From the NCBI RefSeq assembly GCF_000162875.1, contig NZ_GG700630.1, positions 1,008,015 to 1,072,014 of the forward strand: a stretch of DNA of 64,000 bases. The letters are read 5' to 3'. A model generated the notes under the pieces. That model saw only the letters and a program-made list of their open reading frames with translations, did no database searches and was not told where the DNA came from. Below, piece by piece: positions 1-64,000 of the stretch; position 1 is the first letter of the stretch; every line of letters begins with the position of its first letter. The position numbers and the translations under genes were made by a program. The DNA comes from Slackia exigua ATCC 700122 (GTDB lineage: Bacteria; Actinomycetota; Coriobacteriia; Coriobacteriales; Eggerthellaceae).

Positions 1-365
1 ATCCAGACGATGATCCAGTTCTTGAGCAGCGGTCCGATGCCGATCTTCTTGTCGACGAGCGCGCAGACCATGAGCGAATTGCCGGTGAACAGCTCGACGC
101 CGGTGCAGACAACGAGCACGAGGCCCAAGCAGAAGCAGATGCCGCCTACGATGCGCTGCGCGGCGAAGGGCATGGCCGGATCGCCGAGGAAGACGCAGAA
201 GTACAGGCCGCCGAACGCGATGAAGGCGCCGGCGAGCATGGCCGAGATGAACATGCGGCCCGGCAGCATCTTCGTTTTTCCGACTCCGATTCCCACGGCT
301 TTCGCAAGCGTGGCGACCGGCGAAAGAGCATCGGGCTTCAACGCGTCGAGTTCTTTGTTCTCCAT
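1..365 (-). CDS. focA: Formate/nitrite transporter (FocA-like), 3' end cut by window
   Basis: This is the first ~121 codons of a formate/nitrite transporter, a pentameric inner-membrane channel for formate. The ATG at 363-365 is preceded by AGGGGAG. After a ~35-residue cytoplasmic lead come two hydrophobic segments with family-like features: a small-residue helix (MLAGAFIAFGGLYF) and a helix ending in GVELFTGNS, which resembles the conserved ELFTGN motif. The gene lies 29 bp after hycI and is the last gene seen in the hydrogenlyase operon, matching the place of focB in the E. coli hyf operon. It would import formate for FdhF or export excess. The C-terminal half is outside the window, so the substrate class (formate versus nitrite) rests on context. 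Confidence 0.9.
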   Translation of the reverse strand, partial: MENKELDALKPDALSPVATLAKAVGIGVGKTKMLPGRMFISAMLAGAFIAFGGLYFCVFLGDPAMPFAAQRIVGGICFCLGLVLVVCTGVELFTGNSLMVCALVDKKIGIGPLLKNWIIVW

Positions 366-394
366 GATTACTCCCCTAGAATCGAATGGATCGC

Positions 395-871
395 TTACCT
401 AGACTCACGAGCTCCCGCGAACATCGCGAAGTCGGCTCCGGCCGCAACCCAGTCGTATACGAACCGGACGGCCTTCATGACCTCGGGCGTCAGCGGGTTG
501 AAGAACGAGGTGTCCTGCGGCTGGATCCCGACGAACAGAATCTCGTCGCAACACTCCTCGAGCTGCCCCAAAAGGAACGTGATGGGAAGGGAATGCGTGG
601 TGATGAGGGCTTGCGTCGCAACCTCCTCGGGCGTGATGGCGCGCACCGACCCGGGCTCGAGCCCCATGTCGGCCGCATCCACGAGCACGAGGCGCTTCGG
701 ATGCGCCCGACGGATCAGGACGAGGTCGTCCTCGGGCGTCTGCCCGCCGTCGATGACGCTCCACCCCTCGATGGGATCCTCCTCGCACAGCTGCGTGAGC
801 ATCGGGCCTGCGGCGTCGTCGCCGCGCAGGACGCTTCCGACGGTGAACAGGATCTGATTCCCCACGTTCAC
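395..871 (-). CDS. hycI: Hydrogenase 3-type maturation endopeptidase HycI
   Basis: A 158-residue nickel-dependent protease of the HycI/HybD family that trims the C-terminal tail of the hydrogenase large subunit once nickel is inserted. It has the N-terminal GxxxxGDDxxGP signature (residues 12-23, acidic pair D18/D19), a central VDAADMG segment carrying the second conserved acid, and THSLP for the metal-binding histidine. The start is GTG at 869-871 with GGGAGG nine bases upstream. It overlaps hycH by four bases, implying translational coupling. Its likely substrate is HyfG in this operon, which carries a 33-residue tail after its last metal-binding cysteine motif. Confidence 0.93.
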   Translation of the reverse strand: MNVGNQILFTVGSVLRGDDAAGPMLTQLCEEDPIEGWSVIDGGQTPEDDLVLIRRAHPKRLVLVDAADMGLEPGSVRAITPEEVATQALITTHSLPITFLLGQLEECCDEILFVGIQPQDTSFFNPLTPEVMKAVRFVYDWVAAGADFAMFAGARESR

Positions 872-1323
872 GAGACCACCTCCCTGACCATCACATAGAC
901 CGACGGCTCCTCGCGCACGATGCGAAGCTGCTCGAGGAAGAGCCCGACGTAGCGGGCGACCTCCTCATCCGCAGCCGATGCAAGCGGCTCGAGCGCATCG
1001 ATCACGATGTCGACCTGCGCCTTGCCGAGCTCTATCTCGGAATGGCGCATGACCCCCTCGAGTTTGTAGCGCGCCTCTCCCTCCGGAAGCGTAGCGCAGA
1101 TGCGCTCGAATACCTCGACCGGCATGCTCAGCACGCACTCGAAGCAATCGATGACACCGGTATGATGCCCGACCGAAAGCGTGTAGTACAGAACGTCCTT
1201 CGCGTCGTCGGGCACCGATTGCGCACTGTCCACGAACTTCCTCACCAGGCGATGGACGCGCACCGTCCGCGCCTGAGCATGCTCAGGCGCAAGGTCGGTC
1301 CCGTTGTTGCGCGCAAGGCTCAT
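868..1323 (-). CDS. hycH: HycH/HyfJ-type hydrogenlyase assembly protein
   Basis: A soluble 151-residue protein matching HycH (HyfJ in the hyf operon), needed for maturation of the hydrogenlyase large subunit. Support comes from its position between the small subunit gene and hycI, its length, and a YYTLSVGHHTGVIDCFE segment typical of the family. No catalytic motif is known for HycH, so the exact role is not readable from sequence. It overlaps both neighbours by four bases (ATGA-type junctions). Confidence 0.85.
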   Translation of the reverse strand: MSLARNNGTDLAPEHAQARTVRVHRLVRKFVDSAQSVPDDAKDVLYYTLSVGHHTGVIDCFECVLSMPVEVFERICATLPEGEARYKLEGVMRHSEIELGKAQVDIVIDALEPLASAADEEVARYVGLFLEQLRIVREEPSVYVMVREVVS

Positions 1324-2105
1324 CCGATCACCTTTTTAAGCAGAAGCTCTTTGAGGTCGGCGTAGACTTCGGCGCGACGCGGGTCGTCGGTGCCGGCAAT
1401 GAGGTCGTCGACCGAGGCGATCACGCTGCCGTTCGAAGACGAAAGCGCTTTCAGGAAATCATCGGCGAGGTCGTGACCCTGCAGATACCCGCTCATAAGA
1501 CGTGCCTCGTGCTCGATTTCCGTACGAAGGGCGTACGGGATGTCCGCATAGGCCAGGCGCGCAAGCTCGCCGGGAGCCTCGATGGTCTCCTTATGATGCA
1601 GTTTCTGGCCCAGCATGCCGAGCGTCATCGCGAAGCCGTAGATGGTCTGGGCCGGCGACGGCGGACACCCGGGGATGTAGACATCGACCGGAAGGATCTG
1701 GTCGGTGCCGCCCCACACGCAGTAGTTGTCGTGGAAGATACCGCCGGTGCAGCCGCAGGCGCCGTAGGACACGACGAGCTTCGGATCGGGAGCCCCTTCG
1801 TAGGCGCGCATGGCCGGCAGGCGCATGGCGCGCGTGACGGCGCCGGTGAATACCAGGATGTCCGCATGACGGGGACTCGGGGTGTTCTTGATGCCGAAGC
1901 GTTCGGCGTCGAAGACCGGCGTGATGGTCGCGAAGATCTCGATCTCGCACGCGTTGCATCCGCCGCAGTCGACGCGGTAGATGTAGACGGAGCGCTTGAT
2001 GTCGTTGAGCAGCGCGGCCTTGGCCTTCTGTATGCTCTCGTCGAGCTCTATCCTGGTAGGAATGGCCTGCAGGCGCTCGGGCACCTGCTCGAGTACGGTA
2101 TGCAT
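1320..2105 (-). CDS. hyfI: Group 4 [NiFe] hydrogenase small subunit (NuoB-like)
   Basis: A 261-residue electron-transfer subunit that holds the proximal [4Fe-4S] cluster next to the NiFe site of HyfG. Cluster ligands are visible as CGGCNAC (C47, C50, C53), the YGACGC segment (C117/C119) and PGCPPSP (C147). Like other group 4 small subunits it lacks a Tat signal and the medial and distal clusters of uptake hydrogenases. The C-terminal ~60 residues extend beyond the NuoB core and resemble the tail of HyfI/HycG. A strong GGAGG lies six bases before the ATG. It sits three bases after hyfH. Confidence 0.95.
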   Translation of the reverse strand: MHTVLEQVPERLQAIPTRIELDESIQKAKAALLNDIKRSVYIYRVDCGGCNACEIEIFATITPVFDAERFGIKNTPSPRHADILVFTGAVTRAMRLPAMRAYEGAPDPKLVVSYGACGCTGGIFHDNYCVWGGTDQILPVDVYIPGCPPSPAQTIYGFAMTLGMLGQKLHHKETIEAPGELARLAYADIPYALRTEIEHEARLMSGYLQGHDLADDFLKALSSSNGSVIASVDDLIAGTDDPRRAEVYADLKELLLKKVIG

Positions 2106-2108
2106 GTC

Positions 2109-2651
2109 CTACCTCCCCCCTTCGATGCGCGAAACCGCCTGGGCCGCCTTGGCGTCCATGGTCCGCTTGCACGTAGGACACACCCTCAGCTTCGCCAGGG
2201 ACGCGTCAAGCTCTTCTCCGGCGATGCCGGAAATGTTCTTCAACAGACCCTCCGCGTAGGCGACCTGCTTGCGCGGCGCGAACGGCTTGCCGCACGCCGC
2301 GCAGTGCTCGAGCAGATAGGTGCTGCTCTCCTCGAGGTCTTCCGCCGCCATGACCGCGAGCTCGAACTCGTTGCCGAGCTTGATCGCGTCGAAGGGGCAG
2401 ACCTCTTCGCAACGGCCGCAGAAGATGCAGCGACCGTAGTTGATGTTCCACGCGATGGTGCCGGCGCTTTCGTCCACCGTCATCTGAATGGCGTTGGGCG
2501 GGCACGCCGATGCGCACGCGGCGCAGGCGATGCACTGCTTCTCGTCGTGCTCGGGCTTGCCGCGAAAGCCGTACGGCAGATCCATCGGCGCCGCCGGGTA
2601 CTGGGTGGTCGCATTGCCCGTTTTCAGGGCGTTGATCAAGGTTTTCAGCAT
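2109..2651 (-). CDS. hyfH: Polyferredoxin-like subunit (NuoI-like)
   Basis: A 180-residue iron-sulfur protein with two CxxCxxCxxxCP motifs (C40/43/46/50 and C75/78/81/85) binding two [4Fe-4S] clusters. It carries electrons between the HyfA side and the hydrogenase small subunit, as HyfH/HycF do. Two further CxxC pairs (C117/C120 and C158/C161) could form a zinc-ribbon-like site, also seen in HycF. AAGGAG precedes the ATG. It sits between hyfG and hyfI, the gene order of E. coli hyf. Confidence 0.93.
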   Translation of the reverse strand: MLKTLINALKTGNATTQYPAAPMDLPYGFRGKPEHDEKQCIACAACASACPPNAIQMTVDESAGTIAWNINYGRCIFCGRCEEVCPFDAIKLGNEFELAVMAAEDLEESSTYLLEHCAACGKPFAPRKQVAYAEGLLKNISGIAGEELDASLAKLRVCPTCKRTMDAKAAQAVSRIEGGR

Positions 2652-2661
2652 GGCCGTCTCC

Positions 2662-4383
2662 TTAATCCTTCAACGGCGAATGAGCCCTGTCGCGGCAGTA
2701 GAACTCGAGATCGCTCTTGGTCAAGACCTTGGAGGTCTGCTTCTTCACATCCACCACGGTCACGCGGTCGGTGCAGGAATAGCAGGGATCGAGGCTGCCG
2801 ACGATGAGCGCGGCATCCGAGACCGTGTTCCCCCTGAACATGCTGCGCAGGACGGGCCAGTTGCTGTAAGTGGCCGCTTTGGCACGCCAGCGGTAGCATT
2901 TCTGATTATCCCCGACCATGGCCCAGTGCACGTCCTCGCCGCGCGGCGCCTCGGTGACCGCCACGCCGAACCGATGCGGCGTGTAGGTCCAATCCTCGGT
3001 GAGGATCGGGCCTGACGGTGCGTTGGTGAGCAGCTCCTCGATCATATCGAGGCTGTCGAAGAACTCCCCGACACGCACGAGCGTGCGGCTCTGGACATCG
3101 CATCCGGTCTGGAACTGGGGCTTCCAGTCTTTCAGATGCGTGTAGCCATCGAAGGGATGATGGTGGCGCGCATCGCGGGCGAAGCCGCTGCCGCGGACCA
3201 GCGGGCCGACGGGGCTGTAGTCGCGCGCGACCTTCGGGTCCAAGATGCCGATGCCCTTGGTGCGGGAATCGAAGTTCGGGGTGCCCAGAAGCTCCTCGAC
3301 CAGGCTCTTGACCTCGGCACGCAGCTCATGGACGAGCTGCAGGGTGCCGGCCTGCTCTTTCAAGATGTCGCGGCGGACGCCGCCGATGAGGTTCAGGCCG
3401 TAGGTCTTGCGGTGGCCGGTGATGCGTTCGGCCAGATCCATCGACTTCTCGCGCGCACGGAAGAAATGGTTGAATCCCGTGTCGAAGCCGCAGTAGTGGC
3501 ACACGAGGCCGATGTTGAGCAGGTGCGAGTGCAGGCGTTCGACCTCGAGCACGATCGAGCGGATGTACTGGGCGCGCAGAGGGACCTGGATGCCCTGGGC
3601 GTTCTCCACGGCCTCGGCGTACGCGACCGAATGGGCGCAGCCGCAGATGCCGCAGATGCGGTCGGCGAAGAACGTGACGGCATCGTAGTTCAGGCGCTGC
3701 TCGGCGCACTTCTCCATGCCGCGATGCACATAGAACAGGCGGTAGTCCGCATCCACGATGGTCTCGCCCTCGACGAACAGGCGGAAGTGGCCCGGCTCGT
3801 CGGACGTGATGTGCAGCGGCCCCATCGGGACGACCGTGGTCTCGCGATCTCCGGTCTCGCGCAGGAACTCGTAGGTTTCCATCTCCGATGCGAGCTTCGG
3901 ACGATGGCGGTAGTCCATGCTGTCCTTGCGCAGCGGATACAGGCCTTCCGGCCAGTCGTCCGGCAGGACCAGGCGACGGTTGTCGATGATGCCGATCGCG
4001 CGCAGCCCGAACATATCGTAGACCTCGCGCTCGCTCCATACCGCGGCGGGAACCCGCGGCGTGACGCTGGGGTATTCGCCCGGCTCGGGCGGAACCTCGA
4101 CGCGCACGGTCAGGAAGCACCGATCCTCATCCTCCATGGACAGGATGTAGTACAGCGCATAATTGCCGTTGAGCGGGCGTTCGTCGTTGCCGACCATGAC
4201 CGGCATCCAGCCGCCGCGATCGTAGTAGAGGAATTCCACCACGTCAGGCAGCATATCGAGCTTCACGGTCACACAGAGCTGATCCTCGCCCTGCCAGCTC
4301 GCGTCGACAACCGATCCTGGAAAACGATTCCGCACGGCTTCGACGTGGGTCTCGCCGATACGGAGCTCCTTCTTGTTCTTCAT
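2662..4383 (-). CDS. hyfG: Group 4a [NiFe] hydrogenase large subunit (NuoC-NuoD fusion)
   Basis: The 573-residue catalytic subunit that reduces protons to H2. Residues 1-~165 are a NuoC-like domain and the rest is the NuoD-like catalytic domain. Both metal-binding motifs are intact: RICGICGCAH (C244, C247) and DPCYSCTDR (C534, C537). After R540 there is a 33-residue tail, almost the same as E. coli HycE, which HycI cuts after its equivalent arginine. The fused C-D layout and the lack of extra central domains place it in the formate hydrogenlyase group. Six bases separate it from hyfF. Confidence 0.96.
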   Translation of the reverse strand: MKNKKELRIGETHVEAVRNRFPGSVVDASWQGEDQLCVTVKLDMLPDVVEFLYYDRGGWMPVMVGNDERPLNGNYALYYILSMEDEDRCFLTVRVEVPPEPGEYPSVTPRVPAAVWSEREVYDMFGLRAIGIIDNRRLVLPDDWPEGLYPLRKDSMDYRHRPKLASEMETYEFLRETGDRETTVVPMGPLHITSDEPGHFRLFVEGETIVDADYRLFYVHRGMEKCAEQRLNYDAVTFFADRICGICGCAHSVAYAEAVENAQGIQVPLRAQYIRSIVLEVERLHSHLLNIGLVCHYCGFDTGFNHFFRAREKSMDLAERITGHRKTYGLNLIGGVRRDILKEQAGTLQLVHELRAEVKSLVEELLGTPNFDSRTKGIGILDPKVARDYSPVGPLVRGSGFARDARHHHPFDGYTHLKDWKPQFQTGCDVQSRTLVRVGEFFDSLDMIEELLTNAPSGPILTEDWTYTPHRFGVAVTEAPRGEDVHWAMVGDNQKCYRWRAKAATYSNWPVLRSMFRGNTVSDAALIVGSLDPCYSCTDRVTVVDVKKQTSKVLTKSDLEFYCRDRAHSPLKD

Positions 4384-4389
4384 GACCCC

Positions 4390-5967
4390 CTACCTTTCGA
4401 CCTTCATGCCTGCGGAGGCGCCATCGGTCTGGCTGAACAGAATGTTCACGACGGGAGTCTCGTGCAGCGCCTCGGTGCTGGATTGCGTGACGATCCCCGT
4501 CGCGTCCTCGACGCACTGCAGCATGGGCTGCGGGGCGGCGACGCCGAACCACAGAAGCGTGACGGCCAGGATGACTTCGGGAACCAGGGCGGCGACGCCG
4601 ACGTCGCCCTTCTTGATATGGTCGGGAACCTTGCCGAAGACGGCTGCGGTGACGACGTGGGCGCAGGCGGCGACCACGATGGTGAGCGCGATCACGAAGA
4701 TCGCGAGAACGATCCACCGCCCGTCCATGACGCCCGCCGTGATGCCTGTGATCTCAGACACGAACATCGCGAAGGGCGGGAAGCCGGCCAGGGCGAAGAA
4801 GCCCATCGCCAGCAGCACGCCGGTCGCCGGCATGGCCTTGAGCACGCCGCTGATCTCGTTGAGGTCGCGCGTGCCGTACTTCATGAGCACGTTGCCGGAC
4901 AGGCAGAACAGGAAGGACTTGGTCAGGCCGTGGGTCACGCAGTGCAGCAGCGCAGCCGCGATGCCGAGCGGGCCGCCGAAGCCCAGGAACAGGGCCACGA
5001 TACCGATGTTCTCGACGGAGTGGTAGGCCAGCTTGCGCTTGAGGTCGTCCTGAGAGAAGACCGACAGGGCCGCCATGGCGACCGACAGGATGCCGATGAC
5101 CAGCATCACCATCTTCGGGAATGCGTCTCCCAAAGCCGCGCATGCGAGGATGTAGTAACGGATGATGAGCAGCATGGCGCACTTGAGCAGAACGCCGGAC
5201 AGCAGGCCGGACACGGGGCTCGGCGCCTCGGAGTGGGCATCGGGCAGCCAGGTATGCATCGGGAACAGGCCCGCCTTGGTGCCGAAGCCGATCGTCGCGA
5301 AGACGAACGCCAGCGCCACGGTCAGCGTGTCGAACCGGTCGGCATAGGGAAGGATCGCGGTCCAGTAGATGGCCTGGGTCGGATCGGGCAGGATGCTCGC
5401 GGCGTTCGCATAGATGAGCACGGTGCCGTACAGGCCGAACGCGACGCCCGAAGTGCAGACGATGGCGTACTTCCAGGCGGCTTCGAGCGAAGGCTTCACG
5501 TCGTAGGCGCCCACCAGGAAGATGGTCGACAGCGTCGTGGCCTCGACGGCGATCCACATCATGAAGATGTTGTTGGACAGCGCCGCTACGAGCATCGTGA
5601 AGATGAACAGGCTGAAGAACAGGTAGAACTGCTTCACCTTGCGCGGCTCCATGGCGCCGCGCTGCACATCGTGCCTGATGTAGGGAATCGCATACAGGCC
5701 GGTCATGCAGCCGATGAATCCGATGAGGCCCACGAAGATGCAGGACAGCTGGTCGAGGCGGAACCACTCGCCCATGGCGGCGGCGGTCTCGCCCGAACCC
5801 ACGACGCCCGCGATGGACACGAAGCTCAGAACCAGAACCGCGACGACATCGATGCCGTGCAGCGCCTCGTAGGCCGGGATGAGGCCTTCCTTCGAGGGAA
5901 GGATGGCGATGATGACGCCCGCGACGAGCGGCACGAGCATCAGGATGATCAATAGTTCACCAGTCAT
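4390..5967 (-). CDS. hyfF: Hydrogenlyase membrane subunit HyfF (NuoL/M/N family)
   Basis: A 525-residue polytopic membrane protein of the Mrp/NuoN-like antiporter family, same length as E. coli HyfF. It has about 14 hydrophobic segments and a central LPDAHSEAPSPVSGLLSG loop typical of proton-channel subunits. Glutamate and lysine residues in helices (for example around WIAVEATTLS and FGTKAGLFPMH) correspond to the channel residues of NuoL/M/N. HyfF is one of three such subunits here and supports ion translocation coupled to formate oxidation. TTAGGA precedes the ATG. Confidence 0.92.
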   Translation of the reverse strand: MTGELLIILMLVPLVAGVIIAILPSKEGLIPAYEALHGIDVVAVLVLSFVSIAGVVGSGETAAAMGEWFRLDQLSCIFVGLIGFIGCMTGLYAIPYIRHDVQRGAMEPRKVKQFYLFFSLFIFTMLVAALSNNIFMMWIAVEATTLSTIFLVGAYDVKPSLEAAWKYAIVCTSGVAFGLYGTVLIYANAASILPDPTQAIYWTAILPYADRFDTLTVALAFVFATIGFGTKAGLFPMHTWLPDAHSEAPSPVSGLLSGVLLKCAMLLIIRYYILACAALGDAFPKMVMLVIGILSVAMAALSVFSQDDLKRKLAYHSVENIGIVALFLGFGGPLGIAAALLHCVTHGLTKSFLFCLSGNVLMKYGTRDLNEISGVLKAMPATGVLLAMGFFALAGFPPFAMFVSEITGITAGVMDGRWIVLAIFVIALTIVVAACAHVVTAAVFGKVPDHIKKGDVGVAALVPEVILAVTLLWFGVAAPQPMLQCVEDATGIVTQSSTEALHETPVVNILFSQTDGASAGMKVER

Positions 5968-5971
5968 GGTC

Positions 5972-6625
5972 CTAACCTTTCAATTCAGTCAGGTCGTCGG
6001 CGTTCACCGTGTGGGCGACGCCGTACAGGCGGTATGCCAGGACCGAAAGGATAATCACCGCGAAGAACGCGTCGGTGGCGACGCCGATCTCGACGAGCGC
6101 CGGCGCATTGGACGCAAGCAGGGCGAGCGTCAGGTGCGAGCCGTTCTCCATAAGGCAGTAGCCGAAGATCTGCTTCACGACGTTACGTTGCGTGATGATG
6201 CAGGTCAGACCGATGAAGAAGTGCGCAAGCGAAATGGCCAGCGCGGGCTTGACCTCGACGGCCGCCGGAAGGTCGATATTCTGGACCGCGATGAAGCAGA
6301 TGGCGACCTCGACGGCGACCAGCACGATCGCCTTGGTTGCCGTGAGCTTCGGCTCGAGTTCGGACCCTGCATCGGCGATCTTCCGCGAGAGGAAGATGAT
6401 GACGCTCGGCACCACGACGACCTTCGTGACGAAGGCCGTCACGGACCATTCGTACAGCTCGACCGACCCCGTCGTGACGGCGAGGGCCAGGAAGCAGCCG
6501 ATAAGGACCAGGGACTGAACGATGTAGCCGTATGCCGCCTTGCGAGGCGCCTTTTCCAGCACGATCACGAGCGACGTGATGATGAGGAACGCGCCGAGGA
6601 TGTTCACTATGGTAAATCCGTCCAT
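5972..6625 (-). CDS. hyfE: Hydrogenlyase membrane subunit HyfE
   Basis: A small membrane protein of 217 residues with about six hydrophobic helices, matching HyfE (216 in E. coli) and partly NuoK-like. I chose the ATG at 6623-6625 (MDGFTIVN) because AGGAGGGGGAAC sits directly before it. An in-frame ATG six codons earlier contains that ribosome site and is unlikely to be used. HyfE is absent from the simpler Hyc complex, so its presence points to a Hyf (FHL-2) architecture. The gap to hyfF is four bases. Confidence 0.9.
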   Translation of the reverse strand: MDGFTIVNILGAFLIITSLVIVLEKAPRKAAYGYIVQSLVLIGCFLALAVTTGSVELYEWSVTAFVTKVVVVPSVIIFLSRKIADAGSELEPKLTATKAIVLVAVEVAICFIAVQNIDLPAAVEVKPALAISLAHFFIGLTCIITQRNVVKQIFGYCLMENGSHLTLALLASNAPALVEIGVATDAFFAVIILSVLAYRLYGVAHTVNADDLTELKG

Positions 6626-6635
6626 GTTCCCCCTC

Positions 6636-8093
6636 CTAACCAAGCCACGCCGCAGCGATGAAGCTGGAGCAGACGGTCATGACCAACAGAACGACGAAGG
6701 CGACCACCATGGCCCGAGGCACGGGCTGGGCGGCGGCGACGGTCTCGGAAGGCTCGCCGAAGAGCACGGAGCCGATCCACTTGAGGAACCAGGCGAAGCA
6801 GCCCACGGTCTCGAGCAGGGCGATGACCACGATGACCATCAGCGCAGGATGCCCGCTGTTCGCAGCGGTGATGAAGCCGCCGGCGAAGATGAGCGTCTTG
6901 CTGAAGAAGCCGTTCATGGGCGGGACGCCCGCGATGGCCAGCGCGGCGAACGCGAACGCGACGCCGAGCAGCGGCTGCTTCTTGAGCACGCCGCGCAGCT
7001 GCGGAAGCATGCGGGTGCCCAGCGTGTAGCTGAACGCGCCTGCCGTCAGGAAGAACAGGGTCTTCGCGAAGGCGTGGTTGAAGATGTGGGCGATGCCGCC
7101 CTCGAGGGCGATGCCGCTGCCGAACGCGTAGAAGCCGAACGCCAGGAAGATGTACGACAGCTGGCTGATGGTCGAGAAGGCCAGCAGGCGCTTCATGTCG
7201 GTCTGAGGCAGGTACATGATGAAGCTGAAGATGCAGGTGATGATCGCACCGATGACGATGACCCAACCCACGGCCTCGGGGATGGCGCCCGCGCTCATGA
7301 GCTCGCGGGCCAGCACCGCGACGCCGACCTTGACCATGGATGCGCCATGGAGATAGGCGGACACGGGCGTCGGCGCCTCCATGGCGGAGGGCAGCCACAT
7401 GTAGAACGGCAGCTGCGCCGACTTCGCCCAGGCGGCGAAGATGACGCCGAGCAGGATGAAGGTCTTCCACCCTTCGCCCAGCTGAGCGATGTCGACGACC
7501 GAGAACGATCCGGTCTGCAGGAAGAGCGCGCCGGTCGCCACGTACAGGCCCAGAGAGCCGATATGGGTCAGGATGAGCGCCTTCATGGCGGACTTGCGCG
7601 CGGTCGGCGTGTCGTAGTAGCCGATCAGGGCCCAAGAGCATGCACCGGTGATCTCGAAGAACATCAGCTGGCCGATCAGCGTCGAGCTGAAGACCAGGCC
7701 AGCCATGGCACCGATGAACACGGTGAAGAACGCATAGAAGCGGCGGCGGGGTTTATCGGGATGCTCGCGGTTGCCCTCGTTCAGGTAGCCGACCGAGTAG
7801 ATCGAGATAAGCAGGCCGATGCTCACGAACGCGGTCGCAAGCATGACGCTGACCTTGTCGATGGTGAGCCCCATGATCTCGATGCCGCCGATGACGGCAA
7901 GCGTGACATGCGCGCTATCCGCGCCCGACGCGCCGAGACCGATCCAGGTCATGATCGCGCACAGCGTGGAGATGCCGGCGGCCGCGATGCAGATGGCCTT
8001 CGCCGCAGGCCTCGGGCACACGACGATGGCAAGCGAGGCGACGAAGGGCACGAGTATGGAGGCGATTGCCAGCATGGCGAGATTACATACCAT
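6636..8093 (-). CDS. hyfD: Hydrogenlyase membrane subunit HyfD (NuoL/M family)
   Basis: A second antiporter-like subunit, 485 residues (HyfD in E. coli is ~479). It shows the family segments MFFEITGACSWALIGYY, LPSAMEAPTPVSAYLHG and KRLLAFSTISQLSYI, which line the proton path in NuoL/M. The ATG at 8091-8093 lies nine bases after GGAGG; the TTG two codons upstream is only three bases from it. HyfD occurs only in Hyf-type complexes. It lies between hyfC and hyfE. Confidence 0.92.
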   Translation of the reverse strand: MVCNLAMLAIASILVPFVASLAIVVCPRPAAKAICIAAAGISTLCAIMTWIGLGASGADSAHVTLAVIGGIEIMGLTIDKVSVMLATAFVSIGLLISIYSVGYLNEGNREHPDKPRRRFYAFFTVFIGAMAGLVFSSTLIGQLMFFEITGACSWALIGYYDTPTARKSAMKALILTHIGSLGLYVATGALFLQTGSFSVVDIAQLGEGWKTFILLGVIFAAWAKSAQLPFYMWLPSAMEAPTPVSAYLHGASMVKVGVAVLARELMSAGAIPEAVGWVIVIGAIITCIFSFIMYLPQTDMKRLLAFSTISQLSYIFLAFGFYAFGSGIALEGGIAHIFNHAFAKTLFFLTAGAFSYTLGTRMLPQLRGVLKKQPLLGVAFAFAALAIAGVPPMNGFFSKTLIFAGGFITAANSGHPALMVIVVIALLETVGCFAWFLKWIGSVLFGEPSETVAAAQPVPRAMVVAFVVLLVMTVCSSFIAAAWLG

Positions 8094-8108
8094 TCTCAAG
8101 CACCTCCC

Positions 8109-9035
8109 TTAGATTCCGAGGGCGCAGAAGACGAAGGCCAGGACGGCGATGCCGACGACGGCCCAGGTCTGCTTGCCCATGAACTTGAAGCGGACACGTG
8201 CGACGAGGTTTTCCACGACGAGGATCACGAGGAACACGACGGCCATCTTGACCAGGTACACGACCAGGCCGAGAGCCATGGCCGGCACCGTCATCTCGAC
8301 GGCGCTGCCGAACGGCAGGAAAATCGCGAGGAACCAACTGACCACGAGGATCTGCTTCATGGTCATGGCGACCTTGATCATGCCCAGAGACGGGCCGGAG
8401 TACTCGGAAAGAGGTCCTTCCTGCAGCTCCTGCTCGGCTTCCGCCACGTCGTACGGAAGCTTGCCGAGTTCGATGTAGCAGGCGACGGCGAACGCGACGC
8501 CCGCGACGGTCACGCCGACGGGAGATGCGACCTGCAGAGATCCGATCATCTCTCCCATGGTGCCCACATTGGTGGTGCCGAGGATCATGGCGGTGGCGAA
8601 CAGCGCCAGCATCATGGAAGGCTCCACCAGGATACCCACGATGAGCTCGCGGATGCCGCCGATCGAGGCGTAGTTGCCCGAACGGTCGACGCCGGCCAGG
8701 CCGAAGAAGAAGCGCGGCAGGGCGAGCAGGTAGATGATCAGGATGATGTCGCCCAGCACCGGGATCGGACAGGCGCGGGTCGCCATGGGCATGCCCATGG
8801 CGAGCACGAAGCAGACGCCGACGTACAGGACGGGCATGTAGCGCGATACGAACGTCGAGCTTTCGGTGCGGACGTCGTCACGCTTGAACAGCTTGATGAT
8901 ATCGTAGTAGTCCTGGAAGATCGAAGGGCCCTTGCGCGTATGGATCTTCGCGCGCAGCCAACGACCGATACCAGAGGTCAAAGGCGCAAGGAGCATCAGG
9001 AGCAACGCCTGGAGGATCGCAACGACGATACTCAT
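8109..9035 (-). CDS. hyfC: Hydrogenlyase membrane anchor HyfC/HycD (NuoH-like)
   Basis: The 308-residue NuoH-like subunit that joins the soluble hydrogenase arm to the membrane. About eight hydrophobic helices are visible, along with an N-terminal amphipathic RAKIHTRKGPSIFQDYYD stretch and the acidic loop PYDVAEAEQELQEGPLSEYS characteristic of this subunit at the quinone-site equivalent. Its stop and the neighbouring start share a base with hyfB (TAATG), so the two are translationally coupled. Confidence 0.94.
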   Translation of the reverse strand: MSIVVAILQALLLMLLAPLTSGIGRWLRAKIHTRKGPSIFQDYYDIIKLFKRDDVRTESSTFVSRYMPVLYVGVCFVLAMGMPMATRACPIPVLGDIILIIYLLALPRFFFGLAGVDRSGNYASIGGIRELIVGILVEPSMMLALFATAMILGTTNVGTMGEMIGSLQVASPVGVTVAGVAFAVACYIELGKLPYDVAEAEQELQEGPLSEYSGPSLGMIKVAMTMKQILVVSWFLAIFLPFGSAVEMTVPAMALGLVVYLVKMAVVFLVILVVENLVARVRFKFMGKQTWAVVGIAVLAFVFCALGI

Positions 9036-11062
9036 TATGCGGCACCTCCCATCAAAGCGACGGTCGCGATGAGCAGAGCCACCAGAGCGACGACGATGTA
9101 GACGATATAGAGGCGGGAGTCGCCGGCCTCGATGCGCTGCGAGAGCTTCGCGATGCGGTCGACGAATGCGGCGACGGGATCGACGAGGCGCTTATCGCCC
9201 ACCGTTTCCGCAACCTTGGCTCCGCCGACGAGCGATTCGAACGCCTTGACGAACTTCGGGGACGTGCCCACGAGCGCGTCGCGCGCAGCATACAGCGGAC
9301 CCATGACCCACTTGACCTCGGACGCGAATGTGGTCGCGATGACCGGCATGTCACCTTCGGATTTATATCCGCAGGCCCAGGGATCGCGACGGACCGAAGA
9401 GCCGCCCTTCGCGAACATCGAGCGGATCCCCAAGGCCACGAACACGGCCGCGATCAGAAGAACGGCGACCAGCGGCGTGGAAATGACGCTGTCGGTGATG
9501 CCGTTGGTGACCGCAGCGCCGCTCGCGACCGCGACGGCGCTTCCGCCGAGAACGGATGCCGCGACGCCCTCGAGCACGGGCGCGCAGAGAGGTGCGCCCA
9601 GACCGAGGAAGATGCAGACGATGGATAGGATGACCATGGAAGCCGTCATGGAGGCGGGAACTTCCTTGGCCTTAAGCGCCGCGTCAGAACGGCCGACGCC
9701 CAGGAACGTGACGCCGTAGGCCTTGACGAAGCAGGTCACGGCAAGCGCGCCGGTGACGGCGAGCGCCACGGCCGCGAAGGCGGCGAAGGCCTTGATCATG
9801 GTTCCGCCCATGAAGGCCGCGCTGAACATGGCCTGATAGGTGAACCATTCGGACACGAAGCCGTTCAGCGGCGGAATGGCCGAGATGGCCAGGCTGCCGA
9901 TAAGGAAGCACATGGCCGTGACGGGCATGGCGTGGATAAGCCCGCCCATCTTCTCCATGTTGCGCGTGCCCGTGGCATACAGCACGGAGCCGGCGCCCAG
10001 GAAGAGCAGGCCCTTGAACATCGCGTGGTTGAGCATGTGGTAGATGCCCGCCAGAAGCGCGAGGCCGGCAAGCGCGGGCTGGTCCATCGCGACGCCGACG
10101 AAGGCGAGGCCGACGCCCAGCAGGATGATGCCGATGTTCTCGACGGAGTGGTAGGCCAGAAGCTTCTTGATGTCATGCTCGCCCAGCGCGTAGACGACGC
10201 CGAGCACCGAGGAGACGGCGCCGACGACGAGGACCAGCAGGCCCCACCACAGCATGCAGTCGGTGCCGGACAGCAGGTCGAGCCCGACCTTGATGATGCC
10301 GAAGACGCCGATCTTGATCATGCCGCCGGACATGAGCGCGGACACGTTGGAAGGCGCCGCAGGATGCGCCTGGGGCAGCCAGGAATGGAAGGGCACCATG
10401 CCGGCCTTGCAGCCGAAGCCGAAGAACGCCAGCACGAACGCGAGGGACCCGAGAGCAGGGCCGAAATCGTGGACGCGATAGGCGGCGAACTCGAAGCTGC
10501 CGGTCTGGGACGCCATGATGAAATACGAAATCATGATCATCAGGAAGCCTACATGCGCCATGACCAGGTACATGAAGCCGCCCTTGATGGACTGCTTCTT
10601 CTGCTCGACGACGACCAGGAAATACGAGGTCAACGACATGAGCTCGAAGAAGACCAGGAACCAGAACGCGTTATCGGCGACCACCAGCACGTTCATGGAC
10701 GCGATGAAGAGGTTCATGAACAGGCCCATGGCCCCCAGGCCGTTTTCCTTGTACTCGTCGAAGTAGGAAAGGCCGTACAGGAACGCCGCGAACGCGAGGA
10801 CGTTGATGATCGCCAGCAGAAGGCCGGCGATCGGATTGAGCAGCAGGGTGAAGTCGGCGAAGGAGAACGGCGTCGCGACGGACAGACACGCCCCCTGGCC
10901 GATAACGCCTTGGAAGCCGGCGAGGACGGCGAGCAGCGCCGAACCCATGCCGAACAGGCACGCGACGACCTTGGCCGCATGGGCGCTCTTGCCCAGGAAC
11001 AGGGCAAGGAAGCCGCCGATGACGGAGACCGCGATCGAGGCGAGCAGGATTGTCATACTCAT
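9035..11062 (-). CDS. hyfB: Hydrogenlyase membrane subunit HyfB/HycC (NuoL-like)
   Basis: A 675-residue polytopic subunit (HyfB is 672 in E. coli). About 16 helices are predicted by eye. Core antiporter motifs are present: FFELMSLTSYFLVV, the LPQAHPAAPSNVSALMSG loop and KKLLAYHSVENIGI. The C-terminal ~150 residues form a lateral extension with a soluble loop (RRDPWACGYKSEGD) and a final anchor helix, like HycC/HyfB. It is the third antiporter-like subunit. It overlaps hyfA by four bases. Confidence 0.95.
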   Translation of the reverse strand: MSMTILLASIAVSVIGGFLALFLGKSAHAAKVVACLFGMGSALLAVLAGFQGVIGQGACLSVATPFSFADFTLLLNPIAGLLLAIINVLAFAAFLYGLSYFDEYKENGLGAMGLFMNLFIASMNVLVVADNAFWFLVFFELMSLTSYFLVVVEQKKQSIKGGFMYLVMAHVGFLMIMISYFIMASQTGSFEFAAYRVHDFGPALGSLAFVLAFFGFGCKAGMVPFHSWLPQAHPAAPSNVSALMSGGMIKIGVFGIIKVGLDLLSGTDCMLWWGLLVLVVGAVSSVLGVVYALGEHDIKKLLAYHSVENIGIILLGVGLAFVGVAMDQPALAGLALLAGIYHMLNHAMFKGLLFLGAGSVLYATGTRNMEKMGGLIHAMPVTAMCFLIGSLAISAIPPLNGFVSEWFTYQAMFSAAFMGGTMIKAFAAFAAVALAVTGALAVTCFVKAYGVTFLGVGRSDAALKAKEVPASMTASMVILSIVCIFLGLGAPLCAPVLEGVAASVLGGSAVAVASGAAVTNGITDSVISTPLVAVLLIAAVFVALGIRSMFAKGGSSVRRDPWACGYKSEGDMPVIATTFASEVKWVMGPLYAARDALVGTSPKFVKAFESLVGGAKVAETVGDKRLVDPVAAFVDRIAKLSQRIEAGDSRLYIVYIVVALVALLIATVALMGGAA

Positions 11063-11649
11063 CTTTGAGCCCCCATCCTCGTGAAGTCATGCGCGTACTG
11101 GTCGCTCGCTTCCGCGGCGACGGCGCGCTCCAGGCGCAACGTGGACGTGACCGCAGCCTCGTCGACGTAGCTCAGAGCGTTGGTCGCGCATGCCTTGACG
11201 CAATGAGGACCTTCGGGATCGAAGGAGCATAGGTCGCACTTGACGGCCCTGGTGGTGATGCCTTCCTCCCATTGCAGCATCTCGCCGCGGGAAGAGGGGA
11301 AGGTGGGCGTGTCGTACTTCATGCCGGCAACGCCCGCGAGAGAGGTGCCCGAAGGATGGATCGCACCGAACGGGCAGACGACGGCGCACATCTTGCACCC
11401 GACGCACGTCTGCTCGTTGATGTGGATCGAACCGTTCTCGTTGGTGATTGCCCTGACGGGGCACACCTGCATGCAGGGAGCCCCGTCGCAATGATGGCAG
11501 GTGACCGCCGCCGACACATCCCTCGTCATGACCAGAGCCAGACGGGGGGCCGCTTGCAGCCCGGCCTTCTGATGGCCTTCGCTGCAAGCAGCCTGACACG
11601 TTCCACAGCCTATGCATCGATATGTATTTATAACGATGTAGCCATTCAT
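11059..11649 (-). CDS. hyfA: Electron-transfer 4Fe-4S subunit HyfA/HycB
   Basis: A 196-residue ferredoxin-type protein linking the formate dehydrogenase to the hydrogenase arm. The first motif is CIGCGTCQAAC (C12/15/18/22). CHHCDGAPCMQVCP, CVGCKMCAVVCP and a split motif (CDLC ... CVKAC) complete four clusters. AGAGGAACGAC lies before the ATG. It begins 37 bp after the fdhF stop and is the first gene of the hyf set, as in E. coli. Confidence 0.94.
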   Translation of the reverse strand: MNGYIVINTYRCIGCGTCQAACSEGHQKAGLQAAPRLALVMTRDVSAAVTCHHCDGAPCMQVCPVRAITNENGSIHINEQTCVGCKMCAVVCPFGAIHPSGTSLAGVAGMKYDTPTFPSSRGEMLQWEEGITTRAVKCDLCSFDPEGPHCVKACATNALSYVDEAAVTSTLRLERAVAAEASDQYAHDFTRMGAQR

Positions 11650-11686
11650 GTCGTTCCTCTTTATGTCGTTACCGTCCCGGATCGGA

Positions 11687-13867
11687 TCAGACCAGCGCTT
11701 CGGTAGGGGCGACGTCCTGCGCGGAGGCCTCGCCCGCCAGCCAGTCCTTCATGTCCGTGTAGAGCTTCTGCGCATAGCGCTCGGCCCAGACCTGGTCTTC
11801 GATCTGCTCGACCTGGCATGCGCTGTGCTTGTCCTCGGGCGTGCCGGACAGCGGGTCGGTCACGTGCATCGTGAGCTGGTTGCACTTGCCGATCCACCAC
11901 TGGTAGGTCATGTAGACGGCACCCTTGTTGATGCGCTCGTTGAGGTTGGCGCGGGTGATGACCTTGCCGCGGCGGGACTTCACGAACACGAGATCGTCCT
12001 GCGCGATGCCGCGGGCCTCGGCGTCTGCCGGGTTGATGTTGACGAAGCCGGGCTCGTCGGCGAGAAGCGAGAGGACCTTGCAGTTGCCCGTCATGGAACG
12101 GCAGCTGTAGTGACCGACCTCGCGAACGGTGCAGAGAACCAGCGGATACTCGTCGTCAGGCAGCTCGGTGGGAACCACGAAGTCGGCGGCGATCAGGCGG
12201 GCCTTGCCGTCGGGCTTGTTGAACTTGCCGCCCTTGAACAGGGTCGGGGTGCCCGGGCACTCCAGCGTCGGGATAGGCCACTGCGCGTGCCCCACGCCTT
12301 CCATCTTCTCGTAGGTCGCACCGTAGAACGACGGGCAGTTCTCGCGGACTTCGTCCCAGATCTCCTTGGTGTTCTCGTAGTGCATCGGATAGCCCATGCG
12401 CGTGGAGAGCTCGCTGAAGATCTGCCAATCGTGCTTGCACTCGCCCTTCGGAGGAACGGCGGCCGTGAAGCGCTGGAACGTACGGTCGGAGGCGCTGAAG
12501 ACGCCGTCGTGCTCGCCCCAGGAGGTGCCGGGGAAGACGACGTCGGCGTATGCCGTGGTCTGCGTCATGAAGATGTCCTGGCTGATCACGAAGTCGCAGT
12601 TCTGCAGGGTTTCCTTCATGTCGGCGGAATCGGGCTCGGTCTGCAGCGGATCTTCGCCGAAGTTGTAGAACGCGTGGATCTTGCCTTCCTTCACGCCGTG
12701 GGGCAGATCGGTCAGCTTGAAGCCGGGCTCGAGGGAGAGCTTCTCCTCGGGAACGCCCCAGGACTTGGCGAACTTGGCGCGGATCGCAGGATCGTCGACC
12801 TTCTGGTAGCCCGGATAGAGCGTGGGCCACATGCCCATGTCGCAGCTGCCCTGAACGTTGTTCTGGCCACGGACGGGGGCGAGGCCGGCGGCATCGCGGC
12901 CGATCTGGTTGGCGATGCAGGCGACGGCGGCGATCTGATGGACGGTCTTGACGCCCTGGCGCTGCTGGGTGACGCCCATGCCCCAGCCGATGATGGAGTT
13001 CGGGGAGGTGGCGTACATGCGGACGGCCTTGCGGAAGGTCTCGGGGTCGATGCCCGTGATGTCCTGAACGGATTCCGGCGTGTACTTCTTGATGGTTTCC
13101 CACCATTCGTCGTATCCCACGGTATGGGCTTCGATGAAGTCGCGGTCTTCCAAGCCCTCGTTGATGATGACGTTCGCGAAGGCGTTCATGAAGGCAAGAT
13201 TGCAGCCGTTCTTGATCGGCATGTAGATGTCGGCGATGCGGGCGGTCTCGATGAGGCGCGGGTCGGCGACGATGATCTTGGCGCCCTTCTCCTTCGCCTT
13301 GACGATGCGGCGGGCGACGATGGGATGGGAGGCACTGGGGTTGTAGCCGAACAGGAAGACGCAGTCGGCGTTTTCCATATTGGGAATCGAGACGCTCATG
13401 GCGCCGGAGCCAACGGCATCGATCAGGCCGATGACCGAGGGGCCATGGCAGGTGCGCGCGCAGTTGTCGATGTTATTGGTGCCCACGCATGCACGGGTGA
13501 ACTTCTGCATCACGTAGTTGGCTTCGTTGCCCGGACCGCGTGAAGAGCCCGTCAGCATGATGGAATCGGGACCGTACTTGGCCTTGATCTCCATAAGGTG
13601 CTTGGCGGTGAAATCGAGTGCTTCGTCCCAGCTCACGCGCTCGAGCTCGGCGCCCTTGCGGCGACGGATCATCGGGTGCAGGATGCGGGGCGTCAGGATC
13701 TTGGTGTCGTTGATGAAGTCGTATCCGCTCATGCCCTTGAGGCACAGCTCGCCTTCATTGGTGACGCCGTTAAGGCCTTCGGCGCCAACGACCCGGCCGT
13801 TTTCGACCAGAAGGTTGAGCTTGCAGCCGGCTCCGCAATATGGACATACGGCCATATGCTTTTCCAT
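11687..13867 (-). CDS. fdhF: Formate dehydrogenase H, cysteine form
   Basis: A 726-residue molybdenum or tungsten bis-MGD formate dehydrogenase that oxidises formate to CO2. The N-terminal [4Fe-4S] site is CPYCGAGC plus GELC (C8, C11, C15, C42). The catalytic metal ligand falls in NCARTCHGPSV: C140 (codon TGC) sits exactly where E. coli FdhF has selenocysteine 140, followed by the conserved H141. No Tat signal is present, so the enzyme is cytoplasmic. Start ATG has GGGGGAATACC upstream. It lies between hydN and hyfA. The choice of Mo or W is not readable from sequence. Confidence 0.95.
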   Translation of the reverse strand: MEKHMAVCPYCGAGCKLNLLVENGRVVGAEGLNGVTNEGELCLKGMSGYDFINDTKILTPRILHPMIRRRKGAELERVSWDEALDFTAKHLMEIKAKYGPDSIMLTGSSRGPGNEANYVMQKFTRACVGTNNIDNCARTCHGPSVIGLIDAVGSGAMSVSIPNMENADCVFLFGYNPSASHPIVARRIVKAKEKGAKIIVADPRLIETARIADIYMPIKNGCNLAFMNAFANVIINEGLEDRDFIEAHTVGYDEWWETIKKYTPESVQDITGIDPETFRKAVRMYATSPNSIIGWGMGVTQQRQGVKTVHQIAAVACIANQIGRDAAGLAPVRGQNNVQGSCDMGMWPTLYPGYQKVDDPAIRAKFAKSWGVPEEKLSLEPGFKLTDLPHGVKEGKIHAFYNFGEDPLQTEPDSADMKETLQNCDFVISQDIFMTQTTAYADVVFPGTSWGEHDGVFSASDRTFQRFTAAVPPKGECKHDWQIFSELSTRMGYPMHYENTKEIWDEVRENCPSFYGATYEKMEGVGHAQWPIPTLECPGTPTLFKGGKFNKPDGKARLIAADFVVPTELPDDEYPLVLCTVREVGHYSCRSMTGNCKVLSLLADEPGFVNINPADAEARGIAQDDLVFVKSRRGKVITRANLNERINKGAVYMTYQWWIGKCNQLTMHVTDPLSGTPEDKHSACQVEQIEDQVWAERYAQKLYTDMKDWLAGEASAQDVAPTEALV

Positions 13868-13880
13868 GGTATTCCCCCTT

Positions 13881-14426
13881 TTAAACGAGCGCGTACACGG
13901 TGGAGTCCATCATGGACTCGTACGACTCTGCGGCAACGCGGCGGCGTTTGAGAGCCATATCCTTCAAATCGTCCTGATCGACGAGACGCAGGCCGTTGGT
14001 CGGGCATGCCCTCACGCACCGCGGGCCTTCGGGCTCGTCGGCGCACAGATCGCATTTGATGACCTTCGCGACCGTCTTGTCCGCGAGAATCAGATCGCCG
14101 AACATGACCGGCTCGAGACGCGAAACCACGTCGCATGCGCCATACGGGCATGCCATGACGCAGCTGCGGCAGCCGATGCAGCGTTCCATGCTCACCGCGA
14201 CGCGATCGCCGTCGTAGTACAGCGCGCCCTGAGGACAGGCGTTGACGCAGGGCGCGTCCACGCAGTGATGACAGGCGATGGGTGCAGACACCCGGATGGT
14301 TTCGACCAGATTCAGTCGCGGAACAGCAGCGTCCCCCGTTACGTCGTGCTTCTCGATGCAGGCCGCCATGCAGGTCTTGCAACCGATGCATAGCCTTGGA
14401 TCCGCAACAACACATTTGCTGCTCAT
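13881..14426 (-). CDS. hydN: HydN-like 4Fe-4S electron carrier
   Basis: A 181-residue four-cluster ferredoxin protein related to HydN/HycB, probably an electron partner of FdhF. Motifs in order are CIGCKTCMAAC, CHHCVDAPCVNACP, CIGCRSCVMACP and CDLC...CVRACP. I start it at the ATG 14424-14426 (MSSKCVVADP), which has GGGGG seven bases upstream and aligns with the usual family start. The frame stays open back to a GTG at 14502-14504, which is overlapped by AAGGAGG and so is less likely. It is the first gene of the operon, 13 bp before fdhF. Confidence 0.9.
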   Translation of the reverse strand: MSSKCVVADPRLCIGCKTCMAACIEKHDVTGDAAVPRLNLVETIRVSAPIACHHCVDAPCVNACPQGALYYDGDRVAVSMERCIGCRSCVMACPYGACDVVSRLEPVMFGDLILADKTVAKVIKCDLCADEPEGPRCVRACPTNGLRLVDQDDLKDMALKRRRVAAESYESMMDSTVYALV

Positions 14427-14588
14427 CTTTTCCCCCAATTTAGTCTTCGTGTAGCTTTCTTCCACCTCTTGAAGGGGCGTTTCGATTGCGTTTTCTTCCT
14501 TCACCTCCTTGATTTATTCATATTTGATATGTCCCTAAAGACCTTTCATATAGTGAAAAGGACTTTTACACGAAGTGAACCATTTATG

Positions 14589-14617
14589 AATATCTACCCA
14601 TTACGGGTTTTTGTCAA
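14589..14617 (-). promoter_or_regulatory. Candidate promoter of the formate hydrogenlyase operon
   Basis: On the minus strand TTGACA (14612-14617) is followed after 17 bases by GATATT (14589-14594), a plausible housekeeping promoter about 165 bp before hydN. The spacer contains the dyad ACCC-ATTAC-GGGT (14596-14608), a likely regulator site. No -24/-12 GG-GC element typical of sigma-54 control in E. coli was seen. Confidence 0.5.
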
Positions 14618-14644
14618 AGCGGTATTTGCAGGCATTTTTCGAGG

Positions 14645-14659
14645 TATATTGACAATATA
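14645..14659. promoter_or_regulatory. Perfect dyad TATATTG-A-CAATATA
   Basis: A perfect 7-bp inverted repeat with one central base lies in the AT-rich divergent region between the hydrogenlyase operon and the toxin-antitoxin pair. It overlaps TTGACA (14649-14654), a possible -35 for the plus strand. It could be an operator for either side. Its binding protein is unknown. Confidence 0.4.
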
Positions 14660-14674
14660 TTATTCTTAAGATGA

Positions 14675-14755
14675 TATAATGTATCACGTTCGTGTTTATT
14701 TCTTACAGAATGCGTTGTATTTGAAGATGTGTAGTACGTATCATATTCGTGATAC
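14675..14755 (+). promoter_or_regulatory. Promoter and paired operators of the RelB/PIN module
   Basis: TATAAT (14675-14680) is directly followed by GTATCACGTTCGTG (14681-14694). A second copy, GTATCATATTCGTGATAC (14738-14755), has perfect 6-bp arms and overlaps a second -10-like TACAAT at 14753. Paired sites next to an antitoxin gene fit autorepression by the RelB-like antitoxin. This is inference from position. Confidence 0.5.
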
Positions 14756-14851
14756 AATCTTGAAAAACATACCGTTTTCACCTTGTTGTTTGCATTTTTG
14801 GAAGAAATAAAGTATCGCCGTTTCGGAAAAACCGATCGAAGGAGGATGCGC

Positions 14852-15139
14852 ATGAGTCGGGATTCGGTCGTCCACGTCAGAATCGATGCGGATCAAAAGG
14901 AAGAGGCCGAAAAAATTTTCAAGAATCTGGGCACAAGCCTGTCGGAGGCGATCCGCATTTTCATAGCCGAATCCATCAAGCAGCACGGCCTCCCCTTCCG
15001 ACCGACCTATAGCGCAGGAAAGGGAGGCATGGAAGCGCAAGGCATCCTCAAGGCATACGGAAGCGACATCGATCGCGAGGCGGAACGCGAATCATGGATC
15101 AGGTCATTGGGGGCGAAGCATGAAACTTTTAATCGATGA
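14852..15139 (+). CDS. RelB/DinJ-family antitoxin
   Basis: A 95-residue ribbon-helix-helix antitoxin. The N-terminus ([20 protein letters not shown]) forms the RHH strand and first helix, and [14 protein letters not shown] is the second helix, as in RelB/DinJ. The charged C-terminal ~35 residues should wrap the toxin. I chose the ATG at 14852, six bases after GAAGGAGG; the ATG at 14846 is too close. It overlaps the downstream PIN gene by 20 bases. Pairing of a DinJ-type antitoxin with a PIN toxin instead of a RelE/YafQ fold is less common. Confidence 0.85.
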
Positions 15140-15488
15140 GAGCATCATCCTGCGCTACCTGCTTGCCGACAATAAGCGCGGATACCACCGCGCGTGCGAG
15201 GCCATAGCGACGGGCGAAGCGTACACATATCCCGAAATCTACGCACGCGTGGCCATCATCCTGCGCGACGTCTACGGCGTTCCCCGTTCACAGATCGGAT
15301 ACGCCCTGATCACCCTTATGAACGACATCACCCTGATCGAAGCGCCCATCGTGGAATACGCGACGCGCCTGTTCGGGTCGAGCCTGCTCGACTACGTGGA
15401 CTGCCTGCTGATCGCCCGCAACGCGGTCATGAAGCAGAACGTCATGACCTACGACAAGCCCCTGCTCTCCCGGATGCTGGCGCTCTAG
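15120..15488 (+). CDS. PIN-domain ribonuclease toxin (VapC-like)
   Basis: A 122-residue PIN-domain protein, probably an Mg-dependent RNase held inactive by the upstream antitoxin. Acidic active-site residues are visible: D6 in LLIDESI, E39 in [10 protein letters not shown] in LLDYVDCLL and D in MTYDKPL. Length is normal for VapC. Start ATG lies inside the 3' end of the antitoxin gene, which couples translation. The cellular RNA target cannot be read from the sequence. Confidence 0.85.
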
Positions 15489-15599
15489 GAAAACCGGCGC
15501 CATCCGTGCAAACGTTGCGCCCGTAGAGTAGAGTATGCTGACTGCATTGAAATTACTGCAGCGCAGAATCTGTATGAAATAAAGGGGAGAGACGACGTC

Positions 15600-16259
15600 G
15601 TGAAAAACGAAGGATCGAATAACGCCTCGGGATTCGGCGTTTTCTCGAAAATCAAATTGATAGCGACGAGCCTGATTGTCGGTCTTGCTCTTGGAGCAAC
15701 GGGAATTCTGCTCTTCAATGCCCACAACGTGGATGAAGAAAGTCAAGATCTCGAGGCTTCTGCGGTCTTCGAGCGAATCATCCAGCAGAATACGATGATC
15801 ACGGCATCGCAGCGATATCAAATAGTCGATAAAGTGAGCGACGAAAATGAAATCCTCGGGTCCATTAAAGTTCCCTTCACGGAAAACAGCTTCTGGTATC
15901 GATTTGCCGGAACGATACAGGCCGGCGTCGATCTCGACAAGGCCGCATTTGATTCTGACGGCAAAAATATCACCGTTACACTACCGCTTCCCTATATTGT
16001 CTCGAATACACCGGACCGGGAGAAAATGGGAATACTCGAAGAGCATAACAACATCCTTAATCCCATCCACGTAGAAGATGTCGATGCATTCCAAAAGAAA
16101 TGCATCGAAATGAGCCGAAAAGAAGCTATCGACGACGGTCTGCTCAAAGAGGCTCGCGTCAATGCGGAAAAGAACATAACCGGCATGTTCGTCGCAGCAT
16201 TGGGAGATGAATACACTGTCTCGTTCAATTGGCAGGAAAATCCTAAGAACGCTTCGTAG
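15600..16259 (+). CDS. DUF4230 membrane-anchored protein
   Basis: A 219-residue protein with a short basic N-terminus, one membrane helix at ~18-41 (IKLIATSLIVGLALGATGIL) and an extracytoplasmic domain resembling DUF4230. Its function is unknown. The start is GTG at 15600 with AAGGGGAG about ten bases upstream. It is followed after 18 bp by a possible 30-codon membrane peptide and then a terminator, so the two may form one transcript. There is no obvious functional link to the toxin-antitoxin pair upstream or the aldehyde dehydrogenase downstream. Confidence 0.7.
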   Translation: MKNEGSNNASGFGVFSKIKLIATSLIVGLALGATGILLFNAHNVDEESQDLEASAVFERIIQQNTMITASQRYQIVDKVSDENEILGSIKVPFTENSFWYRFAGTIQAGVDLDKAAFDSDGKNITVTLPLPYIVSNTPDREKMGILEEHNNILNPIHVEDVDAFQKKCIEMSRKEAIDDGLLKEARVNAEKNITGMFVAALGDEYTVSFNWQENPKNAS

Positions 16260-16277
16260 ACGACAGGAACGATAGAT

Positions 16278-16370
16278 ATGAAACACAAGTTCACAGCCAT
16301 CATTGTTATCATCATCATTCTCATCGTCGCGTTCATCTACATCAACAACGGGATACTATCCTGGGAGTAG
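16278..16370 (+). CDS. Possible 30-residue single-helix membrane peptide
   Basis: A short open frame from ATG 16278 to TAG 16370 encodes a lysine-rich start (MKHKF), a strongly hydrophobic isoleucine/valine helix of about 17 residues and a polar tail ending SWE. A weak AGGAAC lies upstream. It is placed between the DUF4230 gene and a terminator, which favours co-transcription. With only 30 codons, chance cannot be excluded. Confidence 0.4.
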   Translation: MKHKFTAIIVIIIILIVAFIYINNGILSWE

Positions 16371-16396
16371 TCCGAACGCCGCACGAAAAGCCAGAC

Positions 16397-16434
16397 AAGG
16401 CGCCGCCCCTCTGCAGAAGCAGGGGCAGCGCCTT
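16397..16434. terminator. Bidirectional terminator between convergent genes
   Basis: A 14-bp stem with one mismatch (16397-16410 with 16421-16434) has a ten-base loop and AA/TT flanks in both directions. It separates the DUF4230 unit (+) from the aldehyde dehydrogenase gene (-). Confidence 0.7.
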
Positions 16435-16473
16435 GTTCTCTCTATAAGAAGCGACCGTCCGGAAGAAGCGGGC

Positions 16474-17958
16474 CTACTTCTCGGGATAGAACCCGGAGAC
16501 CCCCTGGTTCAGATTGATCATGATGTTCTTGGTCTGCGTGTACGCCTGGAGGATCGATTTATGCGTCTCGCGGCCGATGCCGGATTCCTTATAGCCGCCG
16601 AACGGAGCGCCCGCCGGAATCTGGTTGTAGGTGTTCACCCACATGCGCCCGGTCTCCACGTTGCGGGCCACGCGCAGCGCACGATCGATGTTCTTGGTCC
16701 AGACGCCGCCGCCCAGTCCGTAATCCGAGTCGTTCGCCATGGCGATGACCTCTTCCTCGGTCTTGAACTTCACGACCACCGCGACCGGCCCGAAGATTTC
16801 CTCGCGGGCGCAGCGCATGCCGTTGTTCGCATCCACGATGAGCGTCGGCTTGAAGAAGGTCCCGTTCGCGCATTCCCCTTCCGTATAGGCCTCGCCGCCG
16901 CACAGGATCTGGGCGCCCTCTTCGCGGGCGATGTCGATATAGGCCTTGACCTTCTTGGCCTGAGCCGCATTGACCTGAGCGCCGAGCTGCGTCTCGGGAT
17001 CGAGGGGATCGCCGATCCTCACCTTATCGAACTGCTCGACGGCCGCCTCGACGAACCGATCGTAGATGCCCTCCTGCACGAACACGCGAGAACCGGCGCA
17101 GCATACCTGGCCCTGGTTGAACAGGATGCCCAGCTGCAGGCCGTCGATCGCCTGCTGAAGGTCGCAGTCGTCGAAGAAGATGTTCGCGCTCTTGCCGCCG
17201 AGCTCGAGCGTGGCGGGAATCAGCTTCTTGGCGGCGGCCTTCGCGACGGAGAGGCCGACCTCGGTGGAGCCGGTGAAGGCGAGCTTGCGGAAACCGCGAT
17301 GATCGAGCATGTACTGTCCCGACTTCGAGCCGCGCCCGGTGATGACGTTTACGACGCCTGCGGGAAGCAGATCGCCGATGAGCTCGATCAGCACGAGCAG
17401 CGAAAGAGGCGTGGACGACGAGGACTTGATGACGACGCAGTCGCCGGCTGCGAGCGCGGGCGCGAGCTTCCAAGCGCTCATCAGGAACGGGAAGTTCCAG
17501 GGCACGATCTGCCCGACGACGCCGATGGGCTCGCGCAGGATCAGGCTCAGGAAGCCGCCGTCGAGCACAGAGGCCGATCCTTCTTCGGAGCGGAGGACGC
17601 CCGCGAAATACCGGAAATGATCGGCGCTGAACGGGACGTCGATGGCGCTCGTCTCGCGAATGGGCTTGCCGTTGTCGAGCGTTTCGACGCGGGCAAGGAG
17701 CTCGGCGTTCTCGTCGATGACATCGGCGATCTTCAGCAGGATGTTCGCGCGTTCGATAGGCTCGACCGCTTTCCATGCGGGAAACGCGGCCCACGCCGCC
17801 TTAACCGCGGCATCGACGTCTTCCTGCGTGGCATCGGCGCACGTGGCGAGCACCTCGCCGGTCGCAGGATTCTTCGTCTGGAACGTGCCTCCGTCGGATG
17901 CGGGCACGAACGCGCCGTTGATATACAGTCCATACGATTCTTTGAGTTCCATGGTCAT
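16474..17958 (-). CDS. NAD(P)-dependent aldehyde dehydrogenase
   Basis: A 494-residue class-3-fold aldehyde dehydrogenase oxidising an aldehyde to the acid. Catalytic features are N155 in PWNFPF, the cofactor loop FTGSTEVG (~229-235), E252 in ELGGKS and the nucleophile C286 in GQVCCAG. The C-terminal PFGGYKESGIGRE motif is also present. I start it at ATG 17958, seven bases after GGAAGG; the frame is open a further 34 codons upstream without a ribosome site. It is divergent from a MocR-type regulator, which probably controls it. The substrate is unknown; amino-aldehydes are plausible for MocR-linked enzymes. Confidence 0.93.
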   Translation of the reverse strand: MTMELKESYGLYINGAFVPASDGGTFQTKNPATGEVLATCADATQEDVDAAVKAAWAAFPAWKAVEPIERANILLKIADVIDENAELLARVETLDNGKPIRETSAIDVPFSADHFRYFAGVLRSEEGSASVLDGGFLSLILREPIGVVGQIVPWNFPFLMSAWKLAPALAAGDCVVIKSSSSTPLSLLVLIELIGDLLPAGVVNVITGRGSKSGQYMLDHRGFRKLAFTGSTEVGLSVAKAAAKKLIPATLELGGKSANIFFDDCDLQQAIDGLQLGILFNQGQVCCAGSRVFVQEGIYDRFVEAAVEQFDKVRIGDPLDPETQLGAQVNAAQAKKVKAYIDIAREEGAQILCGGEAYTEGECANGTFFKPTLIVDANNGMRCAREEIFGPVAVVVKFKTEEEVIAMANDSDYGLGGGVWTKNIDRALRVARNVETGRMWVNTYNQIPAGAPFGGYKESGIGRETHKSILQAYTQTKNIMINLNQGVSGFYPEK

Positions 17959-18023
17959 CGGTATTCCTTCCGTTGTTCGTAGGTGACGAATCGGAGTGTA
18001 TGGATAGAATGGTGCTATCAAAA

Positions 18024-18054
18024 GAACCAGATATTGAAAAAGAAATGGAACCAG
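18024..18054. promoter_or_regulatory. Direct repeat GAACCAG x2, candidate MocR operator
   Basis: GAACCAG occurs at 18024-18030 and 18048-18054, 24 bp apart, in the 100-bp gap between the aldehyde dehydrogenase and its divergent MocR regulator. Direct repeats about two helical turns apart are typical for MocR proteins such as GabR. The second copy ends four bases before the regulator's ATG. Confidence 0.45.
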
Positions 18055-18058
18055 TTGC

Positions 18059-19483
18059 ATGATCGCCTACGACCTGTCCGCACGCGGGCGCACATCGCTC
18101 TACGCGTTCCTCTACGAACGAATCCGCGACGACATCATCGCCGGCACGCTGGCCGCAGGGGAAAAGCTCCCCTCCAAGCGTGCGCTCGCGCAGAACCTGG
18201 GCGTCGGCGTGAATACCATAGCCCTTGCATACGGCCAGCTCGTTGCCGAAGGCTTCGTTCAAGCGCAAGAGAAGCGGGGGTACTTCGTGGCGGACGTGCG
18301 CGACATCGCCCCGGTCAGCTCGCACCGGCCCGAACGGCTTCCCGTCGAAGAGGACGAACCCGGCTGCGTCATGGACTTCCGCGCCAATCGCCTGAACCTC
18401 GATAGCTTTCCCATCGATCTCTGGAATCGCTGCATGCGCAAGGCGATGCTGGACGGCGGAACGCGCCTCTATCAGACCGTTCCGTATGCGGGGCTGCCCG
18501 AGCTGCGCAATGCCATCGCCGAATACCTGCATCGGAGCCGCGGCATGCATGTGAGTCCCGCGTGCATCGTTATCGGGGCCGGAACGGAATACCTGCTCAT
18601 GAGGCTCTTCGCGCTGTTCGGAGACAATGTGGGCTTCGGCATCGAAAGCACGGGGTTCAAGAAGCTCATCCTCGGAGCCTCAAAATTCCATGCGCGCGCC
18701 GTCATCGTGCCCCCGAAACCTTCCGACGACCTCTTCGACATAGGCGACGACCTCGATATGGATCGCCTGCGCGGAACCGATGCGCGGCTCATGTACGTTT
18801 CGCCCGCGAATCGCTTCCCCACGGGACGCGTGATGCCCGCCTCAACGCGTTCGGACGTGCTGCGCTGGGCCTATGAGAAACCCGGCCGCTACGTCGTCGA
18901 AGACGACTACGACAGCGAGTTCCGCTATGCAGGGCGGTTGACGCTCCCGCTTTTCGCCGAGGACGGGCGCGACCGCGTCATCTACCTCAACACGTTTTCG
19001 AAGACGATGGTGCCTTCGCTGCGCATCGGCTACATGGTGCTTCCGCCCGAACTGATGGATGCCTACCGCGACCAGCAGGGATTCTATTCGTGCACGGTAT
19101 CGAGCTTCGAACAGTTCGCGCTGGCGGAATTCATCGATTCGGGCGCCTTCGAGCGGCATATGAACCGCATGCGCAACTTCTACCGCAAGAAAAGGAAGGC
19201 GCTGCTGAAGGCGCTTCGGGAAAGCCCGCTCGCACGCAGGTCGACGATCGAGGAGTACGCGGCGGGAACGCACTTCCTCCTCAGAGTGCGAACCGACCTC
19301 AAGCGAACGGACATCACGCAGAAGGGAGAGCGGCTCGGGCTGCGGATATCGTTCTTCACCGACTACAGCATCTGCGATATCGACATGCCGGGACAGGTCA
19401 CGCTCGTCGTCAACTACGCCGCCATCGACCCGGGCAGGATAGACGATGTCGTCGATCGGCTGTGCCAGGTGTTCGAATCGTAG
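18059..19483 (+). CDS. MocR-type (GntR/aminotransferase) transcriptional regulator
   Basis: A 474-residue regulator joining an N-terminal GntR winged helix (~11-79, with AGEKLPSKRALAQNLGVGVNT) to a PLP-binding aminotransferase-like domain (~105-474). The PLP lysine is K315 in FSKTMVPSLRIGY, and VEDDYDSEFRY holds the cofactor-binding aspartate. Such proteins sense amines, amino acids or PLP. No good ribosome site precedes the ATG at 18059, so translation may be weak or start near the transcript end. It is divergent from the aldehyde dehydrogenase gene, its likely target. Confidence 0.92.
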   Translation: MIAYDLSARGRTSLYAFLYERIRDDIIAGTLAAGEKLPSKRALAQNLGVGVNTIALAYGQLVAEGFVQAQEKRGYFVADVRDIAPVSSHRPERLPVEEDEPGCVMDFRANRLNLDSFPIDLWNRCMRKAMLDGGTRLYQTVPYAGLPELRNAIAEYLHRSRGMHVSPACIVIGAGTEYLLMRLFALFGDNVGFGIESTGFKKLILGASKFHARAVIVPPKPSDDLFDIGDDLDMDRLRGTDARLMYVSPANRFPTGRVMPASTRSDVLRWAYEKPGRYVVEDDYDSEFRYAGRLTLPLFAEDGRDRVIYLNTFSKTMVPSLRIGYMVLPPELMDAYRDQQGFYSCTVSSFEQFALAEFIDSGAFERHMNRMRNFYRKKRKALLKALRESPLARRSTIEEYAAGTHFLLRVRTDLKRTDITQKGERLGLRISFFTDYSICDIDMPGQVTLVVNYAAIDPGRIDDVVDRLCQVFES

Positions 19484-19508
19484 GAGCATACCGGATCCGG
19501 CATGCTCC
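19483..19508 (+). terminator. Hairpin after the MocR gene
   Basis: GGAGCAT (19483-19489) pairs with ATGCTCC (19502-19508) around a CCGGATCCGG centre. It begins within the stop codon region. The following T-rich tract is weak, so termination efficiency is uncertain. Confidence 0.45.
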
Positions 19509-19526
19509 ATAGGCATTTCTTCATTT

Positions 19527-19540
19527 GTTGTTTTAACAAC
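19527..19540. promoter_or_regulatory. Dyad GTTGTT-TT-AACAAC upstream of the hemerythrin operon
   Basis: A perfect 6-bp inverted repeat 96 bp before the DUF1858 gene. Its outer TTG...CAA form resembles CRP/FNR-superfamily sites. It is a candidate site for a redox- or nitric-oxide-responsive regulator. No such regulator gene is in this window. Confidence 0.4.
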
Positions 19541-19635
19541 GTACCTCTGAGGACCTTCGGCCCATAGTGGCCCTCGACGCACGAAAGCATCCAGCCCGGC
19601 GCGGATGCAGGGAAGAAGGAAGAAAGAGGTATCTC

Positions 19636-19839
19636 ATGAACGGCAGCGCCTATACCGGAGACATGCTGGTCGGCGAAATCATTCGCCGCGATCCCCGAAA
19701 TATCGCCATCCTCGAAAGCGCCGGCATGGGCTGCGTGGGCTGCCCGGCATCGCAGAGCGAATCGCTCGATGACGCCTGCATGGTGCACGGCATGAACGCC
19801 GCCGAGGTGCTGGACATGTTGAACGGGAGCAACGCATGA
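19636..19839 (+). CDS. DUF1858-domain protein
   Basis: A 67-residue protein matching the DUF1858 module found at the N-terminus of ScdA/RIC-type iron-sulfur repair proteins. Visible features are GEIIRRDPRNIAILESAGMG followed by the CVGC motif and a C-terminal GMNAAEVLDML helix. The ATG at 19636 has AGAGGT upstream. It overlaps the next gene by four bases. The trio with the unknown protein and a separate hemerythrin protein looks like a split version of an Fe-S or nitrosative-stress repair system. That role is inferred. Confidence 0.8.
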   Translation: MNGSAYTGDMLVGEIIRRDPRNIAILESAGMGCVGCPASQSESLDDACMVHGMNAAEVLDMLNGSNA

Positions 19840-20414
19840 GCGCGACGTTGGGACCCATCCATTACCGCATGTACGGAAAGGCCCAGGCGGTCGACGCGCT
19901 CGCGCGGCGCATCGCCGCATTTTCCGATGAACTGGGCTGGACGGCTGGCGCCGAAGCGCGTCTGGATGCGAGGCATCCTCGCCTCGAGGGCGACTTGACC
20001 GGTCATATCGACGTGACCGACATCCATGGCAGCCTGAACGCGCTCGTCGGCAACGCCGAGGCGGCGCTCGCCTGCGCGTGCGAACCCGTCCCCGACCATG
20101 TGGAAGAGACTTTGGAATTCGTGAAGGAACTGGGAGCGGCAAACGGACGCGGCTCGATCTTGCCCGACGCATCCCTGCAGGATGCGTGGACGGCCGTCGA
20201 TGCGCACTGGCTGGACGGCATGCCGTGCGATCGCTTCGTCACCCTGCACGGCAGCTCTCCTGAAGCCATTTCCTGGACCATCCGACTGGAACCCCATCCA
20301 GCCGCCTGCTACGAGCAGATCCGCCGCGCATGGACGGCCGGATTCCTGAGCGCCGCACGCATCGCGCTCGAGGCATCCGGAGATGGTTCCTACCGTATCG
20401 CCAAGGAGGCATAG
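19836..20414 (+). CDS. Conserved protein of unknown function in hemerythrin operon
   Basis: A soluble 192-residue protein starting MSATLGPIHYRMYGK. I recall similar GPIH-starting proteins beside DUF1858 genes in other anaerobes, but no named family comes to mind. Many histidines (for example near HIDVTDIHG and DAHWLDG) and the CACEPVPDHVEE stretch could bind metal. It is coupled to the DUF1858 gene (ATGA overlap) and lies three bases before the hemerythrin gene, so the three are co-expressed. Confidence 0.7.
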   Translation: MSATLGPIHYRMYGKAQAVDALARRIAAFSDELGWTAGAEARLDARHPRLEGDLTGHIDVTDIHGSLNALVGNAEAALACACEPVPDHVEETLEFVKELGAANGRGSILPDASLQDAWTAVDAHWLDGMPCDRFVTLHGSSPEAISWTIRLEPHPAACYEQIRRAWTAGFLSAARIALEASGDGSYRIAKEA

Positions 20415-20417
20415 GCC

Positions 20418-20960
20418 ATGGCTGTGAATCTTGATGAATTCGAGAACCTGCCCGACACCGCCGGCATGGACATCATCGACGCGATGCTGGCCGAACACGA
20501 TCGCATCCTGGAAGAGGCGGACGACTTCGAGCGCATGTGCCTCGCGCTCATGACGACCGATGCGTTCGACCTCGCCTCATATCTACGCAAAGTCAGGTTC
20601 ATCCGCGCGTATGCGGACGCTTCGCACCATAAGAAAGAAGAAGACGTCCTGTATTCCTACATGGTGGCCAACCTCGGCCGCATCGCAGAGAACCTCATCC
20701 AGCACGGCATGCTGGTCGAACACGACGCAGGACGCATGGCCACCTCGAAGATCGAGCAGGCCGCCCAGGACTACGCCGTCGACCCCACCGACGAGCATAA
20801 ACTCGAGCTTCTTTCGTGGTCGATGGAGTACGTGCATCTGATCAGGCGTCATGTTCAGAAAGAAAACGACGTGGTGTATCCGTTCGCCCGCAGGAGCCTT
20901 TCGGCCGAGGTGCTCGCCGATCTGTCTTCCCAGGCGAACGCCTACGATCCGCAGGGATAG
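20418..20960 (+). CDS. Hemerythrin-domain protein
   Basis: A 180-residue four-helix hemerythrin-like protein with a probable di-iron site. Ligand-type motifs are AEHDRILEE (~25), SHHKKEEDVLY (~73), VEHDAGR (~98) and RRHVQKENDVVYP (~143). These proteins bind O2 or NO, or deliver iron for cluster repair (YtfE/RIC). It is the last gene of the DUF1858 operon and is followed by two hairpins. Confidence 0.88.
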   Translation: MAVNLDEFENLPDTAGMDIIDAMLAEHDRILEEADDFERMCLALMTTDAFDLASYLRKVRFIRAYADASHHKKEEDVLYSYMVANLGRIAENLIQHGMLVEHDAGRMATSKIEQAAQDYAVDPTDEHKLELLSWSMEYVHLIRRHVQKENDVVYPFARRSLSAEVLADLSSQANAYDPQG

Positions 20961-21027
20961 CCGGATGCGCGCACGAGCGCACAGCGGCTGAAGCCCGCTC
21001 GGGATGCGCTCGGAACGCACATGCTCC

Positions 21028-21068
21028 ATACGTAGAAAGCAGGTCCAGAAGGCCTGCTTTCTACGTAT
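21028..21068. terminator. 16-bp perfect hairpin
   Basis: Arms at 21028-21043 and 21053-21068 are perfectly complementary with a nine-base loop. It lies between the hemerythrin gene (+) and the LPxTG gene (-). With the next hairpin it probably insulates the convergent transcripts. Confidence 0.7.
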
Positions 21069-21082
21069 ATGCCCCGCATCCC

Positions 21083-21127
21083 TGAACCGACTCCCGTTTC
21101 TTAGACACGAAAATGGGAGTCGGTTCA
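21083..21127. terminator. 13-bp perfect hairpin, second of a pair
   Basis: TGAACCGACTCCC (21083-21095) pairs with GGGAGTCGGTTCA (21115-21127); TTT and AAA flank the inner side. It lies just after the stop of the minus-strand LPxTG gene and probably terminates that transcript. Confidence 0.65.
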
Positions 21128-21165
21128 CTCAGACGGGGTGATTGCGCTTTCTGCCCCTCGGAGCG

Positions 21166-24100
21166 CTATGCCATACGGCGCTTCATTTCCGCTCCGGCCA
21201 AGGCGGCACCTGCGCTCAAGCTCGCAAGAACCACGAGGACGTACGGCAGCGTGCCATCGCCCGTGCGCGGCAGAGCCTTCGCCGCAGGCGCATCCGACGT
21301 CTTGGATATCGCAGCAGAGTCGCCGGCAGGCGTCGATGAGGCCGAGGGCTTCTGGGGCTTCGTCTGCTCCGTCGGATTCGCCGGGTTCGTCGGGTTCGTC
21401 GGATGCCCCGGATCGGCAGGCTTGGGATACACGTTGGTGAACACCGCACCGACGGCATCGCCCTGGGCGCCCAGATCGACAACCGTGGTCGTGCCGTCGA
21501 CGGTCTTCGTCATGGACCGTTTCACCTGAAGCTTGCCTTGGCCGTCATCCGTCACTTCGTATGTCAGCGCATATGAGGATCCGTCGTAGGTGCAGGCGGC
21601 GCCACCCTTCGTTTCGGTGATCGTGTACGTATAGGTTCCCGGCAGGGTGAATTCGATATCGCCGAATTCGGAGCTGCCCGCGCCTTCGACCGTAATCGTC
21701 TTCGTATCGCCGTCGCTGCCCGCAGGCATGGGGAACGACGCGTCGGTGCGTTTCAGCACGAACGAGAAGGTGTCGGGGCTCGAGGGCTTCGGGCCTTCTA
21801 TCTTCTTCTCCACCGCAGGATCATGCGTGGTCGGCCGAGGAGCATAGGTGTTGGTAATGGTTCCTTCCACCGTGGTGCCGCTGCCCTGGATAGACGCGGA
21901 ATCCGTCGTGTAATGCGCGATGTCGCCCTCGGTCAGCGTGTAGGCGACGACATTGCCCGCATTCCCCTTGTACTTGGGAAGACCCCGGTACGACACCTCA
22001 TACGTGCCGTCGCCCTTGTCCTTGACCTGCGGCGCGAAGGTGCTCAGGTCGATGCCCTTGTCGGACGTAAGCGTGAGCGCGGCCGCGAAGGCATCGGGGG
22101 TCGGGCGCAGTTTGCCCGCATCGTTGCCGTCGTTCCAAACCTTGGTCAGGAGCACATCGGTTCCTGCGAAGGTCGCCGCATTGGTGGCAAGCGTCAATGT
22201 GGAGTGATTGCCTTCGATATCGTAGTCAAGGACGGTATTGAACACGTCGCGCTTGTCATTGCAGGCGGAACCTACCGTGTCGTTCACCGCGTAGGACACG
22301 GCGACGTAGCCGCCCTCGTTGGCCTCAAGGGGCCTGGTGGATTCCAGAAGCAGCATATCGGCCTCGGACGGGTCGTCGACCTCGGTGTAATCGCCGGGCT
22401 GCGGAGCGTGGTTCACGTCATACGTTTTGCCGGCGTTCAGCTTGAGGTACTTCACCGCATAGTTGGACGAGGCCGAAACCGACGCAAGCTTGAGCGGCAA
22501 TTCGGTCGATCCTTCGGGCGTGAACGAATCCCCCAGGTTTGCGGCTTTGGACAGCAGCGGAACGAACAGAGATGTGGAGGAGGCCTCGACGCCGGCGTTG
22601 TTCCTCACGGCAATGCGGACCGTAGCGGTATCGCCTTTCTGAAGAACGGCGGTGGTGGCCGGCTTGTTCGCTGAGTCGTACGCGAAATCGGTCACGTCGC
22701 CGGTCTGTCCGTCCTTCACGGAGAACGTCGAGACGGCGGCGATTTCGGATGCCTGATCGACGGTGATGCCGCGGCCTTCGGACAGAGACACCATCGTCTC
22801 GCCGGAGTTCACCTTGTCGCCGAACAGCGCCGTGTACTTATCGGTGTTCCAGTTGCTGCGATCCCATTTCTCGCTCTTGATGACCGCACCGATGTCCTTG
22901 AAGTCCTTCGTGGTGAATCCCACGAAGTCGTTGATGTGGTACACGCCCTTCGCAGCGAGCTTGTCGGTGCTGACCGTCATGCTCAGCTTCATGCTCTTGA
23001 TGGAAAAATCGGGCTGGTACTGGCCGCGCGTTCCATCGCCGATGTCGATGGGGTATTTCCAGACCTTGACTTCGGTGCCGTTCTTGTCGAACGACCCTAC
23101 GAATTCGGGATCGCCAAGCGTGCCTTCCGTGACGTTCAGATCGCTGTAGGAAAATCCCTCGGGCATGATGACGTAGAGGACAGGCTCCTGCAGAGGATTC
23201 CAATCCCAGTTGGCATCGTTGATGACGCCTTGGATCGTGAACGAGTCGCCGCCGTTGATCTGGGTCTTGCTGATGGAGCCCTGTCCGTTGAGCACCTCGG
23301 GCGCGCTCGACTTGCCGATGATGGCTTCCCCATCCCCCGGCTCGTCTCCGGTCGTGTAGAGCTTGACCGTGGTCTTCACGTCGGCATCGGTCCCCTGCTT
23401 CCAGGATCCGTACACGCCGTTGGAGATGTAGCTCCAGCCGTAGTACTCATCGGTCACATGCTTGTTGGAGGGATTCCAGGTGTCGAGGATGTCCTGCATG
23501 GGCTTGATGCCGTCGTAGCCGCCGGGAATGGGTCCCAGATCGACTTTGATGGACGTGATGGATGTATTGATATCGAGCCCCAGCGCCGTATTGGTGATAA
23601 GCGCCGAAACGTCGGACTTCTTCAGAATGCTCGGATCGGCGGTGCCGCTCGTGCCGTCGGATGCGGTCCACGAGATGGCGCCGTAGGCCATACCCTCTTT
23701 ATAGGGAATGGTGACGCCGCGGATGATGGCCGTGTTGCCTTCGTCGATGGTCATCTCGAGGGTCTTCGGCAAGGTAGGAGACGCAAGCTCATTCTTGATG
23801 AGATAGGCGCCCAGACGCGTATTGTACGTGTCGTACTTCTTAAGCGCCCAGTTGGGTGCGTAGTCGACGAGCGCATGGGTCGTGATCTTCTCGGGAACCG
23901 CGCCGTCGATGACCGTGACCTTCATGGTCGCGCTCTGCGTGCCGGACGTCCTATCGGTATTCGGCACGTCGTTCCAGATGGTCTTCTTGAAGTTCTTCAG
24001 CGTGACGTCGAAAGACGAGCCGTTGGGACGCGTGCTGTCGGAAGCGACTTTCAGATGGGGCTTGAAGGTCAGGCCGCCTGAATACGAGCCGGGCTCGTCC

Positions 24101-24978
24101 CACTCGATGGTGGCGACTTTGCTGTCGCCATCTTCCACGGTGCTCACGACCGTGCCGTTCGTCTTGTAGAGGGCCGTCTCCCCGAGGCCCACGAGCTCGA
24201 CGTCTTTCGGATAGATGAGCTGAACCGTGGTCTTGCTGCCGGCCTCGGTAAGAGACGCGCCGCTGCCCGAGTTGGACGCCTCGATGGCGCCGGTCGTGCC
24301 GCCCTTGGAAATGACCTCGGTCGCTTGGTCAACCCAGAAGCCGTACTTCAGTTCGTCAGCGGGATTGATCGGATAGGAATGCGCATCGACACCGGACGTT
24401 TCGTCCGTGCTCAAGCTTACCTTGATGGCATCGGAAATGACCTGGGACGCATCCTGATTTTCGTACGCATCGTCGATGCGGAAGCGGATTTCGGACTTGG
24501 TGTCCACGCGAACGAGGCCGCTCTTGGTCATGTATTTGAGATCGCCGTTCCGACTCTTTTCAGAACCTGCCTCGGGATACCCGTATGGAGAGGTTCCCGT
24601 GCCCGTCGGCGTCTTCAGGAGCTTGCTGAAGCTCGTGTTCGAAATATCGCCCTCGGTAAACGTCGCGCCGGGAAGGCCCGTGACATAGATGCCGTCGTCC
24701 AGGCGGACGTTGAGATACGTCGGGGAGAACTGCAGGCCGGACGGAACCTTGTAGCTCACATCGAGGGCGTAGGTGACACCGGCTTTAAGCGCGGGAACTT
24801 CGCCCGCCATCAGGTCGGCGACCTGCGTATGCGATTCGGCTTCCTCTATCGTGACGGAGTCGAACGCGAGGCCGGCGGTATCGTCGGCGTAGGCGACGTG
24901 CATGCCGGCGCACATGACGGCGACGAGCACGGCGGGCGCGAAAACGAGCGCCGCCATGGCTTTCTTCAATGAGCCCAT
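21166..24978 (-). CDS. LPxTG surface protein with pilin-like isopeptide domains
   Basis: A 1270-residue sortase substrate. The N-terminus has a signal peptide (basic MGSLKKAM, hydrophobic core, cut near VAYADDT). The C-terminus has LPRTG at ~1236, a membrane helix and a KRR tail. The long middle contains strand-rich ligand-binding-like domains. A CnaB-type domain begins LLTKVWNDGNDAGKLRP. It is followed by a Spy0128/FctA-like isopeptide domain (KIEGPKPSSPDTFSFVLKR ... TYTYTITETKG). A PTNP/ANPT repeat forms the wall-spanning region. ATG 24978 has AGGGGA eight bases upstream. No sortase gene is in the window. It follows a LuxR regulator that may control it. Confidence 0.9.
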   Translation of the reverse strand: MGSLKKAMAALVFAPAVLVAVMCAGMHVAYADDTAGLAFDSVTIEEAESHTQVADLMAGEVPALKAGVTYALDVSYKVPSGLQFSPTYLNVRLDDGIYVTGLPGATFTEGDISNTSFSKLLKTPTGTGTSPYGYPEAGSEKSRNGDLKYMTKSGLVRVDTKSEIRFRIDDAYENQDASQVISDAIKVSLSTDETSGVDAHSYPINPADELKYGFWVDQATEVISKGGTTGAIEASNSGSGASLTEAGSKTTVQLIYPKDVELVGLGETALYKTNGTVVSTVEDGDSKVATIEWDEPGSYSGGLTFKPHLKVASDSTRPNGSSFDVTLKNFKKTIWNDVPNTDRTSGTQSATMKVTVIDGAVPEKITTHALVDYAPNWALKKYDTYNTRLGAYLIKNELASPTLPKTLEMTIDEGNTAIIRGVTIPYKEGMAYGAISWTASDGTSGTADPSILKKSDVSALITNTALGLDINTSITSIKVDLGPIPGGYDGIKPMQDILDTWNPSNKHVTDEYYGWSYISNGVYGSWKQGTDADVKTTVKLYTTGDEPGDGEAIIGKSSAPEVLNGQGSISKTQINGGDSFTIQGVINDANWDWNPLQEPVLYVIMPEGFSYSDLNVTEGTLGDPEFVGSFDKNGTEVKVWKYPIDIGDGTRGQYQPDFSIKSMKLSMTVSTDKLAAKGVYHINDFVGFTTKDFKDIGAVIKSEKWDRSNWNTDKYTALFGDKVNSGETMVSLSEGRGITVDQASEIAAVSTFSVKDGQTGDVTDFAYDSANKPATTAVLQKGDTATVRIAVRNNAGVEASSTSLFVPLLSKAANLGDSFTPEGSTELPLKLASVSASSNYAVKYLKLNAGKTYDVNHAPQPGDYTEVDDPSEADMLLLESTRPLEANEGGYVAVSYAVNDTVGSACNDKRDVFNTVLDYDIEGNHSTLTLATNAATFAGTDVLLTKVWNDGNDAGKLRPTPDAFAAALTLTSDKGIDLSTFAPQVKDKGDGTYEVSYRGLPKYKGNAGNVVAYTLTEGDIAHYTTDSASIQGSGTTVEGTITNTYAPRPTTHDPAVEKKIEGPKPSSPDTFSFVLKRTDASFPMPAGSDGDTKTITVEGAGSSEFGDIEFTLPGTYTYTITETKGGAACTYDGSSYALTYEVTDDGQGKLQVKRSMTKTVDGTTTVVDLGAQGDAVGAVFTNVYPKPADPGHPTNPTNPANPTEQTKPQKPSASSTPAGDSAAISKTSDAPAAKALPRTGDGTLPYVLVVLASLSAGAALAGAEMKRRMA

Positions 24979-25280
24979 ATGAATTCCCCTGCTGTTTCCC
25001 TGCTGCGTTTCGCGCGGGTGCCGGACGGCAGACGCGCGAGACCGATGGCACGGTTTCATGAATATGAAGCCGCGTTGTTGCAATGCCGCAATATAGACGA
25101 TTGGTCACGGGATGTCAGCATATTTTCATGAACTGGACGTACGTGGTATAAAAATACCGCACGAGAGGCCGTGTTACGCGAAGGTCGTCTTTGAATTCCT
25201 CCTGAAAGAAGCCATTACGGCCGTATGCATCGAAAAAGACAGCATATCGTCCTTCCAGTCTATGCGAACTCGGTCTCTCG
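24979..25280. other. Intergenic region between luxR and the LPxTG gene
   Basis: No gene is seen. The region is AT-richer than its surroundings and should carry the LPxTG promoter. It holds the 17-mer TCATGAACTGGACGTAC at 25126-25142, repeated at 26394-26410 upstream of the luxR gene. Confidence 0.5.
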
Positions 25281-26252
25281 TCACTTGCCCCAGAATTTCT
25301 GCAGCAGCTCTTGGCGCGTGGCCACGCCCGCCTTCTTGAATATGTTGTGGGTATGCGACTTCACGGTCCCCAGCACCAAGTTCAAATCGCTCGCGATGTT
25401 CTGATTGTCCTTGCCGTCTATGATGCCCCGCAGCACATCGCGCTCCCGCGCCGTAAGGCCGTACTTTTCGCTAAACAGCGACATCGATAGGGCTACATAG
25501 CGTTCTTGATTGTCCGCCCGAGGTGTAGGAGGTTCGACGTGCCGGAGCTTCAGCGCATCCGCGGCATGGCGCACCGCTATTACACCAAGGGTTATGACCA
25601 GGAGATTCTCTGAGAAATTGCGCTCCGAGATATAGAGGGGTAACATGGAATCCAGCGTCGCTTGCGAGGGATGCCATATGAGTATGACGAAGGTGTTTTC
25701 AGCAATGATGCAGCAGATGATCATCGCGACCATGGCGATGAATCTCTTCTGGCGCAGGACGAGCGCCTTTTCCACGCTGGATTTGCGATTGGAAAGAGAA
25801 ACGAAGAGGAGAAAAAGGAGACACCAGGCCAAAAACGCCTCACGTGCGCTATAGAACAGCCATTGCTTGATCGGACCTTCTGGTAGCGCCGCTGCAATGA
25901 GGAGGTCCCCGATCAGAAACGCCACGCCCGGCCCGATCTTGAGCGTCACGCTTTTCTCGTCGAGATATTCGCATATGGAAAGCCAACACGACTCCAGCAT
26001 GCCGGCGGCCAGAAGGGCTTTATAGTAGGGAAATTGAATGCCATAGAGCTGTTCGAGGGTAATGGGCGCCCCATGACTGAGATTCTCCATCTGGAAAATA
26101 GAGGCCAGGTCGAAAAAATACAGGAAGAAGCCGCTGGCAGCGAACATGTAGGTGCGATTTCGGGTGAGCAGGTACGCACCGAATGAAGCTGCGCTGGATA
26201 CGGCACAGATGAACATCACTGCCATCGTATAGGTTGAAAACGTCGCTTCCAC
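25281..26252 (-). CDS. Membrane-anchored LuxR-family regulator
   Basis: A 323-residue regulator with about seven N-terminal membrane helices (~8-235) and a C-terminal LuxR helix-turn-helix (~262-323: YGLTARERDVLRGIIDGKDN ... GTVKSHTHNIFKKAGV). The start is GTG at 26252, with AGAGG six bases upstream. Such membrane LuxR proteins are expanded in Eggerthellaceae and usually control the adjacent operon. Candidates here are the LPxTG gene downstream and the divergent carbamoyltransferase operon. The signal sensed is unknown. Confidence 0.88.
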   Translation of the reverse strand: MEATFSTYTMAVMFICAVSSAASFGAYLLTRNRTYMFAASGFFLYFFDLASIFQMENLSHGAPITLEQLYGIQFPYYKALLAAGMLESCWLSICEYLDEKSVTLKIGPGVAFLIGDLLIAAALPEGPIKQWLFYSAREAFLAWCLLFLLFVSLSNRKSSVEKALVLRQKRFIAMVAMIICCIIAENTFVILIWHPSQATLDSMLPLYISERNFSENLLVITLGVIAVRHAADALKLRHVEPPTPRADNQERYVALSMSLFSEKYGLTARERDVLRGIIDGKDNQNIASDLNLVLGTVKSHTHNIFKKAGVATRQELLQKFWGK

Positions 26253-26558
26253 CTATGCCTCTTTTTCGCCGAGCGGACAATTATCCCCCGAGCTATGATT
26301 CCGACCTTCGCCCAACCCCAGACTACCATCCAGAAAAGTTCAACACGGTTTAATTGGGTTTAGACGCACGATGAGCCGGCAACGATCAGAGCATCATGAA
26401 CTGGACGTACATGTTCTCGCTATCCATAAACCCATTCGTCTGGCAGGCAAACCTATTCCTGGCTTTCCAAACCCGAGGACCTGAAAGCATAGTGGAGTTC
26501 GTCAGAGGCGCCGCATGGGCGGCTCCGCACTTGCAGATCTTCGACGAAGGAGGAAAGC
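26253..26558. promoter_or_regulatory. Divergent promoter region, luxR / carbamoyltransferase operon
   Basis: This 306-bp gap must hold promoters for both directions. It contains the second copy of TCATGAACTGGACGTAC (26394-26410). GAAGGAGGAAAGC precedes the carbamoyltransferase ATG. A 72-codon frame from 26396 lacks a ribosome site and overlaps the real gene, so I do not call it. Confidence 0.45.
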
Positions 26559-27611
26559 ATGGCTTGCAAAGACTACATCGATACGAACGATTTCACGAAA
26601 GAAGAGCTTCTTGAGATGATCGAGCTCGCACGTGCGATGAAAGCCATGATCAAGGATGGAGGCGCGTATCCGCAGCTCTTGAAGAACAAGAGCTTGGGAA
26701 TGATCTTCCAGCAGGTTTCCACCCGCACCCGCATTTCCTTCGAAACGGCCATGACCGATTTGGGCGGACATGCGCAGTTCTTCGGGCCGGGGACCATCCA
26801 ACTGGGCGGCCATGAAACCATCGAGGACTCCGCCCGCGTCATGGGCAGCTTGCTCGACGTCATGATGGCTCGCGTCGATCGCCATAAGGACATCGTCAAT
26901 CTCGCGAAATACAGTAGCGTCCCCGTTATCAACGGGATGTCGGAATACAACCATCCCACCCAGGAGCTCGGCGACCTGCTTACGATGATCGAAAACCTGC
27001 CCGAGGGAAAGAAACTCGAGGATTGCAAGGTCGCGTTCGTCGGGGATGCAACCCAAGTCTGCGTTTCGCTGATGTTCATCTGCTCCATCATGGGCATGGA
27101 CTTCGTCCATTTCGGACCTAAAGGTCATCAGGTATCCGACGGCGGCCTGCAGGTCGATACCGATATCGATCTGGTCGCCATCGCTCAGAAGAACTGCGAA
27201 ACCTCCGGCGGCACCGTGACCGTCTCCGACGACCTCGCGTCCATCAAGGGCGCCGACTTCATCTATACCGACGTATGGTACGGCCTCTACGACGACGAAG
27301 AAGGCACCAGCAGCTACATGGATATCTTCTATCCTAAATACCAGGTCACCATGGATATGATGAACTTCGCATCCCCGACCTCCAAATTCATGCATTGCCT
27401 TCCCGCAACCCGCGGCGAAGAAGTCGTGGACGAGGTCATGGACGATCCCGAACGCAGCCTGTGCTGGATCGAGGCCGAGAATCGCAAGCATTCCATCCGC
27501 GCCATCCTCGTCTATCTAGTCAAACAGGCCGAAGCTCAGAAAAAGGCCGCGAATCCGGCCATCGCCATCGATGCTGAAGCCCGCATCAACAAGGTCCTTT
27601 CCAGGATCTAG
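26559..27611 (+). CDS. Putrescine/ornithine-type carbamoyltransferase
   Basis: A 350-residue carbamoyltransferase. The carbamoyl-phosphate site is STRTR (54-58), HPTQ (132-135) and HCLPA (279-283). Where ornithine transcarbamylases carry an SMG loop, this protein has [11 protein letters not shown] (239-249), which I recall from enterococcal putrescine carbamoyltransferase; whole segments such as [11 protein letters not shown] and [10 protein letters not shown] also match that enzyme. It would run as phosphorolysis: N-carbamoylputrescine + Pi to putrescine + carbamoyl phosphate. It heads an operon with carbamate kinase and two transporters. No agmatine deiminase or arginine deiminase gene is present. 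Ornithine or another amine remains possible. Confidence 0.88.
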
Positions 27612-27683
27612 GGCCGCGTTGCCCAACGCTTCCTCAGCACGCCGTGCCAGCCTTCCCTTTCCATCGCCATGAAGGATGCTTCC

Positions 27684-29135
27684 GTGAACGAAAGAACGAT
27701 TAAGCCGATCAGATTCCGTCATGGCCTGCTCGCCCTGACGTTCTTGGCTGTCGCCATGGCGTTTTGCGTGGTCGGTTTGGGAACCGAACCTCAAATGCCT
27801 CTGGTCATCGGGTGTCTCCTTGCCGGCGGACTCGCCATGTATCTCGGATTCAAGTGGGACGATGTGTTGGAGTCCATGATGAAGGGCATCATGGACTCCA
27901 TGGAAGCCGTGCTCATCCTGATGTGCATCGGCATGCTCGTCGCGTCATGGATTCAGTCCGGCACCGTTCCCACGCTTATCTACTACGGCCTTGCCGTCAT
28001 CAGCCCCCAGCTCTTCCTGCCCGTGGCGTTTCTTGGCACGTTGCTCGTCGGCATCGTCCTGGGTTCCTGGGGCGCCGCAGGAACCATCGGCATAGCATTC
28101 ATAGGCATCGCCGCAGCATTGGATATCCCGCTGGGCATGGCGGCAGGAGCCATCATCGCGGGCGCATACGTGAGCGAGATCGCTTCCCCCCTTACGGACG
28201 GACCGGTTCTCTGCGCCGCAGTGGCGGGAGTCGGCGTCTTCGACATGTGCAAGAGGTTTCTACCTATCGTCATCGGCGTATGCATGCTGAGCATTGCGTT
28301 GTACTTCGGCATCGGCCATCTGGCAGATGCGACCGAAGCATCGGCGGCGGCAAGCACCGCCGGTCTGATGGGCGAGCTGTCTTCTGCCTACTCGATCGGA
28401 CCTCTCACGTTGGTTCCGCTGATCGTGATGATCATATGCATCGCAGTTCAGGTGCCCGCCATCCCGGCATTTCTGCTGGGTGCCGCCCTCGGCCTGATCG
28501 AAGCGGTGTTCTTGCAGGGCGCCGACTTCGGCGTCGCGCTCGAATCCTGCAGCGCCGGCGTGACGAGCACTACCGGCTCCGCCATCATCGACGAACTGTT
28601 CAGCACAGGCGGCATTGCGGAGATGCTCCCGACGATCACTATCGTCATCTTGGTCATGGCATTCGTAGGTCTCATGCAGCATACAGGTCTGATGGATTCC
28701 CTCATCGAACCCATTGCATCGAAGCTGCAAGGCTATGCGTCGCTCCTCGCGGGCACGGTCGCAAGCGGCGCTCTGTTCAATATCGTCATGCCCGATCAAT
28801 ATCCCGCAATCGCCATGTCATGCAAGATGTACGGCGATGCGTTCGAGAAGCACGGCACGCCCGGCGAAGTATGGAGCAACATCTGCAATTCCGCGTCGGG
28901 CATCACGTCGGTGCTTGTGCCTTGGAATACGTGCTCGATCTACATGGTCACCATCCTGGGCGTGCCCTGTCTGAAATACCTGCCGTTCGCATTCTTCTGC
29001 TACCTGTACCCCATCGCGGTCATCGTACTGGGAATCTTGTTCAGCAGACAGCTCGGCTGGAAATGCATGCCTCGAGGAACGGAGAGCGTGCAGCGAAGCG
29101 ACGCAGACAACGTCGCTGAAACGACGCAGGCATGA
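27684..29135 (+). CDS. NhaC-family Na+/H+ antiporter-like transporter
   Basis: A 483-residue membrane protein with about 12 helices, matching the NhaC/ArsB-like antiporter family (GSWGAAGTIGIAFIGIAAAL, EIASPLTDGPVLCAAVAGV, MPDQYPAIAMSCKMYG). I prefer the GTG at 27684, seven bases after AAGGA; an ATG five codons upstream lacks a ribosome site. In amine-degrading operons NhaC-type proteins may act as substrate/product or ion exchangers. Here it could move the carbamoylated substrate or its amine product. It starts 72 bp after the carbamoyltransferase. Confidence 0.88.
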   Translation: MNERTIKPIRFRHGLLALTFLAVAMAFCVVGLGTEPQMPLVIGCLLAGGLAMYLGFKWDDVLESMMKGIMDSMEAVLILMCIGMLVASWIQSGTVPTLIYYGLAVISPQLFLPVAFLGTLLVGIVLGSWGAAGTIGIAFIGIAAALDIPLGMAAGAIIAGAYVSEIASPLTDGPVLCAAVAGVGVFDMCKRFLPIVIGVCMLSIALYFGIGHLADATEASAAASTAGLMGELSSAYSIGPLTLVPLIVMIICIAVQVPAIPAFLLGAALGLIEAVFLQGADFGVALESCSAGVTSTTGSAIIDELFSTGGIAEMLPTITIVILVMAFVGLMQHTGLMDSLIEPIASKLQGYASLLAGTVASGALFNIVMPDQYPAIAMSCKMYGDAFEKHGTPGEVWSNICNSASGITSVLVPWNTCSIYMVTILGVPCLKYLPFAFFCYLYPIAVIVLGILFSRQLGWKCMPRGTESVQRSDADNVAETTQA

Positions 29136-29222
29136 TCATGGGGAACCGATGCGCAGGGATGCAATGCCTCGGATCCTTGCAATCGGTCCAAGCCGCCCCC
29201 CCTCACGAAAGGAGCGTTCGAA

Positions 29223-30182
29223 ATGACCGATTCGAAAATCCTGACCAAGGTCGTGATTGCTCTCGGTGGTAACGCTTTGCAATCCAAGGGAAGCGACGGA
29301 ACCGCCGAAGCCCAGCTTGAGGTTGTGAAAGATACCTGCAGGCTTCTTGCCGAGCTATCTGCCGAGGGTTATGAAATGGCCATAGTGCATGGAAACGGCC
29401 CCCAGGTAGGACGCATCCTGCTTTCAAGCGAAACGGCCAAGGACGTGGTTCCGCCCATGCCTCTCGACGTATGCGGCGCCATGAGCCAAGGCTATATCGG
29501 CTATCACGTGCAGCAGTCGCTCAAGCACGAGCTTGCTAAACGGGAGCTCGACTACCCCGTGGTCACGATAGCCACGCAAACCATTGTAGATGGGGAAGAC
29601 CCTTCCTTTAAAGATCCCACAAAGCCAATCGGCCCCTTCTACGCCGAAGAGGAAGCTCGCAGCCTCGAAGAGGAACGCGGCTACGCAATGCGCGAGGACA
29701 AGGCGCGCGGCGGGTGGCGTCGCGTCGTGGCAAGCCCGAAGCCGCAGAAAATCGTTGAAATCGATGCCATCAGGCAGCTTTGGAATTCCTCGATCGTGAT
29801 CTGCGCGGGAGGCGGCGGCATCCCCGTGATCGAACATGCCGACGGCGCGCTGGAAGGCGCCGCGGCCGTCATCGACAAGGACTTCGGCGCCGAGCTCCTG
29901 GCTGAAAACGTGAACGCCGACGTGCTGCTCATCCTCACCGAAGTAGAGAAGGTCGCCCTTGATTTCGGCACGCCCGAGCAGCGCGATCTCGATTGCCTGA
30001 CGTTGGCCGAGGCAGCAAGATATTGCAAGGAAGGCCAGTTCGGCAAGGGGAACATGCAGCCCAAGGTAGAAGCGTGCATGAAATTCGTACGCTCCTATCC
30101 CGGCAAACGCGCCATCATCACGAGCCTTTCGAAGGCCGAGGAGGCGCTCGCCGGAAAAACGGGAACCCTGTTCACGTACTAG
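29223..30182 (+). CDS. arcC: Carbamate kinase
   Basis: A 319-residue carbamate kinase of the amino-acid kinase fold that converts carbamoyl phosphate and ADP to ATP, CO2 and NH3. Motifs include VVIALGGNALQ (10-20), the VHGNGPQVG loop (~55-63), ICAGGGGIPV (~193-202) and the late GNMQPKVEA segment. CGAAAGGAG precedes the ATG. Its pairing with the carbamoyltransferase indicates a catabolic, ATP-yielding pathway, not arginine biosynthesis. Confidence 0.95.
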   Translation: MTDSKILTKVVIALGGNALQSKGSDGTAEAQLEVVKDTCRLLAELSAEGYEMAIVHGNGPQVGRILLSSETAKDVVPPMPLDVCGAMSQGYIGYHVQQSLKHELAKRELDYPVVTIATQTIVDGEDPSFKDPTKPIGPFYAEEEARSLEEERGYAMREDKARGGWRRVVASPKPQKIVEIDAIRQLWNSSIVICAGGGGIPVIEHADGALEGAAAVIDKDFGAELLAENVNADVLLILTEVEKVALDFGTPEQRDLDCLTLAEAARYCKEGQFGKGNMQPKVEACMKFVRSYPGKRAIITSLSKAEEALAGKTGTLFTY

Positions 30183-30222
30183 ATCCTCTGCATTCCGGCC
30201 CTCTAGAAAAGAGGCGATTCGC

Positions 30223-31473
30223 ATGGGCGAACCATCAACCAAACAAAGAATCTATCCCTGGCTCGTCGTGCTGGGTTGCGGCATGTGGGTGTCCGGTTCG
30301 ATCGGGTTCCTCACGATCGTATCCGGTAACTTCTACGTACCTGTAAGCCAGGACTTGGGAGTGACCGAATCCGATTTGGGATTCTACATGACCTTGGTGA
30401 GCATCGGCCAAGCCATCAGCTTCCCTATAGCGGGACGCACGATACCCAGAATGAACATACCCGTGCATATGACGATAATCTGCGCAATCGAGGCCATTGC
30501 CGCCATTGCCATGTCGACCTACGGCAGCGTGCATATGTGGTATGTATCCGGCCTGGTCATCGGCTTTTGCATGGGATTCAATACATCCATCGGCGTTGCT
30601 ATCGTGCTGACGAACTGGTTCGCTAAGAAGACAGGGTTCGCCATCGGCATGGCATGGGCTATCGGCTCGCTTGCCAACGCCATCATGAGCCCTCTCATCG
30701 CACAAGTCATCATCAATGCCGGATGGCGCGTCGGATACGTGGTCCTCGGCGCGGCCAGCCTCGTGCTGATGTGCAGCGCATCCCTGTTCATCATTCGCTT
30801 GAAACCTGAAATCCTAGGTCTGCTCCCTTACGGTTACGAGAAAGAGCGGGAAGGGGCACATGTAGAAGATCCCACTGACGGCGTGGCTTTCCGCGATGCG
30901 ATCAAATCGCCTGCCTTCATCCTGCTGCTCGTGGCCATGACGTTGATCACTACGACCACTATCACGAACCAGCTGTTCACCAGCTACAGCGAATCGGTAG
31001 GCTACGGCGCTGCATTCGGCAGCCTCATGGTGACCGTCGCCATGCTCTCCGATATCGCATGGAACCCGCTCATTGGCTTTACCTGCGACAAATTCGGGGC
31101 GGACAAGGGCGTTATCCTCTGGTGCGCCGTCACCATCCTGTCCTTCGTCTGCCTAGGCATCGGTGCATCGATGCCGGCCTTCGCCTTCGTCGGAGCAAGC
31201 TTGAACGACACAATGTATGCATGCTACGGCACAGGTATAGCCATGCTGACCGCATTCCTGTTCGGAAGCAAAGACTATGCAAAGATCTACTCGCTGGTGC
31301 CGGCTATCGGATACGCGCTCGGGTGCATGGGCGTGCCGATATTGACCAGCATTTATCAAGCGACTGGCGGCTACAACAGCGTATGGCTGTTCTGCGCGGC
31401 CTGCGACGCGGTCATCGCGCTCTGCGTCATACTCGCCGCACGCAATTCGAAGAAGCTGCCGCGATCGGAGTAG
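30223..31473 (+). CDS. MFS transporter
   Basis: A 416-residue major facilitator with 12 predicted helices and a central cytoplasmic loop (~195-215). The segment SIGVAIVLTNWFAKKTGFA recalls the oxalate/formate antiporter (OFA) branch. It closes the carbamoyltransferase-kinase operon, 40 bp after arcC. It may import the carbamoylated substrate or export an acid or amine; the substrate cannot be assigned. Confidence 0.85.
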   Translation: MGEPSTKQRIYPWLVVLGCGMWVSGSIGFLTIVSGNFYVPVSQDLGVTESDLGFYMTLVSIGQAISFPIAGRTIPRMNIPVHMTIICAIEAIAAIAMSTYGSVHMWYVSGLVIGFCMGFNTSIGVAIVLTNWFAKKTGFAIGMAWAIGSLANAIMSPLIAQVIINAGWRVGYVVLGAASLVLMCSASLFIIRLKPEILGLLPYGYEKEREGAHVEDPTDGVAFRDAIKSPAFILLLVAMTLITTTTITNQLFTSYSESVGYGAAFGSLMVTVAMLSDIAWNPLIGFTCDKFGADKGVILWCAVTILSFVCLGIGASMPAFAFVGASLNDTMYACYGTGIAMLTAFLFGSKDYAKIYSLVPAIGYALGCMGVPILTSIYQATGGYNSVWLFCAACDAVIALCVILAARNSKKLPRSE

Positions 31474-31547
31474 ATGGGACGCGGAGCAGAAGGGATGCGC
31501 TTGATCCAAGCGCAGGCGGCGCTCACGCGCCGTTCGTATGCGACTCC

Positions 31548-31582
31548 AAGGACGGTTTCGGTATCGAACCGAGACCGTCCTT
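31548..31582 (+). terminator. Strong terminator of the carbamoyltransferase operon
   Basis: A 15-bp stem (31548-31562 with 31568-31582) with one T.G wobble and a five-base loop lies 75 bp after the MFS stop and is followed by TTGTTCG. Confidence 0.75.
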
Positions 31583-31636
31583 GTTCGCTCATATCCGTTC
31601 TTGTCCGCATATGTGGAGACGTCCATGCGTGCGTAA

Positions 31637-31857
31637 GAGCCGGGCAATCTGATAAGCGGACGTGACGCCGATTTAACGGAAGCCAGCCAGGCTGCGCAGT
31701 CGTTGCTTTCTGAATACCGCAGCTACATGAATGCACACGGAAAGACACTCGTCCTGTCGCGGCGAAAACGTTTGAGAAGCATGGCGACTACTACGCGATG
31801 AGCGGCTCTACAAGCATCCGCGAAGGCGGCTATTTCGCCATCGGCGGAAAGAAATAG
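31637..31857 (+). pseudogene. Frameshifted remnant of an unidentified gene
   Basis: From 31637 a frame reads LISGRDADLTEASQAAQS...SYMNAHGKTLV and stops at TGA near 31800. After a +1 or -1 shift near 31760 another frame reads on as AAKTFEKHGDYYAMSGSTS...GGYFAIGGKK to TAG at 31855-31857. Both halves have good codon use, which suggests one broken gene with no surviving start. I do not recognise the family. The rest of 31474-32085 holds only a terminator and AT-rich promoter-like sequence. Confidence 0.35.
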
Positions 31858-32028
31858 CATTCAGCCTTTTGCCGCCGAGCGTGCAACGCTGCATGATTTA
31901 TGTTCGATGCGAAGCCGCCACGCACGCGACGAAACTATCGCCGCCGGCATGACCGGCAACGAACGAGATTGCCGAATACTCTCTTTCGCGGTTTTGTATA
32001 AACAAATCCATGAATTACTTCATTTACT

Positions 32029-32034
32029 TATAAT
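32029..32034 (+). promoter_or_regulatory. TATAAT box upstream of the fic gene
   Basis: A perfect -10 lies in a 75-bp AT-rich stretch (31990-32062) unlike the surrounding GC-rich DNA. The -35 at the right distance is weak. It is about 50 bp before the proposed start of the Fic gene. Confidence 0.4.
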
Positions 32035-32085
32035 AAATACGATTTAATATAAATTAAAAAGCACCCATGGCAATTGGAGGCTCAG

Positions 32086-33351
32086 TTGGAATACAGGGAG
32101 CTCTCGAAACTTTACCATGCAAATGCATCCACGAGCAGAGATTCCGATCTTTTGGCCGAACTGCATGTGAGGCTGCATTCCGAATCAACATTCCGAACGG
32201 GCTATATCGCAGGAAATGATGAATTGTTCCTTGCTATGCCGCGAGAAATTACCCTGCTCAGCGAAAAGATACTGCGCACAGAGCGGAAGGTCTCCTTGCG
32301 CATGCAAAACATGCCAGGAATCGCAGGAGGCGCTATTCTGCGCGGGCTCGTCCTTGACGAGATCGTATCGTCAAACGAAATCGAAGGGGTGCGCAGCACG
32401 AAGCGTGAAATAAAAGACGCGCTGAATGCGATGGGTTCGGAGGATTCGGCGCAGAAACGATTCAAAGAGCTCACAATGCTCTACATGAGCATCCTCGACC
32501 AGACGGCGAAGCTGCCGGAAGAGCCTGCGGACATTCGCGCAATATACGACCAGGTCATGAATGGAGAGCTGTCTCGCAACGACACTCCGGATGGAACGCT
32601 GTTCCGCGCTCATGGCGTTGACATCTACAACAGGGTAAAAGTCGTGCACAAAGGCCTTGAGCCTGAGAAGAAGATATACGAGGCTATGGCGGCCATGCTT
32701 GAAATCGCGCAGTCGGAAGAGATTCCTGCACTTTACGGCGCTATCGTCTCGCACTATCTGTTCGAGTACGCGCATCCGTTCTATGATGGAAACGGGCGGA
32801 CGGGAAGGTATCTCCTTGCGCTCTACCTGAGCATACCTTTATCCATGGCAACATCCCTGTCATTGTCCAGAACGATAGCCGAACATAAAGACGTCTACTA
32901 CAACGCATTCTCCATCGTTCAAGACCCTTTGAACCACGGCGAACTGACCCATTTCACGTATCAGCTGCTCGGGCTTATAAGCGACGCTCAAATCGACATA
33001 CTAAACAGACTCGAAACCGCCCAACGGTCCTATGGCCGATTGACGGAAGCACTGGACCGCATCAACAGCGACTTGAAGCTCAATGCGAAGAAATCGTCGG
33101 CGGTCTTCATGCTCATGCAATATGAAACATTCGGATTCCTAGGCGACGCACCTCTTGCCGAAATAGCCCGACATCTTGATATAGGGCAGCAGATGACTAG
33201 GAAATATTTGTCTGATTTGGAAAAAATCGGCGTTGTCTGCAGGGCACGCAGACGAAACCCCGTAACGTTCATGCTGACCGAAAGCTTCAAGCAGGAATAC
33301 GGCATCAAAGTTCCTGAGTGGCGTATTCCCGCTGACCAACACCTTGCATGA
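32086..33351 (+). CDS. Fic-family AMP-transferase
   Basis: A 421-residue Fic protein that should transfer AMP (or another nucleotide) to target hydroxyls. The catalytic motif HPFYDGNGRTGR is intact (H at ~230). An N-terminal inhibitory helix with S-NEIEG (~96-101) marks a self-inhibited Fic, and a C-terminal winged helix (~320-390) may bind DNA. I choose TTG 32086 because GGAGG ends six bases before it; the earlier TTG at 32074 contains that site. The neighbourhood has no partner antitoxin. It ends just before a strong terminator. Confidence 0.9.
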   Translation: MEYRELSKLYHANASTSRDSDLLAELHVRLHSESTFRTGYIAGNDELFLAMPREITLLSEKILRTERKVSLRMQNMPGIAGGAILRGLVLDEIVSSNEIEGVRSTKREIKDALNAMGSEDSAQKRFKELTMLYMSILDQTAKLPEEPADIRAIYDQVMNGELSRNDTPDGTLFRAHGVDIYNRVKVVHKGLEPEKKIYEAMAAMLEIAQSEEIPALYGAIVSHYLFEYAHPFYDGNGRTGRYLLALYLSIPLSMATSLSLSRTIAEHKDVYYNAFSIVQDPLNHGELTHFTYQLLGLISDAQIDILNRLETAQRSYGRLTEALDRINSDLKLNAKKSSAVFMLMQYETFGFLGDAPLAEIARHLDIGQQMTRKYLSDLEKIGVVCRARRRNPVTFMLTESFKQEYGIKVPEWRIPADQHLA

Positions 33352-33360
33352 AAGATATGG

Positions 33361-33398
33361 GAAGACGCGCCGTCGATATAGGTCGTCGGCGCGTCTTC
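33361..33398. terminator. 12-bp hairpin between fic and the CnaB adhesin
   Basis: GAAGACGCGCCG (33361-33372) pairs perfectly with CGGCGCGTCTTC (33387-33398) and is followed by TTG. It ends the fic transcript and may also act on the opposing adhesin transcript. Confidence 0.7.
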
Positions 33399-33493
33399 TT
33401 GATGCGATATGTTGAGTTCCGACCCATGTCCCTGCAGAATCCTATGAAACCGTAAGGGCTGATGGGCTCTTTCTTCAGACGCAAAGCGTCCTG

Positions 33494-36400
33494 TTACGAC
33501 ATCCTACGACGTGCAATGAGAACTACGGAGCCGGCAGCGAGCGCGGTAAGCAGAGCAGCTAGAGGAGCCGCCACACCGTCGCCTGTCTTCGGCAGAGAGC
33601 CGGACGATTCCGTCTTACCCTTGGTCGTATCGGTTGTTCCGCCGCCGGGGGCGGGGGCCTCGGGCCTCTCGTCCTTGGTGTTGGTGACGGTGAAGCCGCC
33701 CTTGGCATCGCCGGTGACCTTAGAGGAGTAGCCCTCCACGGCGTCCTCGGCCACGGTGTAGGCAATCCTCTTGCCGCCCTCGAAGGCAGGCAGGTTGTCG
33801 AAGGAGCCCTTCCAGCCGTTGCCGGCGTTGAGCTTCAATGCCTTGCCCGCGTCCTTGCCGTCGGCGAGCAGGCGGACGGTCACCTCGCCGCCCTCGCCGC
33901 CGACCCACCTCTTCGCGACGGGGACGTCGACGGTCTCGGGCTCATGGGCGTTGGTCAGCGTGTAGCCCGTTACCGCGTCGCCGGCCACCGAGGCCTCGTA
34001 GCCCTTGGGGACCGAAACCTCCTTGACCTCGTAGACCACGTCCTTGCCGGCCTCCTTCATGAACAGGCCGGTCCAGGTGTGGGTCCAGCCGTTGGCCTCG
34101 GAGAGCTCGACGGGGTCGCCCAGGGGCCTGCCGTCCGCGTAGAGCTGGGCCTTCACGCTCGCGGGGCGTATCCCGTCCTGGTTGTTCGCGTCGGCCCACG
34201 CCTTGGTCACGGTGACCGAGGTCTTGCCGGGCGTGCAGGAGTTGGTTATATCCGTGCCGTCGACGGCGGTCGCGTAGTTCGGGACCGCCTCCTCGGTCAC
34301 GGTGTAGGCGTACTCGTGGCCGTCGGCGGGATCGTACTTGGGAAGGCCCGTGAAGGCATAGGCCCACGCGCCCGAGGCGTCGGGCGTCACGGTCCTGGAG
34401 TCGGCCTTCGCGCCGTCGCGCATGAGGTTCACCGTGATCGAGGCGGGGCGCACGCCGTCGCGGTCGCTATCGTCTTCCCAGGACTTGGTCCCGGAGACGT
34501 CCACGGTCTCCTTGTTCGTGTTGGTGACGGTGAAGCCGGAGGTCGCGTCGCCCTCGACGGAGCCGTCGTAGTTCGGCACCGGGTATTCCTTGACGGTGTA
34601 GGCGATCTCGCGGCCGTGGTCGTACTTGGGCAAGCCCGAGAACGCGCCCGACCAGTTGCTATCGGCGTCGAGCTTGAGCTCCTTGCCCGTGTCTTTGCCG
34701 TCGGCGAGCAGGCGCACGGTCACCTCGGAGCCCGCGGGCCCGACCCATTTCTTCACGACGGGGACGTCGACGGTCGCGGGCGTATGCGTGTTCGTGACCG
34801 TGTAGCCCGCCGTCGCGTCGCCGGCCACGGCGACGTCGTAGCCGCTCGGCACGCCGGCCTCCTTGACGGTGTAGGCGATGTCCTTGCCGGCCTCCTTCAG
34901 GTTCAGGCCGGTCCAGGTGTGGGTCCAGCCGTTGGCGGCGTTCAGGGTGACCGGGGCGCCGAGCTCATGGCCGTTCGCGTAGAGCTGCACGTCGATCGAG
35001 GTGGGACGGACGCCGTCCCGGTCGCCGTCGTCGGCCCACGCCTTGGTGACGGTGACCGAGGTCTTGCCCGGCGTGTAGGAGTTGACGATGTCGGTTCCGT
35101 TCACGGAGGTCGCATACCCAGGGACCGCCTCCTCGGTCACGGTGTAGGCGTACTCGTGGCCGTCCGCGGCGTACTTGGGAAGGCCGGTGAACGAGTAGGC
35201 CCACGCGCCGGAGGCGTCGGGCGTCACCGTCCTGGAGTCGGCCTTCGCGCCGTCGCGCATCAGGTTCACCGTGATCGAGGCGGGGCGGACCCCGTCGCGG
35301 TCGCTATCGTCGTCCCAGGACTTCGTGCCGGAGACGTCCACGGTCTCCTTGTTCGTGTTGGTGATGGTGAAGCCGCTCGCCGCGTCGCCCTCGACGGCGG
35401 TGCCGTACTTGGAGCCGTCGACGCCCGACACCTCGGCCTCGGTCACCGTGTAGGCGATCTCGGAGCCGTCGGCGCCGTACTTGGGAAGGCCGTCGAAGGA
35501 GCCCTTCCAGCCGTTGCCCTCGTCGAGCTTGAGCGATTTGCCGGTATCGGCGCCGTCGGCGAGCAGCCTGACCGTGACCTCGGAGCCCTTGGGCCCGACC
35601 CAGTTCTTCTCGACCGGGACCTTCACGGTCTCGGTGTTCGTGTTGGTGATGGTGAAGCCGGAGGCCGCGTCGCCCGTAACGTCGCCGTCGTAGTTCGGCA
35701 CCGGGTATTCCTTCACGGTGTAGGCGATCTCGCGGCCGTGGTCGTGCTTGGGCAGGCCCGAGAACGCGCCCGACCAGTTGTTATCGGCGTCGAGCTTGAG
35801 CTCCTTGCCGGTGTCTTTGCCGTCGGCGAGCAGACGCACGGTCACCTCGGAGCCCACGGGCCCGACCCATTTCTTCACGACGGGGACGTCGACGGTCGCG
35901 GGCGTATGCGTGTTCGTGACCGTGTAGCCCGCCGTCGCGTCGCCGGCCACGGCTGAGATATACCCGAGCGGAACTGGATCTTCCTCTACCGTATAGGCGA
36001 TATCGTTGCCCGATGCATCCTTCTGGTCAAGACCCGTGAAGGAACCCTTCCACGAACCGGCCGAATCGAGCGTCACTATCTTGCTAGTGGGCGCACCGTC
36101 AGCGAACAGCCTGATCTTGACCGAGGAGGGGCGGATCCCGTCTTGATCGCCGTTATCGTTCCATGTCTTCTCGACCGCAACGTCGACTGTGGACGGAGCG
36201 ACCTTGTCGACGAACGTCTTCGTCACGCTTTTGGTCGTGAGAGGAAAGTCGGTGTCGATGACCGCTTGGTCGTCAGCCGCAAGATACCCCGATGGCGGAG
36301 TGGTCTCTTTAATGACGTAGCTATCGCGCAGAAGGCCTGACAGGCTCGCCTCGCCGGAAGCGTTCGTGGTCACCTGGCCGACAACCATGCCGGTGCGGGT

Positions 36401-37669
36401 GCGAACGATATCGAACACCGCACCGGCAAGAGGAGCGCCCATCTCGTCGGTCTTCTTGATATTGATCGTGTAGTTATATCCTTCTCCGATGCCGCCAGCA
36501 GTCGGCAGAAGATAGTAGGCCTTGCTTTCCTTGCTTACGCCGTTGTCGGTAAGAGTCCCTTTGTTCTCGAACTTCTCGCCAGGAAGAGGCGTGTAGGAGA
36601 TCTTGGTCTGGAATCGCACCAGCAACCCCTTGGAAGCGGGGATATGACCCAATCCGAGCTTGAATGTCGTGCCGGTGGAAATGAACTGAGGGAGATACTG
36701 GCTGGTGACGTTGGTCTGACCGACGAGTTTATAGCTCGTGCCTTGAAGCTGCCAGGTTCCTTCGAACACTTCGAGCGTACCGGGAATGATAGACACGCCG
36801 GGAGTCAGGAGCGTGTCGTCGAGCACGGCATCCGTATATTCCTTGCCGTCCTGATTGATTTTGATCTGCCAGACGCCCTTGGTGGTATCGAAGGCGTTCG
36901 CCCAGCCAGACTTGATGATGGGCAAGGCCGTTTCAATATGCACCGTGTAGTTGACGGAACCGGCCGGAACCGTTTCGCCGCTTACCACAGGATTCACCGG
37001 AAGAACGCCGGAGTGGGTGTGAACGTCATTATCGATCTGAGCATTCACCGAGAAGTCGCCCGAGATGTCGGACTTGTCTTCCGCATAGCTCGTGTAGGTG
37101 AGGATGTACTTCGTGTTGGTGGGATCGGTCTTGCCTCTGGCGATGATGTTGTCGCCGTCTTTGATCACGAAGTCGGTCGGAGCAGCGCTCCTGAACCCGG
37201 CCGGCAGCTCTATAGTGGTGGTATCCCCCTCATGCACCGTGTGGTTGGGAAGAACGTAGTGGAAGTGGATCTTGAACGCCTGCCAAGGACCGACGTTCAC
37301 CGGCGTGGTGCCGGTGGAGGTAGTCACGTGGGCATTCGTGACGACATTCGGAAGCTCGACGCCAGGAGACCTCAGGGACGCGACTTGGGCGATATCCGAG
37401 ATCATAGAATCGGCGGCATCCGCCTGACCAGCGGCTTCGCCAGCCGCCTCGTCTTCGTCTGCAAGCTGCCCATCCTCATCGGCAGGCGCTTCAAGACCGG
37501 CATGTTCCTGATCGTCCGCATCGTTTTCCTCGGGAGAGTTCAGACCCTCCGCCGCCTTTGCAGACGTCATGTCGTCGCTATCCTGCGCGAAGGCCTGCAG
37601 AGCCCCCGTCGGCATGCAGATGCTGAACGCCAGCATCGCAGCCATGAGATAGCATAGGTTCCTCTTCAT
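33494..37669 (-). CDS. LPxTG adhesin with SpaA-like and nine CnaB repeats
   Basis: A 1391-residue cell-wall protein. Signal peptide is MKRNLCYLMAAMLAFSIC and following, cut near QAFAQD. An acidic linker follows, then two collagen-adhesin-like N domains (~75-390), one SpaA/prealbumin-like domain (TINIKKTDEMGAPLAGAVFD) and nine CnaB repeats of ~90 residues that start with a K(S/T/A/N)W motif and end in VTNT. CnaB domains act as stiff stalks, often with Lys-Asn isopeptide bonds. The end is LPKTG (~1359), a helix and RRR. ATG 37669 has AGGAGG seven bases upstream. Sortase is not in the window. Confidence 0.92.
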   Translation of the reverse strand: MKRNLCYLMAAMLAFSICMPTGALQAFAQDSDDMTSAKAAEGLNSPEENDADDQEHAGLEAPADEDGQLADEDEAAGEAAGQADAADSMISDIAQVASLRSPGVELPNVVTNAHVTTSTGTTPVNVGPWQAFKIHFHYVLPNHTVHEGDTTTIELPAGFRSAAPTDFVIKDGDNIIARGKTDPTNTKYILTYTSYAEDKSDISGDFSVNAQIDNDVHTHSGVLPVNPVVSGETVPAGSVNYTVHIETALPIIKSGWANAFDTTKGVWQIKINQDGKEYTDAVLDDTLLTPGVSIIPGTLEVFEGTWQLQGTSYKLVGQTNVTSQYLPQFISTGTTFKLGLGHIPASKGLLVRFQTKISYTPLPGEKFENKGTLTDNGVSKESKAYYLLPTAGGIGEGYNYTINIKKTDEMGAPLAGAVFDIVRTRTGMVVGQVTTNASGEASLSGLLRDSYVIKETTPPSGYLAADDQAVIDTDFPLTTKSVTKTFVDKVAPSTVDVAVEKTWNDNGDQDGIRPSSVKIRLFADGAPTSKIVTLDSAGSWKGSFTGLDQKDASGNDIAYTVEEDPVPLGYISAVAGDATAGYTVTNTHTPATVDVPVVKKWVGPVGSEVTVRLLADGKDTGKELKLDADNNWSGAFSGLPKHDHGREIAYTVKEYPVPNYDGDVTGDAASGFTITNTNTETVKVPVEKNWVGPKGSEVTVRLLADGADTGKSLKLDEGNGWKGSFDGLPKYGADGSEIAYTVTEAEVSGVDGSKYGTAVEGDAASGFTITNTNKETVDVSGTKSWDDDSDRDGVRPASITVNLMRDGAKADSRTVTPDASGAWAYSFTGLPKYAADGHEYAYTVTEEAVPGYATSVNGTDIVNSYTPGKTSVTVTKAWADDGDRDGVRPTSIDVQLYANGHELGAPVTLNAANGWTHTWTGLNLKEAGKDIAYTVKEAGVPSGYDVAVAGDATAGYTVTNTHTPATVDVPVVKKWVGPAGSEVTVRLLADGKDTGKELKLDADSNWSGAFSGLPKYDHGREIAYTVKEYPVPNYDGSVEGDATSGFTVTNTNKETVDVSGTKSWEDDSDRDGVRPASITVNLMRDGAKADSRTVTPDASGAWAYAFTGLPKYDPADGHEYAYTVTEEAVPNYATAVDGTDITNSCTPGKTSVTVTKAWADANNQDGIRPASVKAQLYADGRPLGDPVELSEANGWTHTWTGLFMKEAGKDVVYEVKEVSVPKGYEASVAGDAVTGYTLTNAHEPETVDVPVAKRWVGGEGGEVTVRLLADGKDAGKALKLNAGNGWKGSFDNLPAFEGGKRIAYTVAEDAVEGYSSKVTGDAKGGFTVTNTKDERPEAPAPGGGTTDTTKGKTESSGSLPKTGDGVAAPLAALLTALAAGSVVLIARRRMS
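33676..36195 (-). repeat. Nine CnaB coding repeats with block duplication
   Basis: Approximate repeat borders (transcription order 1-9): 36195-35912, 35911-35641, 35640-35353, 35352-35080, 35079-34786, 34785-34519, 34518-34237, 34236-33945, 33944-33676. Repeats 2/6, 4/7 and 5/8 are nearly identical pairs, so a block 2-(3)-4-5 appears duplicated as 6-7-8. Borders were set from the recurring VDVPV, VDVSGTK and GKTSVTVTK codons. Confidence 0.8.
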
Positions 37670-37991
37670 GCGTTTTCCTCCTACCCTTGCAAGTCCTGGA
37701 ATCCACCGAAGGCGCATTCGTACGGCGGTCAATCCGCCGTTGCCCTTCTTTACACGTCAAGTCACGCGATTTCGACCGTACAGTCTACAGGATAATACAC
37801 TAAAAACGCTGGAAAATGCCCGTAAATGCGGGTTTTGCCGGATGAGGGAACGATTCGGGGCGATATGCAGCTCGAACCCTTCCCTGCGCAACGAGCGGTA
37901 GGGATCGTCGGCTAGAATGGGCATCGCCTTGAAAACGACTGCACCATGAGCGATCCTCAAGCGCATCTCGATCCGAATCCAGAGGGAGACC
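37670..37991. promoter_or_regulatory. Divergent promoter region, adhesin / luxR
   Basis: No gene is supported in this 322-bp gap. On the minus strand TATTAT lies near 37795 as a possible adhesin -10. GGGAGACC precedes the luxR ATG. A short CCCG/CGGG hairpin followed by TTTT lies near 37830-37848. Confidence 0.4.
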
Positions 37992-39497
37992 ATGACAGAC
38001 CAGGGAAGCAACATACCCGTCCATACGGTGAAAACTGCCTTTGGATCTTCGCTGGGATACGGAATCGTATGCGGTCTGATGTTCCCCTTGATGGTTTCCA
38101 GCACGTTCCTGCAGGAGATGAGCCTGGCCCACGGCGCGGGCCATTCATTCGGCGCTCTGTTCTTCGCCATGTATATCCTGACCATGATCCTGACGGCGCT
38201 CGACTGCCTCTTCCGTCGGAAGCAGATGCGCCAAGCGCGCATGCGGTCCGCCTTCGCGTGCGTATTCATCGGGAACGTCCTGCTGCTGTTCCATAATCTG
38301 GGATTCATCGATAACGGCTGGATCTACGCCATCGCATCGGCAAGCTGCATCGGATACGGCCTTGCCACGGCCGAGCTCGGCTGGATCGCCCGCATAGCCA
38401 TGCAGCAGGAAGATGCCGAAGGAAGCTTCTCCATTCTTAGCATCGTGCCGGCGGCTTTTCTGATAGGCGGTTTGATGACGGCCTTCATCTTCTGGGCGGA
38501 ATGGCCCTTCGAGCTGATCTTCGCCCTCGTCTCGACCGTCATAGCGGCTGCGCCCCTTATAAAGGCCCAACCTCTAGAAAAGGAGAGGCGACGCATCGGG
38601 ATATCGAGCGCGGGGGCGACCGACTTCATGAAGGCCGTCTCGTACCTAGGGGTGTTCTCCTTCACGTTCGGAGCGGTCAGCCAAGTGGCGAACGTCACGG
38701 ACGGCACGTCGCCTTCGATCGAATTCCAAGCCGTTGCCGGCATCGTCATAGCTGCGCTGGCCATGGCCGTCGTCGGGCATATCCGCCGCCACACCCCTTC
38801 CCTATCGAACCTGTACGGAATGCTGTTCCCGATCGTCGCGCTTTCGCTGATCGCCTTGCCGTTCACGGCATCGGCCGCGCGTGCCGTCGCGGTGACCCTC
38901 GTGTTCATCGCCTTCTATCTGTCCGGAATGAATGCGCGCGTCATCATCGTGCGCCTGAGCCAGCGCGACAATGTATCGCTGTGGGTGTACCTCAGCGTGG
39001 CCTTGGGCATAAGCGGCCTGCTCATCCTTGCGGGAGTGGCGTTCGGGGCCTTCGCGATCGACCGCGAAGATCCTGCCGTCGGTCTTGCCCTCATCTCGCT
39101 TATATCGCTTTTCATTCTTGCGTTGAACCCCATCCTGTCATCCTTCCTGGAGAGAAGCGGAAAGGGCGATACCCCTTTCGGTCACGCGAGCGCTTCCCAT
39201 GATTCCGAGGCGCACGCCTCGCCGATGGGTCGGGCCGTCGCGGGCGCGCAAGAGCCCGAGGATGCTGTCCTCATCGCCGCATTCGCACACGAGCATTCGC
39301 TGACGACACGGGAGAGCGAGGTGCTCATGCTCTTGCGGCAAGGACGAACGCGCACCTACATTGCCGCGGAGCTGGGTCTCTCGCCCAACACCGTCAAGGG
39401 ATACATCCATTCCCTCTATCAAAAATCCGAAGCGCGCGACAAGCAGGACCTGCTCGATCGCATCGAGCGGTATTCCGAAGAAAAACGCAGGTCGTAG
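37992..39497 (+). CDS. 12-TM LuxR-family regulator
   Basis: A 501-residue regulator with about 12 membrane helices (~20-390), a hydrophilic linker and a C-terminal LuxR helix-turn-helix (~430-495: HSLTTRESEVLMLLRQGRTR ... NTVKGYIHSLYQKSEA). This MFS-like sensor plus LuxR layout is characteristic of Eggerthellaceae, where the regulator often controls an adjacent Tat flavoprotein. Here such a gene starts 169 bp downstream in the same direction. The inducer is unknown. Confidence 0.9.
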   Translation: MTDQGSNIPVHTVKTAFGSSLGYGIVCGLMFPLMVSSTFLQEMSLAHGAGHSFGALFFAMYILTMILTALDCLFRRKQMRQARMRSAFACVFIGNVLLLFHNLGFIDNGWIYAIASASCIGYGLATAELGWIARIAMQQEDAEGSFSILSIVPAAFLIGGLMTAFIFWAEWPFELIFALVSTVIAAAPLIKAQPLEKERRRIGISSAGATDFMKAVSYLGVFSFTFGAVSQVANVTDGTSPSIEFQAVAGIVIAALAMAVVGHIRRHTPSLSNLYGMLFPIVALSLIALPFTASAARAVAVTLVFIAFYLSGMNARVIIVRLSQRDNVSLWVYLSVALGISGLLILAGVAFGAFAIDREDPAVGLALISLISLFILALNPILSSFLERSGKGDTPFGHASASHDSEAHASPMGRAVAGAQEPEDAVLIAAFAHEHSLTTRESEVLMLLRQGRTRTYIAAELGLSPNTVKGYIHSLYQKSEARDKQDLLDRIERYSEEKRRS

Positions 39498-39610
39498 CAT
39501 ACCCCTCCAAAAAGGAGGATGACCGTTCCTTTCAGCCCCAACCGCGGCGCGCGCCGTAAACAACCCACTTTGGTGCTAGCGAGCGAATCCCTTTCCAAAC
39601 ACACTGGCCA

Positions 39611-39623
39611 TGACCCCGGGTCA
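39611..39623. promoter_or_regulatory. Dyad TGACCC-C-GGGTCA before flavoprotein gene
   Basis: A perfect 6-bp inverted repeat 43 bp before the flavoprotein start and after the LuxR regulator. It shares the CCC...GGG form of dyads at 14596 and 60221, so it is a candidate LuxR operator. Confidence 0.35.
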
Positions 39624-39666
39624 AGGGAATCCGGAAATCGTCAGCAGAGGAAAGGGAGGATGCTTC

Positions 39667-41358
39667 ATGAAACGCAGCATGGGAAAGAGGGTGCAAGGTC
39701 GCGCACCCGAAGGAACTCAAACGATCAAGGCGGCCGAATCCGTGCGTCAAGAACACGTCATACGTTCGGCCAACCTCGAAGAATCACGCGAGAAGATGAC
39801 TCAGCAACGCGATTTCTCGCGTCGCACGTTCCTGCTCGGCCTAGGCGCGACGGCGGCGGTCGCAAGCTACGGGCTCGCAGGCTGTGCGCCGAAATCGGAA
39901 AGCGCCGCGCCAAGCGACGGCTTGCAGGGCGATGATTCCTCGCCAACAGCGAAGGGCGACGCCCCCGACACCGTTCAAGCGGTTGCCGAAACGCCTGCGA
40001 AGAACACCGAGACAAAATCCGCCGACCTCGTCGTCATCGGCAGCGGCATAGCAGGCATGAGCGCAGCCGTGGAAGCATCGCGCGCGGGCGCGACGGTTGT
40101 CGTGCTGGAAAAGACCGCCATCACCGGCGGCGACTCGTCTATCTGCAGCGGCAACTTCTACTGCTGCGAGTCCAAGACGCAGGACGAGCTCGGCTACACC
40201 GATTACGGCACGCCCGAGGATATCGCCCAGTTCTTCTTCGCGCAATCCGACGGCGATGCCAATATGGATATCTGCCGGCTGGTAGCCGAAAACGGCGGTG
40301 CCGCCCTGGACTGGCTCGTCGATATGGGCTGCGAATTCGATAAAAAGCCCGGCGACAACGTATCGGACCGATCCATGCTGTCGAAGACCGGCGGCAAAGG
40401 CATCGTCGATGTGCTCGTGTCCGAAGCGGAGAAGAACGGCACCGAGCTCATGATGGAGACCCGGGCCATCGGGCTGAAGACGGACGCAGGACGCGTAACC
40501 GGCGTCATCGCACGTCAAGGCACCACCGAATACGACATCTCGGCGCGATCCGTGGTGATCGCTTCCGGCGGATTCGACGGACAGGACTGGTCGAAGGAGC
40601 TCTACGCTCCCGGAGCCGTCGGCTGGCACACCTTCTCCAGCCCCGGCAACACCGGAGATGGAATAGAGCTCGCGAAGGAAGCCGACGCCCTCATCCTGTT
40701 GAAGGGCGGTCTCTCGCAGATCCATCTCGTCGGGAAGAAGCCGCTCGCCCTGAATGACGAAGTCTCGAAGCTGCGCATGATCAATACGGGAATCTTCGTG
40801 ACGGATCTGGCGTATCGATGCGCCAATGAATCGATGACCAGCCAGTTCGACTACTTCATCCCCTTCGTCGAAAGCGGACGAAAGCAGTTCGCCATCATCT
40901 GCGACTCGAATCAGCCCGAAACGCGGCTCGAGCTTCTCAAGCAGGGCGTCGAGAAGGGCGTCGTCGACACAGCCGACACGATCGAGGAGCTGGCGGTTGC
41001 GGCCGGCTTGCCGAGCTATCCCCTCGCCAAGACCGTGGAGGCCTACAATGCGCTCTGCGATGCCGGGGAAGATACCGCATTCCATAAGAAGCCGGAGGAT
41101 CTGCAGCGCGTCGAACAGGCGCCCTTCTTCGCCGTGCAGATCACGCCGAACACAAACGACTCCTTCGGCCAGCTTGCCATCAGCACGAAGGCCGAGGTTC
41201 TGAACGGGCAGCGCCAGCCTATCGCCGGCCTCTACGCCGCGGGGACGATCGCGAATGCCGAGCTGTTTTACCTGCGCTATGCGGTAAGCGGGGCGTCGCT
41301 TTGCATGGGCACCGTCACGGGACGCATCGCCGCGCAATCGGCGCTTGCGGAGGCCTGA
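39667..41358 (+). CDS. Tat-exported FAD-dependent reductase, non-fumarate type
   Basis: A 563-residue FAD-binding-2 flavoprotein. After a long n-region comes the Tat motif SRRTF and a lipobox LAGC, so it should be exported folded and lipid-anchored. FAD site is VVIGSGIAGMSAA, ending with LYAAGTIANAELF. Fumarate reductase residues are not kept: the HHxMGG loop is replaced by NDSFGQLAIS and no TRDK arginine is seen. It probably reduces another acceptor, such as an enone or steroid-like compound. ATG 39667 has GGAGG seven bases upstream; an internal ATG at 39796 is an alternative with a shorter n-region. No haem-binding domain is fused. Confidence 0.88.
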   Translation: MKRSMGKRVQGRAPEGTQTIKAAESVRQEHVIRSANLEESREKMTQQRDFSRRTFLLGLGATAAVASYGLAGCAPKSESAAPSDGLQGDDSSPTAKGDAPDTVQAVAETPAKNTETKSADLVVIGSGIAGMSAAVEASRAGATVVVLEKTAITGGDSSICSGNFYCCESKTQDELGYTDYGTPEDIAQFFFAQSDGDANMDICRLVAENGGAALDWLVDMGCEFDKKPGDNVSDRSMLSKTGGKGIVDVLVSEAEKNGTELMMETRAIGLKTDAGRVTGVIARQGTTEYDISARSVVIASGGFDGQDWSKELYAPGAVGWHTFSSPGNTGDGIELAKEADALILLKGGLSQIHLVGKKPLALNDEVSKLRMINTGIFVTDLAYRCANESMTSQFDYFIPFVESGRKQFAIICDSNQPETRLELLKQGVEKGVVDTADTIEELAVAAGLPSYPLAKTVEAYNALCDAGEDTAFHKKPEDLQRVEQAPFFAVQITPNTNDSFGQLAISTKAEVLNGQRQPIAGLYAAGTIANAELFYLRYAVSGASLCMGTVTGRIAAQSALAEA

Positions 41359-41410
41359 TGCGTGATCCGGCCTGATTCCGACTAACCGAATAGAAAGCTC
41401 GCCTCGCCAG

Positions 41411-41441
41411 CATTCCAGGGTATTGCATAGCCTGGAATGCC
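41411..41441 (+). terminator. Terminator after flavoprotein gene
   Basis: GCATTCCAGG (41411-41420) pairs perfectly with CCTGGAATGC (41432-41441), then CGGTTTTGC. It ends the flavoprotein transcript. The accessory region begins right after it. Confidence 0.7.
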
Positions 41442-41496
41442 GGTTTTGCGCTGCTGAAGGTTCAAGGGGACAGGCGGGTCATGCTTGACAGCGACC

Positions 41497-42063
41497 TCAC
41501 GGAGTCGCACGGCATTGGAACGAAGAGACCCAACCAGGCCGTAAGCAAAACCTGAAGAGCGAGGCGACGATGCAATAGTCTCGCAAAGCGACCAAGCTGC
41601 AATCCCGACCAGTTTTCGCAGGCCAGGGCTTTTGTTTGACCACCACGCTGTCCGCAACGACGACGCAGAGCCCGTCGCACCTGCGAGCTATAGGGAGGTT
41701 CTCCGGCTCGGCGGGCGCGTCCTGCCCCGGCACGGGGTACCAGCGCATGGAGAGGAGTAGCATGCCGCCCTCGCGCTCGGGAACGTCGAGGTTCAGGTAG
41801 TCGGCGGCGAGCGCGCGCCCGTCCTTGGTAAGGTAGCGAAAGACGCCCCTGCAGAACGTGTGGCTGGATATGGGCTTGAGCATCGCCTTGAGCTGATCCA
41901 CCGAGAACGTGAGCGCGCCAGCACTTGTGCTCGGCGCTGCGCCTGGGCTCGAGAAGTCGTAGAGCGAGTCGAGGTCTACGTCGAAGGAGTCCGCCACTTT
42001 GTCCACGGCGGCGCGCTTTGCGTCGGGGTCAACGTCGGCGTAGATGTCCAAGGTGACCACCAT
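41497..42063 (-). pseudogene. C-terminal remnant of a tyrosine integrase plus unknown tail
   Basis: A 188-codon frame from ATG 42063 opens with VTLDIYADVDPDAKRAAVDK, the stretch after the catalytic tyrosine of many actinobacterial integrases. Y likely corresponds to the nucleophile, but all of the upstream catalytic domain (R, HxxR, LGH) is missing. After FSVDQLKAML the protein continues into segments I cannot assign (TKDGRALAADYLNLDVPERE). The end (~41497-41640) looks like chance reading. It marks an older integrated element. Four 12-bp-spaced TGACCACCA repeats lie at its start. Confidence 0.5.
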
Positions 42064-42097
42064 TTTGACCACCAAAGTGACCACCAAATGACCACCA
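42054..42097. repeat. Four TGACCACCA direct repeats, ~12-bp period
   Basis: Copies start at 42054, 42066, 42078 and 42089. They sit at the truncated edge of the integrase remnant. They could be slippage products or a protein-binding array. Confidence 0.6.
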
Positions 42098-42229
42098 GAC
42101 CGAAGATGGAGACATGGAAGTTAGAGATTTTGAAGAAGCGGGAGATTAGAAAAACAACAGGTCAGACGCATATCGGCTATGCTGTGGATTGGCAAGATTT
42201 GAGGTGAAACGGCCTCTGACTCGCTCATA

Positions 42230-42640
42230 ACCCGCGTCGCGTCGAAACGGCCTCGAAAATGTGAAAAACCACTCGATTCCCCCACGGAAAACCCGTCCAG
42301 CAGAAGATGGCGACAGGCGGAGAAGCGCATAGGCGTCGCGGATGCCCATGGTCGCGATGCTCATGAGGGCCATGCCGGAGACCAGCGCGAGCGCAACCAG
42401 GCGCGCCACCATCACGCTCGCCGCGTTGCCGGGGTACGAGTACTTCAGCTCGGCCACGCCGTGCAGCTTGCTCGCATGCACGGTGGGAACGCCGACGAAC
42501 GGTACGAACCATTCTGACGTCCTCTTTGTGCTCATCTCGGACATCGGCGTGGCCTGATCCCTGAAGTAGTCGGCCAGATCCCGGTCGTCGGTGTCGCCAA
42601 TCCACTGTGAGAGCGGACGGGAAGGGGCAGTGTCGGAGCC
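42230..42640 (-). pseudogene. Alpha/beta hydrolase and membrane-protein fragments
   Basis: The segment near 42500-42600 encodes DRDLADYFRDQATPMSE, almost the same as DRDLADYFRGQVMPVSE in the intact hydrolase at 46486-47523. It runs on into ASKLHGVAELKYSYPGN and a hydrophobic stretch typical of a different small membrane protein. No start, no catalytic residues and no full domain remain. It is a composite scar from recombination. Confidence 0.55.
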
Positions 42641-42699
42641 TCCAGAACACCCGCGACAGCGGTAGCCCGCCGGGGCAGCCAGCAACCCGTGGGCCGGGG

Positions 42700-42738
42700 T
42701 TGACAAGCGCCACAAATATGTGCATAGTTATGACTATG
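42700..42738 (+). promoter_or_regulatory. Promoter and operator of the EXLDI gene
   Basis: TTGACA (42700-42705) and CATAGT (42723-42728) are 17 bp apart. The -10 forms one arm of the dyad CATAGT-TATG-ACTATG (42723-42738). The layout fits repression, perhaps by the downstream protein itself. Confidence 0.6.
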
Positions 42739-42761
42739 TATAGTAGAAAGGAGCTATGACC

Positions 42762-43268
42762 ATGCCCAGCAGAAACGTGTATGTCGCGGAAGATGACCTG
42801 AGCCTGTTCACCGAAGCCAGCGAGATCGCCGGCGGGCTGTCGGCGGCCGTCGCGGAGGCGCTCCGCGACTACGTGAAGAAGCATCGGCAGGCGGGCGAGG
42901 GCTACGAGGAGGTCGAGCTCGCGCTGCGCACCGACGGCGTGGACCACCGGGTCGCCTTCATGGGGCGGCGCCTAATCCACGTCAGGCGACCGGCCTCCGA
43001 GGGGACCCGCATCGACACCGTCTACCAGACCGCCAAGGGCCAGCTGGCCGTCGCCACCAAGACCCAGCGGAAGCTGCCCGACTGGACCGCAGGCCAGGAG
43101 GACCTCTGGTCCCACCCTGAGACGTGGGACCGCGACTTCTGGGTCGCGGGTGACAAGACGATGGTCGTGTACCCCGACGTCGAACACCTGCGCCAAGCCG
43201 ACGGCGCCCTGGCCGAACGCGTCGAGTCGGCTCTCGCCATTCCTCCCCTCGAAGTCCTGGACGTCTGA
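42762..43268 (+). CDS. EXLDI-family protein
   Basis: A 168-residue soluble protein ending in PLEVLDV, the C-terminal EXLDI-type signature I recall for a small actinobacterial family of unknown role. The N-terminus (SRNVYVAEDDLSLFTEASEI ... VAEALRDYVKKH) looks like a ribbon-helix-helix DNA-binding unit. The core has HVRRP and WDRDFWVAGDK stretches. ATG 42762 is eight bases from AGGAG; the ATG two codons earlier is too close. A dyad overlaps its -10, which fits autoregulation. Neighbours are broken genes, so its partner may be lost. Confidence 0.75.
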   Translation: MPSRNVYVAEDDLSLFTEASEIAGGLSAAVAEALRDYVKKHRQAGEGYEEVELALRTDGVDHRVAFMGRRLIHVRRPASEGTRIDTVYQTAKGQLAVATKTQRKLPDWTAGQEDLWSHPETWDRDFWVAGDKTMVVYPDVEHLRQADGALAERVESALAIPPLEVLDV

Positions 43269-43582
43269 TCCGTCAAGGCCGCGACGCCGAGGTGCAGCAC
43301 GCGGCCGATGCTGTGGACGTCGTCGTAGGGGCCGATGCGCATGCACTGGACGCATAGCCCCTCGTCAATAGACAGGAACTCCACCCTGGAAAAGTCCATC
43401 CCCTTCTTCCGCGCCGCTTCTGAGACGGCCCAGTCGAAATCTTCCACCGACACGAAGCCGGGCAGGCGAATCGCGGAGATGAACCTGAAGTCCTCCTTGC
43501 GCGCGTAATCCACGCCCACCACGCCGTCCTGCCACCAGAAGCCCTCGAGTGGCGGTATGACGAAATCGAAGTAGCCGTCAAT
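43269..43582 (-). pseudogene. GyrI-like domain fragment
   Basis: Minus-strand reading gives FDFVIPPLEGFWWQDG, YARKEDFRFISAIRLPGFV and EEGLCVQCMRIGPYDD-type segments (here DEGLCVQCMRIGPYDD) of GyrI-like small-molecule-binding proteins. The first ~20 residues and the C-terminal half are missing. It abuts the PLD-like fragment at ~43575. Confidence 0.6.
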
Positions 43583-43898
43583 TCGGCGATCGCCCTTCCG
43601 CCGTCGAGGATCAGGAACCGGTCGTGGAAGGCGATCGTGCGCTCTACCTCCAGCCGCGGGTACTGCGCGTTGAAGGCGGCCACATCCTGCTCGGTGAGTC
43701 GCGTGCTCGGGTGCGTCCAGATGGTGGCCGCGACGCCTATGCGCTTCTTCGCCAGGATGTTGAGCGTGCCCGTGTCGACGTAGCCGTCGATGAGGACGAT
43801 CTCGCGCTCGGCGCGCTTGACCAACGAGACCAGCAGCTCGAAGGCGGCCCAGGTCTACCCGTCGAAGAAGACCTTCTGCTTCGGGGCTTCGTGGGCCT
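43575..43898 (-). pseudogene. ORF6N/PLD-like domain remnant with amber stop
   Basis: The minus strand reads KQKVFFDG-stop-TWAAFELLVSLVKRAERE and then IVLIDGYVDTGTLNILAKKR through FHDRFLILDGGRAIAEL. This matches the C-terminal phospholipase D-like domain of ORF6N-type phage/defence proteins. TAG at complement 43855-43857 replaces what is normally a polar codon. The end is lost at the junction with the GyrI-like fragment. Confidence 0.6.
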
Positions 43899-44042
43899 CT
43901 ATGCGCTTTTCGAGTGCGTGCGCACCGTGTTGTCGGTCATGAATAAGCGCTCGGCGATGGTTTTCTTGCTACGGCCGCGAGCTATCAGCACAGCGATTTA
44001 CGCTCCCCTCTCGGTCAAGCCGTAGTCTGTCCGAAAGATGCG
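43899..44042 (-). pseudogene. LuxR helix-turn-helix fragment with ochre stop
   Basis: Reading gives RIFRTDYGLTERGA-stop-IAVLIARGRSKKTIAERL then MTDNTVRTHSKSA, the LuxR DNA-binding domain. TAA lies at complement 43998-44000. The membrane part is absent and the frame ends at TAG 43899-43901. Confidence 0.65.
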
Positions 44043-44093
44043 GGCGAGCGCTTCGCCAACGAGACGGCCCTGGTGTAAGTGGGTCTTCGAGCG

Positions 44094-45356
44094 TCAGTCT
44101 CCCAAAGACGCCAAGAGCCTCTCGCAGTTGTTCCGCAGCGGCTTCTCCAGACGCTCTCGGAGCTCTGCCATGCCGGGCACGCCTGCCTCCTCGTTGAACA
44201 CCGACCCTTCCGTGTCGAGGACGCGTTGCGCCACCTCGCCGGCGAGCCTGCAGCACCCTTCTGCCGGAAGCGAGACGCTTTCCGCGAACTTCACCAGGTG
44301 GCTCCTGTGCAGGCGGCCAATGCGGTTCTCCCCTCCGATGCTCATGGCGCTGCGCCACGGGTTCCCGAGCCGGGGAATATAGGGGAGCGCAGAGGCGACG
44401 TCGTACATGGGGGCGAGCACGGTCTCATCGTTCGCAAGGTGCAGGACCGAGTAATTCTTGGCGTGGGCATCGGTAGCCCCGACCACGTAGTTGAACAGTA
44501 GCATCTCCACGAAGAGCGCGACGTTGGACTCCGCGTTGCCTGCGCGCCTGAGCAGCGCGACGCAGTCGCGGGCGATGGGGCCGCCGTCCGAGCTGTACTT
44601 CCTGTCGGGCGGGACGGAGAGCGCCTGGCAGAAATCCTCCTGATGGATCCGGTCGACCTCGCCGTCCCCTCCCTGCGCCCTGTCGAAGCGCTCGACGACG
44701 ATCGCCCCCTTCCCTCCGAACTCCCGGTACTCGACTTGCGCGGCCGGGATGCCGCACGCGCGGGCGAGCCTCAGGCAGAGGTACTCGTCGAGCGCCTCAA
44801 GGACCATGCCCGCGATGCCTGGTTTGACGATGTGTGTGGTGGCGGCGGAGCCGGTGCAGCGGAACCATTCGCCGGACTGCTTGCGAAGGGCGACCTTTCC
44901 CTGGTTGCCGCCGAGCGACCAGCTCTCGTCGGGCGCGGTCCATTGGGGGGAGGGCGATTCAGCCTCGGCGATCCTGTCGCGTATCTCCCCGTCCGAGATG
45001 GGCTTCAACTCGCCTTTCCGGGAGAGCGCGTCCTCCAGGGTGTCGTCGTTGCAGACCTGCACGGCGCCCGGGCAGTCGAGGCCGACCTCCTCGAGCAGTC
45101 CGAAGGTGTCATCTGGCGATATACCGGCCTCGCGGCCGATTCTGCGGCGCACCTCCCTGTCGTCGGGCAGTAGGCCCAGGAGCCACGGGCGGATCGTTGC
45201 ATCGCCGTATTCCCTTGAGCCCTTCGGCATTGAAAGCGATACCGAAGGGCCCGCGTAGCGCGAGGAGTATCGGAAGGACAGCTTGCCCTGCGAATCGCGT
45301 CGGATCTCGCCGGCGATGTCCCCTCCCACGAGCAGGTGCAGCGTTCTCTCCCTCAT
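44094..45356 (-). CDS. hipA: HipA-family Ser/Thr kinase toxin
   Basis: A 420-residue HipA-type kinase. The N-terminal subdomain (LHLLVGGDIAGEI) is followed by SWSLGGNQGKVAL, where the P-loop-like serine is the usual autophosphorylation site. The catalytic aspartate is in ATDAHAKNYS (~308) and the metal-binding aspartate in PMYDVAS (~330). E. coli HipA phosphorylates glutamyl-tRNA synthetase and causes persistence; the target here is unknown. It overlaps hipB by four bases in one operon under two perfect dyads. Confidence 0.93.
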   Translation of the reverse strand: MRERTLHLLVGGDIAGEIRRDSQGKLSFRYSSRYAGPSVSLSMPKGSREYGDATIRPWLLGLLPDDREVRRRIGREAGISPDDTFGLLEEVGLDCPGAVQVCNDDTLEDALSRKGELKPISDGEIRDRIAEAESPSPQWTAPDESWSLGGNQGKVALRKQSGEWFRCTGSAATTHIVKPGIAGMVLEALDEYLCLRLARACGIPAAQVEYREFGGKGAIVVERFDRAQGGDGEVDRIHQEDFCQALSVPPDRKYSSDGGPIARDCVALLRRAGNAESNVALFVEMLLFNYVVGATDAHAKNYSVLHLANDETVLAPMYDVASALPYIPRLGNPWRSAMSIGGENRIGRLHRSHLVKFAESVSLPAEGCCRLAGEVAQRVLDTEGSVFNEEAGVPGMAELRERLEKPLRNNCERLLASLGD

Positions 45357-45664
45357 CGGCTGCCGCCTCCCAAGATTTCCAGCGCGGCGCTCCCTGCCAA
45401 GAGGGCCTTCTCCGAGAGCCTCTCCTCGGCGGGCGGAAGGGGCCTAGATGGCAGGTCTTCTCCCAGGCACATGGATATCCCGAGTGCGGAGCATATGGCG
45501 AGCACGCGCCCGAACCCGACATTGGCTGCCGAACCGTCCTCCACGGCTGCGATGAGCCTGCGCGAGACTCCTGCCTCCGCTGCGAGTTGACTCTGCGTGA
45601 GACCGAGCTCGGCCCGCGCGTTCCTCACGATGGAGCCCAGCTGCTCTGTCGTCGTCACCTTCAC
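45353..45664 (-). CDS. hipB: HipB-like XRE antitoxin
   Basis: A 103-residue XRE helix-turn-helix protein (LGSIVRNARAELGLTQSQLA ... VSRRLIAAVEDG) that should neutralise HipA and repress the operon. I start at GTG 45664 after AGGGGAAGGG. The frame stays open to an ATG at 45730, but that start would lie inside the operator. The C-terminal ~30 residues (LPPAEERLSEKALLAGSAAL) may contact HipA. Confidence 0.88.
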   Translation of the reverse strand: MKVTTTEQLGSIVRNARAELGLTQSQLAAEAGVSRRLIAAVEDGSAANVGFGRVLAICSALGISMCLGEDLPSRPLPPAEERLSEKALLAGSAALEILGGGSR

Positions 45665-45686
45665 GGACCCTTCCCCTCTCGTTAAA

Positions 45687-45727
45687 TGCAATATATTGCA
45701 CAGTTTAACAAAATGCAATATATTGCA
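45687..45727. promoter_or_regulatory. Two perfect TGCAATATATTGCA operators of hipBA
   Basis: Perfect 14-bp palindromes lie at 45687-45700 and 45714-45727, 27 bp centre to centre, just before hipB. Flanks (AAA before, CA after) are also shared. Spacing and position fit cooperative HipB autorepression. Confidence 0.85.
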
Positions 45728-45730
45728 CAA

Positions 45731-46262
45731 TTATTCGATGTGAAATGCCGTGCGTATCATGGTTCTGCCAGGCGTGGTGGCTACGCGACGGTATCGACCC
45801 TTCTCTCGATTCGCGCAATCGCTCGACGTTGGCTAGGGCCCTCTGCCACGGCCTTAGAACCTGAGGAGGACGGAGTGTTGCTGGAAGTGCGGAGGCCCTC
45901 ACCACTCTTCCCGCCGAGGAAGACCGGCTGCGGGCTGCGCGTGGCCCTCCGCCACCCGCCCTGGTAGAAAGCGTGGAGAGCGCTGCGGCGGAGTCTCGAT
46001 ATGTCGCGAATATCACGACAAACAGGATATTGCGACGCTCTCAGCAGAACATCCCCCGCCGGGAACGTCCATACGGCAGTTGAAGTCGCATGGTCCGTTG
46101 CGGTGGCACCCTCCTCGCAGGTACAAGCAGGTTCGAGTAAAACTGTCATTTCCTGATGGCGCACAGTCCGTATAGTCCGTTGAGGCCGAACCTCAGGTTC
46201 GGGTAGATGAGGCTGAGACGGAAAGAAGGGAGGAGCTCGAACCCACGGACCACAGGTTCGAT
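45731..46262. other. Gene-poor stretch between hipBA and excisionase-like ORF
   Basis: Open frames here (for example minus 45781-46164) have no recognisable domain and atypical composition. I see no RNA gene or repeat. Confidence 0.4.
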
Positions 46263-46433
46263 GTGCGCGCGGTGCAGCTTGCCCTGCAGATCTCCAACAC
46301 CTCGATCTACCAGCTCATCCACCAGGGCGAGATATCGGCCATGAAGCTGAGCACCAAGACGATCCGCGTGAACCGCAGGACACTCGAAAAGCGCCTACAG
46401 CGCGCGCAGGTCATCGGCATGGCAGTGGCGTAA
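46263..46433 (+). CDS. Excisionase-like helix-turn-helix protein, possibly 5' truncated
   Basis: A 56-codon frame from GTG 46263 reads VRAVQLALQISNTSIYQLIH then GEISAMKL and TIRVNRRTLEKRLQRAQ. This is the MerR/excisionase-type HTH (HTH_17), with the wing that normally reads K(I/L)...R(V/I)xR. There is no clear ribosome site, and the frame is open upstream without ATG, so the gene may have lost its 5' end. Such proteins direct integrase towards excision. It is 1.8 kb from the intact integrase but outside that element's attachment site, so it may belong to the older element. Confidence 0.6.
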   Translation: MRAVQLALQISNTSIYQLIHQGEISAMKLSTKTIRVNRRTLEKRLQRAQVIGMAVA

Positions 46434-46485
46434 CGCCGCCCGCCGGCAGACTGGCGTTTGAGCGGGCCGCCGCCTGGCGATGGGC

Positions 46486-47523
46486 TCAGCGGAGGCCGTG
46501 TGCATCGGCGAAGTCCTCGAGCGCCCGCACGAACGCTCGCGGCTTGAACGCATGGATGACGTGGTTGGCAGGTATCCTGACGTAGTCCGCGTGCGGCACC
46601 AGCTCCGCGATGCGGCGGGCATCGTCGTCATCCATGGCGCCCACCAGGCCGTACCTCTCGTATCGGTGCCAGTTCGCATGCATCACCAGCAGGGGGACGC
46701 CCACCTGCCGCAGCGCGGCCTCATGGCTGAAGTCCTCGTAGACGCGCCCGTCGACGAAGGCACGCGCGAAGTCGGGGTCGAAGGTCTTGAGCGACTGGAA
46801 CTGCCGCTTCAGGATCGCCGGAAGGTACCACTGGTCGAGCGCCACGGGGCTGCCTGGCTGTCGGGCCGCGGTCTGCTTGAGCTTCCTCGAGATGAACGAC
46901 ACGAACCACTCCGGCATCTCCTTGGTGCGCGTCTCGGACACCGGCATAACCTGGCCCCTGAAATAGTCGGCCAAATCCCGGTCACCGATGTCGCCGATCG
47001 CGTTCACGAGGTGTCTGAGTCCCTCGTAGGTGAACCTGTCCCGCTCCTTGAAGCGCGGCATCTCGACGCAGAACACCGGGGCATCCTCCAGCACCAGCGC
47101 CCTCACCCAACGGGCAGCGTGACTGGCGCACCACAGGCCTATGATGCCGCCCGACGAATTGCCGGAGATTATCGCCGGCTCGCCCACGACCCTCTCGACG
47201 AACTCCGCCACGTCGCCGCCCATCGAGCTCCAGGTGTAGTCACCCGACGTCCAGCTACTCCGCCCGTGGCCGCGAATTTCTATCGCGAACACGTGGAACG
47301 AACGGGCAAGCGGAACGAGCACCTTCTCGTAGGTCTGCCATATGCCCATCTGGGCGGGGATAAGCACCAGCGGAAGACCGTTGTCGGGGCCTTCGACGTA
47401 GTTCATGCTCATGTGGGTCAGCGGTGCGTTGGCCTGCTTGAAACCCGCGCGCCTGAGCGTCCCGCCGACGTCGGAGGGGTTCCCGCCCTCGTAGGGGTTG
47501 CGGTATGCGGCGGCCGTCTCCAT
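46486..47523 (-). CDS. Alpha/beta hydrolase
   Basis: A 345-residue alpha/beta hydrolase. The nucleophile elbow is GNSSG (~125), the oxyanion region is LVLIPAQMGIW, and the late NHVIHAF supplies the histidine; an acid is likely in HANWHRYERYG or just after. ATG 47523 lacks a Shine-Dalgarno site, but TGCTACAAT ends seven bases before it, so the mRNA may be leaderless. Part of its sequence recurs as a fragment near 42.5 kb. Substrate unknown. It lies just outside the left attachment site. Confidence 0.85.
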   Translation of the reverse strand: METAAAYRNPYEGGNPSDVGGTLRRAGFKQANAPLTHMSMNYVEGPDNGLPLVLIPAQMGIWQTYEKVLVPLARSFHVFAIEIRGHGRSSWTSGDYTWSSMGGDVAEFVERVVGEPAIISGNSSGGIIGLWCASHAARWVRALVLEDAPVFCVEMPRFKERDRFTYEGLRHLVNAIGDIGDRDLADYFRGQVMPVSETRTKEMPEWFVSFISRKLKQTAARQPGSPVALDQWYLPAILKRQFQSLKTFDPDFARAFVDGRVYEDFSHEAALRQVGVPLLVMHANWHRYERYGLVGAMDDDDARRIAELVPHADYVRIPANHVIHAFKPRAFVRALEDFADAHGLR

Positions 47524-47620
47524 GGTCCGGATTGTAGCACAGGCCCTCCTGGTCGCCCGCAAGGCGTGCGTGCTGCGGGGTAAACTATGTCGGTCGGAAA
47601 ATTCCCCCACAAATGAAAAA

Positions 47621-47646
47621 CCCTGACCTGTTTGCACAGGTCAGGG
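47621..47646 (-). terminator. tRNA-type terminator left of attL
   Basis: CCCTGACCTG (47621-47630) pairs with CAGGTCAGGG (47637-47646); on the minus strand TTTTTCATTT follows. It resembles the hairpin downstream of the tRNA at 57402-57423, so it probably derives from the original tRNA locus. Confidence 0.65.
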
Positions 47647-47652
47647 CTGTAA

Positions 47653-47700
47653 TTTTGGTCGCGGGGGCTGGATTTGAACCAACGACCTCCGGGTTATGAG
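47653..47700 (-). repeat. attL: 48-bp duplicate of tRNA-fMet 3' part
   Basis: Bases 47653-47700 are identical to 57433-57480, which cover the anticodon-to-CCA half of the tRNA-Met gene. Identity ends exactly at the anticodon position (then TTTGTG versus CCCGGC). The integrase gene begins 350 bp inside. It is one end of the integrated element. Confidence 0.9.
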
Positions 47701-48050
47701 TTTGTGTCCTTGCTGTCGGGATGCTCCGCTTCTCCCGTTGAAAAAACTAAATTCCCTGCTAAACCGTTATTTTTGTATCAGCTCGCAATTCTCGTGTTTC
47801 CTCTTGCTCTCTAGCATTCCCCCCGGATTCCCCCCGATTTCAGAAAATCGAGGTCTCCTATTCCCCCGCGCAGTGTTTGTGTGATACGCTCGGAAACGGC
47901 CGTTCCGGTGACTGCTTCCACAAACACTCCGGGATGGTGCCGCGGCGAGCTGCTTCCAACATCACCCCAGCTTTCCCGCGGAAACGGTAGGGTGGTCCGG
48001 CAACTTCCACATGGCCGGCGCCGGACCGAAGGATGCAAAGGAGAATAGCT

Positions 48051-49409
48051 ATGAAGATCACCGGTTCCGGCGAGATCGAAGAGGTCGTCAAGGGCAAGAT
48101 CTACCGGATACGCCACCACCTCGGCAGGGACCCCAAGACGGGCAGATACATCAGGTCGCCGAAGAAGACCGTCTACGGCACCAAGGCCGACGCGCGCCGT
48201 GAGCTCGAGACCTACAGGCACGAGCTGGAAAGCGAAGTCGGAAACTTCGAGGAGTACACGGTGGGCGCTTACGCCCGTCTCTGGCACGAACGCAGGGTGG
48301 ACTCGGGCGGCTACTCCCCGCTCACCCTCAAGGACGACGATTTGCAGGTGCGCAAGATCGAGGCTCTTTGGGGCGGCACGCTGCTCGAGAACCTGACCGC
48401 GAAGAAGATCTCCGCCGCATACGACCGGCTGCTCGCCAACAGGGAGGCGTCGCGCAACGCCATCCACAAGATCAACGGCACGCTCTCGCTCGTGATGGAC
48501 CACGCGGTCGCCAACGAGCTCGTCGAGGCGAACCCGTGCAACCTCGTGAAGGCTCCGAGGCCCAAGCCCAAGGAGCGCAAGGCGCTCTCGGACGAACAGG
48601 CGCTCGAACTCGCGATGGCGCTGCGCACAGAGAAGCAGACCGGCAACACCGTGGCCGTCTGGATAGCGCTCGCCACGGGCATGCGCCGCGGCGAGATCAT
48701 CGGCCTCGTGTGGCGCAACGTCGACTTCGACCGCAGGCGCGTCTACGTGGGCCAGCAGTACGCCGCCGACCACACCATCCGCGATCCCAAGAGCGAGAAG
48801 TCCCACCGTTGGCTCGGCATCGACAACGGCACGGTGACGTTCCTCGCCGAGTGGAAGGCGAGGCAGGCGCGCGACATGGAGGTGCAGGGGCTTGACCAGT
48901 CGGGCGAGACCCCGGTCTGCACGAACTCAGTCTTCCAGTTCATGGATCCCAACACGTTCAACCGCTGGCGCCGTCAGTACTTCGCTGAGCACGGTCTCGG
49001 CGAGTTCGGCCCTTCAGTCCAGTACACGGACTCTCAGGGCCGCAAGCGCTGGCGCAAGGGGGCGTACGTCGGCTACAACCTGCACGAGCTCAGGCACACT
49101 CAGGCGACGCTGCTCATCGGCTCGGGTGCCGACATCAAAACGGCCCAACAGCGTTTGGGGCACTCGTCTGCGAGCCTGACCATGGACATCTACGCGCACT
49201 TCATCGCCCAAAACGACCGCATCGCCGCGAACACGATCGGGGGCATCCTCGGGGAGGCTGCGGGGAAACCCGATCAGCCTCAGAGGCCGACGCTCGACGA
49301 TGCGGACAGGGCGGCAATCGCGCAGCGGATGGCCGACGGCTCGTCGCTTAAAGCCGCCATCTCGGCTGTGCGCCCGGACGTGAGCGTGCTCGACTTGCTG
49401 GGCCTGTAG
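48051..49409 (+). CDS. int: Tyrosine-type site-specific integrase
   Basis: A 452-residue tyrosine recombinase with an arm-binding N-terminus (1-~65), a SAM-like core-binding domain (~70-165) and a catalytic domain. Catalytic residues: R212 (TGMRRGE), H345 and R348 (LHELRHTQ), H371 (LGHSS) and nucleophile Y381 (MDIYAHF). All are intact, so it may still be active. ATG 48051 follows AAAGGAG; an ATG six codons upstream includes that site. It adjoins attL and should use the tRNA-fMet 3' end as target. The C-terminal ~55 residues are an extension of unknown role. Confidence 0.95.
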   Translation: MKITGSGEIEEVVKGKIYRIRHHLGRDPKTGRYIRSPKKTVYGTKADARRELETYRHELESEVGNFEEYTVGAYARLWHERRVDSGGYSPLTLKDDDLQVRKIEALWGGTLLENLTAKKISAAYDRLLANREASRNAIHKINGTLSLVMDHAVANELVEANPCNLVKAPRPKPKERKALSDEQALELAMALRTEKQTGNTVAVWIALATGMRRGEIIGLVWRNVDFDRRRVYVGQQYAADHTIRDPKSEKSHRWLGIDNGTVTFLAEWKARQARDMEVQGLDQSGETPVCTNSVFQFMDPNTFNRWRRQYFAEHGLGEFGPSVQYTDSQGRKRWRKGAYVGYNLHELRHTQATLLIGSGADIKTAQQRLGHSSASLTMDIYAHFIAQNDRIAANTIGGILGEAAGKPDQPQRPTLDDADRAAIAQRMADGSSLKAAISAVRPDVSVLDLLGL

Positions 49410-49477
49410 AACCGCAAATTCGTGCAATACCTGGGATAGGAGTATCAATTCTTTAATGAGAATATTAAAACTGCGCC

Positions 49478-49633
49478 ATGAAACACTTCGATGAGATATA
49501 CGGGATCTCCGCTGACAACTTCGGTCTGGTGACCGCTGCCCAAGCGAGGTCCGCCGGGTACCTGCCGGCCATCCATTGCCGAAGCTCGCTGCTGCCAAGC
49601 CGGACATCCTGGAACTTGCACCAGGGAAGATAA
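49478..49633 (+). pseudogene. Truncated AbiEi-like N-terminal HTH
   Basis: A 51-codon frame reads MKHFDEIYGISADNFGLVTA and AAQARSAGYLP before losing similarity and stopping at 49633. The start resembles the winged-helix lead of AbiEi-type antitoxin/regulator proteins. No following domain or AbiEii toxin is present. It lies between the integrase and a hairpin. Confidence 0.45.
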
Positions 49634-49691
49634 AGTCGCACAGAAATCGAACTCCGTTCAACAGGTTCCAATCACTTCAAGCCTACTGAAC

Positions 49692-49734
49692 GACGGCGCG
49701 CCTGCGCTTTGTAAGCGCGCCGTCACGTTCCTAC
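49692..49734. terminator. GC-rich hairpin between integrase side and YobI-like gene
   Basis: GACGGCGCGC (49692-49701) pairs perfectly with GCGCGCCGTC (49725-49734), extended by GAACG/CGTTC-like flanks. No T tract. It sits at the 3' end of the convergent YobI-like gene. Confidence 0.5.
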
Positions 49735-49755
49735 CAGAGCAAGAACGATAATGCA

Positions 49756-52700
49756 TCAGCCGCGCTTCCTGCCAGGATGCCCAGTGTAGCCTTTGGGATA
49801 CACGATCATCTTGCCGGAGTTGCTGAGCTTCTGCTTTCTCATCGTGCATAGCCCGAATCTCTCGAGCGAATCCACCATTGTGCGATCAGCCTGCGTGTCG
49901 GGTATCTGCACCTGAGAGCCTTCGAGCAGCTTGACGTACTCGTCCTGGCCAGCTGATGAGAAGCACTTCCCGAGATCTCGACGGACCGCCCGTTTCTCCG
50001 TAAGCGTGCTCATTTCCAGCTGCCATGATATCAAGGCGAGAGCCGCTTCCCGGCCATGTTCGACGGCGACCGCCTTCGTCATGTCTGCAACCATAGTCCA
50101 GGGAATATTCACCCTCGCAGACATCATCTCTCTATATGACGAGGAGGCACGTGCCAGTACCGCATGGCGCAAGTCCGGCTCGCCCGACTCGAATAAGCCG
50201 GGCAGGGCAGAGAGGTCATCTGGTGAGAAATTCGTCCCACGAATGATGGCCGCCAACAAGCTCGGAGGGTAACCGTCAACGAGCTTCACCGGCGAGCTGA
50301 ACCCGCCGAGCAGCCGCACCTTCGAGGATTCGGGGAAGCCGGGCGATTCGAAGATCTCAAGCGCTTCGGCCTCTTTGAAAGGCAGGGCGGCGCCCCCTTC
50401 GTCGCCGATGACCAGATCAACGTACGCGTCGGCGTCGGAGGAGGCGAGCCGCACTGCCAACGTCCCATGTTCCTCTCTGATGAACTGGAGGTTGGGGGCT
50501 GTGAGGGGAATGGCTCCGATCGTTATCAGAGCGCCGACTTTGTCGACCCCTATATCCGTAATGTTGAAATCCGGATAAACCGCCCCGTATCCGTTGGCGA
50601 TCTTCTCGAACGGGGCAGCTGCCATATCGCTTTTCATCAGGTCTTCCAAGAAGTCGCCCTCCGCGCCGAGCACCTCCTTGCTCTTGCGCAAGCCGAGGTC
50701 CGCAGGTGGATCGTTCCGCTCGAGGAAGCCGACCAGCACTTCGCTCACCTCGGACCCGCACGCGATGTAGTATCCGAATATGTTGTCGGAACTTGCGACC
50801 ACCCGGTCGTGGGCGAACAGCGCCGAGCGCTTGTCGACCGAAACGACGAGGGAAGCGTCGGAAACGGGCCTTCCCGACAGGCGGGCGGCGAAGGACGACG
50901 CGGACTCGTTCGACAGCCCGTCGGCGTTCATGACCCAGCAGACGGCCTCCTCGCTAGCGTCGATCTCCCCATCGAAACCCGCGACGAGCGAGGAGATGAA
51001 ACACTCCATGCCGTCGCGCACGAACTCCTTGAAGGGCTCAGGGTCCGGTACGGCACCCGAGCTGTTGACGCTGTCGACAAGGCGGTCAAAACCAGTCGCT
51101 TCGTCGCTGGCCCCGAAATGCCCGAGGAAACCCGCGACGAGGGCGGCGTTGGGAACAAACAGCCTCCTGGCATAGACCTCTTCTACGAGGTTGGCGTCCG
51201 AACCGTCGAATACAATCTCCTCGGCCGAGTAGCCTATCGCCTCGAGCCCATCCGCAACTTGACCGGCTCGGCTCTTCCCTGCAGTTAGGAATTCCGGATC
51301 GGATTCGGCTGCCAATTTGATGAGCGCCACCACCCTTGGGTCGTCGCGCAGGCTTCCGCCTTCAGCTAGGAGCCTGTGCATCATGATCCGCTTGGCATAC
51401 GCATCGGCGGGATCGCGTGATTCCAGCATGGCTTCGATCGTCCTCATCGCCCCTTCACGCATGGCGGGAAACGCCTTGGGGGTGCACTGGTCCGAGGCCA
51501 TGTACCCTAAGAGGAACTCGGTGTCGCAGTCCATCTCAACGCCCGAGAGGAATGCGGCGGTCTGAGACGGCTCCCCCGTCTCGATCAGGACCTTGAGGAG
51601 GGAGCGGTTTCGGGCACACTTCCTCGGCAGGCAGGCCTCGTCCATGCACAGCACGACGGCTTTCGGCGCCCCGAGGATGTAATCGGGATCGACGTCGGAC
51701 CGCCCCCCCCCGAGAACGGCCGTCACGAAATTCCTATCTTCCCGCGTGAGGCTCGTGGGGTAGAAGTTGCTCGTATACCGCTCGTAGGATTCGTCGATGC
51801 CCCCCGTGCTGATCAGGAAGGGAATCAGCCCGAAATACGGGCTCCGCTTGACATCATCGAAATCGAGCTCACCGTAGTCTGCAGGCCGGGGAAGGTCCTC
51901 GGGTTCCAGGAGGTAGCACTCCTCTTTCGCGAACAGCTCCCTCAGAGGAGCTCGGCGGAGCTCGGCCCGACGCTTGTCCAAGACTCGGATGCTCGACTCG
52001 ATCCGCCTGCGCTCGCCCTCTCTTCTCGCCTTGACGTCATCAAGACGTCTGAGAAAATCCGGATTGCCGTCCAGAGCCGCCCTAATGTCGTCGAACTTCT
52101 CCTTCTTCTCTTGGTCGCCGTCGATTGCCGCCATCAGGTCGTCCGGATTCTCGAACCGAGTGATCTGAGGTGAGTAATAACCGCTTATTACGAACATCTC
52201 GGCGATTTGCGTAGTCTGGTACAAGAGAACCAATTCCCGCTCGCTCCGCGCAACCTCATCCTCGGATCTCTCAAGCGCGTCCTCGAGCTCGCTTCTCTGC
52301 TCCTCGATTGAACGAAGCTCGTCGGCGATAAGCCTCTCGCGGCCGCTGAGGAGGGCGTGCATGTAGCCGCGTCCGACCTGGAGGCGCTCGAAGTCTTTCG
52401 GGAACGTCTCCTTGAACGCGATCGCGGATACCAGATGCTTCGCGTCGCGAGAATCCAGGGACCCTCCCTGGCTGCGTTGGAGGACCCGCTTGTAATGGTA
52501 TGTCCCGTCGACGATGGCGTTGAGGATGCGCGGGTCGTCGACGAAAACCGAGAGTCCCCGCAAGAACCTGTCATCGGGCTCTACCCCCACGCCCTTCAAC
52601 CCCGATTTGAGCAGATCGTAGGCGTTGCTAGTGTCTGCGTAGGGAATCACTGGGATGATGAAGTCGAAGAACTTGGCGCGGTCGTGCGAATCTCGGAAGA

Positions 52701-53544
52701 GCCCGTCATGAACCAGGTAGACGAATCTCAGCACTTTCGCGCCCGGGCGCCTGGATGCGTTTGCGAGCGAATTGATAGAGTGCAGCTTCTCGAAAATGCC
52801 GACCTGGCCGAATCGGTCCAAGTCCTCGAACACGACCACGTCGCTGCCCGACCCGTTGAGCAGGTAAAGGAGGTCGTCCATCGACCTGTCGAAAGCGGAG
52901 GCGCCCTTGTCGTCGGCAACCTCCAGCTCGGCGCTGAAGAGCTTCAGCTTTTTCAGCGTCCTGGAAAGAAAGCTCGTCCTTATCAGCCACGTCATGCCCG
53001 CAACCGCCTCCGCGACCCACAGGCCGCAAGCAATGCCAAAAGCAGCCCGTCCGGTCGGCAAGACGAAAGGGCCGGGGTATGCGGGTCTGCTCAAGCCCCA
53101 TCCAAGGTAGATGCTCAAAAGCGCGAACGCGAGCAGGGCGGTTGCGAGGAGGACGTCCTTCACGGGGCTTCCGTCCCTGGTGCGCTTGAACCTGCTTTTG
53201 GGGGTGAGCTTGGGGTCCGTCTTGTGTATGAGCTGATTCAGGATCTCGACCTCGAGGTCCTGTTCGCCCCCATGCCCCGTCTCGTCCTTGAAATGGGCAA
53301 GCTGAACGTGGAGGAAGCTGTGATCGGCGCCATGCTGCCTCTCCCACGATTCCATGACCGTGTTCTTTCCCGCCCCGTAGGGCCCAGAAATCGCTATGTT
53401 CTTGATGTCGTCGTTACCGAACGCGAACGAAAACTCCTGGTCATATGCTATAAGCTCGTCCGCTTCGAGCTTCGCGGGCGACAGGGACAGGAGCGTGATG
53501 CGGTCTTCGGACTCGTCTCTCGTGATATCGATTTCGTCGGTCAT
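49756..53544 (-). CDS. YobI-like membrane P-loop NTPase, large
   Basis: A 1262-residue protein. Residues ~30-460 form a YobI/KAP-like P-loop NTPase with two inserted membrane helices (~131-150, ~167-188), and VVVFEDLDRF (236-245) as Walker B. Walker A is GPYGAGKNT (54-62): asparagine replaces the usual Ser/Thr after the lysine. A coiled coil follows (~480-530). The C-terminal ~650 residues have no recognised domain and look helical. Membrane P-loop proteins of this kind often sit in mobile elements and are suspected defence proteins, which is inference here. ATG 53544 follows GGAGG by nine bases. It is the largest cargo gene of the element. Confidence 0.8.
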   Translation of the reverse strand: MTDEIDITRDESEDRITLLSLSPAKLEADELIAYDQEFSFAFGNDDIKNIAISGPYGAGKNTVMESWERQHGADHSFLHVQLAHFKDETGHGGEQDLEVEILNQLIHKTDPKLTPKSRFKRTRDGSPVKDVLLATALLAFALLSIYLGWGLSRPAYPGPFVLPTGRAAFGIACGLWVAEAVAGMTWLIRTSFLSRTLKKLKLFSAELEVADDKGASAFDRSMDDLLYLLNGSGSDVVVFEDLDRFGQVGIFEKLHSINSLANASRRPGAKVLRFVYLVHDGLFRDSHDRAKFFDFIIPVIPYADTSNAYDLLKSGLKGVGVEPDDRFLRGLSVFVDDPRILNAIVDGTYHYKRVLQRSQGGSLDSRDAKHLVSAIAFKETFPKDFERLQVGRGYMHALLSGRERLIADELRSIEEQRSELEDALERSEDEVARSERELVLLYQTTQIAEMFVISGYYSPQITRFENPDDLMAAIDGDQEKKEKFDDIRAALDGNPDFLRRLDDVKARREGERRRIESSIRVLDKRRAELRRAPLRELFAKEECYLLEPEDLPRPADYGELDFDDVKRSPYFGLIPFLISTGGIDESYERYTSNFYPTSLTREDRNFVTAVLGGGRSDVDPDYILGAPKAVVLCMDEACLPRKCARNRSLLKVLIETGEPSQTAAFLSGVEMDCDTEFLLGYMASDQCTPKAFPAMREGAMRTIEAMLESRDPADAYAKRIMMHRLLAEGGSLRDDPRVVALIKLAAESDPEFLTAGKSRAGQVADGLEAIGYSAEEIVFDGSDANLVEEVYARRLFVPNAALVAGFLGHFGASDEATGFDRLVDSVNSSGAVPDPEPFKEFVRDGMECFISSLVAGFDGEIDASEEAVCWVMNADGLSNESASSFAARLSGRPVSDASLVVSVDKRSALFAHDRVVASSDNIFGYYIACGSEVSEVLVGFLERNDPPADLGLRKSKEVLGAEGDFLEDLMKSDMAAAPFEKIANGYGAVYPDFNITDIGVDKVGALITIGAIPLTAPNLQFIREEHGTLAVRLASSDADAYVDLVIGDEGGAALPFKEAEALEIFESPGFPESSKVRLLGGFSSPVKLVDGYPPSLLAAIIRGTNFSPDDLSALPGLFESGEPDLRHAVLARASSSYREMMSARVNIPWTMVADMTKAVAVEHGREAALALISWQLEMSTLTEKRAVRRDLGKCFSSAGQDEYVKLLEGSQVQIPDTQADRTMVDSLERFGLCTMRKQKLSNSGKMIVYPKGYTGHPGRKRG

Positions 53545-53964
53545 GCTGCGGCGCCTCCAATACACACCTTTTCCATATTGTACTCGATGGGACGGATGCA
53601 GCTCGTGTTCTGCCGCATCCTCAGTGGAACGACGCTTCTGCACGGGGTCGGTATTTTCCCACACCGGAGAGACGGCTCTATGCGTCTTCGAGACCCCGAC
53701 GCTACCGGCCCCTCGACGGGATATTCCCAAAGCTGGGCCCTCTCAGCTCTTCGCAGATGCGACGGGCCCCTCTTTCGCTGCGTTTCGCCACTGTCGCTCA
53801 GATCTGCTGCCCCATCTCCGGTCAAGGCCTCGGGGCTCTGGCCAGCTCGACCAGATCTTCAGCTCAGATGGCCCATTCCCTGGAGGGGAGAATCTGGCTT
53901 CGGACAAACGCGTGAATGGCGGCCTCGCTCGAATGCCAATCCAAGAGCGGTCCTCGGCGTACCG
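53545..53964. other. Non-coding stretch upstream of YobI-like gene
   Basis: No gene is supported. It should contain the promoter of the YobI-like gene (TTGTACTCGAT-type sequence near 53577 on either strand is weak). Frames crossing it are chance. Confidence 0.4.
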
Positions 53965-54309
53965 CTACTTGCGCCCCTCCGGCAGGCCGAGCAGCGTGGT
54001 GCGCACGCGCAGGTTCTCGCGCGCCGTGAGGTTGGGGTAGAGGGGCGGCTGCTCCACGAGCGAGCCGATGCGGTAGAGGTCATCGCGGCGCCAGGGCCTT
54101 CCCCCGAAGAGCATCTCGCCCTCCGTAGGTCGCAGCATGCCCGTGATCATCTTGAGGGTGGTGGACTTGCCCGCCCCGTTGGGGCCGAGCAGCCCATAGA
54201 CCTTCCCCTCCTCGACGTGCAGGGACACGCGGTCCACCGCCGTCTGCGCCCTCGCGCCCCACCCGAAGCGCTTGGTCAGCGCGCGCGTCTCAAGAAAGCA
54301 TCCCGACAT
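53965..54309 (-). pseudogene. Truncated ABC transporter ATPase
   Basis: A 114-codon remnant starting MSGCFLETRALTKRFGWGAR, with intact Walker A GPNGAGKST (~41-49) and the Q-loop region SLVEQPPLYPNLTARENL. It stops at GLPEGRK before the LSGGQ signature and Walker B. The start resembles bacteriocin-immunity (lantibiotic-type) ATPases. No permease genes remain nearby, so it is a dead fragment. Confidence 0.75.
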
Positions 54310-54631
54310 TGCAGTTCCTTTCGTTTCCGGTTCCTCGTTTTCGGATACCAGTCTGGAGGGCTTTCCTAAAGAAACGCTAAAGGCTCTTGGGAAAACCGTC
54401 CTGCTTCCCATGCGCCCCATCGCGTCCGCCCGAGTGTCTCGCCGCGCAAACCTTCGCCGCGAACCGCACGACGCGCAAGGCGCGGAAAACTTTTCGGCAA
54501 TCCAACAGTCATGCAACCGAAAACTCCCGCCCTCCGGGTTTCCGCTTTCCTCCTTGCGCGTCTTGCGAACCCCGACGAACCCCGCGCCAACGGGCCCGCA
54601 AGGGGCGGGCCGAAACGATTAGGAGGTCATC
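54310..54631. other. Divergent intergenic region in the element
   Basis: No gene is seen. AGGAGG precedes the plus-strand ORF at 54632 and GAAAGGAAC the minus-strand ABC remnant. Confidence 0.35.
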
Positions 54632-54937
54632 ATGAGAAACAGAGCCGTCATTACCACGCCTCAGCGTAAGCTCGGGGTCTACCTGCACTGGAACGGCGGG
54701 AGGGACACGGTGGAGCCGCTTCTGCGCTACTGCGAGCTCAAGGGCTACCGCGACCCTGCGACGGACGACTACGGCTGGGCGAGGATGTGCCAGGTCGTGG
54801 GAAACTTCTTCGGCGGCACGAACTCGCTCGGCATCATGCCGTACACGACGGACGAGCGCATGGGTGCAGGCGAGCGTGCGGGCGGAGAGCTTGCCCACGA
54901 CCTTCTCGGTGTACTCGCCGATGTCTTTGTGCACTGA
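54632..54937 (+). pseudogene. Truncated conserved mobile-element protein
   Basis: A 101-codon frame with an excellent AGGAGG site. The first ~70 residues (RAVITTPQRKLGVYLHWNGG ... DDYGWARMCQVVGNFFGGT) resemble a conserved protein of Coriobacteriia integrative elements with no known function. After SLGI the reading looks unrelated and reflects a fusion with foreign sequence. The 3' part of the gene is missing. Confidence 0.6.
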
Positions 54938-54960
54938 TACGCTTAGCATCCGCGGCCTCC

Positions 54961-55176
54961 TTACGCCGGGAGCCAGGATGTGTCGAGCATCCCGAAGTAC
55001 ACGGCCGCCGCCACGATGATCGCGCCACCGGCGATGGTGGAGATGGCGCTGGCTATCTGAGCGCCGCCCTGCTGCTCGCGGATCGCGAGGCCGAGCGAGA
55101 CGGCGCCCCATACGATGAGGAAGCCGCCGAGGAACGTTACGCACCCCGATACGAGGCTGATGATGTTGGAAAGCAT
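54961..55176 (-). CDS. Small two-helix membrane protein, conjugation pilin-like
   Basis: A 71-residue protein with two hydrophobic helices (SGCVTFLGGFLIVWGAVSLG and STIAGGAIIVAAAVYFGM) joined by a polar EQQGGAQ turn. Size, layout and place after a VirD4-type gene resemble the Maff2/VirB2-like small proteins of integrative conjugative elements. ATG 55176 has AAGGAG about 11 bases upstream. Function as a pilin or channel component is inferred. Confidence 0.6.
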   Translation of the reverse strand: MLSNIISLVSGCVTFLGGFLIVWGAVSLGLAIREQQGGAQIASAISTIAGGAIIVAAAVYFGMLDTSWLPA

Positions 55177-55350
55177 TTTTCGCTTGTCTCCTTTGCATCT
55201 TCGGGCGGAATAGGTGTGGAAGGACCGCCCTTGCTGGTAGAATCTTGTCCGGAGCCCCTTCGGGGCGCTCCTTTGCATCTGGGACGGCAGCCCCCGGGAG
55301 GGTGGAAGCTCCCGTCGGCCTAGGCGCCTTGCGTGGCCGTCCCGTTCATC

Positions 55351-56997
55351 TCATTTCCCCTTGGTCGTTCCCGGCTCGTACGGCTCGCATACCGCGCCCT
55401 CGTGGCCGGGGTGCACCTCCTTCCACTTCGGATGCCTCTCGATGTCGTACTTGGCGTCGCGCAGCGGGTCGGTGCCTGCGATGAGCACGATCGCCTCGTC
55501 CCGGGGCATCTTGCCTACTTCCGCTGCCTGGATGAGGTCGCGCTCGACCACGTTCCAGTTGCGCGTCGAGGAGCTCATGGTCCCGCGGCTTTCGTTGAAC
55601 GTGAGCACCGAGACGGTCTCCTTGCCGACCATCTCGGATATCTCCCGGTTGGTCTCGTTGGATTTCCCGCCGAGGAACAGCGTGGTGTCGCAGCAGTCGA
55701 CGATGGTCTGAGCGGTCTCGTCGCTGTAGTTCGCCTTCAGCTGCGCGATCGACTGCAGCACGACCGATATGGACATGTTGCGGCTGCGCACGACCGCGGC
55801 CATCGACTCTATGTCGGGTATCTTGCCGATGTTGGCGAACTCGTCGAAGAGGAACGTGACGGGCGTTGGCAGGCTGCCCCCGTGCTCGGCGAGGGCCTTG
55901 TCGCACAGGATGTTCATCGTCTGCCACATCATGATCGCGAGCAGGAACGAGTAGGTCTTTCGCGCGTCGGACATGATCGCGAAGACGGCGATCCGCCTCC
56001 CCGCATCCCCCATGCGGTCGAGCTCCATCTCGTCGCTGGAGAGGATCTCCCTGACCTGCGGGATCGCGGCGGGCTCGAAGCGCGTGTTGCAGCTGATGAG
56101 TATGGACTTCAGGGTCTTGCCCGCTGCGTCCTTGAACATCTTGTAGTGGAGCAGGCTGAAGTCCTTGTCCACGTCGACGGGCTCGCCGACCTTGACCCAG
56201 CTCCAGCCGGACTGCGCGCCGCCGTAGACCCCCTTGCCGCCGTAGTCGTAGGATTCCGGGGCATCGCCGGTCCGCACGTATTTCCTGCCCGTCCTCACCC
56301 TCTCGAAGAGCAGGTCGAGCGGGCTCATGTAGTCCTCGTCGCCCTCTTTTGCCTTCGCCAGGGAGAGCAGGGTCACCAGCCCGGAGAAAGACCTGTCCTC
56401 CTCGGGGCAGTGGTATACGAGGTAGCCGATGAGCGCGACGTAGAGCAGTCGCTCCGCCTTCTCCCAGAACGGGTCGCCTGTATGCTCCTTGTCGCCGGTC
56501 GTGTTGCCTATGAAGCACTCGGCGAACTCGAGGATGTCGGTCTCGTCGTGCAGGTAGGCGAAGGGGTTGTAGTGGGCTGAATGGGAAAAGTCTATGGTGT
56601 CGAAGACCTTCACGTCGTAGCCGTTGTGCTCGAGCATCCATCCGAGGTTGACGACCGTCGTCCCCTTTGGGTCGGTGACGAAGTAGCTCGCGTTCATCTG
56701 CATGATGTTGGGCTCTATGTAGCCGCGCGTCTTCCCCGCGCCCGAGCCGCCTATGACGAGCACGTTGCGGTTCCGGTCGTACTTGCGCGAATGGCGAGCG
56801 CGCGACATCTCCATGCCGTAATGCTTCGTGAGGATGATGTTGTTGGAGGCGCTGCGGGGGTCCATGAACTTCCGTCCCTTTCGCCTGGTTCCCCATCTGG
56901 CGCTACCGTGCTCCTCTCCCGAGCGGAAGTTGCCCTCGCGGATGAGGCTGTACGCCCACGCGATCCACACAGCGCAGGCTGCGGGGAATGGCGGCAA
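55351..56997 (-). CDS. VirD4/TraG-type coupling protein, N-terminal anchor missing
   Basis: A type IV secretion coupling ATPase of up to 548 residues that would feed DNA-protein complexes to a conjugation channel. Walker A is GGSGAGKT (~83-90), Walker B LFDEFANIG, and the segment SGEEHGSARWG begins the conserved soluble part. Full VirD4 proteins start with two membrane helices; here the frame opens only ~25 residues before that point with a TTG at 56997, and upstream DNA shows no membrane helices. It is probably 5' truncated by the element's right end. No relaxase gene accompanies it. Confidence 0.85.
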   Translation of the reverse strand: MPPFPAACAVWIAWAYSLIREGNFRSGEEHGSARWGTRRKGRKFMDPRSASNNIILTKHYGMEMSRARHSRKYDRNRNVLVIGGSGAGKTRGYIEPNIMQMNASYFVTDPKGTTVVNLGWMLEHNGYDVKVFDTIDFSHSAHYNPFAYLHDETDILEFAECFIGNTTGDKEHTGDPFWEKAERLLYVALIGYLVYHCPEEDRSFSGLVTLLSLAKAKEGDEDYMSPLDLLFERVRTGRKYVRTGDAPESYDYGGKGVYGGAQSGWSWVKVGEPVDVDKDFSLLHYKMFKDAAGKTLKSILISCNTRFEPAAIPQVREILSSDEMELDRMGDAGRRIAVFAIMSDARKTYSFLLAIMMWQTMNILCDKALAEHGGSLPTPVTFLFDEFANIGKIPDIESMAAVVRSRNMSISVVLQSIAQLKANYSDETAQTIVDCCDTTLFLGGKSNETNREISEMVGKETVSVLTFNESRGTMSSSTRNWNVVERDLIQAAEVGKMPRDEAIVLIAGTDPLRDAKYDIERHPKWKEVHPGHEGAVCEPYEPGTTKGK

Positions 56998-57188
56998 GTC
57001 GCGGAAAACGCGGATAGTCCGCTAGGGTTCGCTACGTCCATTAGCCATCCAATCCACATATTCGGGGACGGCGAACGGGCTGGTTCGCAGGCATTCCCAG
57101 CCGCCATCAGAGAGGGCTCACGCGTGGGGGAATCAGCCTGTTTTCGCGTTTTCGAGGACGGTTTGACGCGACGCGGGTTGGTTTTCCG

Positions 57189-57265
57189 ATTCCCCCCGCT
57201 GGTGCCGCGAAGCACCGTTATTCCCCCATGACCTCGAGAACATTCCCCCCCCCCCGAATTCCCCC
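57189..57265. repeat. ATTCCCCC motif cluster at right end
   Basis: Four same-orientation copies at 57189, 57220, 57242 and 57258, one running into an 11-C tract. They match the left-end cluster and are candidate integrase or excisionase arm sites. Confidence 0.55.
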
Positions 57266-57401
57266 GCGAGGCTATCCACGGAGAGAACAAAAGGGGCCTG
57301 GAAACCGTCGCGAAACGGCCTCCAGACCCCTCTTCGAACACCCTTGAAAAGGGCTGCGGGGTAAACTTTTTCGGCTGAAATATCCCCCCCAGAAATAAAA
57401 A

Positions 57402-57423
57402 TGACCTGCATTTCTGCAGGTCA
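57402..57423 (-). terminator. Terminator downstream of tRNA-fMet
   Basis: TGACCTGC (57402-57409) pairs with GCAGGTCA (57416-57423); on the minus strand TTTTTATTTC follows. It lies 13 bp after the tRNA CCA. Confidence 0.75.
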
Positions 57424-57432
57424 AAGGCTTGT

Positions 57433-57480
57433 TTTTGGTCGCGGGGGCTGGATTTGAACCAACGACCTCCGGGTTATGAG
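57433..57480 (-). repeat. attR: tRNA-fMet half identical to attL
   Basis: The 48-bp right copy of the attachment repeat, lying within the intact tRNA gene. The integrated element therefore lies on the 3' side of the tRNA. Confidence 0.9.
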
Positions 57481-57512
57481 CCCGGCGAGCTACCAGACTG
57501 CTCCACCCCGCA
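57436..57512 (-). tRNA. Initiator tRNA-fMet (CAT)
   Basis: A 77-nt tRNA read on the minus strand, with anticodon CAT in CTCATAA, encoded CCA at 57436-57438 and T-loop GGTTCAAATCC. Three consecutive G:C pairs flank the anticodon loop (GGG/CCC), the initiator signature. Position 1 is T opposite G at 72, a weak pair in place of a strong one, also in line with an initiator. Confidence 0.93.
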
Positions 57513-57564
57513 CTATTCGGGCACGCGTAACGTGCGAAAAGATATATTAGCCCCATGGCCGATC

Positions 57565-57753
57565 GATTGCAAGGAACGCTGCGAACTGCGGCCGTCGCAC
57601 ACGCCGCATCTCCACAATCGAGCCATCCGAAGGCGCAGCGCATCTAAGACCGAAACACGCACTACCCTTGGCGCATCAGCCTGCCGCACCGGCATGCGAC
57701 CGATTGCAAGGAACGCCTTGGTCACGCCCGCTGCGCACGCCTCATCTCCACAA
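57565..57753. repeat. Imperfect direct repeat, ~52 bp, beside yfcE
   Basis: Two units (57565-57617 and 57702-57753) share GATTGCAAGGAACGC at one end and CATCTCCACAA at the other, with CGCACGCC-like middles. They are 137 bp apart between the tRNA and the phosphodiesterase gene. Role unknown. Confidence 0.6.
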
Positions 57754-57759
57754 CCGTCG

Positions 57760-58272
57760 CTACGCAAGCTCCTTCAACGTGAATTCCCCGTCCTCGTACA
57801 CGGCATAGCTATTCGATCCGTCCTTCGGAATACTGACGCTTCCCGGGTTCACATACCGGATCCCGTCCCGTACCACATTCGTCTTCACGTGCGTGTGCCC
57901 CGACAGGAACGCGCTCCCTTCGGGCAGCGTCGGATGATCGCTTGGAGAGAACACATGCCCGTGCGTGCAGAACAGCTGTCGATCGGCGTCCATGATTACC
58001 GCGTAATCCGACTCCAAGGGAAAGTCGAGCACCATCTGATCGACTTCGGCATCGCAATTCCCTCGCACGGCGATAACCTTCCCCGCCAGGGAATTCAGCA
58101 TCGGAATGACCTCCTTCGGCGCATATGCGAACGGCAGGCCGTTACGCGGGCCGTGATAGAGCAGGTCTCCCAGAAGCACGACGGAATCCGGAGTCTCGGC
58201 ATCGATAGCATCCATCAACTTCCGACACCAATGAGCCGATCCGTGAATATCGGATGCGATGACGAGCTTCAT
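57760..58272 (-). CDS. yfcE: YfcE/MJ0936-type metallophosphodiesterase
   Basis: A 170-residue calcineurin-like phosphoesterase with a dinuclear metal site. Motifs in order: ASDIHGS (D8, H10), LLGDLLYHGP, VRGNCDAE, THGH and GHTHV, all intact. YfcE enzymes hydrolyse phosphodiesters in vitro and their cellular substrate is unclear. ATG 58272 follows GAAAGGTGG. It stands alone beside the tRNA. Confidence 0.92.
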   Translation of the reverse strand: MKLVIASDIHGSAHWCRKLMDAIDAETPDSVVLLGDLLYHGPRNGLPFAYAPKEVIPMLNSLAGKVIAVRGNCDAEVDQMVLDFPLESDYAVIMDADRQLFCTHGHVFSPSDHPTLPEGSAFLSGHTHVKTNVVRDGIRYVNPGSVSIPKDGSNSYAVYEDGEFTLKELA

Positions 58273-58398
58273 GATTCCACCTTTCCACAACCAATCCGAT
58301 GACACGCACGTGGACCATTCCATCGGTAATGTTTACACGCGCCGTTCATCGTGCAGCATGCGCGTTTCATGAATCCGCTGCTCGCGACAAGCCGCCTG

Positions 58399-58502
58399 CG
58401 CGAGCCACCATGCCCTGCACGCGCCGCCACGCTCAATGGCGACACGCCCGCATAGGGTGCAACATTTTTTCGGCACGACGCTCGCGAGCCATCATGCCCT
58501 GC
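58399..58502. repeat. 20-bp near-perfect direct repeat
   Basis: CGCGAGCCAYCATGCCCTGC occurs at 58399-58418 and 58483-58502 with one difference, in the gap between yfcE and the luxR stop. Confidence 0.55.
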
Positions 58503-58531
58503 GTGGGCCGCACCGTCCTTCGAAGCGGCGT

Positions 58532-60124
58532 TTACGCACCGCCTCGCGCCCGAACCTCGTTCACGAGCGTAATGGCCTCTTGCTTGCTGTGCACTTCGAG
58601 CTTCTGATACACATGCTTGGTATGCATCTTAACGGTATTGCGCGAGAGCACCAGCCCTTCTGCGATCTGCCCCAGCGTCTTGTCCTGCGCAAGATAGCGA
58701 AGCACGTCGAGCTCGCGCGGCGTCAACCCATGCTCTTCCGCAAGGATTCGGCAAGGTTCCCGGTAGAACGCGTCTTCCATGGCTTCGAGCGATGCCCGAT
58801 TCGCATCTTCGGTGCCCGAAGAATTCGAAGGGACTGGCTCGCGTTCGGCGACGCCGCCCGACACAAGGCCGGCTGAATCCTCCTCGGCCTTGTCATTGCG
58901 CCTAACTACATCAGGCAGCGGCGCCATGTTCATGAAATGGTTCGGATCCCTGAAGAAGAACATCGCCGCCATCACATACACGAAGACCAGCAGCAGAGAA
59001 GCCGCCTGCATACTGATTCCAAAGGAAGCCAGCATCGTCGCCCCGGCCGCAAGCGCCGCACCCAAGCTGTGCCCGAGCGTCGCAAGCAGCCTCGCTCCCG
59101 CCGCCGCACCCGCCATCCAGCGGCTCAACCGCACGCAGCGCACGGCAAGAAGCCAGGTCGTCGCCTCGAAAAACCCCATGCCGACCGCTTCGAGAGCCAC
59201 GTCGGATCCCGGTACCGCAGCGCTGATCAGGGGCGCAAGCAAAACGCCTGCGGAGACGAACGCAACCCCCGACCTGAGCATCTCCTGAATGCCCCACGCA
59301 TCGCGACGAACGACCAACGCGGCCACGACGGCGAGCATAACGGAGGAAAACGCCACGTTGCACGATGCCCCCTCCACCGCTCCGCCACGGAAGAACCCAA
59401 GCATCAAGGAGGAAATGAGCATGGTGACCACGAGCCGGCCCGAAAACGCCTCGCGCAGCCTGCCCGACCCCGCACGCGGCCGATCGGCCTTATCGCTTTC
59501 TTCCTTCGCAACCGTCCTTAAGATGAACGCGCCGATCAGGATTCCGGCCAGCACGAACGCGCACGAAACCGCCATCTGGCCCGATACGGAAAGCCCGCAA
59601 GAGGCGGACACGGCCGTGATCGCGGTATCGAGCACGTATGCTCCTGCAATTCCCGCAATGGACGCACCCGCCAAGGCGTCGCCGTCGACCTCGACGAAAA
59701 GACCTGCGTACGCTGCAGAGGAAGGAACCGCCTGGAGCTTCGCCAAAACGAGACCCAGAACAAGCAGGAATCCGGCAAGACCGTGCGAAGCAAGGCCCGC
59801 GCGTAAGAAACCGAGAAGCATCGCGCCGAGAACGGACGCCGCAAGACATCCGGCACCGGAAAGAAGCAGGATGCGAAGCCCCCTGTCGCGCGCTGCGGCA
59901 TCCGAAGGCGCCACGCCTCGCGCACGCCGACGATGAACGAGCGCGACGATTCCGAAGAACGCGGCATAGTCGAAGATGGTGACGATACGCGCGATCGCAG
60001 GGGCATTCGGAAGAGAGAGAACGCATGCAAGCGACGAATCCATGATCCAGATGCCCGCGAACAGGCATGCCAGTCCCGTGGCCGCCATCGCTGCGATACC
60101 CCGCGCGCGACTCGTCCCCTTCAT
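58532..60124 (-). CDS. 12-TM LuxR-family regulator
   Basis: A 530-residue regulator with about 12 membrane helices (~8-390), a polar linker and a LuxR helix-turn-helix (~460-525: HGLTPRELDVLRYLAQDKTL ... NTVKMHTKHVYQKLEV). It is divergent from the Tat flavoprotein gene at 60324, its probable target, across a 199-bp gap holding the perfect palindrome ACCCATATATGGGT. The ligand is unknown; in related bacteria such pairs respond to the substrate of the flavoenzyme. Confidence 0.9.
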   Translation of the reverse strand: MKGTSRARGIAAMAATGLACLFAGIWIMDSSLACVLSLPNAPAIARIVTIFDYAAFFGIVALVHRRRARGVAPSDAAARDRGLRILLLSGAGCLAASVLGAMLLGFLRAGLASHGLAGFLLVLGLVLAKLQAVPSSAAYAGLFVEVDGDALAGASIAGIAGAYVLDTAITAVSASCGLSVSGQMAVSCAFVLAGILIGAFILRTVAKEESDKADRPRAGSGRLREAFSGRLVVTMLISSLMLGFFRGGAVEGASCNVAFSSVMLAVVAALVVRRDAWGIQEMLRSGVAFVSAGVLLAPLISAAVPGSDVALEAVGMGFFEATTWLLAVRCVRLSRWMAGAAAGARLLATLGHSLGAALAAGATMLASFGISMQAASLLLVFVYVMAAMFFFRDPNHFMNMAPLPDVVRRNDKAEEDSAGLVSGGVAEREPVPSNSSGTEDANRASLEAMEDAFYREPCRILAEEHGLTPRELDVLRYLAQDKTLGQIAEGLVLSRNTVKMHTKHVYQKLEVHSKQEAITLVNEVRARGGA

Positions 60125-60220
60125 GCCCCTCCCATTAATGCCATGGTATGAATAGCACTTATCATCCCAGTTGAAACGGATAATCTATCCGTCATCATCC
60201 CAACACCCTCAAACAATATT

Positions 60221-60234
60221 ACCCATATATGGGT
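60221..60234. promoter_or_regulatory. Palindrome ACCCATATATGGGT, candidate LuxR operator
   Basis: A perfect 14-bp palindrome 90 bp before the flavoprotein start, between divergent luxR and flavoprotein genes. A similar ACCC-N5-GGGT dyad lies in the hydrogenlyase promoter. Confidence 0.55.
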
Positions 60235-60323
60235 GTATCGTCCACACCTGCGCAGGCCTACATTCAGGGATGCTGGCGCATGGAAATGCCAGCGCATTCA
60301 CGATTCGACCAGGAGGGGTTCGA

Positions 60324-61835
60324 ATGGAAAACGCACGTAAGAACGTATTCTCCGGCTCCGGCATGACGCGCCGAAGCTTCGTCGTGGGCATGAGCGCCAC
60401 GGCTATCGCAAGCATGCTCGGGCTTTCGGCCTGCGGCGCGCCGAGCACGGTCGGCGACTCATCGAATGCGACCGCGGAAGACTACGACATCGTGATCGTC
60501 GGTGCCGGCGGAGCAGGCATGTGCGCCGCGATCGCGGCCTTCGATGCGGGCATCAAGAACCTCGTCATCCTCGAGAAGGCATCGATGGTCGGCGGCAACA
60601 CGAGCTTCAGCTCGTCGGGCATGAACGCCTCCGAGACCAAGTTCCAGAAGGAACAGGGCATCGAGGACAGCAACGAGCTCTTCGCTCAGGAAACGCTCGA
60701 CGGCGGGCACAACACCGGCGACCCCGAGCTCGTCGACTTCATGTGCGATCATTCCGCCGGCACCATCGACTGGCTCGACGGCCTAGGCATCAGGCTGGAC
60801 AACATCACGAGCACAGGCGGCATGTCGGTCAAGCGCTGCCACCGTCCCACCGACGGCTCTCCCGTGGGAGCAACCGTCGTGCCCGGCCTTGAGGCGCAGG
60901 TCAAGGACCGTGACATCAAAGTTGTTAAGAACTGCCAGGTCAAGAGTCTCATCGTCGACGACTCCGGCGTCGTGACCGGCGTCATGGCCGACAATGCCGG
61001 CTCCGAAGCGACGTATAACGCCAAAGCTGTCATCCTCGCGACCGGCGGCCTGGGTTCGAACAAGGAGCTCATCGCCAAGTACCGCCCCGACCTGAAGGAC
61101 TACGCCTCCACCAACCAACCCGCCGCCACCGGCGACGGCTACGTCATGGCTGAAGAGGCGGGCGCCGAGCTCGTGCAGATGGATCAGATCCAGATTCATC
61201 CGACCGTCGGCCTTGTCGAAGGCGCCGATGGCAGCAAGCCCGCCCCGCTCATCGCCGAGGCCGTGCGCGGCGGCGGCGCCATCCTGGTCAACCAGGACGG
61301 CAAGCGCTTCTTCGACGAGATGAGCACGCGCGACAAGGTGTCCGCTGCCGAGCTCGAGCAGCCGGGCGGATACGCCTGGGAGGTCTTCGACCAGACCGTC
61401 TACGACAACAACAAGGCCGTCAAGAACTACGATTCCCAAGGCCTCGTCGTCACCGGATCCGATCTCGCCGACCTGGCCTCTAAGATCGGTGTCGACGCCG
61501 ATACGCTGAAGGCCACCGTCGATGCGTACAACGCCATCACCGCCGAAGGCAAGGAAGACGAATTCGGCCGCACCAAGGGCTGCATCGAATTCGTTGACGG
61601 AAATTATTACGCCATCAAGGTGTCGCCGGGCGTCCACCACGAGATGGGCGGCATCAAGATCAACACCTCCAACGAAGCCCTTCGTGCCGACGGCACCAAG
61701 ATCGACGGCCTCTATGCGGCCGGCGAAGTGACCGGCGGCATTCACGGCAACAACCGCATCGGCGGCAACGCGGTCTGCGACGTCACGACTTTCGGCCGTA
61801 ACGTCGGCGATGTGGTGGCCGAAGCCATCGCGTAA
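60324..61835 (+). CDS. Tat-exported fumarate-reductase-type flavoprotein
   Basis: A 503-residue FAD-binding-2 reductase. N-terminus has the Tat motif TRRSF (15-19) and lipobox LSAC (34-37). FAD site is GAGGAG (60-65). The acrylate-reductase active site is complete: H292 (IHPT), R336 (STRDK), H438/H439 (HHEMGG) and R478 (GNNRIGG), matching Shewanella fumarate reductase residues. It therefore should reduce a fumarate-like 2-enoate such as fumarate, urocanate or an aryl acrylate. It has no haem domain and must take electrons from a separate carrier. ATG 60324 has AGGAGG seven bases upstream. Confidence 0.92.
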   Translation: MENARKNVFSGSGMTRRSFVVGMSATAIASMLGLSACGAPSTVGDSSNATAEDYDIVIVGAGGAGMCAAIAAFDAGIKNLVILEKASMVGGNTSFSSSGMNASETKFQKEQGIEDSNELFAQETLDGGHNTGDPELVDFMCDHSAGTIDWLDGLGIRLDNITSTGGMSVKRCHRPTDGSPVGATVVPGLEAQVKDRDIKVVKNCQVKSLIVDDSGVVTGVMADNAGSEATYNAKAVILATGGLGSNKELIAKYRPDLKDYASTNQPAATGDGYVMAEEAGAELVQMDQIQIHPTVGLVEGADGSKPAPLIAEAVRGGGAILVNQDGKRFFDEMSTRDKVSAAELEQPGGYAWEVFDQTVYDNNKAVKNYDSQGLVVTGSDLADLASKIGVDADTLKATVDAYNAITAEGKEDEFGRTKGCIEFVDGNYYAIKVSPGVHHEMGGIKINTSNEALRADGTKIDGLYAAGEVTGGIHGNNRIGGNAVCDVTTFGRNVGDVVAEAIA

Positions 61836-61874
61836 CGATTCCAGCCGGAGCAACGCTGCCCGACGATTGAGCAC

Positions 61875-61906
61875 GCGGTCCATCGCATCCGAAATCGATG
61901 GACCGC
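61875..61906 (+). terminator. Terminator after flavoprotein gene
   Basis: GCGGTCCATCG (61875-61885) pairs perfectly with CGATGGACCGC (61896-61906), 40 bp after the stop, followed by AGCTCTTGC. Confidence 0.65.
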
Positions 61907-61977
61907 AGCTCTTGCGAGTCGGAGCTCCTTGGCTTCGAAGACGAAGCGCGACTCGCGTCGCGTTCGTTCCCTCAAAA

Positions 61978-62013
61978 GGCGGAGCCGACGGATTCTTTCC
62001 CGTCGGCTCCGCC
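61978..62013. terminator. 14-bp hairpin facing the luxR remnant
   Basis: Arms 61978-61991 and 62000-62013 are perfect. On the minus strand TTTTGAG follows, so it ends the luxR remnant transcript; it also backs up the plus-strand terminator. Confidence 0.7.
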
Positions 62014-62129
62014 TCGTTCATCAACCGGCGCGCTTCTCCGACCTCGGGTCTCTTGGGAAAGCCCTTGCCGCACATGCGGCAATTTAGCAACGAGAAGTCG
62101 CATGAGAGCGCCGCAAGGTTCTTCGCGCA

Positions 62130-62493
62130 TTACACGTCCGACGGCAAAGCCCCCTGCGACGCGCGCCTCTCGTCAATATATGCAAGCAGCTCCTGATGGT
62201 TATGTATGCCGAACTTATCGTAGATGTGCCCTACGTGCGTCTTGACCGTGTTGTATGAGATGACGAGCTCGTCCTGGATGACCCTGCCATTCCTCCCTCG
62301 CGCAAGGAGCGAGAAAACCTCTGTCTCGCGCGGCGTCAGACCATGTTCCTTCGCAAGCCCCTCGATAAGGTCTTGCGCGACGAACGCCCTGTCCTTCTGC
62401 ACATCCGCCTCAATACGCGGGCTTGACTCAAGCTTCTCCGCAGTCGCGCTGAAGCTGAATCCTTCATAGCGAAGGAATACGAGCGTATATGCG
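62130..62493 (-). pseudogene. LuxR regulator, 5' truncated
   Basis: Only the last membrane helix (GFIAYTLVFLRYEGF), the linker and the LuxR helix-turn-helix (HGLTPRETEVFSLLARGRNG ... NTVKTHVGHIYDKFGI) remain. Beyond ~62493 the frame runs antisense to a flavoprotein fragment and has no sensor sequence. A full member of this family would have ~330 more residues. The DNA-binding domain is intact but there is no start or promoter. Confidence 0.85.
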
Positions 62494-62880
62494 ATGAACC
62501 CGATCGAAGAGCTGGCCGATAAGCTGCATATCCCTGCGGATGCCTTCGCCGCCACCGTCAAACGATACAACGAGATGGTCGCCGCTGGAGACGATCGCGA
62601 CTTCGGCAAGGAGGCTTTCCGCCTGTCCCCCGTGGATACGCCCCCGTTCTACGGCATCCGGCAGACCGGCTACATGCTCTGCACCATGGATGGCATCCCC
62701 ATCGATACGGACATGAGAGCCCTCGATCCGGATGGGAAGCCCATCGAGGGGCTGTTCGTGGGAGGAAACGACTCAGGCAGCTTCTTCAGCCATTCCTATC
62801 CTGACCTGGTGCCCGGCCTGGCAGCGGGACGATCCGCCACCTTCGGCCGTCGAGCCGGACGGATCGCCGCGACGGCATAG
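62494..62880 (+). pseudogene. FAD reductase C-terminal remnant
   Basis: The frame starts at PIEELADKLHIPADAFAATV, the cap region of FAD-binding-2 reductases, and runs through the substrate loop (FYGIRQTGYMLCTMDGIPI) to the FAD-binding end (GKPIEGLFVGGNDSGSFF). The Tat signal, GxGxxG motif and first ~400 residues are missing. The join to the truncated luxR at ~62493 indicates one deletion removing both 5' ends. Confidence 0.85.
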
Positions 62881-63127
62881 GAAGGCGGTGCGCCGTCAAG
62901 AAAGAGGCCGTTCGCTTCGCACCTATTGAACAACCTTGGGCAAAGGTAGCAGCGCAGCGTGCTGCCCTGCTACCTGCCTCTTTGCGGAAAACTCAAGAAA
63001 CCGCAATCTCTTGGGGAACATGCCTGCGAGGAAATATAATCTATGAAGGGGAGTTGCATCGGTCGGAGATTCCAAGGGGCTGCCTCGACGATCCGATGCA
63101 GGTATGCGCGGCAAAAAGGGATGCATC

Positions 63128-64000
63128 GTGTATACGCCAGCTTATCTTCGAGATCAGAGATTCGTCCTCAATGGAAGGACCTCGGCCAACGCCTACAAGG
63201 CGGAGACCTCCCTCGTGCGCATCGAACACGAGATCGCAGGCTCCTCGATCGGCCCGGCCCTCATTCAAGCCATCGCCCGTATCGAAGCCATCACATCGGT
63301 GCGCATAGACGGGCAGATCCCCGCCATGCGCGACCTTGCGCTCATCGATATCCTCGGCGATATCGATTCCCGAGATTTCCTGCATAGCCGCCAGGTCGAT
63401 TCCTGCTTCTGCGAACGGGCCGCCACGCTCGATGCCCTGAAATACCTCAATACGCTGAGATGGATCTCGCAAACCGTGCATCCTGGATTCGTCTTCACAC
63501 CCGAATTCATACTCGACGTGCATTCGCGGTGCATCTACGGCAAACCAGCCGACCAGACGGGAGCGCGATTCAGGCACAGGGAGTTCATTCCCGTATCCGA
63601 CGGCCCCATGAACGGCCTACGCCCGCCTGCTCCCACGGACCTGCCGGTCTATATCGACGACCTCTGCCTGTTCATGAATAACGAATGGTTCTCGCCTATA
63701 GCGCAATCGGGTTTCATGCATTTCCAATTCGAGTGCATAAAGCCGTTCAAGAGCGGCCGCGACCGCACGGGCAGGGCGCTTTGCCACGCGCTTTTCAAGT
63801 CGCGCGGGCTCACGAAGGGCATCATCGCGCCCATCGCTCTCTGGCCGGCCATCAACACTCCCGACCATGCCAAACACCTGCTCCCTTACAGCTTCAGAGA
63901 CCTCTCGAACGAACAGCGCCTGGGTGAAGCCATGGATTCCTGGACCAATTTCTGCGCCATCAGCCTTGCGGCCGCCGTGGGCATAAGCTCTGATTTCATC
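63128..64000 (+). CDS. Fic-like protein with degenerate catalytic motif, 3' cut by window
   Basis: An open frame of 291 codons from GTG 63128 (AAAGGGA upstream) to the window end. Layout follows Fic proteins: N-terminal helix with SVRIDG (~57-62) in place of the inhibitory (S/T)xxxEG, and LYxDDL-like YIDDLCLFMN before the Fic core. The catalytic loop reads IKPFKSGRDRTGR (204-216) where HPFxxGNGRTGR is expected, so the key histidine is a lysine and the GNG turn is GRD. AMP transfer is unlikely by the usual route. It could be a regulatory pseudo-enzyme. The C-terminus is outside the window. Confidence 0.8.
   Translation, partial: MYTPAYLRDQRFVLNGRTSANAYKAETSLVRIEHEIAGSSIGPALIQAIARIEAITSVRIDGQIPAMRDLALIDILGDIDSRDFLHSRQVDSCFCERAATLDALKYLNTLRWISQTVHPGFVFTPEFILDVHSRCIYGKPADQTGARFRHREFIPVSDGPMNGLRPPAPTDLPVYIDDLCLFMNNEWFSPIAQSGFMHFQFECIKPFKSGRDRTGRALCHALFKSRGLTKGIIAPIALWPAINTPDHAKHLLPYSFRDLSNEQRLGEAMDSWTNFCAISLAAAVGISSDFI

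Follow-up and report, generated by a model that had tools for sequence, protein, structure and literature searches.

Tmn, an anti-phage protein classed among the KAP-family NTPases, works against several phages in E. coli, and its mechanism has been called unexplored (PMC11846954); the first report is that of Gao et al. (2020), as cited in PMC11846954. In Enterobacteriaceae, Tmn (TmnA, PADLOC PDLC02220) is a single large gene of ~1270 aa whose product has a YobI-type NTPase with membrane helices inside the NTPase domain, and it is carried on mobile DNA. All of these features recur in a gene of the window analysed here, a stretch of 64,000 nucleotides from Slackia exigua ATCC 700122. This gene (49756..53544, minus strand) encodes a Tmn/YobI-type membrane NTPase of 1262 aa, as judged from the open reading frame, the HMM matches and a structural model. 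The frame opens with an ATG at 53544 and runs uninterrupted through 1262 codons, an in-frame TTG at 53730 being a less probable start. The gene is best read as a divergent coriobacterial homologue of Tmn, and thus, as far as its sequence tells, as ancestrally a phage-defence ATPase.

Family membership and architecture of the window protein

The Pfam model PF20693 (YobI-ATPase, cut-off 27 bits) matches the window protein with 279 bits (E 1e-82) over positions 1-362 of 363, which bears out the earlier note in calling it a YobI-type membrane NTPase; of the other profiles that the note had thought worth searching, the Pfam KAP model gave no match at E 1. The PADLOC Tmn model matches residues 14-617 (E 9e-53), and from this match the protein appears a sound defence candidate, as had been supposed. 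The same model gives the Tmn of a Salmonella plasmid 2230 bits and also scores relatives in Fusobacterium, Sutcliffiella, Sinorhizobium and other Coriobacteriia. The window protein differs from the enterobacterial one in these points: overall identity to the experimentally studied Tmn is ~20%, so that the activity of the window protein could have drifted, the PADLOC model covers just the part mentioned, and Walker A ends in GKN where Tmn has GKS. Likewise, while the YobI-ATPase model is matched almost completely, the Ser/Thr that it has after the Walker A lysine is replaced by Asn.

In the predicted architecture, an AAA+/STAND-like NTPase is joined by a helical linker to an alpha-solenoid, after which comes a C-terminal winged-helix-like domain. 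Walker A is GPYGAGKN (residues 54-61; 53362..53385, minus strand), Walker B (VVVFEDLDRF, about residues 236-245) is intact, and the catalytic residues K60, E240, D241, R289 and K291 are retained. The hydropathy maximum lies at residues 127-152, and the AlphaFold2 (AF2) model has helices at 127-151 and 166-194, the second of just moderate hydrophobicity. Both fall after Walker A and ahead of Walker B (236-241), so that the predicted membrane segments split the P-loop domain, as the earlier note had stated.

The ~650 C-terminal residues that the note had left unassigned indeed show no domain in a Pfam search of the last 863 residues, yet this region is a homologue of the Tmn C-terminus: the C-terminal profiles of the window protein and of enterobacterial Tmn align over 735 columns with probability 99 and E 5.6e-18 (hhalign), which makes the window protein a full-length Tmn homologue. 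The two halves were modelled with AF2 at mean pLDDT 79 and 84. The C-terminal half, for which the note had suggested a structure prediction, is an all-helical alpha-solenoid closed by a winged-helix-like unit (helix-helix-strand-helix-strand-strand); its likeness to HEAT/ARM solenoids (VIA-align, Z under 8) is a generic arrangement alone, and no function is therefore read from it. The N-terminal half resembles the NTPase fold of TnsC, ORC/Cdc6, NB-ARC resistosomes and RdrA of RADAR (Z 11-13.6). None of these STAND/AAA+ proteins has a credible PDB sequence match to the window protein, and their structures are not known to contain a membrane insertion of the kind predicted here. PDB sequence searches gave chance matches only with the single protein and with the C-terminal profile, and weak P-loop matches with the full profile; Foldseek retrieved nothing at E <= 0.001 for either half.

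The Walker A substitution and the coriobacterial clade

The Asn after the Walker A lysine, reported in the earlier note, is Asn61, encoded by AAC, a codon one G-to-A transition away from AGC (Ser). Relatives were gathered blind to Walker A, by means of patterns drawn from the surroundings of Walker B and of a DRTKFFD motif, together with genome searches. Among the 106 non-redundant relatives, residue 61 is Ser in 102 and Thr in three, with a gap in the last, that is, Ser/Thr in 105/105; two apparent additional cases of Asn proved to be misaligned C-terminal fragments. The three nearest relatives read GPFGAGKS, GSYGAGKS and GAPGSGKS. By this comparison of sequences Asn61 is private to the window copy, a local substitution, and the suggestion of an altered Walker A beyond a local mutation is not upheld; GKS/T in all relatives was the outcome that the note itself had named as pointing to a local mutation.

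It is improbable that the AAC codon stems from an error of sequencing or assembly or is a single-strain polymorphism: a single transition, AGC to AAC, would suffice and Asn61 is known from one copy, but the assembly is in two contigs and 98.8% complete, and the gene is otherwise without signs of poor quality. As to its effect, Asn in place of Ser/Thr after the Walker A lysine disturbs Mg2+ binding by general P-loop chemistry, and in Ras the S17N change at the equivalent position disturbs Mg-nucleotide binding. By this analogy the substitution probably impairs Mg-ATP handling, and impairment of the window copy is likelier than improvement; Asn61 thus lowers any claim of normal activity and leaves the homology to Tmn unaffected.

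The closest relatives come from Parafannyhessea umbonata (L032/L013), Paraeggerthella hongkongensis (L033/L011) and an uncultured Eggerthellaceae (L061). Together with them (L013, L011, L061) the window protein forms one clade with support 1.0; they share 40-43% identity with it in the NTPase region and the same architecture, but have GKS in Walker A, and the copy of P. hongkongensis, unlike the window frame, is broken into two frames. The window protein departs from the family consensus at 12/66 conserved positions and two of its clade mates at 12-16, while in L061 (2063-5533) Walker B itself is altered, reading DDIDTF instead of EDLDRF. These relaxed motifs suggest that the branch may rely less on standard catalysis, and they are, with the intact frame and the retained catalytic residues, what speaks for an active defence protein of the Tmn type that either tolerates Asn61 or has its nucleotide handling tuned by it (for example slow hydrolysis, or a binding switch without turnover). 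We regard such an active protein as rather unlikely, given that Asn is absent from all relatives and that the Ras-type substitution acts as described. Still more doubtful is the specific proposal that Asn61 is functional, the protein being a coriobacterial Tmn variant that serves as a nucleotide-dependent switch and lacks normal Mg-ATP hydrolysis, on a branch whose NTPase motifs are relaxed in general.

Distribution of relatives and the island in tRNA-Met

The gene was found in 1/12 genomes of the genus and in 10/396 of the class sample; a scan of genome contigs with the single window protein as query returned nothing, and an alignment-based scan recovered the relatives. A relative is present in 639 plasmid records and in none of the phage records. 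Among the genes near relatives are integrases, recombinases, Fic, Gabija-like and Septu-like genes, each in few loci. A search for an obligatory partner gene next to the relatives found none, the commonest neighbour families occurring in just 3-5 of the 109 neighbours. On a Sinorhizobium plasmid (L030, 11875-14070), the relative has in its vicinity a UvrD-helicase together with an AAA ATPase, and Gabija is composed of proteins of these two kinds. Mobile and defence neighbours and a patchy spread fit a mobile gene that defends by itself, and not a housekeeping gene. Homologues, found among such neighbours and on hundreds of plasmids, are not confined to housekeeping loci; such confinement would have spoken against the earlier note. 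It is very improbable that the protein serves the element as a host or conjugation factor instead of in defence: the gene does lie near a VirD4-like gene (see below), but the mobile and defence genes next to its relatives vary and include no common transfer-gene partner, and a member of the family acts against phages (PMC11846954).

The window gene is the main cargo of an integrase-borne island of ~9.8 kb in tRNA-Met (47653-57480). The earlier view of it as the chief intact gene carried by a mobile element holds, and that element now has defined ends. The island is flanked by exact 48-bp direct repeats of the tRNA-Met 3' end, one at the integrase-proximal end (47653..47700, minus strand) and the other (57433..57480, minus strand) within the intact tRNA-Met (CAT) that served as integration target (57436..57512, minus strand), and a tyrosine integrase of 458 aa (48033..49409, plus strand) adjoins one repeat; the features that mark a tRNA-Met integrative element, namely direct repeats of the tRNA 3' end and an integrase beside one of them, are thus present. 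Beyond the cargo gene, all on the minus strand, follow a truncated remnant of an ABC-transporter ATPase (53965..54516), a frame with a PrgI-like start (54509..54961; weak match, E 0.19) that runs on into unrelated sequence, a small membrane-protein frame of 105 aa adjoining the transfer genes (54961..55278) and a VirD4-like coupling protein of the CD1115 family (55351..56997, 548 aa). Of the transfer genes around the cargo, which had been described as broken, the PrgI-like frame is a remnant; the VirD4-like protein matches its family model nearly at full length (1-440 of 442).

These remnants raise the prospect, to which we give slightly less than an even chance, that the gene is degenerating along with its island, Asn61 being the first lesion in an element already shedding parts. 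Relatives in other Coriobacteriia are often broken too (two frames in G175, 652 aa in G136, fragments in G224 and G044), whereas here the 1262 codons are uninterrupted and the integrase and VirD4 frames are open as well.

Among loci with a related integrase, 10/19 have the same tRNA-Met att sequence within 1.5 kb. Three other Coriobacteriia have Tmn relatives or remnants next to tRNA-Met (CAT) (L183, 8847-13473; L184, 7640-7716, with L011, 10490-12946; L016, 9155-12246): in G175 the position is immediately outside a tRNA-Met island, in G687 it is 1.3 kb from tRNA-Met, and in G044 a remnant stands at a distance of 2.6 kb. The Tmn-type gene seems to have integrated repeatedly at tRNA-Met in this class. 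On one side of each att copy ~80 bp are similar, with gaps (47572-47652 and 57353-57432), as if the island had brought the flank of an earlier tRNA-Met site. In the empty-site comparison within the genus, most of the congeners examined have tRNA-Met with a single copy of its 3' end, and the flanking genes do not correspond.

Other features of the window were also observed. Just outside the island, a HipA-type kinase (44094-45356, minus strand) is preceded by a small helix-turn-helix-like frame (45353-45730, minus strand), and the two (44094-45730) are a probable HipBA-type toxin-antitoxin pair. Near tRNA-Met, the frame 58532-60124 (minus strand) looks by eye like a LuxR-type regulator with many membrane helices. 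At 14001-17000 and 25001-34000 the G+C content (0.50-0.60) is clearly lower than in the remaining window, and these stretches are possibly other acquired DNA.

Proposed mechanism and significance

The earlier note had taken the gene for the most likely undescribed system of the window. This has to be abandoned, since the protein falls into the family of Tmn, whose action against phages is known (PMC11846954). It is no new system but an ordinary member, possibly a weakened one, of a defence family already known. The explanation that we prefer, with a probability of about 0.8, is that of a divergent coriobacterial Tmn homologue, carried as cargo by a tRNA-Met island, which would defend by the mechanism proposed below and of which the Asn61 copy is likely impaired. 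By analogy with STAND-type NTPases, the cytoplasmic alpha-solenoid and winged-helix-like C-terminus would sense a product of phage infection, upon which the AAA+/STAND-like NTPase would be free to exchange nucleotide and to assemble. The membrane helices would then pass the effect to the inner membrane, so that phage growth would be stopped. The change of Ser/Thr to Asn after the Walker A lysine would remove the hydroxyl that normally binds Mg2+. The balance tilts towards the window copy being weakened or inactive, through a local loss and not an adaptation; what counts against this explanation is, besides the low identity to the studied Tmn, that the frame has stayed intact over 1262 codons, as would suit a protein that the cell still uses.

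Under the preferred reading, Tmn-type defence would extend to the Coriobacteriia and to tRNA-Met islands, and the family would gain a natural Walker A variant for comparison with its GKS relatives. As the mechanism of Tmn is still unexplored, the Ser-to-Asn variant and the conserved solenoid and winged-helix-like C-terminus may be useful handles on it.
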